NCBI GenBank assembly: GCA_034509735.1
Contig: JACGWO010000012.1
Span: 1,736,001 to 1,800,000, forward strand
Length of the DNA stretch: 64,000 nucleotides
From: Sesamum alatum
Lineage: Eukaryota > Streptophyta > Magnoliopsida > Lamiales > Pedaliaceae
Direction: 5' to 3'
Shown here piece after piece: positions 1-64,000 of the stretch (positions are counted from its first letter, which is position 1; each line of letters begins with the position of its first letter). Below the pieces are notes generated by a model. It saw only the letters and a program-made list of their open reading frames with translations, was not told the origin of the DNA and searched no databases. The position numbers were made by a program, and so were the translations under genes.

Positions 1-102
1 TCGAGATTCACCCGTTGTGAAGAAAATGAGTTAAAAAGCCCAAATAAAGACAGAAAAGTGATCAAAGTACAAAACAACAATATACAGACTTCAACAAGCA
101 TC

Positions 103-231
103 AGGGCGTGATCACGCCCTATCCGACATCCGAGTCTGCGCGGGAAGATAAGGAGACTTTTGAATGGGCAGACTTGAACAACCTCTAAGGCGTGATCACG
201 CCTTAACCTACATCCAGATCTGCGCGAGGAC
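103..231 (+). repeat. Pair of imperfect direct repeats, each headed by a long perfect palindrome
   Basis: Two copies of an approximately 45-bp unit lie 84 bp apart. The first starts with an 18-bp perfect palindrome (agggcgtgatcacgccct, 103-120). The second starts with a 20-bp perfect palindrome (taaggcgtgatcacgcctta, 186-205). Each is followed by a related tail (ccgacatccgagtctgcgcg versus ctacatccagatctgcgcg). Between the copies one stem pair differs on both sides (G:C in one, A:T in the other), so the change keeps the palindrome. The unit lies upstream of the TATA box, in the U3 of the presumed LTR. Confidence 0.8.
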
Positions 232-310
232 TCCGAAGGTGGGACAAAGGAGGACACTGAAATTGGCACAAAAGAGGACTCTGAAGCTGCATAGGAAGGG
301 GACTCTCAAC

Positions 311-317
311 TATAAAA
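311..317 (+). promoter_or_regulatory. TATA box of the left LTR remnant
   Basis: The motif tataaaa sits in 'caactataaaaagggac'. It is followed about 30-60 bp downstream by a CT-rich stretch (tctctctctgtctttg) of the kind often found after plant LTR transcription starts. Confidence 0.5.
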
Positions 318-1190
318 AGGGACTAGAACACAGAGAAAATCCATCTTTTGATCATCGTGTTCTCTCTCTGTCTTTGAATTTCTGCTTTCATCTAGAATAT
401 TTTGTTGAGATATGAACATGTTTAGTAGCTAGTTTTAATAATTCTGATTCAAGGGAAACGTTAAACCCTATTGTTATGTTTTGAGATCTTGAATTTATCT
501 GATTTTGCCAAGTATTTCTCGTCTTGATTTACTGTTAACGGAATGATTATTATTGATAGATCTGACAATTCGATTAAATATTAATTATTCTATTTCTATC
601 CATGAGTTCAGTGATCCGTAATTGTCATGAATCAGTGGTATGAGTAGCAAGCAAATTTATTATGTGCTTTGCATGATTTATTTGTAGGGACGAGAAAACT
701 AGGTTAGATAATTGCAGCTATCTCGGTTATTTTATCTAGATTCAACTGTTTTCATTGATGCAAATGCTATTATTGATGAGATATGGAACGCTATCGTGCC
801 CAGTCTTGATATAATAAGTTTGGATTTAGATGCTTGAGTCAAATCCACTACGATAGGAAAACAGGGATTTGTTACGGCTATCCTAATAAATTCCAGAGTT
901 GAATACTTGGTTATGGAATTAACCCTTAGTGATCCATGATAAACATAACGATTGGTGAGACGAACCCCCTTGAATTGGACTTTTCCATCTATAATCTCTT
1001 CTCAGTTGTTTTACTCTTGCTTTTGTTAATTTAGTTCATTTATAATTAGTACTTAATTCACACCCCCCTTTTTTGGTTACTACATCTAGATCGAGAAAGT
1101 AATCGATAATTCCCTTGGGATTCGACCTGGTTCCACGACTACTACAGTTTAGGACCAGTTTTTATATTTGACGGCTTCGACAACCGATCA

Positions 1191-2109
1191 GAGGCCATAA
1201 ATATTGAGTGCTTTGTTTGATGGGTGTTGATGAATTGTTCAAGCTCAAATTTGTACTTACTGTTGGTAGCCTCCTGTTTCAAAAATATAAATGCCCTATT
1301 TGTGGACCATTGTTATACGCATTTTTTCCACTGTGGCCCCAGGTGATGAATCATTGTGTTCTTGTTTGTTGCATATTACTTAAAATTTAGATGTGACTGG
1401 AGCGTTGGAGAATTGCATGTGATTGATTTTTCCTTTTACTTTTATTTATGCTTTGGTTGAATTAAACTTTTTTTGGATGGTTTATGTTCATGTACATGTG
1501 TAGAAATTAGTAGTGCATAAGGTATAATTGTATTTGGCATGTGAAAGTGACACCCATTTACGACGGAAATTTACTTATGCTTTGATTCAAATATTGCAGT
1601 TAAAATATTAATAGGAGTTAAACTTTTTAAAAATATGGTGGAAATTTGTGTGTATATTTTCTGTAAAAATATGTTTATCACATTGAACATCTATATAATT
1701 ACTCATAAACACACATCCCTATACACGCATTGCACTAAAAAATATAGGTTAATACGAAAAGATTGATCAACAGTTTCATTCTGGTAAACACAAAATGATT
1801 TGATGATATCAACAGTGTCAAATATCTTTTTGTTGACTAGTTGTAATATATTTCATTTTTATACAAATATTCTCTACACCTTGAAAAAGAGACGTTAAAT
1901 GCATACACAGTACACATAATGAGTTATGTTTTGCCGACGAATAACTTAACTTAAATGAGATCCCGCATAGATGCACTGGCTGAGCGACATGGCTTCTTTG
2001 CACACCTCTCGTGTCGAAAAAATTGTTTGGACCCCATATACGGAGTGAGTTTTTCATCGAGTTCATGCACGAGGAGTTTGTTAGCCACCGTCTTCAGTTA
2101 TCAACATTT
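1191..2109. other. AT-rich spacer, no gene recognised
   Basis: Only short open frames without recognisable motifs occur here. The stretch may hold the 5' flank or terminal part of the Harbinger element that follows, but I could not find its terminal inverted repeat. Confidence 0.5.
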
Positions 2110-2973
2110 TCACCCTCAGTATAGGCTCGTATAACCGATAGGATGAATTCAGTAATGAGTCCAAGCTATGTGTTTAACCAAGACCAACTAAATAGTAAAC
2201 TCAACAGGATGCATCGTGAATGGCGCCTGATGAATGACGTTCTTAACAAGGGGACGGGGAAGGATGCTAAGCGGGACATTATAACAGACGAGGCCGGACG
2301 TTTGGAAGAACTATATTGGGTATAAAATTTTCACCCTCTAACATACATTTGCACGTCGCGTGGGTTGATCGCATATTTATTTTAGGAACTTTCCTTATTT
2401 CAAACTATAAATGCTCACTGGTTGCCTAATGTAGGACTGCCGCACTTTGACTTGTGCACTCAGATGTTCGCAAGGAACACCACAACCCGGGGCATGGGAC
2501 GTTCTAGTACCCACCTATCCCGTACACCAATCGTCGCAGGCAGCGGAGAGGATGAACCAATGATGGGTACAAATTCAGGCAGTTGTTGGTCAAGAGAAGA
2601 GTACGAGGATATAACTTTGTCTCAGTCACCTCTGATGCCTGAGACCGACGACTACTTCTCTACCCCCCGACATAGGCCTTTACATCCCCGTCTAGTAGCA
2701 AACACACGGCGAGGCACGAGATAAGCGAGCTGCAATCGAAGAAGTGTGAGATGATGGACAAAGTGAATGAGTCATTGCAGGGTAAGATTGACAGAACTGG
2801 GCCCAAAGCCACAGAGTCTATTGAGTGGTGCGTGGATGAGTTAACGAAGTTTAAGGATCTTCGGACGTTGTCTTCACCATGGTATTGGAGCGTTTCCATA
2901 GTTATAGTACTTGAACGATCATCCTCCGTCTGGATGATGGGAACAAACTGCGATGGTTGTACTCATTAGGCAA
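2110..2973 (+). pseudogene. PIF/Harbinger ORF1-like protein (Myb/SANT-type DNA-binding), decayed
   Basis: In active PIF/Harbinger elements this accessory protein binds DNA and helps the transposase reach the nucleus and the element ends. The frame from 2143 reads like the C-terminal half of a plant Myb/SANT-like domain (SKLNRMHREWRLMNDVL, then GTGKDAKRD and EELYW). A likely 66-bp GT-AG intron (2320-2385) joins it in frame to a second exon with the ORF1-type block GLPHFDLCTQMFARNTTTRG (near 2430-2490). After a frameshift around 2715-2740 the C-terminal part follows (MMDKVNESLQGKID, then VLERFHSYS, a stop, and LDDGNKLRWLYSL near 2960). The N-terminal half of the domain is not seen. The transposase gene follows directly on the same strand, as in two-gene Harbinger elements. 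Non-functional; family call fairly secure. Confidence 0.65.
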
Positions 2974-3019
2974 ATGAATAGGTTGCACATAGCACGATCC
3001 ACTTATTATGACTAAGGAT

Positions 3020-3376
3020 GTCTTAAACGTATTCAGTAGATGTGTCCTCACTATCCTAGTGATATGTAACTTCGATATGAAATTCACTTATGTGCATGCA
3101 GGGTGGGAAGGTAGTGCTGCCGATGCCCATGTCTTAAATCATGCGTTATCACAGGATCCAACATTCCCTTTTCCTTCAATCGGTGAGGCAAATAGATGAT
3201 TTTATATTGAAAAAGTTAGGACTCGGTCATGCATGAGTACTAAATGTATATGCGTTCTGTTCATGAAATGAGAATATGCAGGCAAGTATTATCTGGTGGA
3301 TGCTGGGTTCACAAACTACCAATACTTCCTTTCGCCATATCACGGTACTAGGTACCACCTAGTTGAGTACAGGGGA
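3020..3376 (+). pseudogene. PIF/Harbinger DDE transposase, 5' part (split by the LINE)
   Basis: Harbinger transposases cut and paste their element through an RNase H-fold DDE nuclease. Visible here are the first catalytic block (CNFDMKFTYVHAGWEGSAAD, with the Asp of NFD) and, after a 99-bp GT-AG intron (3183-3281) that restores the frame, the second block (KYYLVDAGFTNYQYFLSPYH, with the Asp of VDAG), then GTRYHLVEYRG. Coding stops where the LINE has inserted at 3377. The first ~100 residues, including the helix-turn-helix, are missing. The gene resumes at 25525 on the other side of the insertion. Strong family match, clearly dead. Confidence 0.8.
3367..3376 (+). repeat. LINE target-site duplication, left copy
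   Basis: gtacagggga at 3367-3376 recurs at 25525-25534. The flanking base differs (gtacaggggata versus gtacaggggaca). It lies in the Harbinger transposase reading frame and directly abuts the LINE poly(A), seen here as a T-run. Confidence 0.85.
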
Positions 3377-3390
3377 TATTTTTTTTTTTT

Positions 3391-3999
3391 ATATAAACCA
3401 CCCGGGGTGGGGGGAGCTTTTCGGGGTCCCCTTCCGTTCTCCATTAAATCAAGAAAAATTATATACAATGGAGAGTGCTAACTCTGTAGTATATTCTACG
3501 AAAGCATAAACGAGGAGTACTACTCCCTTACACGAAATCTAAAAGAAAAATGGTAAAGCATAAATAAGGAGTACTACTCCCTTACATAGGATAGGAAAAA
3601 CATAAACAAGGAGTACTGCTCCCTTACAACAGAGGATGTGTGAAAGGCGCGTACTTCTGTCTCTGCTCACAAAAGAGATTGAGATGGGTGGGTATTGTCT
3701 GAGTCTCAAAAAGTTTTTTCCAAGCAGTGTAAAGTCTCAGCACCCATTCAATCTTCGAGTATTTACAATAGTGGATGACCTGCCCAAGGATATAGTGACA
3801 GTATACATAGCAAAAGTCCATATATTCAAAAACAAGTGTGACACCATACCGAGTAATCCTCAGAGGACCAGACACAGAGTAATCACAAAAGTCATTCATC
3901 ACATATAAGCATAAAAAACAGGGACCAAAATATAGGGGGATGGGGACATAAGAAGTACTAATTTGTTTCAGCTCCATAGAGAAGTTGAAACTATTAGTG
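3391..3999 (-). repeat. LINE 3' UTR with GC hairpins and three 33-bp repeats
   Basis: Between the ORF2 stop (4000-4002) and the poly(A) there are three copies of a 33-bp unit at 3501-3533, 3555-3587 and 3597-3629. Each reads about 'cataaacaaggagtactactcccttac' with a small hairpin (GGAGT-act-ACTCC in the first two copies). Nearer the poly(A), at 3398-3432, is a GC-rich patch with short self-complementary runs (ccacccggggtgg and ggggtcccc). The remainder has no recognised feature. Confidence 0.6.
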
Positions 4000-6025
4000 C
4001 TAGTTGTGTTTAAAGCGAATGTGGGGAAGGCTGATAGCGTCAAGAAATAGAATACCTTTAATCTTACCCTTTAGTTGATCCTCTGTCATAACCTGCAAGC
4101 TATCCTCTGAGCATGCCTGATTTGCAAGAAGGTCGGCCGCTTGGTTGCCTTCCCTGAAGATGTGAGAGATTTTGTATTCAATCTATCTGAGGTATCCTTT
4201 TATTTGCATAAGAGTGTGTTGAAGTATCCAGGCTCCTTTGATGGGTGGAGTAAAGATGTTAATGATGATAGCTGCATAGTCTCGATCCAGATCTTGTCGA
4301 TCCCTTTTTTCACGCAGATTTGCAATCCTTTGAGAAGGGCGCGAAGTTCTGCTTGGATGTTGGATGCATACCCCAGCGGTTCCATAAAGGCAAACAAACC
4401 TTTTTCGGAGTGGTCTCTAAGAATGCCACCAGCCCCGGATTGGCCGGGGTTGCCTTTGGAGGCCCCCTCTATGTTGAGCTTCTTCCACCCGATATCAAGT
4501 TTCAACCAAGTCACCATGGAAGTGGTGGGGTGTTTCTATTTGCATGGAATATATAGTTTCAGTTGTCTTGCAGTCACATGGTCGTCAAACAGATGCCCCA
4601 CTTTCAGCAATTTGCTTTTTTGGAGGAGATGGATATGTGTGATGACCTTGTGGATAATGTTGCTGTGTTTGAAAGCGATTCCTTCATGTCTTGTCTCATT
4701 TCTAGCTTTCCAGATGTACCAACAAATGATGGCTGGCATGGTGTTTCTGAGTAGGACTTTATTCGAAATGGACCTTCTCCAAGCCATGAAGAATGTTTGT
4801 ATGGCAGCAGTTTGTGGGAGTGTAACTTGGAATTTGTTGGCAAAGAATCTCCAAAGCAGCTCAACATTATTGCATTCCATGAATAGATGTCGGATAGTTT
4901 CTTCTTTTTGGCAGCTGCAACATCGTGAAGCTAGATTAATGCCTTTGTGCTGAAGAGCTTTCTCCACGGGTAGCCACGAGTTGGCTAGTCTCCAGTTGAA
5001 AATGGACATAGATGGTGTCAAAAGAGGAGACCAAAGTATTTGGTAGAAGCTCTGGTTGTTGTTAGACTGTTGAATGTGGTTCTAGGACGATGATGTAGAA
5101 AAACTTCTATGAGTGGTAATCCTCCAATGCATCTGGTCTCGGGGGGTTTGGCAAATAGAGATAGCCACAATGGTGGGAATGAGGTCTGTAGGGATCACCT
5201 GCTGAAGTTTATCAATGCTCCATTGGTTTTCTCTCCAGAACCACTTAACGGGGATATGTGTTGGGTTGTAGTTTCCTGTTAGTTCTTGTAGGGTACCTTC
5301 CTTGATCCACCAATCCTACCAGAAGCTAGCCTCTCCATTGCCAAGTGTCCAGAAGATGTGGTTTTGTGCTACCATTTGAACTTGGCACATTCTCTTCCAG
5401 GGGGAGGAGTTATTCTTGTTGGCCTTGACTGTCGCTGGTGATTTTCTCTTGCAGTATTTCGAGAGGAGGAATTTGGCCCACAAGGATTTGTTGGCCCTGA
5501 ATCTCCACCAAATTTTATGTGAGAATGCTTTGACCACTTCTCTAGTCTCTAATTCCCAGACCTCCTTCTTCGTAGGGAAAGCAAATGTTTCTCCATTTGG
5601 TCTAGTGTATTCTTCTTTGGCTCTCAGTGGATCCCTAGAAATATTTGGCCATAAGCTGCTCTATATTCTAAATAACTCCTATTGGTGGGCGGAGGACCTG
5701 GAGAAGATAGACGGGCATGGTTGATAGTACGCTGCGGATCAGCTTTAACCTTCATCCGAATGAGAGCAGACGGTGTTCCCATCCTGAAATTTTAGAACAG
5801 ATCCTATCAGTAAGATCATCAAATAAGATTTTTTTCTTTCTACCTTTGTACAGAGGGGCCCCCAAATAGGTGATTGGGAGTGATTTTAGACAGAATCCTG
5901 TAATACTCTTTATCCTTTGTGCAATAAGATTGGCTTTCTTTCCGAGGATAAATGAGCTTTTTGATTGATTTATCTTCTGACCCGAGATTGCTTCGTACCA
6001 CTGCAGGAAGGACATAAGCCTAGTT
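4000..6025 (-). pseudogene. LINE ORF2, C-terminal third: RT thumb, zf-RVT and RNase H
   Basis: ORF2 copies the LINE RNA at the nicked target. From 6025 down the frame resumes right after solo LTR C with FLQWYEAISGQKINQSKS and SLPITYLGAPLYKGRKKK, the RT connection region. A damaged stretch (5750-5020) follows, including HKIWWRFRANKSLWAKFLLS. The zf-RVT domain is at 5021-4536: IFNWRLANSWLPVEKALQ, then CCSCQKEETIRHLFMECNNV, supplying Cys/His ligands. RNase H is at 4500-4015: KLNIEGASKGNPGQSGAGGI, then a broken end REGNQAADLLANQA and the stop at 4000-4002. The first RNase H catalytic Asp (usual DGASKGNPG) reads Glu. Several stops and frameshifts. Confidence 0.8.
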
Positions 6026-8256
6026 TGAAGGACAAGCGGATCTGCCCGGGAGCGCGAGCGGAAGCTAGGAATGCGAGGAAGTGCGTAAATTTAAATCAAA
6101 TTCAAAATACGCAAATCCCAAGGGGTGTACCCTTGGGTGCTCAACCGGGCGTTCGATGTAGGATGTGTAAATATTAAAACATATATTTAAACACATAGGG
6201 CATAGATATACAAATGAAATCAATCAAAGCGTAATAAACCGTTACCTTTGATTGTTTAGCGTATGCTCCCGGCTACTAGCGTTGTTCCTTCTCCGGAATG
6301 CTCACGAAATCCAAACGTATGGATTCTCCAAAGGTGATCCACACCACACCGGAAGAAACACACGTTCTTCTTGCTAGAAAAGAACGGGTTTAGGAAGGAA
6401 TCGGTTTAAGAGAAGAACACTATGAATTAGTGTTCTCTTAAACTTACTTTGTTCTTCTTCTTGATTCAAAATCAAGTGAAGAACACAAGTGTAAGAGAGG
6501 GAGGGAGCACGAAATTTTGAGAGAAAGGAGAGGATTTTTGTCTTCTCTTTTTCCTAGAAAAAGATGAATAATGAATCACTTATGCTAGGTGTTGTATATT
6601 CTAATATATATATACATAATTAATGTGATTATTGGAATGTGTCTAGGTTCATCCAAGGATGTCTAGATTCATTCCAATCAATCACCATCAATTCTTCAAT
6701 CAAGCCTACCAAAATTTATGGTATGATCAAATCATACCAAAAGGGAAGAGCTTGATTGGAGTTGATTTGTCTCTTTCCAAAAGAGACAAGTCAACATACC
6801 ACCTAGCATGAAACATGGCTGATTTTGCTTCCTCCAAGGGAGCATGTCGGCCATATTTAATTAAGGGAAGAAGTCCAACTTCTTCCTATTCCAAATTAGG
6901 AATTATTTCTCCTCTCGGGTATAATTTAACGGACCGGGTTTTTATCGTAATCCAATTACGACGATCCCAATATTAAATCCAATTTAATGTCCACTTAAAT
7001 TATTCCCGTTGATCTTTTAATCCAATTAAAAGATCCAACGTCTCAACATCTCAACTTTCCATATTTAATCGAAAATCCAATTTACCGATTAAATGAAAGC
7101 CCGATACAATATCGGCCCGTCCATCCAATGGACTTTCCCTTAAGTAATCCAATTACTTATTTTATCCTTCGAGATTGACTCCAAGTTGATCTCTCAACCT
7201 CCTCGGTGATTTGTGTGTGACCCTTTAGGTTCACCCTCAGCTAGACTTGGGCCCGTGTCCCACAAGGGCCCGTTACCATGGGTGGCTGTCTAGCAACGGT
7301 CCATGGCACTAGAGACTAGGTGAATTGGCGTGAACATTTAGGCGCCGATTCCGTACGGGTACGATCCTTCCGTCTACCGTCTCCCGGCCTTAGTCTAGGG
7401 TATGGAATTGGGCGTCGGTTCCCATCCTTGACTAGGCATCTATGCTTAATACTCGAGACCACGTATGCTTCATTGCGTCGACACAGGAAACCATTCCCTG
7501 TTCGACCAACCACTGTGGCCACAGCTTCAAACAGCATGAACGTGTCTCCGAGTGCATAGGAGATACCTCTGTCACATACTGACAGGGGACGGATCCTCTT
7601 CTTGGAATCCACCGTCCTCGCTACACATTCCGACTGCACTGGACAAGGCTTATAATGATCATCTTACAGAATGATCACCTCTCGCCAGATCCAAGATACA
7701 GCCGTCCTGTGCACGTGACTGCCATGATTCCTCAAGTCTGAGGATTACTCCCGTACTATCGGAACCGGGGAATCCAATCATACCGACCAAGCCTCCAAGG
7801 CTTCCATATGATGATCCCCGCGAGTCAGTCCAGTTGGCTCGACCCCAGTCGACCAACCCATCAAGACCGTGTAGGCGTCCCACGCCTGTCGCCGATGAAA
7901 CACGGCACTCATCCAATGAACACGACTCTTGACGCAAGTCTCAATAGGACTCTCGATGCCCTGTCTCGAGGTCCTCGACTTGGAATGTTTCAGACCCAAC
8001 TCTTAATCAGCTGGTTTCATGACCACCATCCAATGCGTGGCCCAACTGCACGAGTTGTTATCCATGGTCTGTGGGCTTTGTTGCGATATAAGTTAAAACA
8101 CCGGTTTAACAAATGTAAGATGAGCGCAACAAAGAAGGTACCATTGGTGATGAACACTCATCTTATTCATCACATAATAATATTACATTCACATCAAGTT
8201 GTCGGATAGGTTACAAATTGCCAAACCTATTGGCTTTCTGGTCACCTATTCCAACA
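6026..8256 (-). mobile_element. Solo LTR 'C' of copia family 2, inserted in LINE ORF2
   Basis: On the minus strand it starts TGTTGGAATAGGTGACC (8256) and ends CTTGTCCTTCA (6026). It is flanked by perfect 5-bp TSDs tagtt (6021-6025 and 8257-8261). Its 2231 bp match solo LTR B and the LTRs of D along their length. It has no primer-binding site or polypurine tract next to it, so it is a solo LTR left by LTR-LTR recombination. It includes the hairpin row with CCA/TGG loops at about 6945-7159. Confidence 0.92.
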
Positions 8257-8675
8257 TAGTTAGACTGTCTTCCTCACCATCAGTAAATAAAATAACGTCA
8301 TCTGCATATGCTAAGTGAGAAATTTTAGTGGTACTTCCTGTCTTGTAGTGCATCTCTAGGTTGCAGTGGAAGAGGTGTTCCAGACCCCGTGAGAGTGCTT
8401 CAGCGGCAATAAGAAATAAGGCTGGCGATATGGGGTCTCCTTGTCTCAGTCCATGCGTGGATTTAAAGAATACGCATGTATCGCCATTAACTAAGACGGT
8501 AAACCAACAATTTTCTAACAAGTGCCTCGTGAGCTGTATAAAGCTGGCTGGAAATCCCATGAGTGTCATCACTCTGTATAAGAGTTTCCAACTGACTTTG
8601 TCATAGTCTTTTTGCATATCCAGTTTGATGACTAAATTCCCCTTGTTGTTCCTGTGGTCCAGATCATGCACCATC
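8257..8675 (-). pseudogene. LINE ORF2, central reverse-transcriptase core
   Basis: This piece lies between element A (right) and solo LTR C (left). It contains the RT palm: VIKLDMQKDYDKVSW (first catalytic Asp), GFPASFIQL, STHGLRQGDPISPALFLI and the catalytic SHLAYADDVILFTDG, with both Asp present. The frame is open across the piece. On the minus strand it joins exactly to the N-terminal RT piece at 21110 (..NILLAQE then MVHDLDHR) and to the C-terminal piece at 6025 (..EEDSLT then RLMSFLQWY) once the TSDs are counted once, which supports the nesting model. Confidence 0.88.
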
Positions 8676-10584
8676 TAAAAGCCTAGCAAAGGCGTGTGGA
8701 TCGGCCCGGGAGTAGCGCGAATGCAGAAGCGCGGTATAAGTAAAATTGCAAGAATTTAAACATGCATAAACGAGATAAAATAAACACGTTCAAGGGGTGT
8801 TCCCTTGAACCTCCCGGGCGTTTGGTGTATCTCATGAATAAATAAAAACATACAAAACTTTTCATGGAGGCCATAGGGTTTAAAAGAAAAGGGACGAAAA
8901 TCTTAAACCGAAAACCTACTGATTGTCGTTTTCGTCTTCAAGACGGTACTCGCGTTGTTCCCCGTTTTACTCCAAGATCTCGAATGGGAGACCCTCTAAT
9001 TCGTACACGCAATCCGCCCACGTATCTTGATCTTCGTGCTAGCAAAAGAACAAGTGTATGTTTATTTGGAGAGGATGGATTGATCGAACGTTATTGATTA
9101 ACGAGATCAACCCTCCTTAGAGTTCAATTGTGAAATACAAAAGAACTTGGAAGAGTTTCTTGGAAGAAAGGGAGAGAGGGTTCGGCCGAGAGAGAGAGAG
9201 ACGAAGAGCCGAAGTGTGTGTATGTGTGTGTGCTTCAATTTTTCATCATCTCTTCCAAAGAGAACACTTAGGAGTATTTATAGAGGAGGAATCCTATTCC
9301 TCTTCTAATTCCTGCTCTTTGAAGACTCCTCCTTGAATAGGATTTGACCTAGTCAAATCTTAGTCAACTACTAGCTTTCTTGGTCAAACCAATCCTAGCC
9401 ATTGATTCCTCTCTTTAATCTCAACCATTGATTAATTTAATGGAATATTTAAATCTCATTTAAATAATCCAAAAGGCAATAAATAAATATATCAAATATA
9501 AATATTTATTCCAAGGCTATTAAATTAATTTTCAATAAATCTAATTTATTAGATAAATTCCTTTCATCTAATAAAAGGAATTAATTTCTTCCCAAGAAAG
9601 AAGGACCCGATTAAATCCAATTTAATCGTTCCATTTCTCCAAATATTTAATTCCAAATTAAATACGTCATGTGTGCGGATTGTGCGTGACTCTTTAGGTG
9701 AATATGCGTGGGAATGAACATTTAGGCTCTACAGTATATCTATCCTTCTGTCTACGGTCTCACTACTTAGGGTCTAGGGCACGGATATGTAGGTACCCAT
9801 TTTGGACCTAAGTGTCGGTCTGTCCTTTACCAAACGCCTGCAGAGAAACCTTCCCTTCTGTTCAGTTACTGTGGGCACAGATTTTAGGGACGAGATACAG
9901 AGTATTGTGAGACACAACTGTCAACACCCTTGACAGGAGACAGATCCTTTATTGGAAACTACTGTCACGTTGTACACCGTGGCTGCACTAGACATGGCTT
10001 ATGACTGCTCAACTGCATTTTGGCAATCTCTCACCATACCTAAGATACAGTCTTGATGTATAGGTAAACTCAATAATTCCTCAAGTCAAAGGATTTGACC
10101 TGTACCATTGGAACGAGAACTCACGTCATACCTAGCCGAACCTACTCAAGGTCCTCCGTAAGACGGATCCCACGAGTCACCTCAGTCAACCGCTCCTCAG
10201 CAGGCCGACCCACTAACACTCTTAGACGACCCTCGTCATCCGTCGATGAAACACGACAGTAGATGCTTAGTGCAAGTCTCAAGTCGAATCTCGGTACCCA
10301 TTTTCGAGATTCCTTGACTTGGAGATTTCCTGACTGATTCGGCGGAACTGATTTCATGGACCTACCTCCAAGCGTAGTCCCAGTCCCCGAAATGTGATTT
10401 CAGTATATGGGCTTTGTTTGTGTAGCGAACAGTTATAAAGCAGATAAAGTGAACACAGACAAAGTATGCGCCAAATGAATTTTTACTTTCTTATTCATCA
10501 AGGTTTTATTACAACTTCGAAATTGTTCAGACATAGGTTACAATTCGCCTAACAAGATTGGCTACATGGTTACCTATTCTAACA
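8676..10584 (-). repeat. Element A 3' LTR
   Basis: 1909 bp. It reads TGTTAGAATAGGTAACCATG... from 10584 down to 8676. It is shorter than the 5' LTR by about 86 bp, mainly because the block corresponding to about 20127-20215 (after 'tgtgactctttaggt') is missing around 9700. It includes the W-box region near 9340-9395 and the GAGA-type microsatellite near 9185-9230. Confidence 0.9.
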
Positions 10585-10600
10585 ATCTCCCACTTGACCT
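10585..10600 (-). promoter_or_regulatory. Element A polypurine tract
   Basis: Minus strand aggtcaagtgggagat lies between the pol stop and the 3' LTR. The same tract precedes the 3' LTRs of D, E and F. It primes plus-strand DNA synthesis. Confidence 0.8.
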
Positions 10601-13600
10601 TTAAAGCCAATCGCCCATATTCCTAATCCCCATCTTCTCAAGATGTTGCGTATGAGCGCTCTGCGACATAGGCTTTGTTAGCATATTTGCTGTGTTGTCT
10701 GCTGAGTTGACTCGGTCCATCCGAACGTCACCTCTTCCCACCATGTCTTGTAGAAGGTGGTAGCGTCTAAGAATGTGTTTGGATCGGTGATGAGATCTCG
10801 GTTCCTTTGCTTGCGCTATGGCTCCGTTGTTATCACAAAAGATGACAACAGGCTCGGCGATGCTAGGCACCACACCCAACTCTTAAATGTAGTTTCTCAT
10901 CCAAACCGCTTCTTTAGTAGCTTCTGAAGCTGCTATGTATTCGGCCTCAGTGGTGGAATCAGCAGTGGTTGCTTGCTTGGAACTTTTCCATGCTACCACT
11001 CCTCCATTGAGCTTGAATACATAACCTGATTGAGACTTGGCATCATCGTCATCTGCCTGGAAGCTAGCATCGCTAAAGCCTTCCAGGATTAGTTCTCCAT
11101 TGCCATAGACTAGGAACATTTCATTAGTCGTCCTTAGGTACTTAAGGATGCCCTTGACAGCATTCAAATGTGCCTCTCCTGCACAGGACTGATATCTGCT
11201 TGTTACACTTAAGGCCTAAGCGATATCAGGTCTAGTTCAGTGGACTGCATATTAGATGCTTCCTACGGCAGAAGCATAGGGAACGATTTTCATCTTTTCA
11301 AATTCCTCATCAGTCTGCGGAGACTGTTTCTTGGACAACTTGATCCCATGCCCAATGGGAAGGGATCCTAGTCTGGAGTTGTCCACCCGAAACCTTTTCA
11401 GGACTTTCTCCATATACGAGTTTTGGGTTAGTCCTAACATTCTTTTAGATCTGTCCCTGACAATTTGGATGCCAATAATGTAGGAGGCTTCACCCAAATC
11501 CTTCATGGAAAACTGAGTTGATAACCATGCTTTTGTGTTACCCAACATTCTAACGTCATTTCCTATGAGTAGAATGTCATCCACATGAAGCACTAGGAAC
11601 ATTATAGAGCTCCCACTGACCTTCTTTTATACACAAAGGTCGGATTCGTTTTTGATGAAATCATAACCCCGCATGACTTCGTCAAAGCGAATGTTCCAAC
11701 TTCGGGATGCTTGTTTGAGGCCATAGATGGACTTTTGGAGACGACAGACCTTCTGTTCTTCTCCGGCGATCGTGAAACCCTCTAGTTGATCCATGTAGAT
11801 CTCTTCCTCAACGAAACCATTGAGGAAGGCCGTTTTCACGTCCATCTGCCATATCTTATAGTCATACCATGCTGCTATGGCAAGCAGGATCCGAATGAAC
11901 TTAGCCATGACTACTGGCGAGTAGGTGTCCTCAAAATCGACCCTGGGTCGTTGAGTGTACCCTTTTGCTACTAGCCTAGCCTTGAAGGTTGTGACTTCTC
12001 CATCAATGCCAAGTATGCGCTTATAGGCCTATTTACAGCCAACTGGCTTAACCCTTTTAGGTGGGTCTACAAGTGTCCAGACTTGGTTCTCATTCATGAA
12101 ATCCATTTCGGTTTTCATGGCCTCAAGCCATCTCCCGGAGTCGATGTCGAACATCGCTTCCCCGTATGTTTTAGGATCCTTATCCAATAGACTAGTCGTG
12201 TTTAGAAAGCCGTATCTTATAGGAGATCGTGACTCTCTAGCTGACCTATGGAGAACGGGAACGTCAGTGGTGACTATGGGCGCTGACTGTATTGGAGCCG
12301 GCGGTTCAGGTACCGAGGCTGGCCCTTCCTGAGGTCGTCCTTCATGCCTAGCATGCTGGACTTCTCGAGGTTGGTCAACCCTCTGGGTATCTATCCTGAA
12401 TCCTCTAAGTGAAGAATCTGCGGCTTCCACTGATGATTGGTTTCCATCAATTGACTCCTCAAGGATCAGTTCATCAGGTTGGATATCCTCTGGAAAGCCT
12501 TGTTCCAAGAACACTGCGTTCCTTGAAAAAAAATACTTTTTGTTCCAAGGGGTCATAGAAATAATAACCTGCAGTTTCCTTGGGGTATCCAACGAACCTG
12601 CATAAACTAGACTTTGATTCTAGCTTGTCTCCCACTAGCTTCTTGACGTATGCAGGGCTACCCCACACTTCAAGGAGTTGTAGGACGCAGGCTTGCCGTG
12701 CCATATTTCATATGGCGTTTGGGTCAATTGGTTGGTGCCAAATTTAACAACTTGACCGCAGTCTCCAATGCGTAGCCCCGAAAGGACAAGGGCAATTTGG
12801 TAAAACTCATCATGGATCGAACCATGTCCAACAGGGTTCGATTCCTCCTTTCAGAGACCCCATTTAATTGTGGTGGCTCGGGAGGTGTCCATTCAGAGAT
12901 TAGACCATTTTCTTTAAGATAATTAAGGAACTCAGTACTAAGGTACTCTCCGCCTCGGTCTGATCGCAGGGCTTTAATTTTGCAGCCGGTTTGGTTCTCA
13001 ACTTCAAGTCTAAATTCTTTAAACCTCTCAAGAGCTTCAGACTTGTACCTCATTAGGTATACATAACCATACCGTGAATGATCATCGGTGAAGGTTATGA
13101 AGTAGGAGAACCCACCTCGGGCTTGCGTCCTTAGTGGTCCACATACATCTGCATGGACCAAGTCCAACAGACCTGTGTGAAGCCTGCGTTGTCCTACAAA
13201 GGGCTTCTTGGTCATTTTTCCTCTGAGACAGGATTCGCAAGTTGGTAGCTCACTCAAGTCCTCTACCTCTAGGTTCTTTGAGTCTACCAATTTCTTCATC
13301 CTATTTTGGGAAATGTGACCTAGCCTCGCGTGCCACAGTTGTACGTTCCCGTTATTATCTATTTTACGTTTGTGTTGAGTGTTTAGAACGAAGTTTGTTT
13401 GTTGTAAGATATAGAGACCGTTATTAAGCGTACCAAGCAGATGAGCAATACCACACCTCATCAAATAAAAGCAATTTTTATTGATCATAAACTCACATCC
13501 ACTATTGTCTAACAATGGAATGGAAATGATGTTTCTAATCATGCTAGGTACATAATAAACTTGCTCTAATTCTATACTAATGCGATCACTAACTCCTAGA

Positions 13601-14042
13601 GTGGCGGATCCTACTGCTTCTGCCGAGATGACCTTGCCATTCCCAAGCTTTAGGATCATGTCCCCGCTACTCAGTTTTCTGCTTCTTTTCAGCACCTGAA
13701 AATCATTGCAAATGTGAGCTTCACAACCGGTATCTAATACCCAAGTGGCAGTGTTAATAAACATATTCACCTCAATCACAAAGATACCTTGTTTGGAGAG
13801 GAGTTTGGGACATTCCCTCTTCCAATGCCCTTTCTCACGACAATTGATACATATGTCATATGCCCTCGACTGTTGCTTTGAGTCAACCTTCCCCTTTCCT
13901 TTGCATTTCCCCACTTTGGCAATGGGAACACTCTTAGTGTTGGTAGCTGCTTTGACGGCTTTTTCCTTTCCCTTCTTCCTTTTCCAACATCCGGCACCCT
14001 TGCCTTTCGTTTTGGAAGTTGAAGCATCTCCAAACAATACCG
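10601..14042 (-). pseudogene. Element A gag C-terminus and pol (PR, INT, RT, RNase H)
   Basis: Continues gag after solo LTR B. A Lys-rich linker leads to the CCHC knuckle (CINCREKGHWKREC, near 13840), then protease with its catalytic Asp (WVLDTGCEAHICND, near 13730). Integrase has HARLGH, CESC zinc ligands near 13240-13330, then VHADVCGPL, TFTDDHSRYGY and SDRGGEYLS. Two small deletions break the frame near 12720 and 12680. Another frame change occurs in a T-run near 12535. The RT part has [18 protein letters not shown] and LHVDDILLIGND (near 11590). RNase H has KQATTADSTTEAEY and FCDNNGAIAQAKEPRSHH, ending with TAA at 10601-10603. At least five frame breaks make it non-functional. Confidence 0.85.
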
Positions 14043-16271
14043 TGTTGGAATAGGTGACCAGAAAGCCAATAGGTTTGGCAATTTGTAACCTATCCGACAA
14101 CTTGATGTAATTGTAATATTATTATGTGATGAATAAAGTGAGTGTTCGTCACTATTGGTACCTACTTTGTTGTGCTCACTTTACATTTGTTAAAACGGTG
14201 TTTAACTTATATCGCAACAAAGCCCACAGACCATGGATAACAACTCGTGCAGTTGGGCCACGCATTGGATGGTGGTCATGAAACCAACTGATTAAGAGTT
14301 GGGTCTGAAACGTTCCAAGTCAAGGACCTCGAGACAGGGCATCGAGAGTCCTATTGAGACTTGCATCAAGAGTCGTGTTCATTGGATGAGTGCCGTGTTT
14401 CATCGGCGACAGGCGTGGGACGCCTACACGGTCTTGATGGGTTGGTCGACTGGGGTCGAGCCGACTGGACTGACTCGCGGGGATCATCATATGGAAGCCT
14501 TGGAGGCTTGGTCGGTATGATTGGATTCCCCGGTTCCGATAGTACGGGAGTAATCCTCAGACTTGAGGAATCATGGCAGTCACGTGCACAGGACGGCTGT
14601 ATCTTGGATCTAGCGAGAGGTGATCATTCTGTAAGATGATCATTATAAGCCTTGTCCAGTGCAGTCGGAATGTGTAGCGAGGACGGTGGATTCCAAGAAG
14701 AGGATCCGTCCCCTGTCAGTATGTGACAGAGGTATCTCCTATGCACTCGGAGACACGTTCATGCTGTTTGAAGCTGTGGCCACAGTGGTTGGTCGAACAG
14801 GGAATGGTTTCCTGTGTCGACGCAATGAAGCATACGTGGTCTCGAGTATTAAGCATAGATGCCTAGTCAAGGATGGGAACCGACGCCCAATTCCATACCC
14901 TAGACTAAGGCCGGGAGACGGTAGACGGAAGGATCGTACCCGTACGGAATCGGCGCCTAAATGTTCACGCCAATTCACCTAGTCTCTAGTGCCATGGACC
15001 GTTGCTAGACGGCCACCCATGGTAACGGGCCCTTGTGGGACACGGGCCCAAGTCTAGCTGAGGGTGAACCTAAAGGGTCACACACAAATCACCGAGGAGG
15101 TTGAGAGATCAACTTGGAGTCAATCTCGAAGGATAAAATAAGTAATTGGATTACTTAAGGGAAAGTCCATTGGATGGACGGGCCGATATTGTATCGGGCT
15201 TTCATTTAATCGGTAAATTGGATTTTCGATTAAATATGGAAAGTTGAGATGTTGAGACGTTGGATCTTTTAATTGGATTAAAAGATCAACGGGAATGATT
15301 TAAGTGGACATTAAATTGGATTTAATATTGGGTTCGTCGTAATTGGATTACGATAAAACCCGGTCCGTTAAATTATACCCGAGAGGAGAAATAATTCCTA
15401 ATTTGGAATAGGAAGAAGTTGGACTTCTTCCTTTAATTAAACATAGCCGACATGCTCCCTTGGAGGAAGCAAAATCAGCCATGTTTCATGCTAGGTGGTA
15501 TGTTGACTTGTCTCTTTTGGAAAGAGACAAATCAACTCCAATCAAGCTCTTCCCTTTTGGTATGATTTGATCATACCATAAATTTTGGTAGGCTTGATTG
15601 AAGAATTGATGGTGATTGATTGGAATGAATCTAGACATCCTTGGATGAACCTAGACACATTCAAATAATCACATTAATTATGTATATATATTAGAATATA
15701 CAACACCTAGCATAAGTGATTCATTATTCATCTTTTTCCAAATAAAAAGGAGAAGACAAAAATCCTCTCCTCTCTCTCAATTTTCGTGCTCCCTCCCTCT
15801 CTTACACTTGTGTTCTTCACTTGATTTTGAATCAAGAAGAAGAACAAAGTAAGTTTAAGAGAACACTAATTCATAGTGTTCTTCTCTTAAACCGATTCCT
15901 TCCTAAACCCGTTCTTTTCTAGCAAGAAGAACGTGTGTTTTCTTCCGGTGTGGTGTGGATCACCTTTGGAGAATCCATACGTTTGGATTTCGTGAGCATT
16001 CCGGAGAAGGAACAACGCTAGTAGCCGGGAGCATACGCTAAACAATCAAAGGTAACGGTTTATTACGCTTTGATTGATTCCATTTATATATCTATGCCCT
16101 ATGTGTTTAAATATATGTTTTAATATTTACACATCCTACATCGAACGCCCGGTTGAGCACCCAAGGGTACACCCCTTGGGATTCGCGTATTATGAATTTT
16201 ATTTAAATTTACGCAATTTCTCGCTTTTCTCGCTTCCGCTCGCGCTCCCGGGCGGATCCGCTTGTCCTTCA
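14043..16271 (+). mobile_element. Solo LTR 'B' of copia family 2, inserted in gag of element A
   Basis: 2229 bp on the plus strand, starting TGTTGGAATAGGTGACC and ending CTTGTCCTTCA. TSDs are taccg (14038-14042) and tagcg (16272-16276), with one mismatch. The uninterrupted gag of E reads through the site (cttcggtattgtttgg), which confirms the insertion point. There is no internal region, so it is a solo LTR. It carries the clearest copy of the seven-hairpin row (15139-15353). Confidence 0.92.
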
Positions 16272-16878
16272 TAGCGACGGCGTAGACTTTTTGGTCGTTG
16301 CCTCGTATTGCACCAACATATTGATTAACTCATGAATACCCTTCTCAAGTGTGTTCATGTTTAACAATGAATTGGTCGAAGGAGGGTGGGAGAGACTGAA
16401 GGATCACATCTATTTACGTCTCGTTATCGAGCCCTGCCTTGAGGTCCTCTAGCTTTTTCACCAAGGTAAGAATCTTGACCCCATGCTCTTGTACAGAGGA
16501 CCCTTCGGTCATTTTAGTTCCAAAGAACGCCTTCGTCGTGACATACCTAGTATGCCGGTCCGGGACTGCATAGCAATCCTTCAGGTGAGCCATAATGGAA
16601 GGGACATCGTCTAGCCTTTCATATTGCTTTTGAATCTCATTCGTCATAGAGGCAAGTATGATGCTACGGACTTTTCGGTTATCCTTATGCCAAGTCTCGA
16701 ACGTCTCACGTTCTTCTAGCGTGGATCCTTCCGGCAAGGTCCTAGGGAACGGCTCGTCCATGATGTAGCCTTGGTTCTCGTAATCTAGGACTATCCTCAG
16801 ATTGCACAACCAGTTGTTGTAATTGGATCCAGTAAACTTGTTGGTCTCAAGTATGGTTGATAATGGGTTCTTAGACAT
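16272..16878 (-). pseudogene. Element A gag, N-terminal part
   Basis: Gag forms the particle that packages the element RNA. The frame starts at 16878 with MSKNPLSTILETNKFTGSNY, then NWLCNLRIVLDYENQGYIMD, then the conserved RSIILASMTNEIQKQYERLD and KAFFGTKMTEGSSVQEHG. It stops at a TAA after GLDNET, where E and F continue with TYIDVI (TAC), so this is a point nonsense mutation. The remaining gag codons run to 16272, where solo LTR B interrupts. The rest of gag continues at 14042. Confidence 0.85.
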
Positions 16879-19100
16879 TTTTAAATCTACATTTAAAAGA
16901 ACAGAACTACGATCAACAGAATTTTAAAAGACGGAAGTTTTAATAAATAATTAAAGGGCTTGGACTTAAGTCATTTAATGCTCCCACTATTTATACGAAA
17001 ACACGATACTCTTAAACGTTGTTTTTGGGAAACACCCTTTCCTAGTGGGCTTGGGATCCACAGCTATTTTCCCCATACCCTGCTTTTACGATTCGCATGA
17101 GAAGAATCCTGTGGGAGGTATACCATACCATTCTCGTTCCACGAGATTCCCAAGATAATTGCCTCATCCTTCCATATGATCCCGAGTACTCCAAGCGAAT
17201 CACGTTATTTGGGCGTTAGACTCGACCCAATCAACCGAATCATAGACCCACTGCTACCTCTACGACTCGTGAGACAGGTAACAACAGTCTACTTTTCATT
17301 CATGACATAGTGCAGCTTCTTTTAAGCACGATAGTCGTGCCACGACTCGTGAGACCATGCTATCGACCTAAATTAGCTTCCTCACTATACCATGGATTGG
17401 AAGGCATGGACGAACTCCTAGAGTTCATGTCCATTTATCAAGGGTCTAATATTTTGAACTTTGGTCCAACCAAGTGAGAGTTGTAAATGATCGAGATCCC
17501 ATACATATACACATTCATCCATAATGCGTAATTTATAGTTTGCATCCCATAGCAGTAATATGATAAATAAACCATTTATTCACCATAAAAGCCACATGCA
17601 AAATTAAAGCCTAGCACGCCCCTGTTGGATGATCACGAGCCCGAATTCTATGCGACCCACTGAGCCCGTAGTGGATCTATGGTCAATCTAGGGTTGGTCC
17701 TACACTATTACATTTAATAGCAACCCGATCAACATGCTGATGGGCCTTGGTCTCTTTTCTCTTTCAAATCTCCATGGAAACGCCTTGGATCCTCCATTCT
17801 GGGCTCTCCATGTGGACCATCCTTCATCTCCACCAAATATATAAAAATAAAAATCCTCACTCCTACACTACTCTCATTACATATGTAAAAAGAAACCCCG
17901 GCAAAAACCCGGGGGGAGTACAATAGGAGGGAGATAGAATGCCTTATTATTCCAAGGCAACTAGAAGAGGAGAAGGAGAAAGCAAAAGAGGCACACATGC
18001 CCAACACAAATTAAACCATACATTCGGTCTAGGGCTCGTGATCATCCATTCTCAATAAACGCACATAATTACATGATTTTCAACCACATAAACATATGCA
18101 TATAATCCATGATATCCAATCACATCATCCTATGATAAAGTAACGAGTTATGTATGAAAACATGGTACAACTTTGGCAATAACCTTTCTTGTTTAGGAAA
18201 ATCCTTCCTCAGTATTTGAACGTGAATAATACCCCGGGATTCCAAATCAAATACAACAACCTTCCAAATAATGTTCTTTCAGAAAACATGCAAAATTAAA
18301 TAAAACTAATTTTTCAGAATTATCTAAAAAATTAAATAACAAGAAAACGTAAATATTAACCGGCCGCCGTCTCTGGCGGCGCTCTACTGCGCACACAGGC
18401 CAGCAGGCCCAGCCTGCTTTCCGCGCGCGCGCAGGGCATGCTTGACCGGGCGCGCGCGCAGGCCCCTTCTTGCTCACGCGCGCGCCTGGTCGACTGTGCT
18501 GCGCAAGTTGGCGGGCTGCCGCGCGCAGGCACCTCTGCCCGCGTGCACCATCCTGCCGCGCGCGCGTGTGTGCATTGGGCGCACCTGCCGGGCGCGCGCG
18601 TGCAGACTCCGTTATCTGCCTGCGTGCGCGCCTGGCAGCGCTGCCTCATGCTCGCGTGCGCAGGCGGCCTCCCTGGCCGCGCAGGCGCTCCGACACACTG
18701 GCCTGGCGCGGGCGCGTGGGCTTCCCTGCCTGTCTGCGTGCGCGCGCGCGCCCGGCCATGCATCTGCGCTTGGCGTCTGGCGAGCCTGCCACGCGCGCGC
18801 TGTGCGCGTCTGGCGAGCCTGCCACGCGCAGGCTCCTCTTCCTGCACGCGCGCCTCGTCTGAGCGCACTGCGTGCGCGGTCAGCCACCGGCTGGCCGCGT
18901 GTGTCGTTTTCCTCCGTTTTATTTTTCTGCCCCCCGTTTCCCAAGAAAAATAAGAAAGCAACAACACCAAAATTCATACATGATTAAAAGTAAGAAAACG
19001 ACATGCTTGATAATTAAAACATCAAGAATTAAATAAATCATGCCATTCACGTTTTCATGCTTTAAACGCACACAAAACCCTAAGCCTATACACCGAATCG
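16879..19100 (-). other. Element A leader between primer-binding site and gag, with GC island
   Basis: This 2.2-kb untranslated leader is colinear with those of E and F. It holds a CpG-rich block (18361-18905) of GCGCGC runs, the 16-bp inverted repeat ggatgatcacgagccc (17627-17642 with its complement at 18032-18047), and the paired palindrome motif cacgactcgtg (17341-17351, and a one-mismatch copy at 17261-17271). Frames open in all six readings across the GC block are a composition effect. Confidence 0.75.
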
Positions 19101-19114
19101 GGCTCTGATACCAC
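19101..19114 (-). promoter_or_regulatory. Element A primer-binding site (initiator tRNA-Met)
   Basis: On the minus strand: gtggtatcagagcc directly after the 5' LTR. TGGTATCAGAGC is complementary to the 3' end of plant initiator tRNA-Met, the usual copia primer. Confidence 0.85.
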
Positions 19115-21109
19115 TGAAAGCCTAACAAAGGCGTGTGGATCGGCTCGGGAGTAGCGCGAATGTGGACGCACGGTATAAATAAAATTGCAAGAATTTAAAC
19201 ATGCATAAACGAGATAAAATAAACACGTTCAAGGGGTGTTCCCTTGAACCTCCCGGACGTTCGGTGTATCTCATGAATAAATAAAAACATACAAAACTTT
19301 TCATGGAGGCCATAGGGTTTAAAAGAAAAGGGACGAAAATCTTAAACCGGAAACCTACCGATTGTCGTTTTCGTCTTCAAGCCGGTACTCGCGTTGTTCC
19401 CCATTTTGTCCAAGATCTCGAATGGGAGACCCTCTAATTCGTACACGTAATCCGCCCACGTATCTTGATCTTCGTGCTAGCGAAAGAACAAGTGTATGTT
19501 TATTTGGAGAGGGCGGATTGATTGAACGTTATTGATTAACGATATCAACCCTCCTTAGAGTTCAATTGTGAAACACAAAAGAACTTGAAGAGTTTCTTGG
19601 AACAGAGGGAAAGAGGGTTCGGCCGAGAGAGAGAGAGGAGGAGCTGAAGTGTTCGTATGTGTGTGTGCTTTAATTTTTCATCATCTCTTCCAAAGAGAAC
19701 ACTTAGGAGTATTTATAGAGGAAGATTCCTATTCCTCTTCTAATTCCTACTCTTTGAAGACTCCTCCTTGAATAGGATTTGACCTAGTCAAATCCCAGTC
19801 AACTACTAGTTTTCTTGGTCAAACAAATCCTAGCCATTGATTCCTCTCTTTAATCTCAACCATTGATTAATTTAATGGAATATTTAAATCTCATTTAAAT
19901 AATCCAAAAGGCAATAAATAAATATATCAAATATAAATATTTATTCCAAGCCTATTAAATTAATTTTCAATAAATCTAATTTATTAGATAAATTCCTTTC
20001 ATCTAATGAAAGGAATTAATTTCTTCCCAAGAAAAGAAGGACCCAATTAAATCCAATTTAATCGTTCCATTTCTCCAAATATTTAATTCCAAATTAAATA
20101 CGTCATGTGTGCAGATTGTGTGTGACTCTTTAGGTTCAACTTCAGCTAGACTTAGTTGGATTCCTAGAATCCGCCCGTCACCATGGGTGGTCGTCTAGCA
20201 ACGGTCCATGAAACTAGAGATTAGGTGAATATGCGTGGGGATGAACATTTAGGCTCTACAGTACATCTATCCTTCCGTCTACGGTCTCACCGTTTAGGGT
20301 CTAGGGCACGGATATGCAGGTACCCATTTTGGACTTAAGTGTCGGTTTGTCCTTTACCAAACGCTGCAGAGAAACCTTCCCTTTGGTTCAGTTACTGTGG
20401 CCACAGATATTAGCGACGAGACACAGAGTATTGTGAGACACAACTGTCAACACCCTTGACAGGAGACAGATCCTTTATTGGAAACTAATGTCACATTGTA
20501 CACCGTGGTTGCACTAGACATGGCTTGACTACTCAACTGCATTTTGGCAATCTCTCACCATACCTAAGATACAATCTCGATGTACAGGTAAACTCAGCAA
20601 TTCCTCAAGTCAAAGGATTTGACCTGTACCGTTGGAACCGGGAACTCACGTTATACCTAGCCGACCCTACTCAAGGTCTTCCGTAAGACGGTTCCCGTGA
20701 GTCACCTAAGTCAGCCGCTCCCCAGCAGGCCGACCCACTAACACTGATTAGACGACCCTCGTCACCCGTCGATGAAACACGATAGCAGATGCTTAGTGCA
20801 AGTCTCAAGTGGAATCTCAGTACCCATTTTCGAGATTCCTTGACTTGGAGATTTCCAAACTGATTCGGCGAAATTGATTTCATGGACCTACCTCCAAGCG
20901 TAGTCCCAGTCCCCGAAATGTGATTTCAGTCTATGGGCTTTGTTTATGTAGCGAACAGTTATAAAGCAGATAAAGTGAACACAGACTAGTATGCGCCAAA
21001 TGAATTTTCACTTTCTTATTCATCAAGGTTTTATTAAAACTTCGAAATTGTTCAGACATAGGTTACAATTTGCCTAACAAGATTGGCTACATGGTCACCT
21101 ATTCTAACA
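19115..21109 (-). repeat. Element A 5' LTR
   Basis: 1995 bp, with TG at 21109 and CA at 19115 on the minus strand. TATA-like ctataaatactcc lies near 19710-19725 (minus). Upstream of it, at 19778-19823, are four TTGAC cores in both orientations (W-box type). Confidence 0.9.
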
Positions 21110-22754
21110 CCATCTCTTGTGCCAAGAGGATGTTGTCGCTGATGAGTCTTCCTAGAACAAAGCTGCTTTGATTAGGTTAGATGATGGAGGGAAGAACTTG
21201 AGCCATCTTCTTGTAAAGGAGTTTTGACAGAATCTTGTTGGTTACATTACAGAGTGATATATGTCTGAAGTCGTTCCATGATTGCGGAGATTCCACTTTT
21301 GGAATCAGTGTGGTAGTAGTGGCTGAAAAGCTTCGGGGCATTGGAGTACCACGGAAGAAATCAAGAACAACTTCCATCACATCTTGTTTGATAAAGTCCC
21401 AGCACAATTAAAAGAAGATTGAGTTAAATCCGTCTGGTCCTGCGGCACTGTTTCTATCAATGGTGAAGATTGTGTCTTTAACTTCCTCCATTGTTGGCAT
21501 TGTTACAAGTGTTGCCATCGACTCAACAGGGAGATGAGGGAGAGAGAATGGTAGTGTATCCTCATTTTCTGGTGAGGAGATGTTCAAAGTAGCTGGCTGC
21601 TGATGACTTAATATGAGCTGGAGTGGTGATTTCAGTTCCATTGTCGACAATTCTGTAGATTCTGGATCTCACTCTCTTCTTCTTGACTAGGGGGTAGAAG
21701 AATTTAGTGTTTCTCTCCCCTTCTACCAACCATTTACAGCTGCTTTTCTGTCTCCGAAATTCCTCCTCTAGTGATAGTGCATGGATTAGCTCTGCATTAC
21801 TTTTTTTTAGTTCAATCTGATTAATTTCCGATGGTTGGCTATCAAATCGTTGTTCTGCCTCTGTAGCTTTTCTCTTTGCTTCTTCGACTCGGTCGTAGAC
21901 ATTGCCAAATGTGTTCTTGTTCCAGTGCTTCAAAAAATCCTTTGTCCTATACAGTTTTTGTTGCAGCTTGTACATCACGTATCCATGGATGGGCAGACTC
22001 CAGGATTGTTCCATCATCTTTGAGAAGTTGTGGTGTTTGATCCACATGTTCTGGAATCGGAATGACGTAGGTCCTCTTTCATCCTGGAAGGATGCTGTGA
22101 TGAGTAGAGGGTGATGATCTGAGGTGCGTCTCGATAGGTAGGAGACTCTAGTGGTGTTGAAGATTTATGTCCAGTCACTACAGTATAGAACTCGGTCAAG
22201 TCTTCTCCAAACCCTGTTGTTTGTCCAGGTGAAAGAGGAACCTTCAAATCCTGCGTCTTGTGACCCTGTTTCCATGATCATTTCTCTGAAGTCATCCATA
22301 TGCCCCAGCTGGTTACTACCTCCCTGGTTTTCTAAGTTGTGAAGGAAAGTGTTGAAATCTCCCCCGACCAGCCAAGGGGTTGGAGATGTGGATATGTTGA
22401 GAAGTCCTTCCAGAGCAGTCTTCTTGGCGACTTGTAGCATTTGTCATAGACAAAGGTACAAGATATGTCATTGGGGAGGGAGGGTGAGCTAATATACACA
22501 TGTAGGAATTGAGGGTTGTCTTTCAAGATTTGGATGTTTAGACCATACGAGCCAAAACACCAAATTTTGTTATTCACATTAGAACATGAAAACTGAAATC
22601 CAAGTCTTCTAACAAATACGTTATTATCCAACTGAACAAATGGTTCCAACAAAACAAGAACATGTGGTTTGTCTTCAGTGAGCATTTCAAGAAGTATCCT
22701 CTGTTTAGCAGTTTTACCAATACCCCTGATATTCCATATAAGGATCTTGATCAT
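21110..22754 (-). pseudogene. LINE ORF2, endonuclease and N-terminal RT
   Basis: ORF2 starts at 22754 with MIKILIWNIRGIGKTAKQ, the usual start of the plant L1 APE-type endonuclease, which nicks target DNA. After a frameshift near 22340 come PWLVGGDFNTFLH (GDFN motif) and SSFTWTNNRVWRRLDRVL. A linker follows (SWSLPIHGYVMYKLQQKL, then EEEFRRQKSSCKWLVEGERN). RT starts with IDRNSAAGPDGFNSIFF, a stop, LIPKVESPQSWNDFRHISLC, and NQSSFVLGRLISDNILLAQE before element A interrupts. At least four frame breaks. It begins one base after the ORF1 stop, a typical L1 junction. Confidence 0.85.
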
Positions 22755-25142
22755 TTAATAAGTGATGGAAGATGAAGATCTAGTGCTCATTTTCAGGGGA
22801 GTTTTAGAAGGGGATGTACCTTTGGCACCTTTACCTTTGTTATTGGGTCTCCTTGAAGATGTTGTTTCTCCTGTGGACTTCTTGTGTTTCTGGGTGGAGT
22901 TGGCTTCGGTTAGGATGGTCTCTTGTATTATGGCCTCCATATCTTGAGATGACGGGGTGGCTTCTCCTTGTGCCTCCATGATGTTGTCATCTCTTTGTCT
23001 CTCAAGTGAGTCTGCCACCTCCTCTGGGGTGGATGATACCTCTTCATGAGGGTTGTGGACTTGGAGTTGCAGGTCTCCTCCTCCAGGTGGGCTAGAGCTT
23101 GATACCTGTTGGAAATAGGAGTATGGTCCTCTATTTTTTGACTGTTCTTAGCCATATCAGAGGGATGTCCAATTCTTAGAGTCTTACTAGCTCTTTGTTG
23201 CCTGTTTCTATCAAAAAGATCATTTAAAGCTTCAATCTCTTCAATAATGCATTTATCATTGTTTGTTTGATGTTTTCCAAATCCCAATTTTTATCTAGAA
23301 GGTCGACAAGCAACGAATCATCATAGTTAAAGTCTTCCTGATTTTCTATGATGTAGTTAGACTTGCTAGTGTCCATTATGTTCCTGTTGAAGTGCAGGTT
23401 TTCAGCAGCATATGTGGTGTGTGCGTTTTGGGTGGGGGTGGCTTTGGTATCAAACTGAAGTTGGTTATCAGCAGCATGCATGTTATGAGAAGACGCAACA
23501 TAATTTTTAGCAGCAAGGACACCAACATCATTAGACATAACAGTGTTGTTAGGGAATGGGGTAGGGTGACTAGAGGTTGTGTGCTTTTTGTGGGCAGAAA
23601 AGTATGTCCCATTTTGATGAGGATTGGCTTCAGCCTCCTGGACAGCATTAGAACAGACAACATGCATATTTCGAGAAGTATCAATGTTAGTCACATTTGG
23701 TGCAACAATGTTCACAGTGGGTGCAGTCTCAACAGCATCAGCAGTATTCACTTGAAATTCAACCATATCAGAGACAGAAACTTTTGCAGATAAAGCAGTT
23801 TTAGGCACAGAATTAGATGATATATTAGTAGTAGGCATATTTTCAGTCATAGCAAGATTGCTCACATGCACAACATTAGGATAATCCCCATCATTGGTCA
23901 TATGTGTTGATACCGACATCACAGTTTACCCCTTATTAGTAGAGACACCAGAATTGTTCCTACTAGTTCCATTATAGCAGAATTAAATGCATTCTCAGCA
24001 ACAGATGTATTCGCAAGTTTGTTAGTCATACTAGATGTAGCCACATTTCCAGTAAGTGTTGATTCAGGCACACAATTGTCTAAAGCAATAATAGCAAGCG
24101 TATCATTAACAACATCAACATTATAACCAGCAGGGCAAGAAGCCATGTCAACCGAATTAGTGACATTATAATGAGCAGAAATGTTACCAGATTTTCCAGC
24201 TTCCACTGACCAGATCTATCAGAATCAGGATTCTGCATATTATCAACAGGGGACTGGAATAGGACTCTCTTCCCTTTGTTTTTCCCAACTATAGGAGCTT
24301 CAACTGGTATAGAACTCGTTCTATTGTCAGATGTGGATTTTAATGCACAAGAGTTTTGTTCATGTCCTGAATGTTTACATAAAGCACAGTAAAGAGGACA
24401 GGTCTCATAAATAATTCCTTGCCTAATGGTGATATCCTTGAATTCAAAAAAGATTGCATGTGTACGAGGGGCTGTAAGGTCAAGTTCTACACAGACACGG
24501 GCTAGGCTAGGTCTCGTTAGGTCCACAGTTGGTTCATCCATTCTGAGGGGCTTACCTATTAGCTTTGCTATACTAAATAGAGCTCTTTTTTCAAATAAGT
24601 GGCATGGGAGGCAGGGAATTTTACCCACACAGGGGCAATCAGGGATCAATTTGAGGGTTAAACGTCAGTGTCCACTTAAACACCCTCATATGGTATTGAT
24701 CAAACGTCCAGTCTCCTCTTAGCCATATTCTCCAATAGTCTTCCTCATGAGATAGATGGATTAAGACATGTTTAACATTATTGACTCCAACATTGACCAA
24801 ACCTCTCAAGCCAAGCTTAATAATCCGGTTACGAAGAAAACCAATATTAGGCAAACCATGATCAAACTTACCCACCATAGCATATTTGAGGCGATCAGCA
24901 AGAGTGTTGTCGATTTCCTCCTTCGAGAAGGAGATACCTGGTTCGCCCCTGAAAGATGCAATTCTGCCCATGGAAGCACCAGCCTCATAATTGAATGTTT
25001 TCTTGGCAGCCCTTGCAGGGTCAAAATGGAGGTGAGCACCTCAATTCTATTAGACCACAGTGGAATATGATCTTTTCGCCGTCGGCGCCGCTGGAGTAGG
25101 AGGGTCAGGAGGGGGTAGTATAGCTGGATTGGAATCCGCCAT
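22755..25142 (-). pseudogene. LINE ORF1 (DUF4283-type RNA-binding protein with CCHC knuckle)
   Basis: ORF1 proteins of plant L1 elements coat the element RNA. The start MADSNPAILPPP is at 25142, followed by a Pro-rich N-terminus and KRSYSTVV, typical of this class, then a stop. From 24971 the DUF4283 region reads GEPGISFSKEEIDNTLADRL and VLIHLSHEEDYWRIWLRGDW. After a one-base frameshift the zinc knuckle CPLYCALCKHSGHEQNSC follows near 24390-24340. A long Asn/Thr-rich middle (23922-23224) and a basic Lys/Ser-rich C-terminus (ending SKTPLKMSTRSSSSITY at 22755) complete it. At least five frame breaks. The stop is directly followed by the ORF2 start. Confidence 0.8.
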
Positions 25143-25524
25143 GGTCAGAAAGGCATGTGAGGAGCAGAGAAGTGAGGCAGTTTGTGTGATGGGGGCTGAG
25201 GGATTGAGGGAGGTGAGGGAAGGAGAAGCGGGGAAGATTTTTCCCAAATAGTGGCGGACCTGGAGATGGTTGTTGCCGGAGAGATGCTAAGAGGTTGGCG
25301 GTGAGGTTTGGGGAGAATAGTGAGATGGTGGCGTGAGGGAGCGTGAGGGACGAAGGAGTTGAGTTGATCGGGGAAGGGGTAGGTAGTGAGGGGAGGGTTC
25401 GGCCGCCGGCGTGGAGTGCCGGCAACGGTGGGCAGGGGCGCAGGGCGGAGCAGCTGTGTGATTTTCCACACTCAGTGTGTGTGAGTCGTCATTTTAGAGA
25501 GAGAAAAATTTTGACCCTTTTTTT
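25143..25524 (-). promoter_or_regulatory. LINE 5' UTR (internal promoter region)
   Basis: This is a C/T-rich, GC-richer segment between the right TSD and the ORF1 ATG. On the minus strand it is full of CT, CCA and CTC runs and lacks a TATA box, as expected of L1 5' UTRs that carry an internal promoter. Several long open frames cross it on both strands but reflect composition only. Confidence 0.5.
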
Positions 25525-25534
25525 GTACAGGGGA
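25525..25534 (+). repeat. LINE target-site duplication, right copy
   Basis: gtacagggga, the partner of 3367-3376. It marks the 5' end of the LINE. Confidence 0.85.
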
Positions 25535-25860
25535 CATGTTATTAAGCGTTACTTCGGAGTACTGAAGAAGAGGTTTTCAATATTGTAGTGGGGGATGCCG
25601 AGCTAGCTTGTTCAGCACTGAGTGGATCTAGTGATTGCCTATTGTACACTCCACAACTTCATCCGTAAGTTCAGCCATGACAACGTCATCTTCAACGAAC
25701 CAGAAGATGACATTCCGCCAGACATGGATGCGTTTTTACCATCGGGGACACTCGACCGTAACCAAGATAGAAGCCGAACACACTTTTTAGGACAACATAG
25801 TGATGGAAATGGGCATCTTTAGATCCGAACTAGGAAATGTCGTCATTAATGCTCCTACGA
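25525..25860 (+). pseudogene. PIF/Harbinger DDE transposase, 3' part
   Basis: This is the continuation of the transposase interrupted at 3376. The frame starts inside the duplicated target site and reads RGHVIKRYFGVLKKRFSIL, the conserved block after the catalytic Glu region, then after a frameshift MDLVIAYCTLHNFIRKFS, the conserved C-terminal 'CILHNFIR' block, and an acidic tail. Joined to the left part, the protein would run from YHLVEYRG straight into HVIKRYFG. Roughly 25 residues normally found between these blocks, including the third catalytic acid, are therefore absent, so a deletion probably preceded the LINE insertion or came with it. Confidence 0.75.
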
Positions 25861-26088
25861 GCCAGTAGTGGCTATGTACTAAAAGATATTATAACTTGTT
25901 TTATGGGACTAAATATTGACGTGTAGCTTACTTTAGTCTATCACAAATTTATTGATGTAATTTTTTGTCATACACGTTTCGTACGCACATCATTATTTCA
26001 ATATTAGAAGTATTGTCCAAGCAGGTTGAATACATCTCATCCAACTGTCTAACCTTATTTTTTGATGAAAAGATAATTTTGTTGTAGT

Positions 26089-26440
26089 CATGGCCTACCG
26101 TCAGTCATTGCAGATCGCGGGGTACCCACAGGAGGACCACTGGACATTAGAGATGGAACGGCGTTTCAAGTGGATGATTGTTGATGCTAATGCAGCTTCT
26201 CCCATGAATAAGGATGAACATGCCGAGGGACAAATATCGATCTAGGCCGGTTCATTATGCCGACACTTTGGCTACCACTACACAAGGGTGCAGGTACGTA
26301 AAAAATTCTACGACTTGAAAGAGCAATTTCGGCAATTCCATGAAATTGCCCAGATACCAGGTATAGGATTTGATTGCACGACTATGTGGATTGAGTTTCC
26401 TAGGTATTTACGTGGACCAACTCAATGGTATGTAAACTAT
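26089..26440 (+). pseudogene. Second Myb/SANT-like domain fragment
   Basis: A frame opening at the ATG at 26091 reads MAYRQSLQIAGYPQEDHW, then EMERRFKWMIVDANA. A stop and frameshift near 26240 lead to HYTRVQVRKKFYDLKEQFRQ, then IAQIPGIGFD. The order (Trp/Phe-rich first helix, then 'VRKKFYDLKEQFRQF' and 'GIGFD') matches plant Myb/SANT-like domains of Harbinger ORF1 proteins. It follows the transposase remains by about 230 bp, so it is either a downstream accessory gene of the same element or part of a neighbouring one. Broken, no partner domains. Confidence 0.5.
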
Positions 26441-27839
26441 TCATAACATGCTTATTTACATTCTATGCTATACAGTGTCGAGTTGTATATCTTATGAAAC
26501 GTTGTTTATTAATTTGCACTATAAACAGATCTTCCCCATGGTGTCACATTACTTCGTATACCTAGAGCCCCACTATACAAGCATTCTCGAGGTGTTGGGC
26601 CCAGATCGAGGGCGACGTGCATTTTCAGTGGAACATAGTGATGGACATCATGGTGACAATAGATCTGTCGAGCGTAGCTCCCACAGGGGCGGCCCAGACG
26701 CCTTATAATTTCGGATTCTAATGCCCAATCCGTATAGTCACACACTCATGTTGGGAGTTGGGATGTCAAGGGCCAGGTGGCATAGGTGGGTGATGGTCTG
26801 AGGATGAGGCGGAATGTGGCATTAGCACCTTGACGGAGCCTTGACATAGGATGCGGTGTTGGTGGAATTGGATCATGGATATCACGTCGGGGTGCAGTCA
26901 GACTGTGGAGGGCACGCGACTAGTGAGGGGGATAGTACCGCCGATCACGTTCGCCTCGGGAACCGCGACCGGGCCGGCCTGGAGATTCTTAAGCATCTAC
27001 TTGGACGCCTATATTATGCATTACTTGAATTGCACTTCATTTGATAATAAAATGTTGAAATTGGAATGACATGGACATGAGTTTGTGTTTATTTTTTTTC
27101 AGGCTGAATATGTAATCACTCTCACATAACTTATTTATGTTTGCGGAGAATTTTTCGTCGATTTTGGGTTGTATAAAGTTTTTTTTTGGGTTTTTGGGTG
27201 TGTATGTTCGATTGAATTTCAACTATTATTTAAATAATTTAGACAAATGTTACTCTTAATGCCCTATAATTGTATGGAAGTGTAGAATTAGTTAAAAACA
27301 TTAGAATATGTGATTATTTAAAAAAAAAACACATCATATTTATTCTTCAAATAGTCTATTTAACTTTTGCAATCCGAATAAAATGTCCAGTAAAATTCTT
27401 AACCCATTTTTAGTGTGCATAGTATTAATTAATAAATATATAATTATTATTTATGAAATAAGAAAAATAATTTGAGTATGATTTTTCATACAAATATACA
27501 TACAACAACATATATGTATGATTAAAACAATGTACAAACAAACAAATATTAATATATACATATAAAAGAGACATGATTTGACAATGAATAGTGTTTTTTG
27601 TCTCCCAAGATACAAACCAAACATACAACACATTGTACACTATTTTAAGTTATTTCCAAAAATAAATCCAAACATACACACTATTTCTAACACACACTTA
27701 TTTATCTTTGGTTTCCTTTTTCTATTTTCACAAATCAAAACAAAATACTTCAAAAATGAATCCAAAGACAATGCTTTTTTTTCTATGAGTAAAATTCTTA
27801 ATACACCTCGTCCCCAATAACCCAACCCAACTTCCCTTT
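26441..27839. other. AT-rich spacer to the left of element D
   Basis: No gene recognised. A short open stretch at 26520-26708 has no motif I know. From 27060 onward the sequence is strongly AT-rich with T- and A-runs. It ends with the TSD ccttt (27835-27839) of element D; the same genomic flank resumes after 56849. Confidence 0.5.
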
Positions 27840-30044
27840 TGAAGGACAAGCGGATCCGCCCGGGAGCGCGAGCGGAAGCGAGAAAGCGAGAAAAGTGTGT
27901 AAATTAAATCAAATCTAATTTAAAATACGAACCCCAAGGGTTGTTCCCTTGGGTGCTCAACCAGGCGTTCGATGTAGGATGTGTAAATATTGGAAATGAA
28001 TATTAAACACATTGGGCATAGATAAATATATATAATCAATCAAAGCGTAATAAACCGTTACCTTTGATTGTTTAGCGTATGCTCCCGGCTACTTGTGTTG
28101 TTCCTTCTCCGGAATGCTCACGAAATCCAAATGTATGGATTCTCCAAAGGTGATCCACACCACACCGGAAGAAACACACGTTCGTCTTGCTAGAAAAGAA
28201 CGGGTTTAAGAAGGAATCGGTTTAAGAGAAGAACACTATGAATTAGTTCTCTCTTAAACTTACTTTGTTCTTCTTCTTGATTCAAAATCAAGTGAAGAAC
28301 ACAAGTGTGAGAGAGGGAGAGAGGGCCGAGAGTTGAGAGAGAGGAGAGGGATTTTGTCTTCTCTTTTTCCCAGAAAAAGATGAATAATGAATCACTTATG
28401 CTTGGTGTTTTATATTCTCATATATATACATAATTAATGTGATTATTGGAATGTGTCTAGGTTCATCCAAGGATGTCTAGATTCATTCCAATCAATCACC
28501 ATCAATTCTTCAATCAAGCCTACCAAAATTTATGGTATGATCAAATCATACCAAAAGGGAAGAGCTTGATTGGAGTTGATTTGTCTCTTTCCAAAAGAGA
28601 TAAGTCAACATACCACCTAGCATGAAACATGGCTGATTTTGCTTCCTCCAAGGGAGCATGTCGGCCATGTTTAAATAAGGAAGAAGTCCAACTTCTTCCT
28701 ATTCCAAAATAGAAATTATTTCTCCTCTCGAGTAAATTTAACGGACCGGGTTTTATCGTAATCCAATTATGACGAACCCAACATTAAATCCAATTTAATG
28801 TCCATTTAAATTATTCTCGTTGATCTTTTAATCCAATTAAAAGATCCAACGTCTCAATGTCTCAACTTTCCATATTTAATCGAAAATTCAATTTATCGAT
28901 TAAATGAAAGCCCGATACAATATCGGCCCGTCCATCCAATGGACTTTCCCTTAAGTAATCCAATTACTTATTTATCCTTCGTGATTGACTCCAAGTCGAT
29001 CTCTCAACCTCCTCGGTGATTTATGTGTGACCCTTTAGGTTCACCCTCAGCTAAACTTGGGCCCGTGTCCCACAAGGGCCCGTTACCATGGGTGGCCGTC
29101 TAGCAACGGTCCATGGCACTAGAGACTAGGTGAATTGGCATGAACATTTAGGCGCCGATTTCGTACGGGTACGATCCTTCCGTCTACCGTCTCCCGGCCT
29201 TAGTTTAGGGTATGGAATTGGGCATCGGTTCCCATCATTGACTAGGCATCTATGCTTAATACTCGAGACCACGTATGCTTCATTGCGTCGACACAGGAAA
29301 CCATTCCCTGTTCGACCAACCACTATGGCCACAGCTTCAAACAACATGAACGTGTCTCCGAGTGTATAGGAGATACCTCTGTCACATACTGACAGGGGAC
29401 GGATCCTCTTCTTGGAATCCACTGTCCTTACTACATATTCCGACTGCACTGGACAAGGCTTATGATAATCATCTTACAGAATGATTACCTCTCGCCAGAT
29501 CCAAGATACAGCCATCATGTGCACGCGACTGCCATGATCCCTCAAGTCTGAGGATTACTCCCGTACTATCGGAACCGGGGAAAACCAATCATACCAACCA
29601 AGCCTCCAAGGCTTCCATATGATGATCCCCGCCAGTCAGTCCAGTCGGCTCGACCCCAGTCGGCCAACCCATCAAGATCGTGTAGGCGTCCCACACCTGT
29701 CGCCAATGAACACGACTCTTGACGCAAGTCTCAATAGGACTCTCGATGCCCTGTCTCGAGGTCCTCGACTTGGAATGTTTCAGACCCAACTCTTAATCAG
29801 TTGGTTTCATGAGCACCATCCAATGCGTGGCCCAACTGCACGAGTTGTTATCCATGGTCTGTGGGCTTTGTTGCGATATAAGTTAAACACCGTTTTAACA
29901 AATGTAATATGAGCGCAACAAAGAAGGTACCATTGGTGACGAACACTCATCTTATTCATCACATAATAATATTACATTTACATCAAGTTGTCAGATAGGT
30001 TACAATCGCCAAACCTATTGGCTTTCTGGTCACCTATTTTAACA
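27840..30044 (-). repeat. Element D 3' LTR
   Basis: 2205 bp, reading TGTTAAAATAGGTGACCAG from 30044 and ending CCTTCA at 27840 on the minus strand. Relative to B and C it has a ~21-bp deletion near 29703, in the block 'cgccgatgaaacacggcac'. It contains the hairpin row at about 28755-28970. Confidence 0.9.
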
Positions 30045-30058
30045 ATCTCCCACTTGAC
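30045..30058 (-). promoter_or_regulatory. Element D polypurine tract
   Basis: Minus strand ggtcaagtgggagat directly abuts the 3' LTR. It is the same as in family 1. Confidence 0.75.
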
Positions 30059-32694
30059 CTAAAGCCAATCACCCATTGACCTCAAACCTCTTATTCAGAT
30101 GGTGAGTGTGGGCAACTTGCGACATGGGCTTAGCAAGTGGATCTGCTATGTTTTCTGCGGAGCTGACTCGGTCCAACCGAACGTCACTCGTGCTACCCAT
30201 CTCTCTAAGCAGATAGTAACGTCTAAGAATATGCTTGGATCGTGATGAGATCTCGGTTCCTTTGCTAGCGCTATCGCCCCGTTGTTATCATAAAAGATAA
30301 TTACAGGCTTAGCAATTCTAGGTACTACATCCAACCCTTGGATGTAGCTTATCAACCAAACCACTCCTTAGCAGCTTCCAAAGCCGCTATATATTCAAAA
30401 CTCTATGGTGGAGTCCGCCGTGGTAGCTTGCTTGGAACCCTTCCAAGTAACCACGCCACCATTTAGTCTAAATACAAAACCATACTGAGACTTGGCATCA
30501 TCGTCATCTGACTGGAAGCTAGCGTCGCTATAGCCTTCCAGTATCAACTCTCCACCGCCGTAGATCAAGAACCAGTCCTTAGTCCTTTTCAGGTACTTCA
30601 GGATAGTCTTGACTGCACTGCAGTGTGCCTCCCCGGCACATGACTGATATCGACTTGTTACGCTCAGAGCGAAAGCCACATCAGGTCTAGTGTATTGAAC
30701 AGCATACTGTATGCTGCCTACGGCTGAAGCATAGCGGATGTCCAACATCCTTTTAAGCTCCTCATCAGTCTTAGGAGACTACTTCTTGGATAACTTAATT
30801 CCATGGCTCATAGGAAGGAATCCTCGTTTTGAGTTCTCCATCTTGAATCTCTTCAAGACTTTCTCAATATACGAGGACTGGGCCATTCCTAACATCCTAC
30901 TAGATCTATCCCTGTAGATCTTGATGCCAAGGATGTATGATGCCTCGCCCATATCCTTCATGGAGAATTGCGTTGACAACCAAGCTTTAGTGGTACCTAA
31001 CATCTTAGCATCATTCCCAATTAGCAAGATGTCATCCACGTAAACCACCAGAAACGCAACTGAGCTCCCACTGATCTTCTTGTATACACAAGGATCGGAC
31101 TCGTTCTTGATGAAATCATATCCCCGTATGACTTCATCAAAACATATGTTCCAGCTTCGGGAAGCTTGTTTGAGGCCATAGATGGACCTTTGGATACAGC
31201 AGACCTTCTGCTCTTCTCCAACAGTTGTGAAACCTTCTGGCTGATCCATATAGATCTCTTCCTCTACAAAACCATTGAGGAAGGCCGTTTTCACGTCCAT
31301 CTGCCATATTTCATAGTCATACCATACTGCTATGGCAAGAAGTATCCGAATGGACTTGGCCTTTGCTACGGGCGAATAGGTTTCCTCAAAATCGATCCCG
31401 GGTCGTTGAGTGTAACCTTTCGCCACAAGCCTGGCTTTGAAGGTTGTAACCTCCCCGTCAGCTCCAAGCTTACGTTTGTAGACCCATTTACACCCTACGG
31501 GTTTAACCCCTTTGGGTGGATCTACTAGGGTCCAAACCTTGTTTGTACCCATCGAGTCCATCTCGAATTTCATGGCCTCAAGCCACTTGTCTAAATCGAT
31601 GTCCGACATCGCTTCTCCGTATGTCTTTGGATCATTATCCAACTGACCGGTCAAGCCCATAAATCCATACCTATCAGGTTCATGGGATACTCTGGCCGGC
31701 CTACGGAGGATTGGAACAATATCAGTGGGAACCACTGGCTCAGATGTCACTGCCGCCTCATGGGATACCTCGCTTGATTCCTCAAGGAGTACCTCATCGC
31801 GTCGACTATCCGATGGAAAACCTTTTTCCAAGAACATTACGTTTTCGCGAGACAAAAACCTTTTGCTCGGAGGGATCATAGAAATAATGCCCCCCAATTT
31901 CTTTTGGATAGCCGATGAACCTGTATAAACTAGACCTTGAGTCCAGTTTATCTCCCACTAATCTCTTGACATATGCGGGGCAACCCCACACTTTCAAGTA
32001 TTTGTAGGAGGCAGGCTTGTCATGCCATATCTCATATGGCGTCTGGGATACCTTTTTAGATGGCGCCAAGTTCAAAACTTTGGCCGCTGTCTCAAGAGCG
32101 TATCCCCGGAAGGAAAGGGGAAGTTCGGTAAAACTCATCATGGACCGGACCATGTCCAACAAGGTCGCTATTCCTCCTTTCAGACACACCATTAAGCTGT
32201 GGTGTTCCAGGAGGGGTCCACTGAGAGAGAATCTCATTCTCTTTTAGATAATCAGTAAACTCACCACTCAAATACACCAAAGGGCTTTGATCTTTCGACC
32301 TGTTTGGTTCTCTACTTCAAGTTTGTATTCCTTAAACCTTCCAAAGGCTTCAGACTTGTACCTCATCAGGTAAACATAATCATACCGTGAGTGATCATCG
32401 GTAAAGGTTATGAAGTACGAGTACCCACCTCTAGCCTGAGTATTTAGTGGACCACAGACATCTGTATAGATCAAGTCCAACAGACCACTGGCTAGCGTAC
32501 TTTGTCCAACAAAGGGTTTCTTGGTCATCTTTCCCTTCAGAAAGGATTCGCAGGTCGGTAGGTTGTCCAAATCATCTATTCTAGACTCTTTGAGTCCACC
32601 AACCTTCTTATCCTATCTTTAGAGATATGACCTAACCTCGCATGCCATATCTGTGCGTTATTATGATCATCACGTTTTCGTTTGTGTTTCACGG
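30059..32694 (-). pseudogene. Element D pol without protease (INT, RT, RNase H)
   Basis: After the deletion joint the sequence resumes in the pre-integrase region (HKRKRDD, then IWHARLGHISKDRIRRLV, TCESFLKGKMTKKPF). In this zinc domain the second C-x2-C pair reads C-E-S-F, so one Cys ligand is lost. The integrase core has YTDVCGPLNTQARGGYSYF and TFTDDHSRYDY. From 31897 a long frame covers the linker and [42 protein letters not shown] and VYVDDILLIGND with both Asp. A TAG interrupts after GIKLSKK. RNase H continues in two more frames (SDASFQSDDDDAKSQYGF; FYDNNGAIALAKEPRSHH). The final TAG is at 30059-30061. Confidence 0.8.
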
Positions 32695-33592
32695 TCATAA
32701 TCCAATTAGACCGTTGAACACAAACATACCTAGATTGGAGATCAGTTGTGGGCACTCCCTCTTCAAATGTCCTTTTCCTTGGCAATTCATGCAGACATCA
32801 TTTGCCTTGGACCGCTGAGAACCATGGGCCTTTCCTTTTTCCTTTGCTCGGTCCAACCGGAGCAATAGGGATGCCCGGAGCGCGAGCAAGGGCCGCAACT
32901 GTCTTCCCTTTGCCCTTCTTCCTCTTCCAGCGTCCGACCCTCTTGCCATTCGCTTTGGAGGTCGAAGCCTCTCCTATCAATACCGCCGGCGCCGACTTGA
33001 GGGTCGTTGCCTCGTATTGGACCAGCATATTAATCAACTCATGAATAGACTTCTCAAGCCCGTTCATGTTGTAGTTTACAACAAACAGGTCATAGGATGG
33101 AGGAAGCGACTGGAGGATCACGTCAATGTACGTGTCATTGTTAAGCCCAGCTTTAAGGTCCTCAAGTTTCTCCACTAGGGAGAGCATCTTGACCCCATGA
33201 CTTTGTACAGACGCTCCTTCAGCAAGCTTGGTGCCAAAGAATGCTTTTGTGGCGCAATATCTAATATGCCTATCCGGAACTGCATAAACCTCGTTCATGC
33301 GGAGCATTATGGCGGAGACGTTGTCCAGCCTCTCATACTGCTTCTGGATATCGTTAGACATCGAAGCCAGTATGATACTGCGTACTTTCCGGTTGTCCTC
33401 ATGCCATTTCTCGAACGTCAAACGTTCTTCAGCCGTGGACCCCTACGGTAAGTCGCTCGGTGGCGGCTCATCCAAGACGTAGCCTTGGTTCTCGAAATTG
33501 AGGACAATCCTCAGGTTTCTCAGCCAGTCCGAGTAGTTCGTTCCGTTGAATTTGTTAGTCTCGAGAATCATGGTTAATGGGTTCTTAGACAT
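32695..33592 (-). pseudogene. Element D gag
   Basis: The gag start lies at 33592 (MSKNPLTMILETNKFNGTNY). A TAG stop interrupts the N-terminal region near 33446, where E and F have a GAA codon (PEGST). The frame then runs from 33421: KWHEDNRKVRSIILASMSND, KAFFGTKLAEGASVQSHG, KLEDLKAGLNNDTYIDVILQ, KSIHELINMLVQYEATTLKS. A Lys-rich tail follows, and after a frameshift the CCHC knuckle CMNCQGKGHLKREC (near 32770). Gag then runs straight into a joint: the protease region is missing. Confidence 0.82.
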
Positions 33593-34572
33593 ATCTACAT
33601 TAATGAAAATGTAAAGCAGAAATTAGCAGATGATGGTAATATTATTGTTCAAGTTGAAGACTTGGTCTTTTAGTCTTTAAGCCTTCCACTATTTATACAA
33701 AAGTCTGCCACTCTCAAGTGGAGTTTCCGAAAACCATTTTCTAGTGGGCTTAGGATCCACAAGCGTAATCTCCATGCCCCGCTTTTACGATTCACATGAA
33801 GAAGACCTCGTGGGAGATATCTAATATCATTCTCATCCAATGAGATTCCCAAGATATTTTGCCTCACCTATTCACATGATTCCGAAGACTCCAAACGAAC
33901 CATGTTACTCAGTGTTGGGCCCGACCCATCAACCAAATCATGCCTCAAACTGTCGCCCCCCACGACTCGTGAGACAGGAAAACAGCGAGAGCAGTCTTTT
34001 TGTTCACAACAATGGTGCAGCTTTCCCCTAGTCCAAGTGTGCCACGACTCGTGAGACCACACTTGGGTAGTGGTAGCTTCGTCACCACATTGCTGTGGAT
34101 GGAAGGCTCGGACAGATCAAAATACCATTCTGATCCAAGTCCGTTTTGGGCCTAATACTTAATTTGGTCCAACCAAATGAGAGTTCGAGTGTGATCGAGA
34201 CCTCATCACATTATGGTGTTTTAGCATGCATAAATATCCAATATTTAAAGCGATAAATAAATACGCCGCATGCATAAAACATAGCATACCCCTGTTAGGA
34301 TGATCATAAGCCCAACCTATGCGACCCACTGAGTCCGCAGTGAGTCTATGGTCTGTCTAGGGTGGTCCTAAATTATTACAATAATAATATACCCATTGTC
34401 ATTCCAATGGCCCTTGAAGTGCTTCTTGTTTCACGCCTTGATGCTCCTCCTTGGGGTCTCCGACTCCAATTGCTTGTTAAAATTAAAACCTCACCAATCC
34501 TATCTACTCTCATTACAACTGAAAGTAATACATTGGTAATAAAGAAAACAAGCCTTAACATCATGAGGATGA
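33593..34572 (-). other. Element D leader, gag-proximal half
   Basis: Untranslated, colinear with the leaders of A, E and F. It contains both cacgactcgtg palindromes (33961-33971 and 34043-34053) and the diverged inverted-repeat arm ggatgatcataagccc (34298-34313). Element E inserted at its right end. A likely GT/AG signal was not found. Confidence 0.65.
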
Positions 34573-35588
34573 TGTTAGAATAGGTGACCATGTAAGCCAA
34601 TTTTGGCGGGTATATGTAACCTATGTCTAGACAATTATAGGTGTTTGATAAATCATTAATGAATAAAGAAGTGAATTTCATTTGGCATCACTTTGTTTGT
34701 GTTCACTTATATTTGTTTTCCATATCTGTTCACTACGCAAACAAAGCCCACGGACTGAGAATCAATTTCGGGGACTGGGACTACGCTTGGAGGTAGGTCC
34801 ATGGAATCAGTCTTCCCGAATCAGTCCGGAAATCTCCAAGTCAAGGACTCCCGAAAATGGGTACCGGGATTCCATTTGAGACTTGCACTAAGCACCTGCT
34901 GTCGTGTTTCATCGACGGGTGACGAGGGTCGTCTAAGCAGTGTTAGTGGGTTAGCATGCGAGGACGCAGCTGACTGAGGTGACTCGCGGGAACCGTCTTA
35001 CGGAGGACCTTGAGTATGGTCAGCAAGGTATGACGTGTATTCCCGGTTCCAACGGTACAGGTCAAGTCCTTTGACTTGAGGAATTGCTGAGTTTACCTGT
35101 ACATCAGGGCTGTATCTTAGATATGGTGAGAGATTGCCAGAATTCTCTTTGGTAGTCATAAGCCATGTCTAGTGCAGTTCTGGTGTGCAAAGTGACAGTG
35201 GTTTCCAAGAAAGGATCTATCTCCTGTCAATAGGTTTTGGCAGTTGAGTCTCATGTATACTCTAGGTCTTGTCCCTAAAACTGTGGCCATAGTGACTGAA
35301 CAGAAGGGAAGGATTCCCTTGCGGCGTTTAGTGAGGACAGACCGACACTTAGGTCCAAAATGGGTACCTGCATTTTCCGTGCCCTAGACTCTAAGTGATG
35401 AGACCGAAGACAGAAGGACAAGTGTACTGTTAGAGCCTAAATGTTCATCCCTGAATATTTCACCTAGTCTCTAGTGCCATGGACCGTTGCTAGATGGCCA
35501 CCCATGGTAACGGAAGGATTCTAGGAATCCGACCAAGTCTAGCTGAAAGGTGAACCTAAAGAGTCACACACTATCCACACACATTTAG

Positions 35589-35801
35589 ATATTTAATTAG
35601 GAATTAAATATTGGAGTGAAGGAATGATTAAATTGGATTTAATCGGGTCCTTTATTTTTCTTGGAGAAATAATTCCTTCTATTAGATATAAGGAATTAAA
35701 TTGATAAATTAGATTTATCAAAGGGATTTATTTAATGGGCTTAAATAATATTTATATTTATTTTAGCCTCTTGGAAATATTTAAATAGGTTTTTAAATAT
35801 T
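35589..35801 (+). repeat. Row of short perfect hairpins in family 1 U3
   Basis: Four inverted repeats with tiny loops: 35589-35611 (10-bp arms, loop AGG), 35626-35644 (8-bp arms, loop TGG), 35701-35721 (9-bp arms, loop TAG) and 35776-35801 (10-bp arms, loop TAGGTT). The same row is present in the other three E/F LTRs. It is the counterpart of the denser row in family 2 LTRs. Confidence 0.8.
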
Positions 35802-35856
35802 CCATTAAATTAAATCAACGGTTGAGATCAATGGGAGAGATGGATGGCTAGGATTG

Positions 35857-35920
35857 TTTTGACTAGGTCAAAACACTACTTTGACTAGGACTTTGACTAG
35901 GTCAAAATCCTAGTCAAATT
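35857..35920 (+). promoter_or_regulatory. W-box cluster upstream of the TATA box (family 1 U3)
   Basis: Within 64 bp there are six TTGAC cores: TTGACT three times forward (near 35859, 35881 and 35893), TTGACC twice in reverse (ggtcaa near 35866 and 35900) and TTGACT once in reverse (agtcaa near 35912). TTGAC[C/T] is the known binding core of plant WRKY factors. The cluster recurs in all E/F LTRs (near 42674, 49592 and 53125) and in reduced form in A. A role in stress-induced transcription is inferred, as shown for some other plant copia LTRs. Confidence 0.6.
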
Positions 35921-35931
35921 AGAGTTCTTAA

Positions 35932-35972
35932 AAGAGGAGTTTAAAGAGGATTAAACTCCTCTTCTATATAAA
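35932..35972 (+). promoter_or_regulatory. 13-bp hairpin abutting the TATA box (family 1 LTR core promoter)
   Basis: Arms aagaggagtttaa (35932-35944) and ttaaactcctctt (35951-35963) are perfect complements around a 6-base loop (agagga). One base later comes tatataaa (35965-35972), the likely TATA box. The same arrangement occurs before the TATA boxes at 42779-42786, 49702-49709 and 53233-53240. Confidence 0.7.
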
Positions 35973-36557
35973 CCCCTAGCATCCTACAAGTTGAATGATG
36001 ATGAATCTCCAACACACACACAATACACACACACACACTCGGCTTTCTCTCCCTCCATCTCGTCCGCCCTCTCTCTCTCTCTCACATTCCAAGAAATTAT
36101 TTTCTTTGTTCTCTTGTTTTTGGAACATTAGAACTTGATGAATCAATACCGTTAATTCATAACGTGTTGTTGATTCATCCACTCCAAAATATAAACTTGT
36201 TCGTTGCTAGCACGACGTGCAAGATACGTGGGTGGATCGTGTGTCACGATTTGGAGGGTCTCAAGAACGAGATCTTGGTGCAAAACGGGGAACAACGCGT
36301 GTAGCCGTTGAAGACGAAAACGACAACGGGTAGGTCTCGTTTTAGATTTTCGTCCTCTTTTATTTTCAACCCTATGGCCTCCATGATATGTTATATGTGA
36401 TTTATTCATGAGATACACCGAACACCCGGGAAATTTCAAAGGCACACCCTTCGAAACGTGTTTTAATTTAAAAGCATGTTTAAATTCCGCATTTATTTTT
36501 AATTATACCGCGCTTCCGCATTCGCGCTTTTCCCGGGACGATCCACAATTCCTTTCA

Positions 36558-36571
36558 GTGGTATCAGAGCC
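36558..36571 (+). promoter_or_regulatory. Element E primer-binding site (initiator tRNA-Met)
   Basis: gtggtatcagagcc follows the 5' LTR directly and is complementary to the initiator tRNA-Met 3' end. Confidence 0.85.
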
Positions 36572-38865
36572 CGGTTCGGTGTATAGGCCTAGGGTTTATG
36601 TGCGTTTTAAGCATGAAACGTGTTTTGAGCATGTTTTAATTGAATCTTGATTTTCTTGATTATTAAAGCATGTTGTTTTATTGCTTTTAATTCGTGTGAA
36701 ATTCTGAATATTGGTATTTTTCTGTTTTTCTTGGGAAACGGGGAAAATTTGAACTGAAAACGAGAAACGCCACAGCCGGCCAGCCGGGAAGGCTGGCCGC
36801 GCGCAGCCGAGCGCTGCCGGCAGGGCAGACGCGCGCAGGCAAGGGTAGCCTGCGCGCGCCCGCCCAGCCGGTCTCGCAGGGGCAGCGCGCGCGCAAGGGG
36901 GCGCCTCCAGCCGCGCGCGCGGGCAGACGAGGGTGTCTGCGCGCGCGCGGCCGTTAGGCGCGCTCATGTGCGGGCGCGCGCGCAAGGCTGTCGGGCGGAG
37001 AGCCCGCGCGCGGACGGCACCAGGCGCGCTGCCAGGCGCGCGCGCACGCAGACGGAGGCGTCTGCGCGCGCGCGCCCGGCGGGCGTGCCCAGTGCGCAAC
37101 TGCGCGCAGCGCAGGCACGCGGCTGGCGACCAGCAGGCCGGCGCGCGCGAGGCAGAGGAGCCTGCGCGCGCGACGGCCTGCCGGAACACCAGGCCGCGCA
37201 GCGCGCTGCCGGCAAGGCGCGCGCGCACGCAGGCAAGGGGCCTGCGCGCGCGCGCCCGGCCAGGCTGGGCCTGCTGCCCTGCGCGCACGGCCTGCCGGCT
37301 GCTGCCGGTGGCGGCGGCCGGTGGCTGCTGCAGCTAGGGTTTCTTGAAACCCTAGTATTATTTTATTTTTTTATTTATTTACTTTTCAGTTTTAATTTTG
37401 AATTAATTCTGAAAATTCGTTTTTTGGGTTCAATTTTGCCTAAATTCCTAAAGACATTATTTTAGGAGTAAAATAAATTGGATTTGGAATCCCGGGGTTA
37501 TTTTACTTAAAATGATGAGGAAAGGTTTTCCTAAAACGAGAAAAATATTATTACCAAATTTGTGTTTTATTTTTCACACGTTGCGCACATGATCATTTAT
37601 TTCTGTTTTGAATTATTATGATTGGAAATCATGAATTATTGGTATATTGTAATTATGTGATTGGATCATGTGATTATGTGTGTTGGATGAAAATGGATGA
37701 TCACGAGCCCTAGACCGGATGTATGGTTTAATTTTCTGTTGGGCCTGTGCGCCTCTTTAACTGCTTTCTCCTTCTCTCTTTCTAGTGCCTTGGAATAATA
37801 AGGCTTTCTACCTCCCTCCTTATGTACTGCCCCCGGGTTTTCGCTGGGGTTTCTATTTCTTTAAATATGTAATGAGAGTAGACTAGGAGTGAGGTTTCCA
37901 TTTTTTGTAATTGGTGGAGAAGAAGGAAGGACCACATGGAGAGCCCAGACCGGAGGTCCCTTGGCGTTTTCCATGAAGTGAAGAAAGAGAAAAGGAGACC
38001 AAGGCCCATCAGCATGATGATTGGGTTGCTATTATTGTAATAGTATAGGACCAACCCTAGATTGACCATAGATCCACTGCGGGCTCAGTGGATCGCATAG
38101 GATTCGGGCTCGTGATCATCCAACAGGGGCGTGCTAGGCTTTAATTTTGCATGTGGTTATTATGATGGATGAATGGCTTTTATTTATCATATAACTGCTA
38201 TGGATGGATTTTATTTATGCATTATGGATGAATGTATGGATATATTATGAGATCTCGGTCATTCACTACTCTCACATTGGTTGGACCAATGTTGAAATAT
38301 TAGACCCTAGATAAAAGTAGACATGAACTCTAGGAGTTTGTCCATGCCTTCCAATCCATGGCACAGTGAGGAAGCTGTTTTAGGTCAATAGCGTGGTCTC
38401 ACGAGTCGTGGCACGTTATGTACTTAAAAGAAGCTGCACCGTGTCATGAACGAAAAATGGGCTGCTGTTACCTGTCTCACGAGTCGTGGGGGTACTAGTG
38501 GGTCCATGGCTCGGTCGATTGGGTCGGGTCTAACGCCCAATTAGTATGATTCGCTTGGAGTCCTCGGGATCATGCAAAAGGGTGAGGCAATAATCTTGGG
38601 AATCTCGTGGAACGAGAATGGTATGGAATACCTCCCACAGGATCTTTTCCATGCGAATCGTAAAAGCGGGGTATGGGAAAAATCGCTGTGGATCCCAAGC
38701 CCACTAGGAAAGGATTTCCCGAAAATCACGTTTGAGAGTACCGTGTTTTCGTATAAATAGTGGGAGGATTAAATGACTAAAGACCAAGCATTTAATTATT
38801 TCATCAAACCACCGTCTTTATTTTCTGCTGATCGCGCGCGTTGTTTTCTAAATGTAGATTTTAAA
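36572..38865 (+). other. Element E leader (2.3 kb) before gag
   Basis: This is unusually long for a copia leader. In order it has the CpG-rich hairpin block (36770-37340), a telobox-like palindrome (37334-37355), the inverted repeat arms 37695-37710 and 38106-38121, and two cacgagtcgtg palindromes (38400-38410 and 38478-38488). Shortly before gag is tataaatagtggg (near 38752), a TATA-like match whose meaning is unclear. No protein is recognised; the open frames in the GC block are compositional. Confidence 0.7.
36770..37340 (+). repeat. CpG-rich GC-hairpin block in the family 1 leader
   Basis: A 0.57-kb block of (GC)n runs interrupted by related short stems: caggc-aagggta-gcctg (36836-36852), cagac-gagggt-gtctg (36925-36940), cagacg-gagg-cgtctg (37049-37064), aggc-agagga-gcct (37150-37163) and caggc-aagg-ggcctg (37229-37243). 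Each is followed by GCGCGCGC. The unit looks like a diverged tandem repeat of one hairpin. The flanks are AT-rich. Same block in F (43580-44148) and A (18361-18905, minus), and a reduced one in D. Confidence 0.75.
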
Positions 38866-41391
38866 ATGTCTAAGAACCCACTATCAACCATTCTTGAGAC
38901 AAACAAATTCAATGGAACAAATTACAACGACTGGTTGCGCAATCTCAGGATAGTCCTAGATTACGAGAACCAAGGCTACGTCATGGACGAGCCTCTCCCT
39001 AGGACCTTACCGGAAGGATCCACGCCAGAAGAACGTGAGACGTTCGAGACTTGGCATAAGGATAACCGGAAGGTCCGTAGCATCATACTTGCTTCGATGA
39101 CCAATGAGATTCAGAAGCAATATGAAAGGCTAGACGATGTCCCTTCCATTATGGCTCGCCTTAAGGATTGCTATGCAGTCCCGGACCGGCATACTAGGTA
39201 TGTCGCGACCAAGGCGTTCTTTGGAACTAAAATGACAGAAGGATCCTCTGTACAAGAGCATGGGGTTAAAATGCTTACCCTAGTGGAAAAGCTCGAGGAC
39301 CTAAAGGCAGGTCTCGATAACGAAACGTACATAGATGTGATCCTTCAGTCACTCCCACCCTCCTTCGACCAATTTATCGTCAACTATAACATGAATACAC
39401 TTGAGAAGGGCATTCATGAGTTGATCAATATGTTGGTGCAATACGAGGCAACGACTAAGAAGTCCACGCCTTCGGTATTGTTTGGAGGTGTTTCAACTTC
39501 CAAGACGAAAGGCAAGGGTGCCGGACGTTGGAAAAAGAAGAAGGGGAAGGGAAAAACCGTCATAGCAGCTACGAACACTCAGAGTGTTCCCATTGCCAAA
39601 GAGGGGAAAGGCAAAGGAAAGGGAAAGGTTGTCTCCAAGCAACAGTCAAAGGCATATGACATATGTATCAACTGCCGTGAGAAAGGGCATTGGAAGAGAG
39701 AGTGCCCCAAACTCTTCTCAAACCAAGGTATATTTGTGATTGAGGTTAACATGGTCACTAATTCTGCCTCTTGGGTATTGGTTACCGGCTGTGGAGCTCA
39801 CATTTGCAATGATTTGCAGGTGCTGAAAAGAAGCAGAAAACTAAGTAGCGGGGACATGATCCTGAAGCTTGGAAATGGCAAGGCCATCTCGGCAGAAGCA
39901 GTAGGATCCGCCACTTTAGTAATTAGTGATACCATTAGCATAGAATTAGAGCAGGTTTATTTCGTACCTAGTATGATTAAGAACATCATTTCCATTCCAT
40001 TGTTGGACAATAGTGGTTATGAGTTCAGAATCAATAAAAATTGCTTTTATTTGATGAGGTGTGGAATTGCTCATCTACTTGGTACATTGCACAACGGGCT
40101 CTATATCTTGCAACAAACGAATTTCGTTCTTAACGCTCAACACAAACGGAAATTAGATAATAACGGGAACGCACGTCTGTGGCACGCTAGGCTAGGTCAC
40201 ATATCCCAAGATAGGATGAAAAGGTTGGTAGACTCAAAGAACCTAGAGGTTGGGGACTTGAGTGATCTACCAACTTGTAAGTCTTGTCTAAAAGGGAAAA
40301 TGACCAAAAAGCCCTTTGTAGGACAAAGCAGGCTTGCCACAGGTCTGTTGGACTTGGTCCATACAGACGTATGTGGACCACTAAGGACGCAGGCTCGAGG
40401 TGGGTTCTCCTACTTCATAACCTTCACCGATGATCTTTCACGGTACGGTTATGTTTACCTGATGAGGTACAAGTCTGAAGCTCTTGAGAGGTTTAAAGAA
40501 TTCAGGCTTGAAGTGGAGAACCAGACCAACTGCAAAATTAAAGTCCTACGGTCAGACCGAGGCGGTGAATACCTTAGTGCCGAATTCCTAGATTATCTAA
40601 AAGAAAATGGTATAATATCGGAATGGACACCTCCCGGAACACCACAGTTAAATGGCGTCTCTGAAAGGAGGAACCGAACCCTGTTGGACATGGTTCGGTC
40701 CATGATGAGTTTTACCAAATTGCCCTTATCGTTTTGGGGTTATGCATTAGAAACGGCAGCCAAGTTGTTGAATTTGGCGCCTACCAGTGCATTGACCCAA
40801 ACGCCATATGAGATATGGCACGGCAAGCCTGCGTCCTACAACTACTTGAAAGTGTGGGGTAGCCCCGCATACGTCAAGAGGTTAGTGGGAGATAAGCTAG
40901 AATCCAGGTCTAGCCTATGCAAGTTCGTTGGATACCCTAGAGAAACTGCGGGTTATTACTTTTATGACCCTTTGCAACAAAAAGGTATTTGTTTCAAGGA
41001 ATGCAGTATTCTTGGAGCAAGGCTTCCCGGAGGATATCCAACCTGATGAGATGATTCTTGAGGAATCAAGTGATGGAACTCAGCCATCAGAAATAGCCGC
41101 GGAAACCTCACCAAGAGGATTCAGGATTAACGCCCGAAGGGCTGACCAACCTAGAGAAGTCCAACATGCTAGGCATGAAGGACAACCTCAAGAGAGGCCA
41201 GCCCCGGTCCCTGAACTGCCGGCTCCGATACAATCAGCGCCCACAGTCACCACTGATGTTCCCGTCCTCCGTAGGTCCACTAGAGAATCCAGACCTCCAG
41301 TGAGATATGGGTTTTCTAAGTGCGACCAATCTTCTGGATAACGATCCTAAGACATACGGGGAAGCGATGTCTGACATCGACTCCGGGAAAT
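38866..41391 (+). pseudogene. Element E gag, protease and integrase
   Basis: The start ATG at 38866 gives MSKNPLSTILETNKFNGTNY. I chose it because gag of A, D and F starts with the same residues, although the frame is open 31 codons further upstream. Gag has RSIILASMTNEIQKQYERLD, KAFFGTKMTEGSSVQEHG and the CCHC knuckle CINCREKGHWKREC (near 39664). The protease site reads VLVTGCGAHIC: Val replaces the catalytic Asp present in F. Integrase is complete: HARLGH and CKSC zinc ligands, HTDVCGPL, TFTDDLSRYGY, SDRGGEYLS and QLNGVSERRNRTLLDMVRSM. The frame shifts by +1 in an A-run near 40978 and again near 41313 (extra T). Element F then splits the gene at GGG AAA T. It continues at 50296. Confidence 0.9.
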
Positions 41392-43367
41392 TGTTAGAAT
41401 AGGTGACCATGTAAGCCAATTTTGGCGGGTATATGTAACCTATGTCTAGACAATTATAGGTGTTTGATAAATCATTAATGAATAAAGAAGTGAATTTCAT
41501 TTGGCATCACTTTGTTTGTGTTCACTTATATTTGTTTTCCATATCTGTTCACTACGCAAACAAAGCCCACGGACTGAGAATCAATTTCGGGGACTGGGAC
41601 TACGCTTGGAGGTAGGTCCATGGAATCAGTCTTTCCCGAATCAGTCCGGAAATCTCCAAGTCAAGGAATCCCGAAAAATGGGTACCGGGATTCCATTTGA
41701 GACTTGCACTAAGCACCTGCTGTCGTGTTTCATCGACGGGTGACGAGGGTCGTCTAAGCAGTGTTAGTGGGTTAGCATGCGAGGACGCAGCTGACTGAGG
41801 TGACTCGCGGGAACCGTCTTACGGAGGACCTTGAGTATGGTCAGCAAGGTATGACGTGTATTCCCGGTTCCAACGGTACAGGTCAAGTCCTTTGACTTGA
41901 GGAATTGCTGAGTTTACCTGTACATCAGGGCTGTATCTTAGATATGGTGAGAGATTGCCAGAATCTCTTTGGTAGTCATAAGCCATGTCTAGTGCAGTTC
42001 TGGTGTGCAAAGTGACAGTAGTTTCCAAGAAAGGATCTGTCTCCTGTCAATAGGTTTTGGCAGTTGAGTCTCATGTATACTCTAGGTCTTGTCCCTAAAA
42101 CTGTGGCCACAGTGACTGAACAGAAGGGAAGGATTCCCTTGCGGCGTTTAGTGAGGACAGACCGACACTTAGGTCCAAAATGGGTACCTGCATTTTTCGT
42201 GCCCTAGACTCTAAGTGATGAGACCGAAGACAGAAGGACAAGTGTACTGTTAGAGCCTAAATGTTCATCCCTGAATATTTCACCTAGTCTCTAGTGCCAT
42301 GGATGGCCACCCATGGTAACGGAAGGATTCTAGGAATCCGACCAAGTCTAGCTGAAAGGTGAACCTAAAGAGTCACACACTATCCACACACATTTAGATA
42401 TTTAATTAGGAATTAAATATTGGAGTGAAGGAATGATTAAATTGGATTTAATCGGGTCCTTTATTTTTCTTGGATAAATAATTCCTTCTATTAGATATAA
42501 GGAATTAAATTGATAAATTAGATTTATCAAAGGGATTTATTTAATGGGCTTAAAATAATATTTATATTTATTTTAGCCTCTTGGAAATATTTAAATAGGT
42601 TTTAAATATTCCATTAAATTAAATTAAATCAACGGTCGAGATCAATGGGAGAGATGGATGGCTAGGATTGTTTTGACTAGGTCAAAACACTACTTTGACT
42701 AGGACTTTGACTAGGTCAAAATCCTAGTCAAATTAGAGTTCTTAAAAGAGGAGTTTAAAGAGGATTAAACTCCTCTTCTATATAAACCCCTAGCATCCTA
42801 CAAGTTGAAGGATGATGAAACTCCAACACACACACTACAACACACACACACGGATTCTCTCTCCCTCTCTCTCGTCCGATTCTCTCTCCCTCTCCAAGAA
42901 ATATTTTCTTGGTTCTTTTTGTTCTTGGAACATTAAGAACTTGATGAATCAATACCATTAATCCATAATGTGTTATTGATTCATCCACTCCAAATATTAT
43001 ACACTTGTTCGTTGCTAACACGACGTGCAAGATACGTGGGTGGATCGTGTGTCACGATTTAGAGGGTCTCAAAGACGAGATCTTGGTGCAAAACGGGGAA
43101 CAACGCTTGTAGCCGTTGAAGACGAAAACGACAACGGGTAGGTCTCGTTTTAATTTTTCGTCCTCTCTTTAATTTCCAACCCTATGGCCTCCATGATTTA
43201 TTTTATGTCATTCGTTCATGAGATACACCGAAAGCCCGGGAAATTTCAAAGGCACACCCTTTGAAACGTGTTTTAATTTAAAAGCATGTTTAAATTCCGC
43301 ATTTATTTTTAATTATACCGCGCTTCCGCATTCGCGCTTTTCCGGGGACGATCCACAATTCCTTTCA
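41392..43367 (+). repeat. Element F 5' LTR
   Basis: 1976 bp. It carries an 11-bp deletion near 42302 (ccatggatggcc, where the 3' LTR has ccatggaccgttgctagatggcc) and an extra A near 41676. The TATA box is at 42779-42786. Confidence 0.93.
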
Positions 43368-43381
43368 GTGGTATCAGAGCC
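43368..43381 (+). promoter_or_regulatory. Element F primer-binding site (initiator tRNA-Met)
   Basis: gtggtatcagagcc directly after the 5' LTR. Confidence 0.85.
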
Positions 43382-45671
43382 CGGTTCGGTGTATAGGCCT
43401 AGGGTTTATGTGCGTTTTAAGCATGAAACGTGTTTTGAGCATGTTTAAATTGAATCTTGATTTTCTTGATTATTAAAGCATGTTGTTTTATTGCTTTTAA
43501 TTCGTGTGAAATTCTGAATATTGGTATTTTTCTGTTTTTCTTGGGAAACGGGGGAAAATTTGAACTGAAAACGAGAAACGCCACAGCCGGCCAGCCGGGA
43601 AGGCTGGCCGCGCGCAGCCGAGCGCTGCCGGTAGGGCAGACGCGCGCAGGCAAGGGTAGCCTGCGCGCGCGCCGCCCAGCCGGTCGCGCAGGTGCGGGCG
43701 CGCGCGCAAGGGGGCGCCTCCAGCCGCGCGCGCGGGCAGACGAGGGTGTCTGCGCGCGCGCGGCCGGTAGGCGCGCTCATGCGCGCGCGCGCGCAAGGCT
43801 GTCGGGCAGAGAGCCCGCGCGCGGATGGCACCAGGCGCACTGCCAGGCGCGCGCGCACGCAGATGGAGGCGTCTGCGCGCGCGCGCCCGGCGGGCGTGCC
43901 CAGTGCGCGTCTGCGCGCGCGCGCACTGCGCGCAGCGCAGGCACGCGCCTGGCGACCAGCAGGCCGGCGCGCGCGAGGCAGAGGAGCCTGCGCGCGCGAC
44001 GGCCTGCCGGAACACCAGGCCGCGCAGCGCGCTGCCGGCCAGGCAGTGCCTGCGCGCGCGCAGGGGCGGCAGGCTGGGCCTGCTGCCCTGCGCGCACGGC
44101 CTGCCGGCTGCTGCCGGTGGCGGCGGCCGGTGGCTGCTGCAGCTAGGGTTTCTTGAAACCCTAGTATTATTTTATTTTTTTTTATTTATTTACTTTTCAG
44201 TTTTAATTTTGAATTAATTCTGAAAATTCGTTTCTGGGTTCAATTTTGCCTAAATTCCTAAAGACATTGTTTTAGGAGTAAAATAAATTGGATTTGGAAT
44301 CCCGAGGTTATTTTACTTAAAATAATGAGGAAAGGTTTTCCTAAAACGAAAAAAATATTATTACCAATATTTGTGTTTTATTTTTCACACGTTGCGCACA
44401 TGATCATTTATTTCTGTTTTGAATTATTATGATTGGAAATCATGAATTATTGGTATATTGTAATTATGTGATTGGGTCATGTGATTATGTGTGTTGGATG
44501 GAAATGGATGATCACGAGCCCTAGACCGAATGTATGGTTTAATTTTCTGTTGGGCCTGTGTGCCTCTTTAACTGCTTTCTCCTTTTCTCTTTCTAGTGCC
44601 TTTGAATAATAAGGCTTTCTACCTCCCTCCTTATGTACTCCCCCGGGTTTTCGTTGGGGTTTCTATTTTTTAAATATGTAATGAGAGTAGACTAGGAGTG
44701 AGGTTTCCATTTTTTGTAATTGGTGGAGAAGAAGGAAGGACCACATGGAGAGCCCAGACCGGAGGTCCCTTGGCGTCTTCCATGAAGTGAAGAAAGAGAA
44801 AAAGAGACCAAGGCCCATCAGCATGATGATTGGGTTACTATTATTGTAATAGTATAGGACCAACCCTAGATTGACCATAGATCCACTGCGGGCTCAGTGG
44901 ATCGCATAGGATTCGGGCTCGTGATCATCCAACAGGGGCGTGCTAGGCTTTAATTTTGCATGTGGTTATTATGATGGATGAATGGCTTTTATTTATCATA
45001 TAACTGCTATGGATGGATTTTATTTATGCATTATGGATGAATGTATGGATATATTATGAGATCTCGGTCATTCACTACTCTCACATTGGTTGGACCAATG
45101 TTGAAATATTAGACCCTAGATAAAGTGGACATGAACTCTAGGAGTTTGTCCATGCCTTCCAATCCATGGCACAGTGAGGAAGCTGTTTTAGGTCAAAAGC
45201 GTGGTCTCACGAGTCGTGGCACGTTATGTACTTAATAGAAGCTGCACCGTGTCATGAACGAAAAATGGGCTGCTGTTACCTGTCTCACGAGTCGTGGGGT
45301 ACTAGTGGGTCCATGGCTCGGTCGATTGGGTTGGGTCTAACGCCCAATTAGCATGATTCGCTTGGAGTCCTCGGGATCATGCAAAAGGGTGAGGCAATAA
45401 TCTTGGGAATCTCGTGGAACGAGAATGGTATGGAATACCTCCCACAGGATCTTTTCCATGCGAATCGTAAAAGCGGGGTATGGGAAAAAATCGCTGTGGA
45501 TCCCAAGCCCACTAGGAAAGGATTTCCCGAAAATCACGTTTGAGAGTACCGTGTTTTCGTATAAATAGTGGGAGGATTAAATGACTAAAGACCAAGCATT
45601 TAATTATTTCATCAAACCACCGTCTTTATTTTCTGCTGATCGCGCGTTGTTTTCTAAATGTAGATTTTAAA
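43382..45671 (+). other. Element F leader with GC island
   Basis: Colinear with the E leader: GC-hairpin block 43580-44148, telobox-like palindrome 44143-44164, inverted-repeat arms ggatgatcacgagccc (44506-44521) and its complement (44915-44930), and palindromes cacgagtcgtg at 45208-45218 and 45286-45296. Within the GC block F differs from E by small insertions and losses of GC units (for example near 43915 and 44040). Confidence 0.75.
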
Positions 45672-48288
45672 ATGTCTAAGAACCCACTATCAACCATTCT
45701 TGAGACAAACAAATTCAATGGAACAAATTACAACGACTGGTTGCGCAATCTCAGGATAGTCCTAGATTACGAGAACCAAGGCTACGTCATGGACGAGCCT
45801 CTCCCTAGGACCTTACCGGAAGGATCCACGCCAGAAGAACGTGAGACGTTCGAGACTTGGCATAAGGATAACCGGAAGGTCCGTAGCATCATACTTGCTT
45901 CGATGACCAATGAGATTCAGAAGCAATATGAAAGGCTAGACGATGTCCCTTCCATTATGGCTCGCCTTAAGGATTGCTATGCAGTCCCGGACCGGCATAC
46001 TAGGTATGTCGCGACCAAGGCGTTCTTTGGAACTAAAATGACAGAAGGATCCTCTGTACAAGAGCATGGGGTTAAAATGCTTACCCTAGTGGAAAAGCTC
46101 GAGGACCTAAAGGCAGGTCTCGATAACGAAACGTACATAGATGTGATCCTTCAGTCACTCCCACCCTCCTTCGACCAATTTATCGTCAACTATAACATGA
46201 ATACACTTGAGAAGGGCATTCATGAGTTGATCAATATGTTGGTGCAATACGAGGCAACGACTAAGAAGTCCACGCCTTCGGTATTGTTTGGAGGTGCTTC
46301 AACTTCCAAGACGAAAGGCAAGGGTGCCGGACGTTGGAAAAAGAAGAAGGGGAAGGGAAAAACCGTCATAGCAGCTACGAACACTCAGAGTGTTCCCATT
46401 GCCAAAGAGGGGAAAGGCAAAGGAAAGGGAAAGGTTGTCTCCAAGCAACAGTCAAAGGCATATGACATATGTATCAACTGCCGTGAGAAAGGGCATTGGA
46501 AGAGAGAGTGCCCCAAACTCTTCTCAAACCAAGGTATATTTGTGATTGAGGTTAACATGATCACTAATTCTGCCTCTTGGGTATTGGATACCGGCTGTGG
46601 AGCTCACATTTGCAATGATTTGCAGGTGCTGAAAAGAAGCAGAAAACTAAGTAGCGGGGACATGATCCTGAAGCTTGGAAATGGCAAGGCCATCTCGGCA
46701 GAAGCAGTAGGATCCGCCACTTTAGTAATTAGTGATACCATTAGCATAGAATTAGAGCAGGTTTATTTTGTACCTAGTATGATTAAGAACATCATTTCCA
46801 TTCCATTGTTGGACAATAGTGGTTATGAGTTCAGAATCAATAAAAATTGCTTTTATTTGATGAGGTGTGGAATTGCTCATCTACTTGGTACATTGCACAA
46901 CCTTTAAGGCTAGGCTTGTAGCTAAGGGATACACTCAACGACCCGGGGTCGATTTTGAGGATACCTACTCGCCAGTAGCCATGGCTAAGTCCATTCGGAA
47001 CCTGCTTGCCATAGCAGCATGGTATGACTATGAAATATGGCAGATGGACGTGAAAACGGCCTTCCTCAACGGTTTCGTTGAAGAAGAGATCTATATGGAT
47101 CAGCCGGAGGGTTTCACGGTCACTGGAGAAGAACAGAAGGTCTGTCGTCTCCAGAAGTCCATCTATGGCCTCAAACAAGCATCCTGAAGTTGGAACATTC
47201 GATTTGATGAAGTAATACGGGGATATGACTTCATCAAAAACGAATCCGACCCTTGTGTATACAAGAAGGTCAGTGGGAGCTCTATAGTGTTCCTAGTGCT
47301 TTACGTGGATGACATTCTGCTCATTGGTAATGACGTCAGAATGTTAGGAAACACAAAAGCATGGTTGTCAACCAAGTTTTCCATGAAGGACTTGGGTGAA
47401 GCCTCCAACATCCTAGGCATCCAGATTGTCAGGGACAGATCTAAAAGGATGTTAGGGCTCACCCAAAACTCGTATATGGAGAAAGTCCTAAAGAGATATC
47501 GAATGGACAACTCCAAACGAGGAATCCTCCCAATGAGGCATGGGATCAAGTTGTCCAAGAAGCAGTCCCCGCAGATTGATGAGGAAACTTGAAATGATGA
47601 AAGTCATCCCCTATGCTTCTGCCGTAGGTAGCATCCAATATGCGGTCCATTGCACCAGGCCTGACATTGCATACGCTTTGAGCGTGACAAGCAGATATCA
47701 GTCCTGTGCAGGAGAGGCACATTGGAATGCGTTAAGGGCATCCTTAAGTACCTTAGGAGGACTAAGGAAATGTTCTTTGTCTATGGCAATGGAGAACTTA
47801 TTCTGGAAGGCTTTAGCGACGCTAGCTTCCAGTCTGATGACGATGATGCCAAGTCTCAATCGGGATATGTATTCAAACTCAACGGAGGAGTAGTGGCTTG
47901 GAAAAGTTCCAAGCAAGCAACCACTGCTGACTCCACCACTGAGGCTGAATACATAGCAGCTTCAGAAGCTGCTAAGGAAGCGGTTTGGATGAGAAACTAC
48001 ATCCAAGAGTTGGGTGTGGTGCCTAGCATCGCCGAGCCCGTTGTCATCTTCTGTGATAACAACGGTGTAATAGCGCAAGCAAAGGAACCGAGATCCCATC
48101 ACCGTTCCAAACACATTCTTAGACGCTACCATCTTCTTAGAGAAATGGTAGGAAGAGGTGACGTTCGGATGGACCGAGTCAACTCAGCAGACAACACAGC
48201 AGACCCGCTGACAAAGCCTATGTCGCAGAGTGCTCATACGCAACATCTTGAGAAGATGGGGATTAGGCATATGGGTGATTGGCTTTAA
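45672..48288 (+). pseudogene. Element F gag-pol with integrase deleted
   Basis: Gag starts at 45672 (MSKNPLSTILETNKFNGTNY) and is open through the CCHC knuckle. The protease keeps its Asp (WVLDTGCGAHICND, near 46580). The frame ends just after [11 protein letters not shown], where the sequence jumps at cacaac (46896-46901) from the pre-integrase region to the start of RT ([20 protein letters not shown]), removing the whole integrase. RT keeps YVDDILLIGND (near 47305) but has a TGA after GLKQAS (CGA in E), an extra A near 47585 and a lost C near 47730. RNase H follows to the TAA at 48286-48288. F thus has the catalytic residues that E lacks but no integrase. Confidence 0.9.
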
Positions 48289-48304
48289 AGGTCAAGTGGG
48301 AGAT
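48289..48304 (+). promoter_or_regulatory. Element F polypurine tract
   Basis: aggtcaagtgggagat, identical to that of E. Confidence 0.85.
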
Positions 48305-50290
48305 TGTTAGAATAGGTGACCATGTAAGCCAATTTTGGCGGGTATATGTAACCTATGTCTAGACAATTATAGGTGTTTGATAAATCATTAATGAATAAAG
48401 AAGTGAATTTCATTTGGCATCACTTTGTTTGTGTTCACTTATATTTGTTTTCCATATCTGTTCACTACGCAAACAAAGCCCACGGACTGAGAATCAATTT
48501 CGGGGACTGGGACTACGCTTTGAGGTAGGTCCATGGAATCAGTCTTCCCGAATCAGTCCGGAAATCTCCAAGTCAAGGAATCCCGAAAATGGGTACCGGG
48601 ATTCCATTTGAGACTTGCACTAAGCACCTGCTGTCGTGTTTCATCGACGGGTGACGAGGGTCGTCTAAGCAGTGTTAGTGGGTTAGCATGCGAGGACGCA
48701 GCTGACTGAGGTGACTCGCGGGAACCGTCTTACGGAGGACCTTGAGTATGGTCAGCAAGGTATGACGTTGTATTCCCGGTTCCAACGGTACAGGTCAAGT
48801 CCTTTGACTTGAGGAATTGCTGAGTTTACCTGTACATCAGGGCTGTATCTTAGATATGGTGAGAGATTGCCAGAATTCTCTTTGGTAGTCATAAGCCATG
48901 TCTAGTGCAGTTCTGGTGTGCAAAGTGACAGTAGTTTCCAAGAAAGGATCTGTCTCCTGTCAATAGGTTTTGGCAGTTGAGTCTCATGTATACTCTAGGT
49001 CTTGTCCCTAAAACTGTGCCACAGTGACTGAACAGAAGGGAAGGATTCCCTTGCGGCGTTTAGTGAGGACAGACCGACACTTAGGTCCAAAATGGGTACC
49101 TGCATTTTCCGTGCCCTAGACTCTAAGTGATGAGACCGAAGACAGAAGGACAAGTGTACTGTTAGAGCCTAAATGTTCATCCCTGAATATTTCACCTAGT
49201 CTCTAGTGCCATGGACCGTTGCTAGATGGCCACCCATGGTAACGGAAGGATTCTAGGAATCCGACCAAGTCTAGCTGAAAGGTGAACCTAAAGAGTCACA
49301 CACTATCCACACACATTTAGATATTTAATTAGGAATTAAATATTGGAGTGAAGGAATGATTAAATTGGATTTAATCGGGTCCTTTATTTTTCTTGGATAA
49401 ATAATTCCTTCTATTAGATATAAGGAATTAAATTGATAAATTAGATTTATCAAAGGGATTTATTTAATGGGCTTAAAATAATATTTATATTTATTTTAGC
49501 CTCTTGGAAATATTTAAATAGGTTTTAAATATTCCATTAAATTAAATTAAATCAACGGTCGAGATCAATGGGAGAGATGGATGGCTAGGATTGTTTTGAC
49601 TAGGTCAAAACACTACTTTGACTAGGACTTTGACTAGGTCAAAATCCTAGTCAAATTAGAGTTCTTAAAAGAGGAGTTTAAAGAGGATTAAACTCCTCTT
49701 CTATATAAACCCCTAGCATCCTACAAGTTGAAGGATGATGAAACTCCAACACACACACTACAACACACACACACGGATTCTCTCTCCCTCTCTCTCGTCC
49801 GATTCTCTCTCCCTCTCCAAGAAATATTTTCTTGGTTCTTTTTGTTCTTGGAACATTAAGAACTTGATGAATCAATACCATTAATCCATAATGTGTTATT
49901 GATTCATCCACTCCAAATATTATACACTTGTTCGTTGCTAGCACGACGTGCAAGATACGTGGGTGGATCGTGTGTCACGATTTAGAGGGTCTCAAAGACG
50001 AGATCTTGGTGCAAAACGGGGAACAACGCTTGTAGCCGTTGAAGACGAAAACGACAACGGGTAGGTCTCGTTTTAATTTTTCGCCCTCTCTTTAATTTCC
50101 AACCCTATGGCCTCCATGATTTATTTTATGTCATTCGTTCATGAGATACACCGAACGCCCGGGAAATTTCAAAGGCACACCCTTTGAAACGTGTTTTAAT
50201 TTAAAAGCATGTTTAAATTCCGCATTTATTTTTAATTATACCGCGCTTCCGCATTCGCGCTTTTCCCGGGACGATCCACAATTCCTTTCA
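48305..50290 (+). repeat. Element F 3' LTR
   Basis: 1986 bp, TGTTAGAATAGG to CCTTTCA, followed by the TSD gaaat. It shares gacagtagtttcc and caaggaatcccg with the F 5' LTR and not with the E LTRs. The TATA box is at 49702-49709. Confidence 0.93.
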
Positions 50291-50295
50291 GAAAT

Positions 50296-51824
50296 GGCTT
50301 GAGGCCATGAAGACCGAAATGGACTCCATGAGCGAGAACCAAGTTTGGAGACTTGTAGATCCACCGAAAGGTGTTAAGCCAGTGGGCTGTAAGTGGGTCT
50401 ACAAGCGCAAACTCGGCGTTGATGGAGAAGTCACAACCTTTAAGGCTAGGCTTGTAGCTAAGGGATACACTCAACGACCCGGGGTCGATTTTGAGGATAC
50501 CTACTCGCCAGTAGCCATGGCTAAGTCCATTCGGATCCTGCTTGCCATAGCAGCATGGTATGACTATGAAATATGGCAGATGGACGTGAAAACGGCCTTC
50601 CTCAACGGTTTCGTTGAAGAAGAGATCTATATGGATCAGCCGGAGGGTTTCACGGTCATTGGAGAAGAACAGAAGGTCTGTCGTCTCCAGAAGTCCATCT
50701 ATGGCCTCAAACAAGCATCCCGAAGTTGGAACATTCGATTTGATGAAGTAATACGGGGATATGACTTCATCAAAAACGAATCCGACCCTTGTGTATACAA
50801 GAAGGTCAGTGGGAGCTCTATAGTGTTCCTAGTGCTTTACGTGGAGGACATTCTGCTCATTGGTAATGACGTCAGAATGTTAGGAAACACAAAAGCATGG
50901 TTGTCAACCAAGTTTTCCATGAAGGACTTGGGTGAAGCCTCCTACATCCTAGGCATCCAGATTGTCAGGGACAGATCTAAAAGGATGTTAGGGCTCACCC
51001 AAAACTCGTATATGGAGAAAGTCCTAAAGAGATATCGAATGAACAACTCCAAACGAGGATTCCTTCCAATGAGGCATGGGATCAAGTTGTCCAAGAAGCA
51101 GTCCCCGCAGACTGATGAGGAACTTGAAATGATGAAAGTCATCCCCTATGCTTCTGCCGTAGGTAGCATCCAATATGCGGTCCATTGCACCAGGCCTGAC
51201 ATTGCATACGCTTTGAGCGTGACAAGCAGATATCAGTCCTGTGCAGGAGAGGCACATTGGAATGCCGTTAAGGGCATCCTTAAGTACCTTAGGAGGACTA
51301 AGGAAATGCTCTTGGTCTATGGCAATGGAGAACTTATTCTGGAAGGCTTTAGCGACGCTAGCTTCCAGTCTGATGACGATGATGCCAAGTCTCAATCGGG
51401 ATATGTATTCAAACTCAACGGAGGAGTAGTGGCTTGGAAAAGTTCCAAGCAAGCAACCACTGCTGACTCCACCACTGAGGTTGAATACATAGCAGCTTCA
51501 GAAGCTGCTAAGGAAGCGGTTTGGATGAGAAACTACATCCAAGAGTTGGGTGTGGTGCCTAGCATCGCCGAGCCCGTTGTCATCTTCTGTGATAACAACG
51601 GTGCAATAGCGCAAGCAAAGGAACCGAGATCTCATCACCGTTCCAAACACATTCTTAGACGCTACCATCTTCTTAGAGAAATGGTAGGAAGAGGTGACGT
51701 TCGGATGGACCGAGTCAACTCAGCAGACAACACAGCAGACCCGCTGACAAAGCCTATGTCGCAGAGTGCTCATACGCAACATCTTGAGAAGATGGGGATT
51801 AGGCATATGGGTGATTGGCTTTAA
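50296..51824 (+). pseudogene. Element E reverse transcriptase and RNase H
   Basis: Continues the E pol after element F. It opens with WLEAMKTEMDSMSENQVW, then [60 protein letters not shown], and the active site reads YVEDILLIGND where F and D have YVDD (one catalytic Asp to Glu). RNase H has SDASFQSDDDDAKSQSGYVF, KQATTADSTTEVEYIAASEA and FCDNNGAIAQAKEPRSHH. The frame is open for 505 codons from the Met at 50307 to the TAA at 51822-51824, so this part is well kept apart from the active-site change. Confidence 0.9.
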
Positions 51825-51840
51825 AGGTCAAGTGGGAGAT
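51825..51840 (+). promoter_or_regulatory. Element E polypurine tract
   Basis: aggtcaagtgggagat directly before the 3' LTR, directly after the pol stop. Confidence 0.85.
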
Positions 51841-53823
51841 TGTTAGAATAGGTGACCATGTAAGCCAATTTTGGCGGGTATATGTAACCTATGTCTAGAC
51901 AATTATAGGTGTTTGATAAATCATTAATGAATAAAGAAGTGAATTTCATTTGGCATCACTTTGTTTGTGTTCACTTATATTTGTTTTCCATATCTGTTCA
52001 CTACGCAAACAAAGCCCACGGACTGAGAATCAATTTCGGGGACTGGGACTACGCTTGGAGGTAGGTCCATGGAATCAGTCTTCCCGAATCAGTCCGGAAA
52101 TCTCCAAGTCAAGGACTCCCGAAAATGGGTACCGGGATTCCATTTGAGACTTGCACTAAGCACCTGCTGTCGTGTTTCATCGACGGGTGACGAGGGTCGT
52201 CTAAGCAGTGTTAGTGGGTTAGCATGCGAGGACGCAGCTGACTGAGGTGACTCGCGGGAACCGTCTTACGGAGGACCTTGAGTATGGTCAGCAAGGTATG
52301 ACGTGTATTCCCGGTTCCAACGGTACAGGTCAAGTCCTTTGACTTGAGGAATTGCTGAGTTTACCTGTACATCAGGGCTGTATCTTAGATATGGTGAGAG
52401 ATTGCCAGAATTCTCTTTGGTAGTCATAAGCCATGTCTAGTGCAGTTCTGGTGTGCAAAGTGACAGTGGTTTCCAAGAAAGGATCTATCTCCTGTCAATA
52501 GGTTTTGGCAGTTGAGTCTCATGTATACTCTAGGTCTTGTCCCTAAAACTGTGGCCATAGTGACTGAACAGAAGGGAAGGATTCCCTTGCGGCGTTTAGT
52601 GAGGACAGACCGACACTTAGGTCCAAAATGGGTACCTGCATTTTCCGTGCCCTAGACTCTAAGTGATGAGACCGAAGACAGAAGGACAAGTGTACTGTTA
52701 GAGCCTAAATGTTCATCCCTGAATATTTCACCTAGTCTCTAGTGCCATGGACCGTTGCTAGATGGCCACCCATGGTAATGGAAGGATTCTAGGAATCCGA
52801 CCAAGTCTAGCTGAAAGGTGAACCTAAAGAGTCACACACTATCCACACACATTTAGATATTTAATTAGGAATTAAATATTGGAGTGAAGGAATGATTAAA
52901 TTGGATTTAATCGGGTCCTTTATTTTTCTTGGAGAAATAATTCCTTCTATTAGATATAAGGAATTAAATTGATAAATTAGATTTATCAAAGGGATTTATT
53001 TAATGGGCTTAAATAATATTTATATTTATTTTAGCCTCTTGGAAATATTTAAATAGGTTTTAAATATTCCATTAAATTAAATCAACGGTTGAGATCAATG
53101 GGAGAGATGGATGGCTAGGATTGTTTTGACTAGGTCAAAACACTACTTTGACTAGGACTTTGACTAGGTCAAAATCCTAGTCAAATTAGAGTTCTTAAAA
53201 AGAGGAGTTTAAAGAGGATTAAACTCCTCTTCTATATAAACCCCTAGCATCCTACAAGTTGAATGATGATGAATCTCCAACACACACACAATACACACAC
53301 ACACTCGGCTTTGTCTCCCTCCATCTCGTCCGCCTCTTCTCTCTCTCTCACATTCCAAGAAATTATTTTCTTTGTTCTCTTCTTCTTGGAACATTAGAAA
53401 TTGATGAATCAATACCGTTAATTCATAACGTGTTGTTGATTCATCCACTCCAAAATATAAACTTGTTCGTTGCTAGCACGACGTGCAAGATACGTGGGTG
53501 GATCGTGTGTCACGATTTGGAGGATCTCAAGAACGAGATCTTGGTGCAAAACGGGGAACAACGCGTGTAGCCGTTGAAGACGAAAACGACAACGGGTAGG
53601 TCTCGTTTTAGATTTTCGTCCTCTTTTATTTTCAACCCTATGGCCTCCATGATATGTTATATGTGATTTATTCATGAGATACACCGAACACCTGGGAAAT
53701 TTCAAAGGCACACCCTTTGAAACGTGTTTTAATTTAAAAGCATGTTTAAATTCCGCATTTATTTTTAATTATACCGCGCTTCCGCATTCGCGCTTTTCCC
53801 GGGACTATCCACAATTCCTTTCA
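51841..53823 (+). repeat. Element E 3' LTR
   Basis: 1983 bp, nearly identical to 34573-36557. Differences seen include one T fewer near 53060, ctttgtctcc for ctttctctcc near 53310, and gaacacctggg for gaacacccggg near 53687. The TATA box is at 53233-53240. Confidence 0.93.
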
Positions 53824-53828
53824 GATGA

Positions 53829-54598
53829 TAATACGGGAGATGAACAAGAGGCACGCAGGCCCCACCCAACAGAAAATAAATGATCATACATTCATCCATA
53901 CATAAGGTCTAGGGCTCTTGTGATCATCGCATGTTGATTCCATCAACTCACATAACACAATTATTCCAAATAATCATGCATAAATAACCAATGGACATTC
54001 CAAATACCCAAGTGATGTCCAACATCACAAAAGCATAAACATACAAATAATATGCAAAATTCAAATTTCAAATTTAATGGACATTTTAAACAATGCATCC
54101 AATGCATGTATTAATCCCAAATTAATTAAGCAAATTTAATTCAAGGAATAATCCAATTATTCCAAAATCAAAAATGCAAAATTAACATATTTTCAGAATA
54201 TTATGCCGAAAGTACAGAAAATCAAATTTTCGGAAAAAAGTCGAAAAACGGCACAAAACGGCCCAGCCGTTGTGCCGGCCGGCCCCTGCGCGCGCGCCCG
54301 TGCGCTGTGTCCGCGCGCAGGCACCCGCCTGCGCGGCCGCTGCCGTCCGAACCAATTTTTTTTTTTTTTTGTTTTCCAATACTGTTTCAGCACAATAACA
54401 GTAATATTATTCTGAAAATAAGCATGCAATTTTAGATCCAATCTAACAAAATAAAGCATGCCAAAAGTTCATTAAATCCAAACAATTGAATTATCATATT
54501 ACTCATATATTTATACAATCTAACATGCCAATAAAGCCATTTAAAAGCAAGTAGATCATGCCAAACACATAGATCTATGCCCCTTACATCGAACCGGG
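53829..54598 (-). other. Element D leader, 5' half, with a short GC island
   Basis: The leader resumes after the right TSD of E (gatga, 53824-53828). A compact GC-rich stretch at about 54260-54350 (gcgcgcgcccgtgcgctgtg and similar) occupies the place of the much larger GC block of family 1. One arm of the leader inverted repeat, in diverged form (gggctcttgtgatcatc), lies near 53912. The rest is AT-rich without genes. Confidence 0.6.
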
Positions 54599-54610
54599 CT
54601 CTGATACCAC
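54599..54610 (-). promoter_or_regulatory. Element D primer-binding site (initiator tRNA-Met)
   Basis: Minus strand gtggtatcagag, one base inside the 5' LTR. It has the same primer complement as in A, E and F. Confidence 0.8.
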
Positions 54611-54611
54611 T

Positions 54612-56849
54612 TGAAGGACAAGCGGATCCGCCCGGGAGCGCGAGCGGAAGCGAGAAAGCGAGAAAAAGTGCGTAAATTAAATCAAATCTAATTTAAAATA
54701 CGAATCCCAAGGGTTGTTCCCTTGGGTGCTCAATCGGGTGTTCGATATAGGATGTGTAAATATTGGAAATGAATATTAAACACATTGGGCATAGATAAAT
54801 ATATATATAATCAATCAAAGCGTAATAAACCGTTACCTTTGATTGTTTAGCATATGCTCCCGGCTACTTGTGTTGTTCCTTCTCCGGAATGCTCACGAAA
54901 TCCAAACGTATGGATTCTCCAAAGGTGATCCACACCACACCGGAAGAAACACACATTCTTCTTGCTAGAAAAGAACGGGTTTAAGAAGGAATTGGTTTAA
55001 GAGAAGAACACTATGAATTAGTTCTCTCTTAAACTTACTTTGTTCTTCTTCTTGATTCAAAATCAAGTGAAGAACACAAGTGTGAGAGAGGGAGAGAGGG
55101 CCGAGAGTTGAGAGAGAGGAGAGGGGATCCGAAATTGTCTTCTCTTTTTCCTAGAAAAAGATGAATAATGAATCACGTATGCTTGGTGTTGTATATTCTC
55201 ATATATATACATAATTAATGTGATTATTGGAATGTGTCTAAGTTCATCCAAGGATGTCTAGATTCATTCCAATCAATCACCATCAATTCTTCAATCAAGC
55301 CTACCAAAATTTATGGTATGATCAAATCATACCAAAAGGGAAGAGCTTGATTGGAGTTGATTTGTCTCTTTCCAAAAGTGATAAGTCAAGATACCACCTA
55401 GCATGAAACATGGCTGATTTTGCTTCCTCCAAGGGAGCATGTCGGCCATGTTTAAATAAGGGAAGAAGTCCAACTTCTTCCTATTCCAAAATAGAAATTA
55501 TTTCTCCTCTCTAGTAAATTTAACGGACCGGGTTTTATCGTAATCCAATTATGACGAACCCAACATTAAATCCAATTTAATGTCCATTTAAATTATTCTC
55601 GTTGATCTTTTTAATTCAATTAAAAGATCCAACGTCTCAATGTCTCAACTTTCCATATTTAATCGAAAATTCAATTTATCGATTAAATGAAAGCCTGATA
55701 CAATATCGGCCCCTCCATCCAATAGACTTTCCCTTAAGTAATCCAATTACTTATTTATCCTTCGTGATTGACTCCAAGTCGATCTCTCAACCTCCTCGGT
55801 GATTTGTGTGTGACCCTTTAGGTTCACCCTCAGCTAGACTTGGGCTCGTGTCCCACAAGGGCCCGTTACCATGGGTGGCCGTCTAGCAACGGTCCATGGC
55901 ACTAGAGACTAGGTGAATTGGCGTGAACATTTAGGCGCCGATTTCGTACGGGTACGATCCTTCCGTCTACCGTCTCCCGGCCTTAGTCTAGGGTATGCAA
56001 TTGGGCGTCGGTTCCCATCCTTGACTAGGCATCTATGCTTAATACTCGTGACCACGTATGCTTCATTGCGTCGACACAGAAAACCATTCCCTGATCGACC
56101 AACCACTGTGGCCACAGCTTCAAACAACATGAACGTGTCTCCGAGTGTATAGGAGATACCTCTGTCACATACTGACAGGGGACGGATCCTCTTCTTAGAA
56201 TCCACCGTCCTCGCTACACATTCCGACTGCACTGGACAAGGCTTATGATAATCATCTTACAGAATGATTACCTCTCGCCAGATCCAAGATACAACCATCA
56301 TGTGCACGCGACTGCCATGATCCCTCAAGTTTGAGGATTACTCCCGTACTATCGGAACCGGGGAAAACCAATCATATCGACCAAGCCTCCAAGGCTTCCA
56401 TATGATGATCCCCGCCAGTCAGTCCAGTCGGCTCGACCCCAGTCGACCAACCCATCAAGATCGTGTAGGCGTCCCACGGCTGTCGCCGATGAAACACGGC
56501 ACTCATCCAATGAACACGACTCTTGACGCAAGTCTTAATAGGACTCTCGATGCCCTGTCTCGAGGTCCTCGACTTGGAATGTTTCAGACCCAACTCTTAA
56601 TCAGTTGGTTTCATGACCACCATCCAATGCGTGGCCCAACTGCATGAGTTGTTATCCATGGTCTGTGGGCTTTGTTGTGATATAAGTTAAACACCATTTT
56701 AACAAATGTAAGATGAGCGCAACAAAGAAGGTACCATTGGTGACGAACACTCATCTTATTCATCACATAATAATATTACATTTACATCAAGTTGTCAGAT
56801 AGGTTACAAATCGCCAAACCTATTGGCTTTCTGGTCACCTATTCTAACA
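54612..56849 (-). repeat. Element D 5' LTR
   Basis: 2238 bp, with TG at 56849 and CA at 54612 on the minus strand. It differs from the 3' LTR by scattered substitutions and small indels, visibly more than the E and F pairs differ, so D is older than E and F. This agrees with the nesting order. Confidence 0.9.
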
Positions 56850-57225
56850 CCTTTTACAACATTTGTACTAAAATTCCCAATTTATAGAATCTTAATTTGA
56901 CCTGAGAAACGAGAAGATCGGTTTTTGCTGGAATTTGAGCTAAGAAATAAGAAGATCGATTTTCCCTGTGATGTTCTTTTGTGGATGATGGCAAGACATA
57001 GTTAGCATGCATTGAACTATACTCATTTTTTTACCGTTGCAAACGTCTGTCATTCATAGAAGATGAACTCATATTTGTTTCGGTTTCACCTTTAATGATT
57101 GTTCTTGTTGAATTTTTCTTTAATGAATCAGTTTAGTCCCTTATCTTCGTTTTCTTAAGTTAGCATCCTTAAACATTAGATTTATTTCAAATTAGTCCTT
57201 TCGGACCACTTTCCGGCGGATTTAA
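56850..57225. other. Spacer right of element D
   Basis: Genomic flank continuing from 27839. There is one imperfect tandem duplication of about 48 bp (gagaaacgagaagatcgg near 56903 and aagaaataagaagatcga near 56943). No gene seen. Confidence 0.5.
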
Positions 57226-57685
57226 GGGTAAATTACAATCACCTCCACTGAGATTTGACATAATTATAAATACCTCCTCATTATTTGATAAATTATAAAT
57301 ACCCCCTGACTTTAACGTGCATCTAACAACGAGCACAATCCATCAGGTTCTCATCCAATTTTTGTAATGAACTACACAAAATGTCTTTTTTTCATTATGA
57401 GTTATAATTGTATATATTTTTTTTAGAATTTTGTAAAATATTTTTGTAGATTAATATTTTCTATCGATTATTTATTTTTCCCACCCCAAATTTTTTTATA
57501 TTTTTCTGAATGTTTTTTAAAAAAAAAAATAAAGAAAATCAGCTAGGGTAAAGTAGTACTTTTCACATCTTCGTCTAGGGAGTATTTTCAATTTTTCAAT
57601 TTTATGGGAGTATTATAATTTTTCAAATAACGAGAAAGTATTTATAATTATACCAAATCTAAAAAAAAATAACTGTAATTTACCC
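57226..57685. mobile_element. MITE with about 80-bp terminal inverted repeats
   Basis: A 460-bp AT-rich element. The left end (57226-57306, starting gggtaaattacaatc) is complementary over about 80 bp to the right end (57605-57685, ending gtaatttaccc); both contain 'ataattataaata'. Flanks read ggatttaa (57218-57225) and gaatttaa (57686-57693), an 8-bp duplication with one mismatch. There is no coding capacity. Long TIRs with an 8-9-bp TSD suggest a Mutator-like or hAT-derived MITE; the superfamily is uncertain. Confidence 0.65.
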
Positions 57686-57702
57686 GAATTTAATTAGGAC
57701 CC

Positions 57703-57960
57703 ATGGAATATTATATGGAAAACTCGAACTCTACCTCGAGTAAAATTCTTTATGTGGCTTGTGTGACACAATCCAATCCCAACTTCAGATTTCTTGTGGT
57801 CTCGTCATAGTATACCAAGTGCAATATGTTCTCTATGCCATACAGATAAATAAGAAATAGAACATCTATTTTTTAAGTGCCTCCACCATATCAATACATG
57901 ATATCACTTGGGATTAGGTCTAACTACACAAACATTCTTCGTCTTTTTTTAAAATTACAG
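57703..57960 (+). pseudogene. LINE ORF2 fragment (zf-RVT region)
   Basis: The plus-strand frame reads PWNIIWKTRTLPRVKFFMWL, then after a stop PTSDFLWSRHSIPSAICSLC and, after another stop, EIEHLFFKCLHHINTWYHLG. This is the zinc-binding zf-RVT segment that follows the RT of plant LINEs (W-x-V-K-F-F-x-W-L, C-x2-C, H-L-F-x-C). It is a different LINE from the one at 3377-25524, truncated on both sides and perhaps cut at its left by the MITE. Confidence 0.65.
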
Positions 57961-58832
57961 GTACATGACTCCCTTAGGAGATGTTAGTATAATGTACCTT
58001 TCAGGGTATTTATAAAAAATTTTGCTACTGAATAGGAGTTGTGTACTTGTAATTATAACTACAACCTCAACGGGTGTAATTGTAATTATGTAAAAGAGAA
58101 GGTACTAGAAATTGGATATTTTGATTAAAAATCCACCTCTTGTAGTTCTTTTGATAATGATGATGGTTCAAATGTATCAGGTAGAATGCTAAATAAATTT
58201 TGTAGAAAAAGTCTTATCCTTATCTAATATATATCACGAATGTTTTCGTTTATAAAAAATAAATAAATAAATAAATAAAAGAATTGTTCCTCCTCAATCA
58301 ATGTCGTGCCATCTTCACCCCCTTAATATAGTGATCTACCATGGAGGGATGTCTACATTACTTAGAATAAAATATTTTATTTGGTTGGTGACAAACAATG
58401 CTCCACCTACATTCAATGGGAGAAATATGATTTTGGTCCCTATTCTTAACAACTTATGTGGTCTTGGTCATAAAACTTTCAAGATTGACAATATTAGTGG
58501 TTAAACTGATACTTTTTTTTTTTAATAATTTTGGTCCCTATCATTAAATTAGGTGTTAGAATGGGCGGATAATGCCACGTGTTGTGCACATGAGGCAACA
58601 ATGGGAGGGAAAAAAAACTTAAGAAAACTAGGGTCTCTCATTTATTCCCAAAGGAACTCTAGGTCGATTTTTCCAAATTCACCGATAATTTGATGATTCA
58701 CTAAATTAAACCATTTTCTTGACTTTTTCTTCAACACCCGTTATAAATTTTAAGTTCTTTTAGGCTGAAATCCCAAAAGTGTAGAACCCTTAAAACGTAA
58801 TCATGATGGTACAAAAAATCGCAAATAAAAAA
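57961..58832. other. AT-rich spacer, possible second small LINE scrap
   Basis: Mostly unassigned. A short frame at 58361-58430 (RIKYFIWLVTNNAPPTFNGR) again resembles the zf-RVT lead-in, but on its own is too short to be certain. The phrase 'ttttggtccctat' occurs twice (near 58430 and 58530), and a ggaaaa/a-run region lies near 58600. No promoter or gene is claimed. Confidence 0.35.
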
Positions 58833-59048
58833 CTACATACATTTAAGCCACATACATTTAAACATTAAAACTAAACAAATTAAAATCCATCCCATAATCA
58901 TAATCCATATGAAAATGGCCAAGAGTGAGAAAATCACACACATAAATTTAAGCTTAATGGTGTAACCTGCAATTAATTTTTCTAATATTTTTTTGATCCC
59001 CTCTTTCTCTTGTTCAAATTCTTCTTCCAAATTGTTTATTATCTCCTC
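58833..59048 (-). pseudogene. C-terminal fragment of a coiled-coil/membrane protein (perhaps GRF zinc-finger type)
   Basis: From 59048 down the minus strand reads EEIINNLEEEFEQEKEGIKK, a charged likely coiled coil, then a hydrophobic segment (FMCVIFSLLAIFIWIMIMGW and on) that could span a membrane once or twice, ending at a TAG at 58833-58835. Plant GRF zinc-finger proteins often end with a coiled coil and a hydrophobic helix, but the zinc finger itself would lie to the right, where the LTR of element G now starts. The fragment appears truncated by that insertion. Weak assignment. Confidence 0.3.
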
Positions 59049-59544
59049 TGATATGGGTGCAACCCAATTAAATGGTAAAAAGGCTAAAATACCCCTGAAA
59101 GTGGGTCCTAAGCTATAAAAAAGCACCAGATCCGCGCACAAGCTGAATGGGTCGGATCTTGCGACCCGATCCGGATTAACGACGCGGCTTGTACTAAAGA
59201 CCCGGTGTTCAAATATGGACCTTTGATGCTAAGACTTGTCAGGCTAAAGAAATGAGGCCACGTGGACCATGTAGGTACAGACATTTGGTGCTATAAATGA
59301 GCCTACCCACCACATTTAAGGTAAGTGATTCTAGCAATATTCGACCAGTTCTATTCATCATATCATCGTACATCTACCTCGACCAGTGTCTGACTTAAGC
59401 ATCGGAGTGTCTACGCCGGGGACCCTCCCGGCTAGTCTCACGTGCTTGTTTCTTCTCAGGTTATTGTCTGGAAGCTGACGAGATCGAGCTCGAGGGTACC
59501 CAAACTAAGTAGGTCCCAGGTGATCGAGTGAGCAACCCGGATCA
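59049..59544 (+). repeat. Element G 5' LTR (short, 496 bp)
   Basis: The start TGATATGGGT and the end ACCCGGATCA form an imperfect terminal inverted repeat, which set the left boundary. The right boundary is fixed by the primer-binding site two bases later. A TATA box (tataaat, 59292-59298) lies in 'gtgctataaatgagcc'. The left boundary is inferred, since the second LTR is not available. Confidence 0.7.
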
Positions 59545-59546
59545 AT

Positions 59547-59564
59547 TGGCGCCGTCTGTGGGAA
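59547..59564 (+). promoter_or_regulatory. Element G primer-binding site
   Basis: tggcgccgtctgtgggaa, two bases after the LTR end. This sequence is usual in Tat-type gypsy elements. I did not assign the tRNA with certainty. Confidence 0.75.
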
Positions 59565-59593
59565 CATCTGAGAAGATTACTTAATTGTCTGAG

Positions 59594-60849
59594 ATGGAAG
59601 GACCGTCTAGGAGGGACCAGTTTTTGAGAGAATACGAAGGAACCTCGCAAAGGCAAAATGATTAGGTTATTCAGATCACTAGAGACGAACTCCAAGGGAT
59701 GATAGATGAGGCTAGCAGGAAGGCGAGTAGGAATGCTATAGTGGAATATGAGAGAAGAACTGCCACTGCGATAGTCGGAGAACCCGCAAAGTGACAGCTG
59801 TTTAAAGAAAAGGAAATTGAGGAAGAGATGAGAGAGGACAGCAGAGACGTGCCTGTGAAAGGCGCGACAAACGAGGTGTCTGATGCGGCATATAGCCAAA
59901 AGGGAAAGAGTAAAAGGAGAGAACCAGGAATTTCAAAGGCTGAGGTCGAGTATGTTGGTCGTCAGATTGAGAGGTTGGGAGCCCAAATTAGCGAACTCAA
60001 ACGTAGAGGTGCGATAGTGGCCCAAAATAGGAACTCGCTTTTCTCCAACAAGATCCTCACTAAGACCGTGGACCCCTATTTCAGAATGCTAGATTTGCCT
60101 AAGTATGACGGTAGCAAAGACCCACAGGAACACATCGCTGCATTCGACCTGGTAATGAATCTTTATGGTCAGTCTGATTCCATTAATGCTAAATTGTTTG
60201 TGACTACTCTAACAGGAAAAGCGCATGAATGGTTCGCTAGTTTTCCCAGTGGAACCGTTGAAACTTACGAGCAATTGATACAAAAATTCGCATTTCACTT
60301 CGCGAGCAAAAAGAAACAAAAGAGATCGGCCACGTACTTATTCACGATAAGGCAGAAAGAAGATGAATTACTGAAGAGTTTTGTGGGAAGGTTCAACAAT
60401 GAGACCCTAGAGGTCCAAGATCTTAGAATTGACATGATGATCAGCATCCTCATACACGGATTAAAGAAGGGCCCCTTCGCTTCAGCATTAGCAAGGGACC
60501 CCCAGAAGATGTAGAGCAGTTAATGAAGATAGCTCAGAAGTACATCGATGAGGAAGAAATGAACGCTATGAAGGATGGCGAGTGGATGGGAGGTCGAGAT
60601 CGGGCCAGAGATCGAGTTTGAGACCGCAGGGTGCGATCTGAAAAAGATCATGAAGCACCATATCAACCTAGATTCCATAGATACACTCCATTGCGAGCTT
60701 CCAGGGAACAAATGATGATGATGGTGAAAAAAGCAAACGTACTCCAGTGGCCGAAGAAAACACGAGCTACACCCTCAAAGAGATATTTGGGTAACAAATA
60801 TTGCAAATTTTACAAGGAAAAAGGACATGACACGGAGGACTGCTTCTAG
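59594..60849 (+). pseudogene. Element G gag
   Basis: The start ATG at 59594 (MEGPSRRDQFLREYEGTSQ) is 30 bp after the primer-binding site. Two in-frame stops follow (a TAG after QRQND near 59663 and a TGA after EPAK near 59792). The retrotransposon gag domain spans about 60090-60510: FRMLDLPKYDGSKDPQEHIA, LTGKAHEWFASFPSGTVETY, FAFHFASKKKQKRSATYLFT, GRFNNETLEVQDL. A frameshift near 60500 leads to PPEDVEQLMKIAQKYIDEEE, a TGA where Arg is expected (GRDRARDRV then DRR), and the zinc knuckle CKFYKEKGHDTEDC (near 60810), followed by a TAG in place of Gln. Confidence 0.8.
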
Positions 60850-61690
60850 TTGAAAGATGAAATAGAAAGATTGGTTAGACAAGGATACTTTAAGGACTAC
60901 GTTAGGGAACCCCAGAAATTTGAGAAAGAAAGGGAACCCAGAGAAACAAGGAGAGAGAGGTCGAGGAGCAGGCCCCATAGCAGAGATAGATTCCGGCATA
61001 GGGAAGGTAGAAGAGATGAAAGACAAGACGAGGTCGCACGCAATAATGCTCCTGTGAAAGGGGTCATTCACACAATCGCGGGCGAACCTACGGGCGGTGA
61101 TTCGGCGAGGTCGCGAAAGAGATATGCCCGGTATGGGAGCTCAGAAAGAAGAGAGTTGATCTTAACTGTGGAGCAAAATGAAGAACTCATATTTAGTAAA
61201 AGAGATCTAGTAGCAGAAGCGGGGTCGCAGAACGATCCCATGGTTATAAAAATGGATATCGCGAATTACCTGGTGCATAAAGTGCTGATTGATAATGGCA
61301 GTTCGGTAAAACATGGTATTCATGGAAGTATTGAGGAAAATGGGATTTGATGCTGCCCGACTACAACCAATACAAACTCCTTTAGTTGGATTCGGAGGTA
61401 GTGAGGTGACACTATTGGGAACCATCGACCTCCCCGCTTCGTTAGGTGATGAACCAAGGAGGAAAACTTTAATGATAAATTTTTTTGTCGTTGATACTCC
61501 ATTCGCTTATAATGTGATTTTGGGGAAACCCAGTTTAAACTTGTTTCAGGCTGTTGTATCCACGTACCATTTGAAGATGAAGTTTCCAACACCAGGTGGA
61601 GTTGGCGAAGTGCGTTGCGACCAGCGGGAGGCAAGGAGATGTTATAATCTCTATCTGGAAAAGAATGAAGGAGAAGACGTGAAAGTCAAA
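60850..61690 (+). pseudogene. Element G linker and aspartic protease
   Basis: An Arg/Glu-rich linker (60900-61030) precedes the protease. Active-site Asp: HKVLIDNGSSVKH near 61280-61310, of the D-[GN]-G-S-S form common in this group. A frameshift directly after it shifts the reading to MEVLRKMGFDAARLQPIQTP. The C-terminal flap and second half follow: FVVDTPFAYNVILGKPSLNL, then STYHLKMKFPTPGGVGEVRC. The last sequence is the conserved junction to the RT spacer. Confidence 0.78.
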
Positions 61691-63170
61691 CGGAGAATAG
61701 GGGTTGACCACCCTGAGAAAATCCTGGATACTTTAAAAAAAATCAAAGCCCAAACGCATAGAGCCTGTGGAAGAGCACAAAGTGATAGAGTGGACTCCGT
61801 GGAACCCAACAGGACCACGAGGATCGGGTTGCGAATGACTTCAACTTTAGAAACATGGATGATCATGTTTTTAAGAGAAAATTCTGATACGTTTGCATGG
61901 AGCCGTCGGACTTTAAGAGAATAGATCTAGAAGTCATTATGCATAGACTTAATGTGGACCCGCAGATGCAACCTGTGAAACAAAAGAAACGATCATTCGG
62001 GGTTGAAAGAAATAAAATCATGAAGGAAAAGGTAAACAAGCTTCTTGAGGCAGGATATGTAGCTGAGGCCCAGTATACGGAGTGGTTATCGAACGTGGTG
62101 ATAATCCCCAAAGCGTAAGGAAAATGGCGAATGTGCACGGATTTTACAGAACTGAACAAAGCATGCCCAAAGGACCCGTACCCGCTACCTCGAATAAACC
62201 TGTTGGTGGACTCCACTACGGGATGTGCTTTATTCAGTATGATGGACGCGTACCAGGGATATCACCAGATCTTCATGGCAGAGGAGGATAGAGATAAGAC
62301 CTCGTTCATTACTGAAAATGGAATTTATTGTTATAATGTAATGCCTTTTGGATTGAAAAATGCAGGTGCCACCAACCAGAGGCTGGTGAACAGATGTTCA
62401 AAGAGCTAATTGGTCATTCTATGGAAGTATACGTGGATGACATGTTGATGAAAAGTAAGGAGGAGAAGCATCACCTCGATCACCTAAGAAAGGCGTTTGA
62501 GGTGATGAGAACGTATGGCATGAAACTGAATCCGTCGAAGTGTACATTTGGAGTTCGAGGTGGAAAATTTTTGGGATACATGGTGACTGAGAAAGGCATT
62601 GAAGCAAATCCGAAAAAAATTGAAGCAATATTGAGTGTGAGCTCGCCAAAGACAGTCAAGGATGTACAGAAATTAGCGGGGAAGATCGCCTCCCTTAGTC
62701 GCTTCATTTCACGATCAGCGGACCGTAACTTGCTGTTTTTCAAAACTCTGAGGAAAGTGAAAGACTTCAGCTGGACTGAGGAATGCGAACAAGCATTGGC
62801 TGACTTGAAGCATTACCTGACAAATCCACCTCTACTAGCAAATCCTAAGATAGGCGAAGTGTTATACCTATACTTGGCAGTATCCGATGATGCAGTAAGT
62901 CCGGTGTTGGTGAAAGAAGAAACAAGGGCGCAAAATCCAGTATACTATGTGAGCAGAATGTTACCGGGGTAGAGAAAAGGTACATCCAGATCGAAAAATT
63001 GGCGCTGGCTTTGGTCACTACAGCTCGAAAACTGCGACCGTATTTTCAATCTCACAAGATCATAGTATTGACAAACTATCCCTTGAAACAAATCATGTCT
63101 AGACCAGATGCGTCAGGTCGCTTGATCAAGTAGGCCGTCAAGCTAGGTGAATTTGATATCGAGTACTAGG
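61691..63170 (+). pseudogene. Element G reverse transcriptase and RNase H
   Basis: Lead-in ENSDTFAWSRRTLRE; then HRLNVDPQMQPVKQKKRSFG, LLEAGYVAEAQYTEWLSNVV, a TAA after IPKA, GKWRMCTDFTELNKACPKDP and CALFSMMDAYQGYHQIFMAE (first catalytic Asp), NVMPFGLKNAGATNQRLVN. A one-base loss near 62393 is followed by MEVYVDDMLMKSKEEKHHLD (YVDD, both Asp present) and LNPSKCTFGVRGGKFLGYMV. The connection and RNase H part has FSWTEECEQALADLKHYLTN, LYLYLAVSDDAVSPVLVKEE, a frameshift near 62970 and YIQIEKLALALVTTARKLRP. TAG codons stand near 63130 (usual Trp: IKWAVKL) and 63166. Confidence 0.82.
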
Positions 63171-64000
63171 CAAGAACTTCCATTAAAGCCCAAGTTTTTG
63201 CTGATTTTATTGTCGAGCTCGCAGGTGAACAGGAAGTGAGAGATCAGGAAGGCTGGTTGTTGCATGTTGATGGGTCATCTAATGCGAACAACGGAGGAGC
63301 AGGGATTTTATTACAGGGACCCGGAGGGGTTGAGATCAAGATCGCGGCAAAGTTGGCGTTCCCCACCATTAACAACGAGGCAGAATACGAAGCATTGATC
63401 CTAGGGCTAAAAATAGCAAATCAAGCTGGGGTGAGAAAATTAGATGTATGAACCGACTCCCAATTGGTGGCAATGCAGATCGATGGGACATGCGAGACGC
63501 GAGAGTGGTCGATGACGTAATACCTGAAAAAGGTGAAGGAGATGATGCAAAAATTTGACAAGTGTTCAATTCAGCAAATTCCAAGGGAAGAAAATGAACG
63601 AGCGGACGCACTATCTAAGTTCGGGGCTATGATGGCAGGAATAAAGGACCGCAGTGTTTCAGTAATGATCAAGGAGGTGCCAGAAGTTAATGAGCCGACC
63701 ATGGAGGTACAGGCAATCGAGGAGGAGGTGTCCTGGAAAACAGACATAATCAGATATCTACGAGAGGGAGTTGCGCCCAGCGACCCCATCGAGGCAACAA
63801 GGATAAGGTTTAAAGCAAACAGGTTCACAATGGTAGGGGACGAACTGTACAAAAGGACGATCGAAGGACCACTATGGAAATGTCTTGACCCAGAAAAAGC
63901 CCGCTATGTGTTAAGAGAGATCCACGAAAGGAGTTGTGGTAACCACTCGGGGGGTAGGTCGCTTGCACAGAAAGTCATGCGACAGGGCTACTTTTAGCTC
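63171..64000 (+). pseudogene. Element G archaeal-type RNase H and start of integrase
   Basis: The second RNase H reads WLLHVDGSSNANNGGAGILL (first catalytic Asp), INNEAEYEALILGLKIANQA (Glu), then a TGA followed by TDSQLVAMQ (Asp) and a TAA where Gln is expected before YLKKVKEMMQ. RNase H ends with QIPREENERADALSKFG. A linker follows (EEEVSWKTDIIRYLREGVAP) and the integrase zinc domain begins with GPLWKCLDPEKARYVLREIH, ERSCGNHSGGRSLAQKVMRQ, GYF and a TAG in place of Trp at 63995-63997, close to the window edge. Confidence 0.8.

Follow-up and report, generated by a model that had tools for sequence, protein, structure and literature searches.

Triloop hairpins with a last-position G along the RNA of Ty1/copia retrotransposons of Sesamum alatum as possible dispersed packaging sites

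The hairpin row of a family 2 solo LTR

Within the window, as we call the whole 64,000-nucleotide stretch of Sesamum alatum DNA analysed here, a solo long terminal repeat (LTR B) carries a row of small inverted repeats with differing arms and similar loops. The locus raises the question of whether such a row is selected, in which molecule, and for what. The initial annotation had described seven hairpins at 15139-15353, and all seven are present, as six perfect triloop hairpins (five with the loop TGG, one with TTG) and one composite hairpin with TGG. The row is longer than first described, continuing to 15578 with three more hairpins. The features of LTR B are as follows.

14043-16271, + strand: LTR B, family 2 solo LTR inside the family 1 element F1b (ends set by eye)
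15139-15157, + strand: hairpin 1, 8-bp arms, loop TGG
15165-15179, + strand: hairpin 2, 6-bp arms, loop TGG
15183-15197, + strand: hairpin 3, 6-bp arms, loop TTG
15204-15235, + strand: composite hairpin, 9 outer pairs and 4 inner pairs around TGG
15263-15287, + strand: hairpin 5, 11-bp arms, loop TGG
15310-15326, + strand: hairpin 6, 7-bp arms, loop TGG
15337-15353, + strand: hairpin 7, 7-bp arms, loop TGG
15410-15432, + strand: added hairpin, 10 bp, TGG
15508-15530, + strand: added hairpin, 10 bp, TGG
15558-15578, + strand: added hairpin, 9 bp, TTG
~15683-15691, + strand: TATA-like stretch (by eye)

Dinucleotide shuffling did not reproduce the row. In 5000 shuffles of the 215 bp, no sequence held more than one TGG-loop hairpin, and the means were 0.089 triloop hairpins (arm at least 6) against 6 observed and 0.0026 TGG-loop hairpins against 5 observed. 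Folding, proposed as a check for the LTR, was applied to 15139-15353 alone and gave energies below shuffles in all three molecules (z = -5.5 for sense RNA, -10.2 for DNA and -8.4 for antisense RNA). The row itself was drawn in DNA and antisense RNA, but in the minimum free energy (MFE) structure of sense RNA several hairpins were joined by pairing over a longer range. Since the row lies upstream of the TATA-like stretch, it belongs to U3, and its position in the genomic RNA is near the 3' end. Outside LTR B, at 14038-14042 and 16272-16276, five-base repeats matching at four of five bases (by eye) are likely a target-site duplication.

The row had been reported as retained in three other LTRs of the window, which was confirmed, with some decay:

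6945-7159, - strand: row in LTR C
28755-28970, - strand: row in the 3' LTR of element D
55545-55752, - strand: row in the 5' LTR of element D, partly decayed

Within the latter LTR (54611-56849), the counterparts of the hairpins beginning at 15165, 15183, 15263 and 15337 are each altered; the composite hairpin 15204-15235 lies outside that comparison. In the window's own genome, family 2 has many copies and is young: a first look returned 1380 candidates, and all 40 that were scored matched at 99-100%. An alignment of 30 near-identical family 2 LTRs was uninformative, with 8 of 148 stem columns varying against 30 of 526 other columns.

Distribution of the hairpins along copia elements

The LTRs bearing the row belong to Ty1/copia elements, as judged by gag, integrase and RVT_2 domains in copia order, LTRs and a primer binding site. 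A motif directly after the 5' LTR of element D, which we take to be its primer binding site, fixes the sense strands. For counting, a last-G hairpin was defined as a perfect stem with a 3-nt loop ending in G on the sense strand, and a loop with C as its first base defined the mirror class; densities per part were taken with arms of at least 5 and counts per element with arms of at least 6. The parts of the window elements, with last-G hairpins observed and expected, are given below.

54598-54609, - strand: sequence taken as the primer binding site of element D (read from sequence)
53826-54610, - strand: element D leader, first part; 7 last-G (arm at least 5) against 0.42
33594-34566, - strand: element D leader, second part; 7 against 0.14
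30050-33593, - strand: element D gag-pol; 15 against 0.82
32752-32793, - strand: CCHC zinc-knuckle codons of family 2 Gag (frame interrupted upstream in the element D copy)
34567-36558, + strand: family 1 LTR; 8 against 0.52
36559-38860, + strand: family 1 leader; 6 against 0.74
38861-41384, + strand: family 1 gag to integrase; 10 against 0.68; CCHC knuckle at 39664-39705
46901-48298, + strand: family 1 RT region; 7 against 0.28
8670-21116, - strand: F1b, a diverged family 1 element split by LTR B; 17 last-G (arm at least 6) against 0.5 in the parts 10591-14041 and 16272-21116

Interior pieces and LTRs of family 1 follow each other in alternation at 34567-53825. The LTR is present four times, at spacings of about 6.8, 6.9 and 3.5 kb, which would suit recombination or head-to-tail nesting of several copies within element D.

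The initial annotation had treated the row as a feature of the LTR. This was not borne out, as leader and gag-pol carry such hairpins too: last-G density was 1.8-8.9 per kb in all 15 parts scored across LTR, leader and coding region (arm at least 5). Per element, 33 last-G hairpins were found against 0.4 expected in family 2 (F2) and 14 against 0.4 in F1a, which like F1b belongs to family 1. The mirror class was near chance in the same elements (F2, 0 against 0.2; F1a, 0 against 0.5; F1b, 2 against 0.4). All 54 TGG/CCA triloop hairpins of the window (arm at least 6) lie inside copia elements with TGG on the element's sense strand. Irrespective of loop sequence, perfect triloop hairpins with arms of at least 6 were 8-20 times above shuffles in nine element parts. 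By loop length, enrichment in the window families was tenfold for 3-nt loops (85 against 8.4), about twofold for 4-nt loops (15 against 6.4) and 3- to 4-fold for 5-, 6- and 8-nt loops. Three controls from the window (19.7 kb), one with a Ty3/gypsy element, held no array, with 1 last-G hairpin against 1.1 expected and 0 mirror hairpins against 1.1. The gypsy-type control is window 59795-62972, its frames judged by eye; 61310-61921 was without a Pfam hit, and triloops were not in excess there. The feature is therefore an array over LTR, leader and gag-pol of both window copia families and is not LTR-specific.

Two trivial sources of the hairpins were considered and rejected. Composition fails as a cause in that the mirror class stays near chance within the same sequences, and duplication of a single hairpin fails as a general source in that arms differ and many hairpins lie in coding sequence. 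Local tandem repeats do hold some hairpins (L002 97-131 with 157-191; L005 3987-4061 with 4112-4181; see below for these elements), and counts include a few such duplicates.

The same measure was applied to copia sequences outside the window. Four (L001-L004) came from one scan of bacterial and archaeal genome contigs, and two more of the same kind (L005 and L006) from records listed as plasmids of actinomycetes. L001-L006 (e.g. NZ_CP115302.1, NZ_CP115454.1 and NZ_BMQF01000070.1) are plant-like copia elements in bacterial assemblies; they are probably plant DNA, given that the nearest proteins (for L002) come from plants. L005 and L006 are by listing complete plasmids, from two genera, and are 99.4% alike. 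The primer site of L002 comes after the LTR, close to the record end, an arrangement like that of a permuted one-LTR unit. A search of viral contigs and phages found no related elements, and a gypsy query of plasmids gave distant matches only, which were not used.

Arrays were found in L002 (27 last-G hairpins against 0.8 expected; mirror class 1 against 0.4) and L005 (15 against 0.4; mirror 0 against 0.3), and are absent from four other copia sequences (last-G 2 against 0.7 in L001, 1 against 0.3 in L003 and L004 together, and 0 against 0.2 in the distant L007). Twenty further loci from the window's own genome fell into three groups: a sister family, G1 (7 loci), family 2 type (4) and family 1 type (9). 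Last-G hairpins were in excess in all 20 (10-29 observed against 0.1-0.6 expected), with 28 against 0.2 for G1. The mirror class was 0 in 18 of the 20; L046 has 1 and L045 has 11. The mirror hairpins of L045 come from an inverted family 2 LTR beside its G1 element (~6298-6737) and thus form a natural internal control.

In a reverse transcriptase tree, F1, F2 and G1 form one clade and L002 and L005 another, with the array-free L001 in the larger clade of the latter. Among the rows tested, this implies at least two gains or losses of the array; the 10 labelled rows need two changes, whose direction (gain or loss) the tree does not give, in a sparse sampling of copia lineages that leaves 565 and 360 protein matches outside the DNA-level array count.

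Loop rule, coding constraint and strand

The last G is the most constant element of the loop. Among 125 triloop cores from F1, F2, L002 and L005, 100 ended in G and 11 began with C; redundancy was removed from this set, as from the set of 103 last-G cores used below, only for identical 15-mers. The closing pair of last-G cores was A-T or T-A in 95% of 43 coding cores (sequence 55% AT) and 94% of 81 non-coding cores (60% AT); C stood in the middle of the loop in just 2 of 124. Loops of relatives include GAG, TAG, TTG and GTG besides TGG, and among the four-base loops of L005, 5 of 15 read GGAG. The constrained item is thus a last-G loop closed by an A-U pair. Between related sequences, the last loop base had changed in 8 of 82 kept hairpins against 41 of 164 for bases 1 and 2 together (P = 0.004; P = 0.06 in the first comparison alone), a count that includes some hairpin pairs that look misaligned, as none were dropped.

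Hairpins within coding sequence were compared with synonymous-codon shuffles. The intact G1 frame held 12 last-G hairpins against 0.61 in shuffles (whole-frame MFE z = -9.7), and the L002 frame held 9 against 0.44 (z = -10.3). For one copy each of family 2 type and family 1 type, the longest stretch free of stop codons was scored (946 and 1069 codons), with 7 against 0.31 (z = -12.1) and 6 against 0.38 (z = -10.9), respectively. Smaller frames gave 4 against 0.30 and 3 against 0.29 (F1a), 3 against 0.32 and 1 against 0.06 (F2), 2 against 0.28 (F1b) and 5 against 0.36 (L005). Three gypsy frames held no last-G hairpin, with MFE z of +1.4, -1.4 and -2.0. A coding artefact was rejected, as synonymous shuffles do not reproduce the hairpins and the loop G is spread over codon phases (7/6/6 in G1 and 8/3/3 in L002).

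Low folding energy extends further than the hairpins. The frames of L001, L003 and L004 hold 1, 0 and 2 last-G hairpins, respectively, and have MFE z of -6.1, -8.2 and -3.7 against synonymous shuffles, the L003 and L004 frames containing 8 and 16 stops; global structure is therefore wider than the array. In 120-nt windows, mean MFE z was -1.1 to -2.75 in all 11 element parts and about 0 in all three controls, and in LTRs the antisense strand was similar to, and at least as low as, the sense strand. Some RNA viruses have genome-scale ordered RNA structure, with folding energy below shuffles over the whole RNA, and the elements studied here likewise fold below dinucleotide and synonymous shuffles. 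The array differs by adding a specific loop rule, and by its setting in a plant LTR retrotransposon.

Paired changes were assessed by following pairs predicted in one family in another, with expected rates taken from unpaired sites. Double changes keeping Watson-Crick pairing numbered 134 in four older comparisons, where 72.7 were expected, and 119 between F2 and G1, where 48.1 were expected, so that compensated arm changes are 1.8- to 2.5-fold above expectation; ratios are used here, because both sequences serve as reference, a column pair may count twice and Poisson values are too small. Double changes breaking the pairing were 88 against 93.5 and 40 against 59.2, respectively, and one-sided transitions in stems ran at 0.5-0.7 of expectation. 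Of the last-G hairpins, 35 of 40 were kept between families 80% alike. A leader hairpin illustrates the pattern (TCTCAT-TGG-ATGAGA against TCTCGT-GGA-ACGAGA). For the row itself, where a search for paired arm substitutions had been suggested, the outcome, like that of the shuffling, spoke for the initial annotation. In hairpin 1, compensation between F2 and G1 affects two pairs (A-T versus G-C, G-C versus A-T); hairpin 2 shows a single compensated pair (G-C versus A-T), its loop being TGG in F2 and TTG in G1. The other five are without a clear G1 match, the G1 row having its own arms with mostly TGG loops.

Taken together, the enrichment, the strand specificity of the loop, the spread over elements, the excess over synonymous shuffles and the compensation show selection on hairpins with a last-G loop. 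The earlier suggestion that shape or loop motif was selected, rather than one repeat duplicated, is supported by the differing arms, the compensated arm changes and the low rate of change of the last loop base. That the array as such is selected we regard as very likely.

The selected molecule is probably the sense RNA, for which support is moderate. Antisense-predicted stems also show an excess of double changes (145 against 45.1 expected); compensation therefore does not pick the strand. Changes that make G.U pairs do differ between strands, with 350 against 314 expected in sense stems (z = 2.99) and 241 against 275 in antisense-predicted stems (z = -2.83). Taken singly, one of seven older sense comparisons reached P < 0.05, and F2-G1 gave P = 0.35; two comparisons of recent family 2 LTRs had no G.U bias. 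Within single copies, all triloops together had no G.U excess (17 G.U against 16 A.C), and last-G hairpins with one internal mismatch comprised 14 G.U, 6 A.C and 22 others. First-strand single-stranded cDNA, in which 3-nt loops beginning with C would be read or would aid strand transfer, is a very improbable alternative. The DNA fold (z = -10.2) draws exactly the row, and antisense RNA also folds well (z = -8.4), yet G.U is favoured over A.C in sense stems and the reverse holds in antisense stems, an effect of moderate size.

A possible reader of the loops

We propose the following mechanism, drawn by analogy with retroviral nucleocapsid (NC) knuckles. The unit is a perfect stem of free sequence with an A-U closing pair and a 3-nt last-G loop whose middle base is almost never C, and such units would form an array along the sense (genomic) RNA in some Ty1/copia retrotransposons of plants. 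The single CCHC zinc knuckle of Gag may take up the exposed last G of the loop, and many weak sites could together let the element's own RNA be selectively packaged and compacted in the virus-like particle, with dispersed packaging signals in place of one compact psi. As a whole, this reading of a selected sense-RNA array read by the Gag knuckle as dispersed packaging sites has in our estimate a probability of about 0.4. Its component naming the Gag knuckle as loop reader is plausible, though we would stop just short of calling it probable. The Gags of F1, F2 and L002 have one CCHC knuckle each (L005 is without gag), and many stem-loops sharing a loop motif do run along the genomic RNA. Against a Gag reader, L001 and L003 have a CCHC knuckle but no array.

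That last observation would suit a host RNA-binding protein or RNA-modifying enzyme reading the last-G loops, for export, stability, translation control or granules; the loop rule and its strand specificity need a reader and do not name one. We nevertheless consider a host reader unlikely, since the patchiness of the array among copia lineages and its absence from 19.7 kb of other window sequence (1 against 1.1) suit an element-encoded reader better. Genome-scale ordered structure without any loop reader, in which a compact fold would shield the RNA from small-RNA-guided cleavage or nucleases or would aid packaging by compaction, draws on the low z values of all element parts and of the array-free L001, L003 and L004. 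Such structure gives no reason to expect a last G, an A-U closing pair or few loop Cs, and in place of the packaging array we rate it as improbable, although it may well act beside it.

Origin by mutation, with snap-back template switching of reverse transcriptase making perfect hairpins around NNG without selection, would account for perfect and mutually unrelated arms and for the U3 rows of F2 and G1 differing mostly in their arms. It is already disfavoured, and indeed very unlikely, in view of the retention of hairpins between families, the compensated changes and the codon choice seen for a given protein. Promoter palindromes acting as DNA, whether CCAAT/NF-Y sites or cis-regulatory repeats like those of Sireviruses, are likewise already disfavoured, and we hold them to be extremely unlikely. 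Like Sirevirus motifs (PMC2829016), the row does precede a TATA-like stretch, but arms are not shared, density is equal in leader and coding region, and the loop is strand-specific. Nor did the CCAAT/NF-Y lead of the initial annotation hold: ATTGG occurs in just 15 of 103 non-redundant last-G cores (10/35 in F2, 2/27 in F1, 3/25 in L002 and 0/16 in L005).

Known systems share single traits with the array. Sirevirus LTR palindromes are also a cluster of short dyads in copia LTRs upstream of TATA (PMC2829016), a layout matched by the row (15139-15578, with the TATA-like stretch at ~15683 by eye). They represent one motif with shared arms and a CGG-CCG core in all but Tnd-1 (PMC2829016), whereas the array has differing arms and a constrained loop base: the arms of nine hairpins differ, and CCG...CGG arms occur in 15183-15197 only. 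The array also fills leader and coding region. Maize copia LTRs resemble it in strong predicted structure concentrated in LTRs (PMC10760457), but that structure is read as small-RNA targets and cis-regulatory, and the text available names no strand-specific loop rule or coding-region signal.

The closest parallel for the proposed reader lies in retroviral psi hairpins, where a knuckle takes up exposed guanosines of short loops (PMC7599994, PMC7395439). In HIV-1, NC knuckles bind guanosines in two loops, GGUG of SL2 (at G9 and G11) and GGAG, and in RSV a knuckle binds G218 within the tetraloop of SL-C (PMC7599994). The guanosines bound by HIV-1 NC are unpaired or weakly paired (PMC7395439), a preference that would suit the weak closing pair of the array loops. 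Against such a reader, MoMuLV has one knuckle, which binds a linker of sequence UCUG and whose affinity for psi hairpins in isolation was not significant (PMC7599994), and replacement of the HIV-1 GGAG loop abolished NC binding but left packaging almost unaffected (PMC7395439). Retroviral psi comprises a few hairpins of the 5' leader, in contrast to dozens along the RNA here, with Gag binding predicted for the plant elements. Dispersed packaging signals are known from ssRNA viruses such as MS2, whose genomes carry many stem-loops that differ in the stem and have a loop motif in common (PMC6281560); there, coat protein and loop motif differ, and a packaging function of the array is put forward by analogy. 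The available part of PMC3735527 contained nothing on packaging signals, and our literature search, of partial coverage, found no paper on last-G triloop arrays in LTR retrotransposons. Dispersed RNA recognition sites as such are already known; their occurrence in an LTR retrotransposon, with their own loop rule, appears to be new.

To our knowledge, how plant LTR retrotransposons choose their own RNA for packaging is poorly understood. The strand-specific loop rule lies at least 30-fold above chance in every array-bearing family tested, and it offers another reading for palindrome-rich copia LTRs, which have been taken as promoter elements (PMC2829016) or small-RNA targets (PMC10760457). In general terms, and with the same reserve as for the mechanism above, a class of copia elements may label its entire genomic RNA with dozens of last-G triloops, read by a single-knuckle Gag as a distributed self-label, so that packaging would depend on the whole RNA and the synonymous choice of gag-pol would be shaped by it. 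If true, this would mean selection on synonymous sites of gag-pol, would predict which non-autonomous partners can be packaged, and would provide a sequence signature for such elements.
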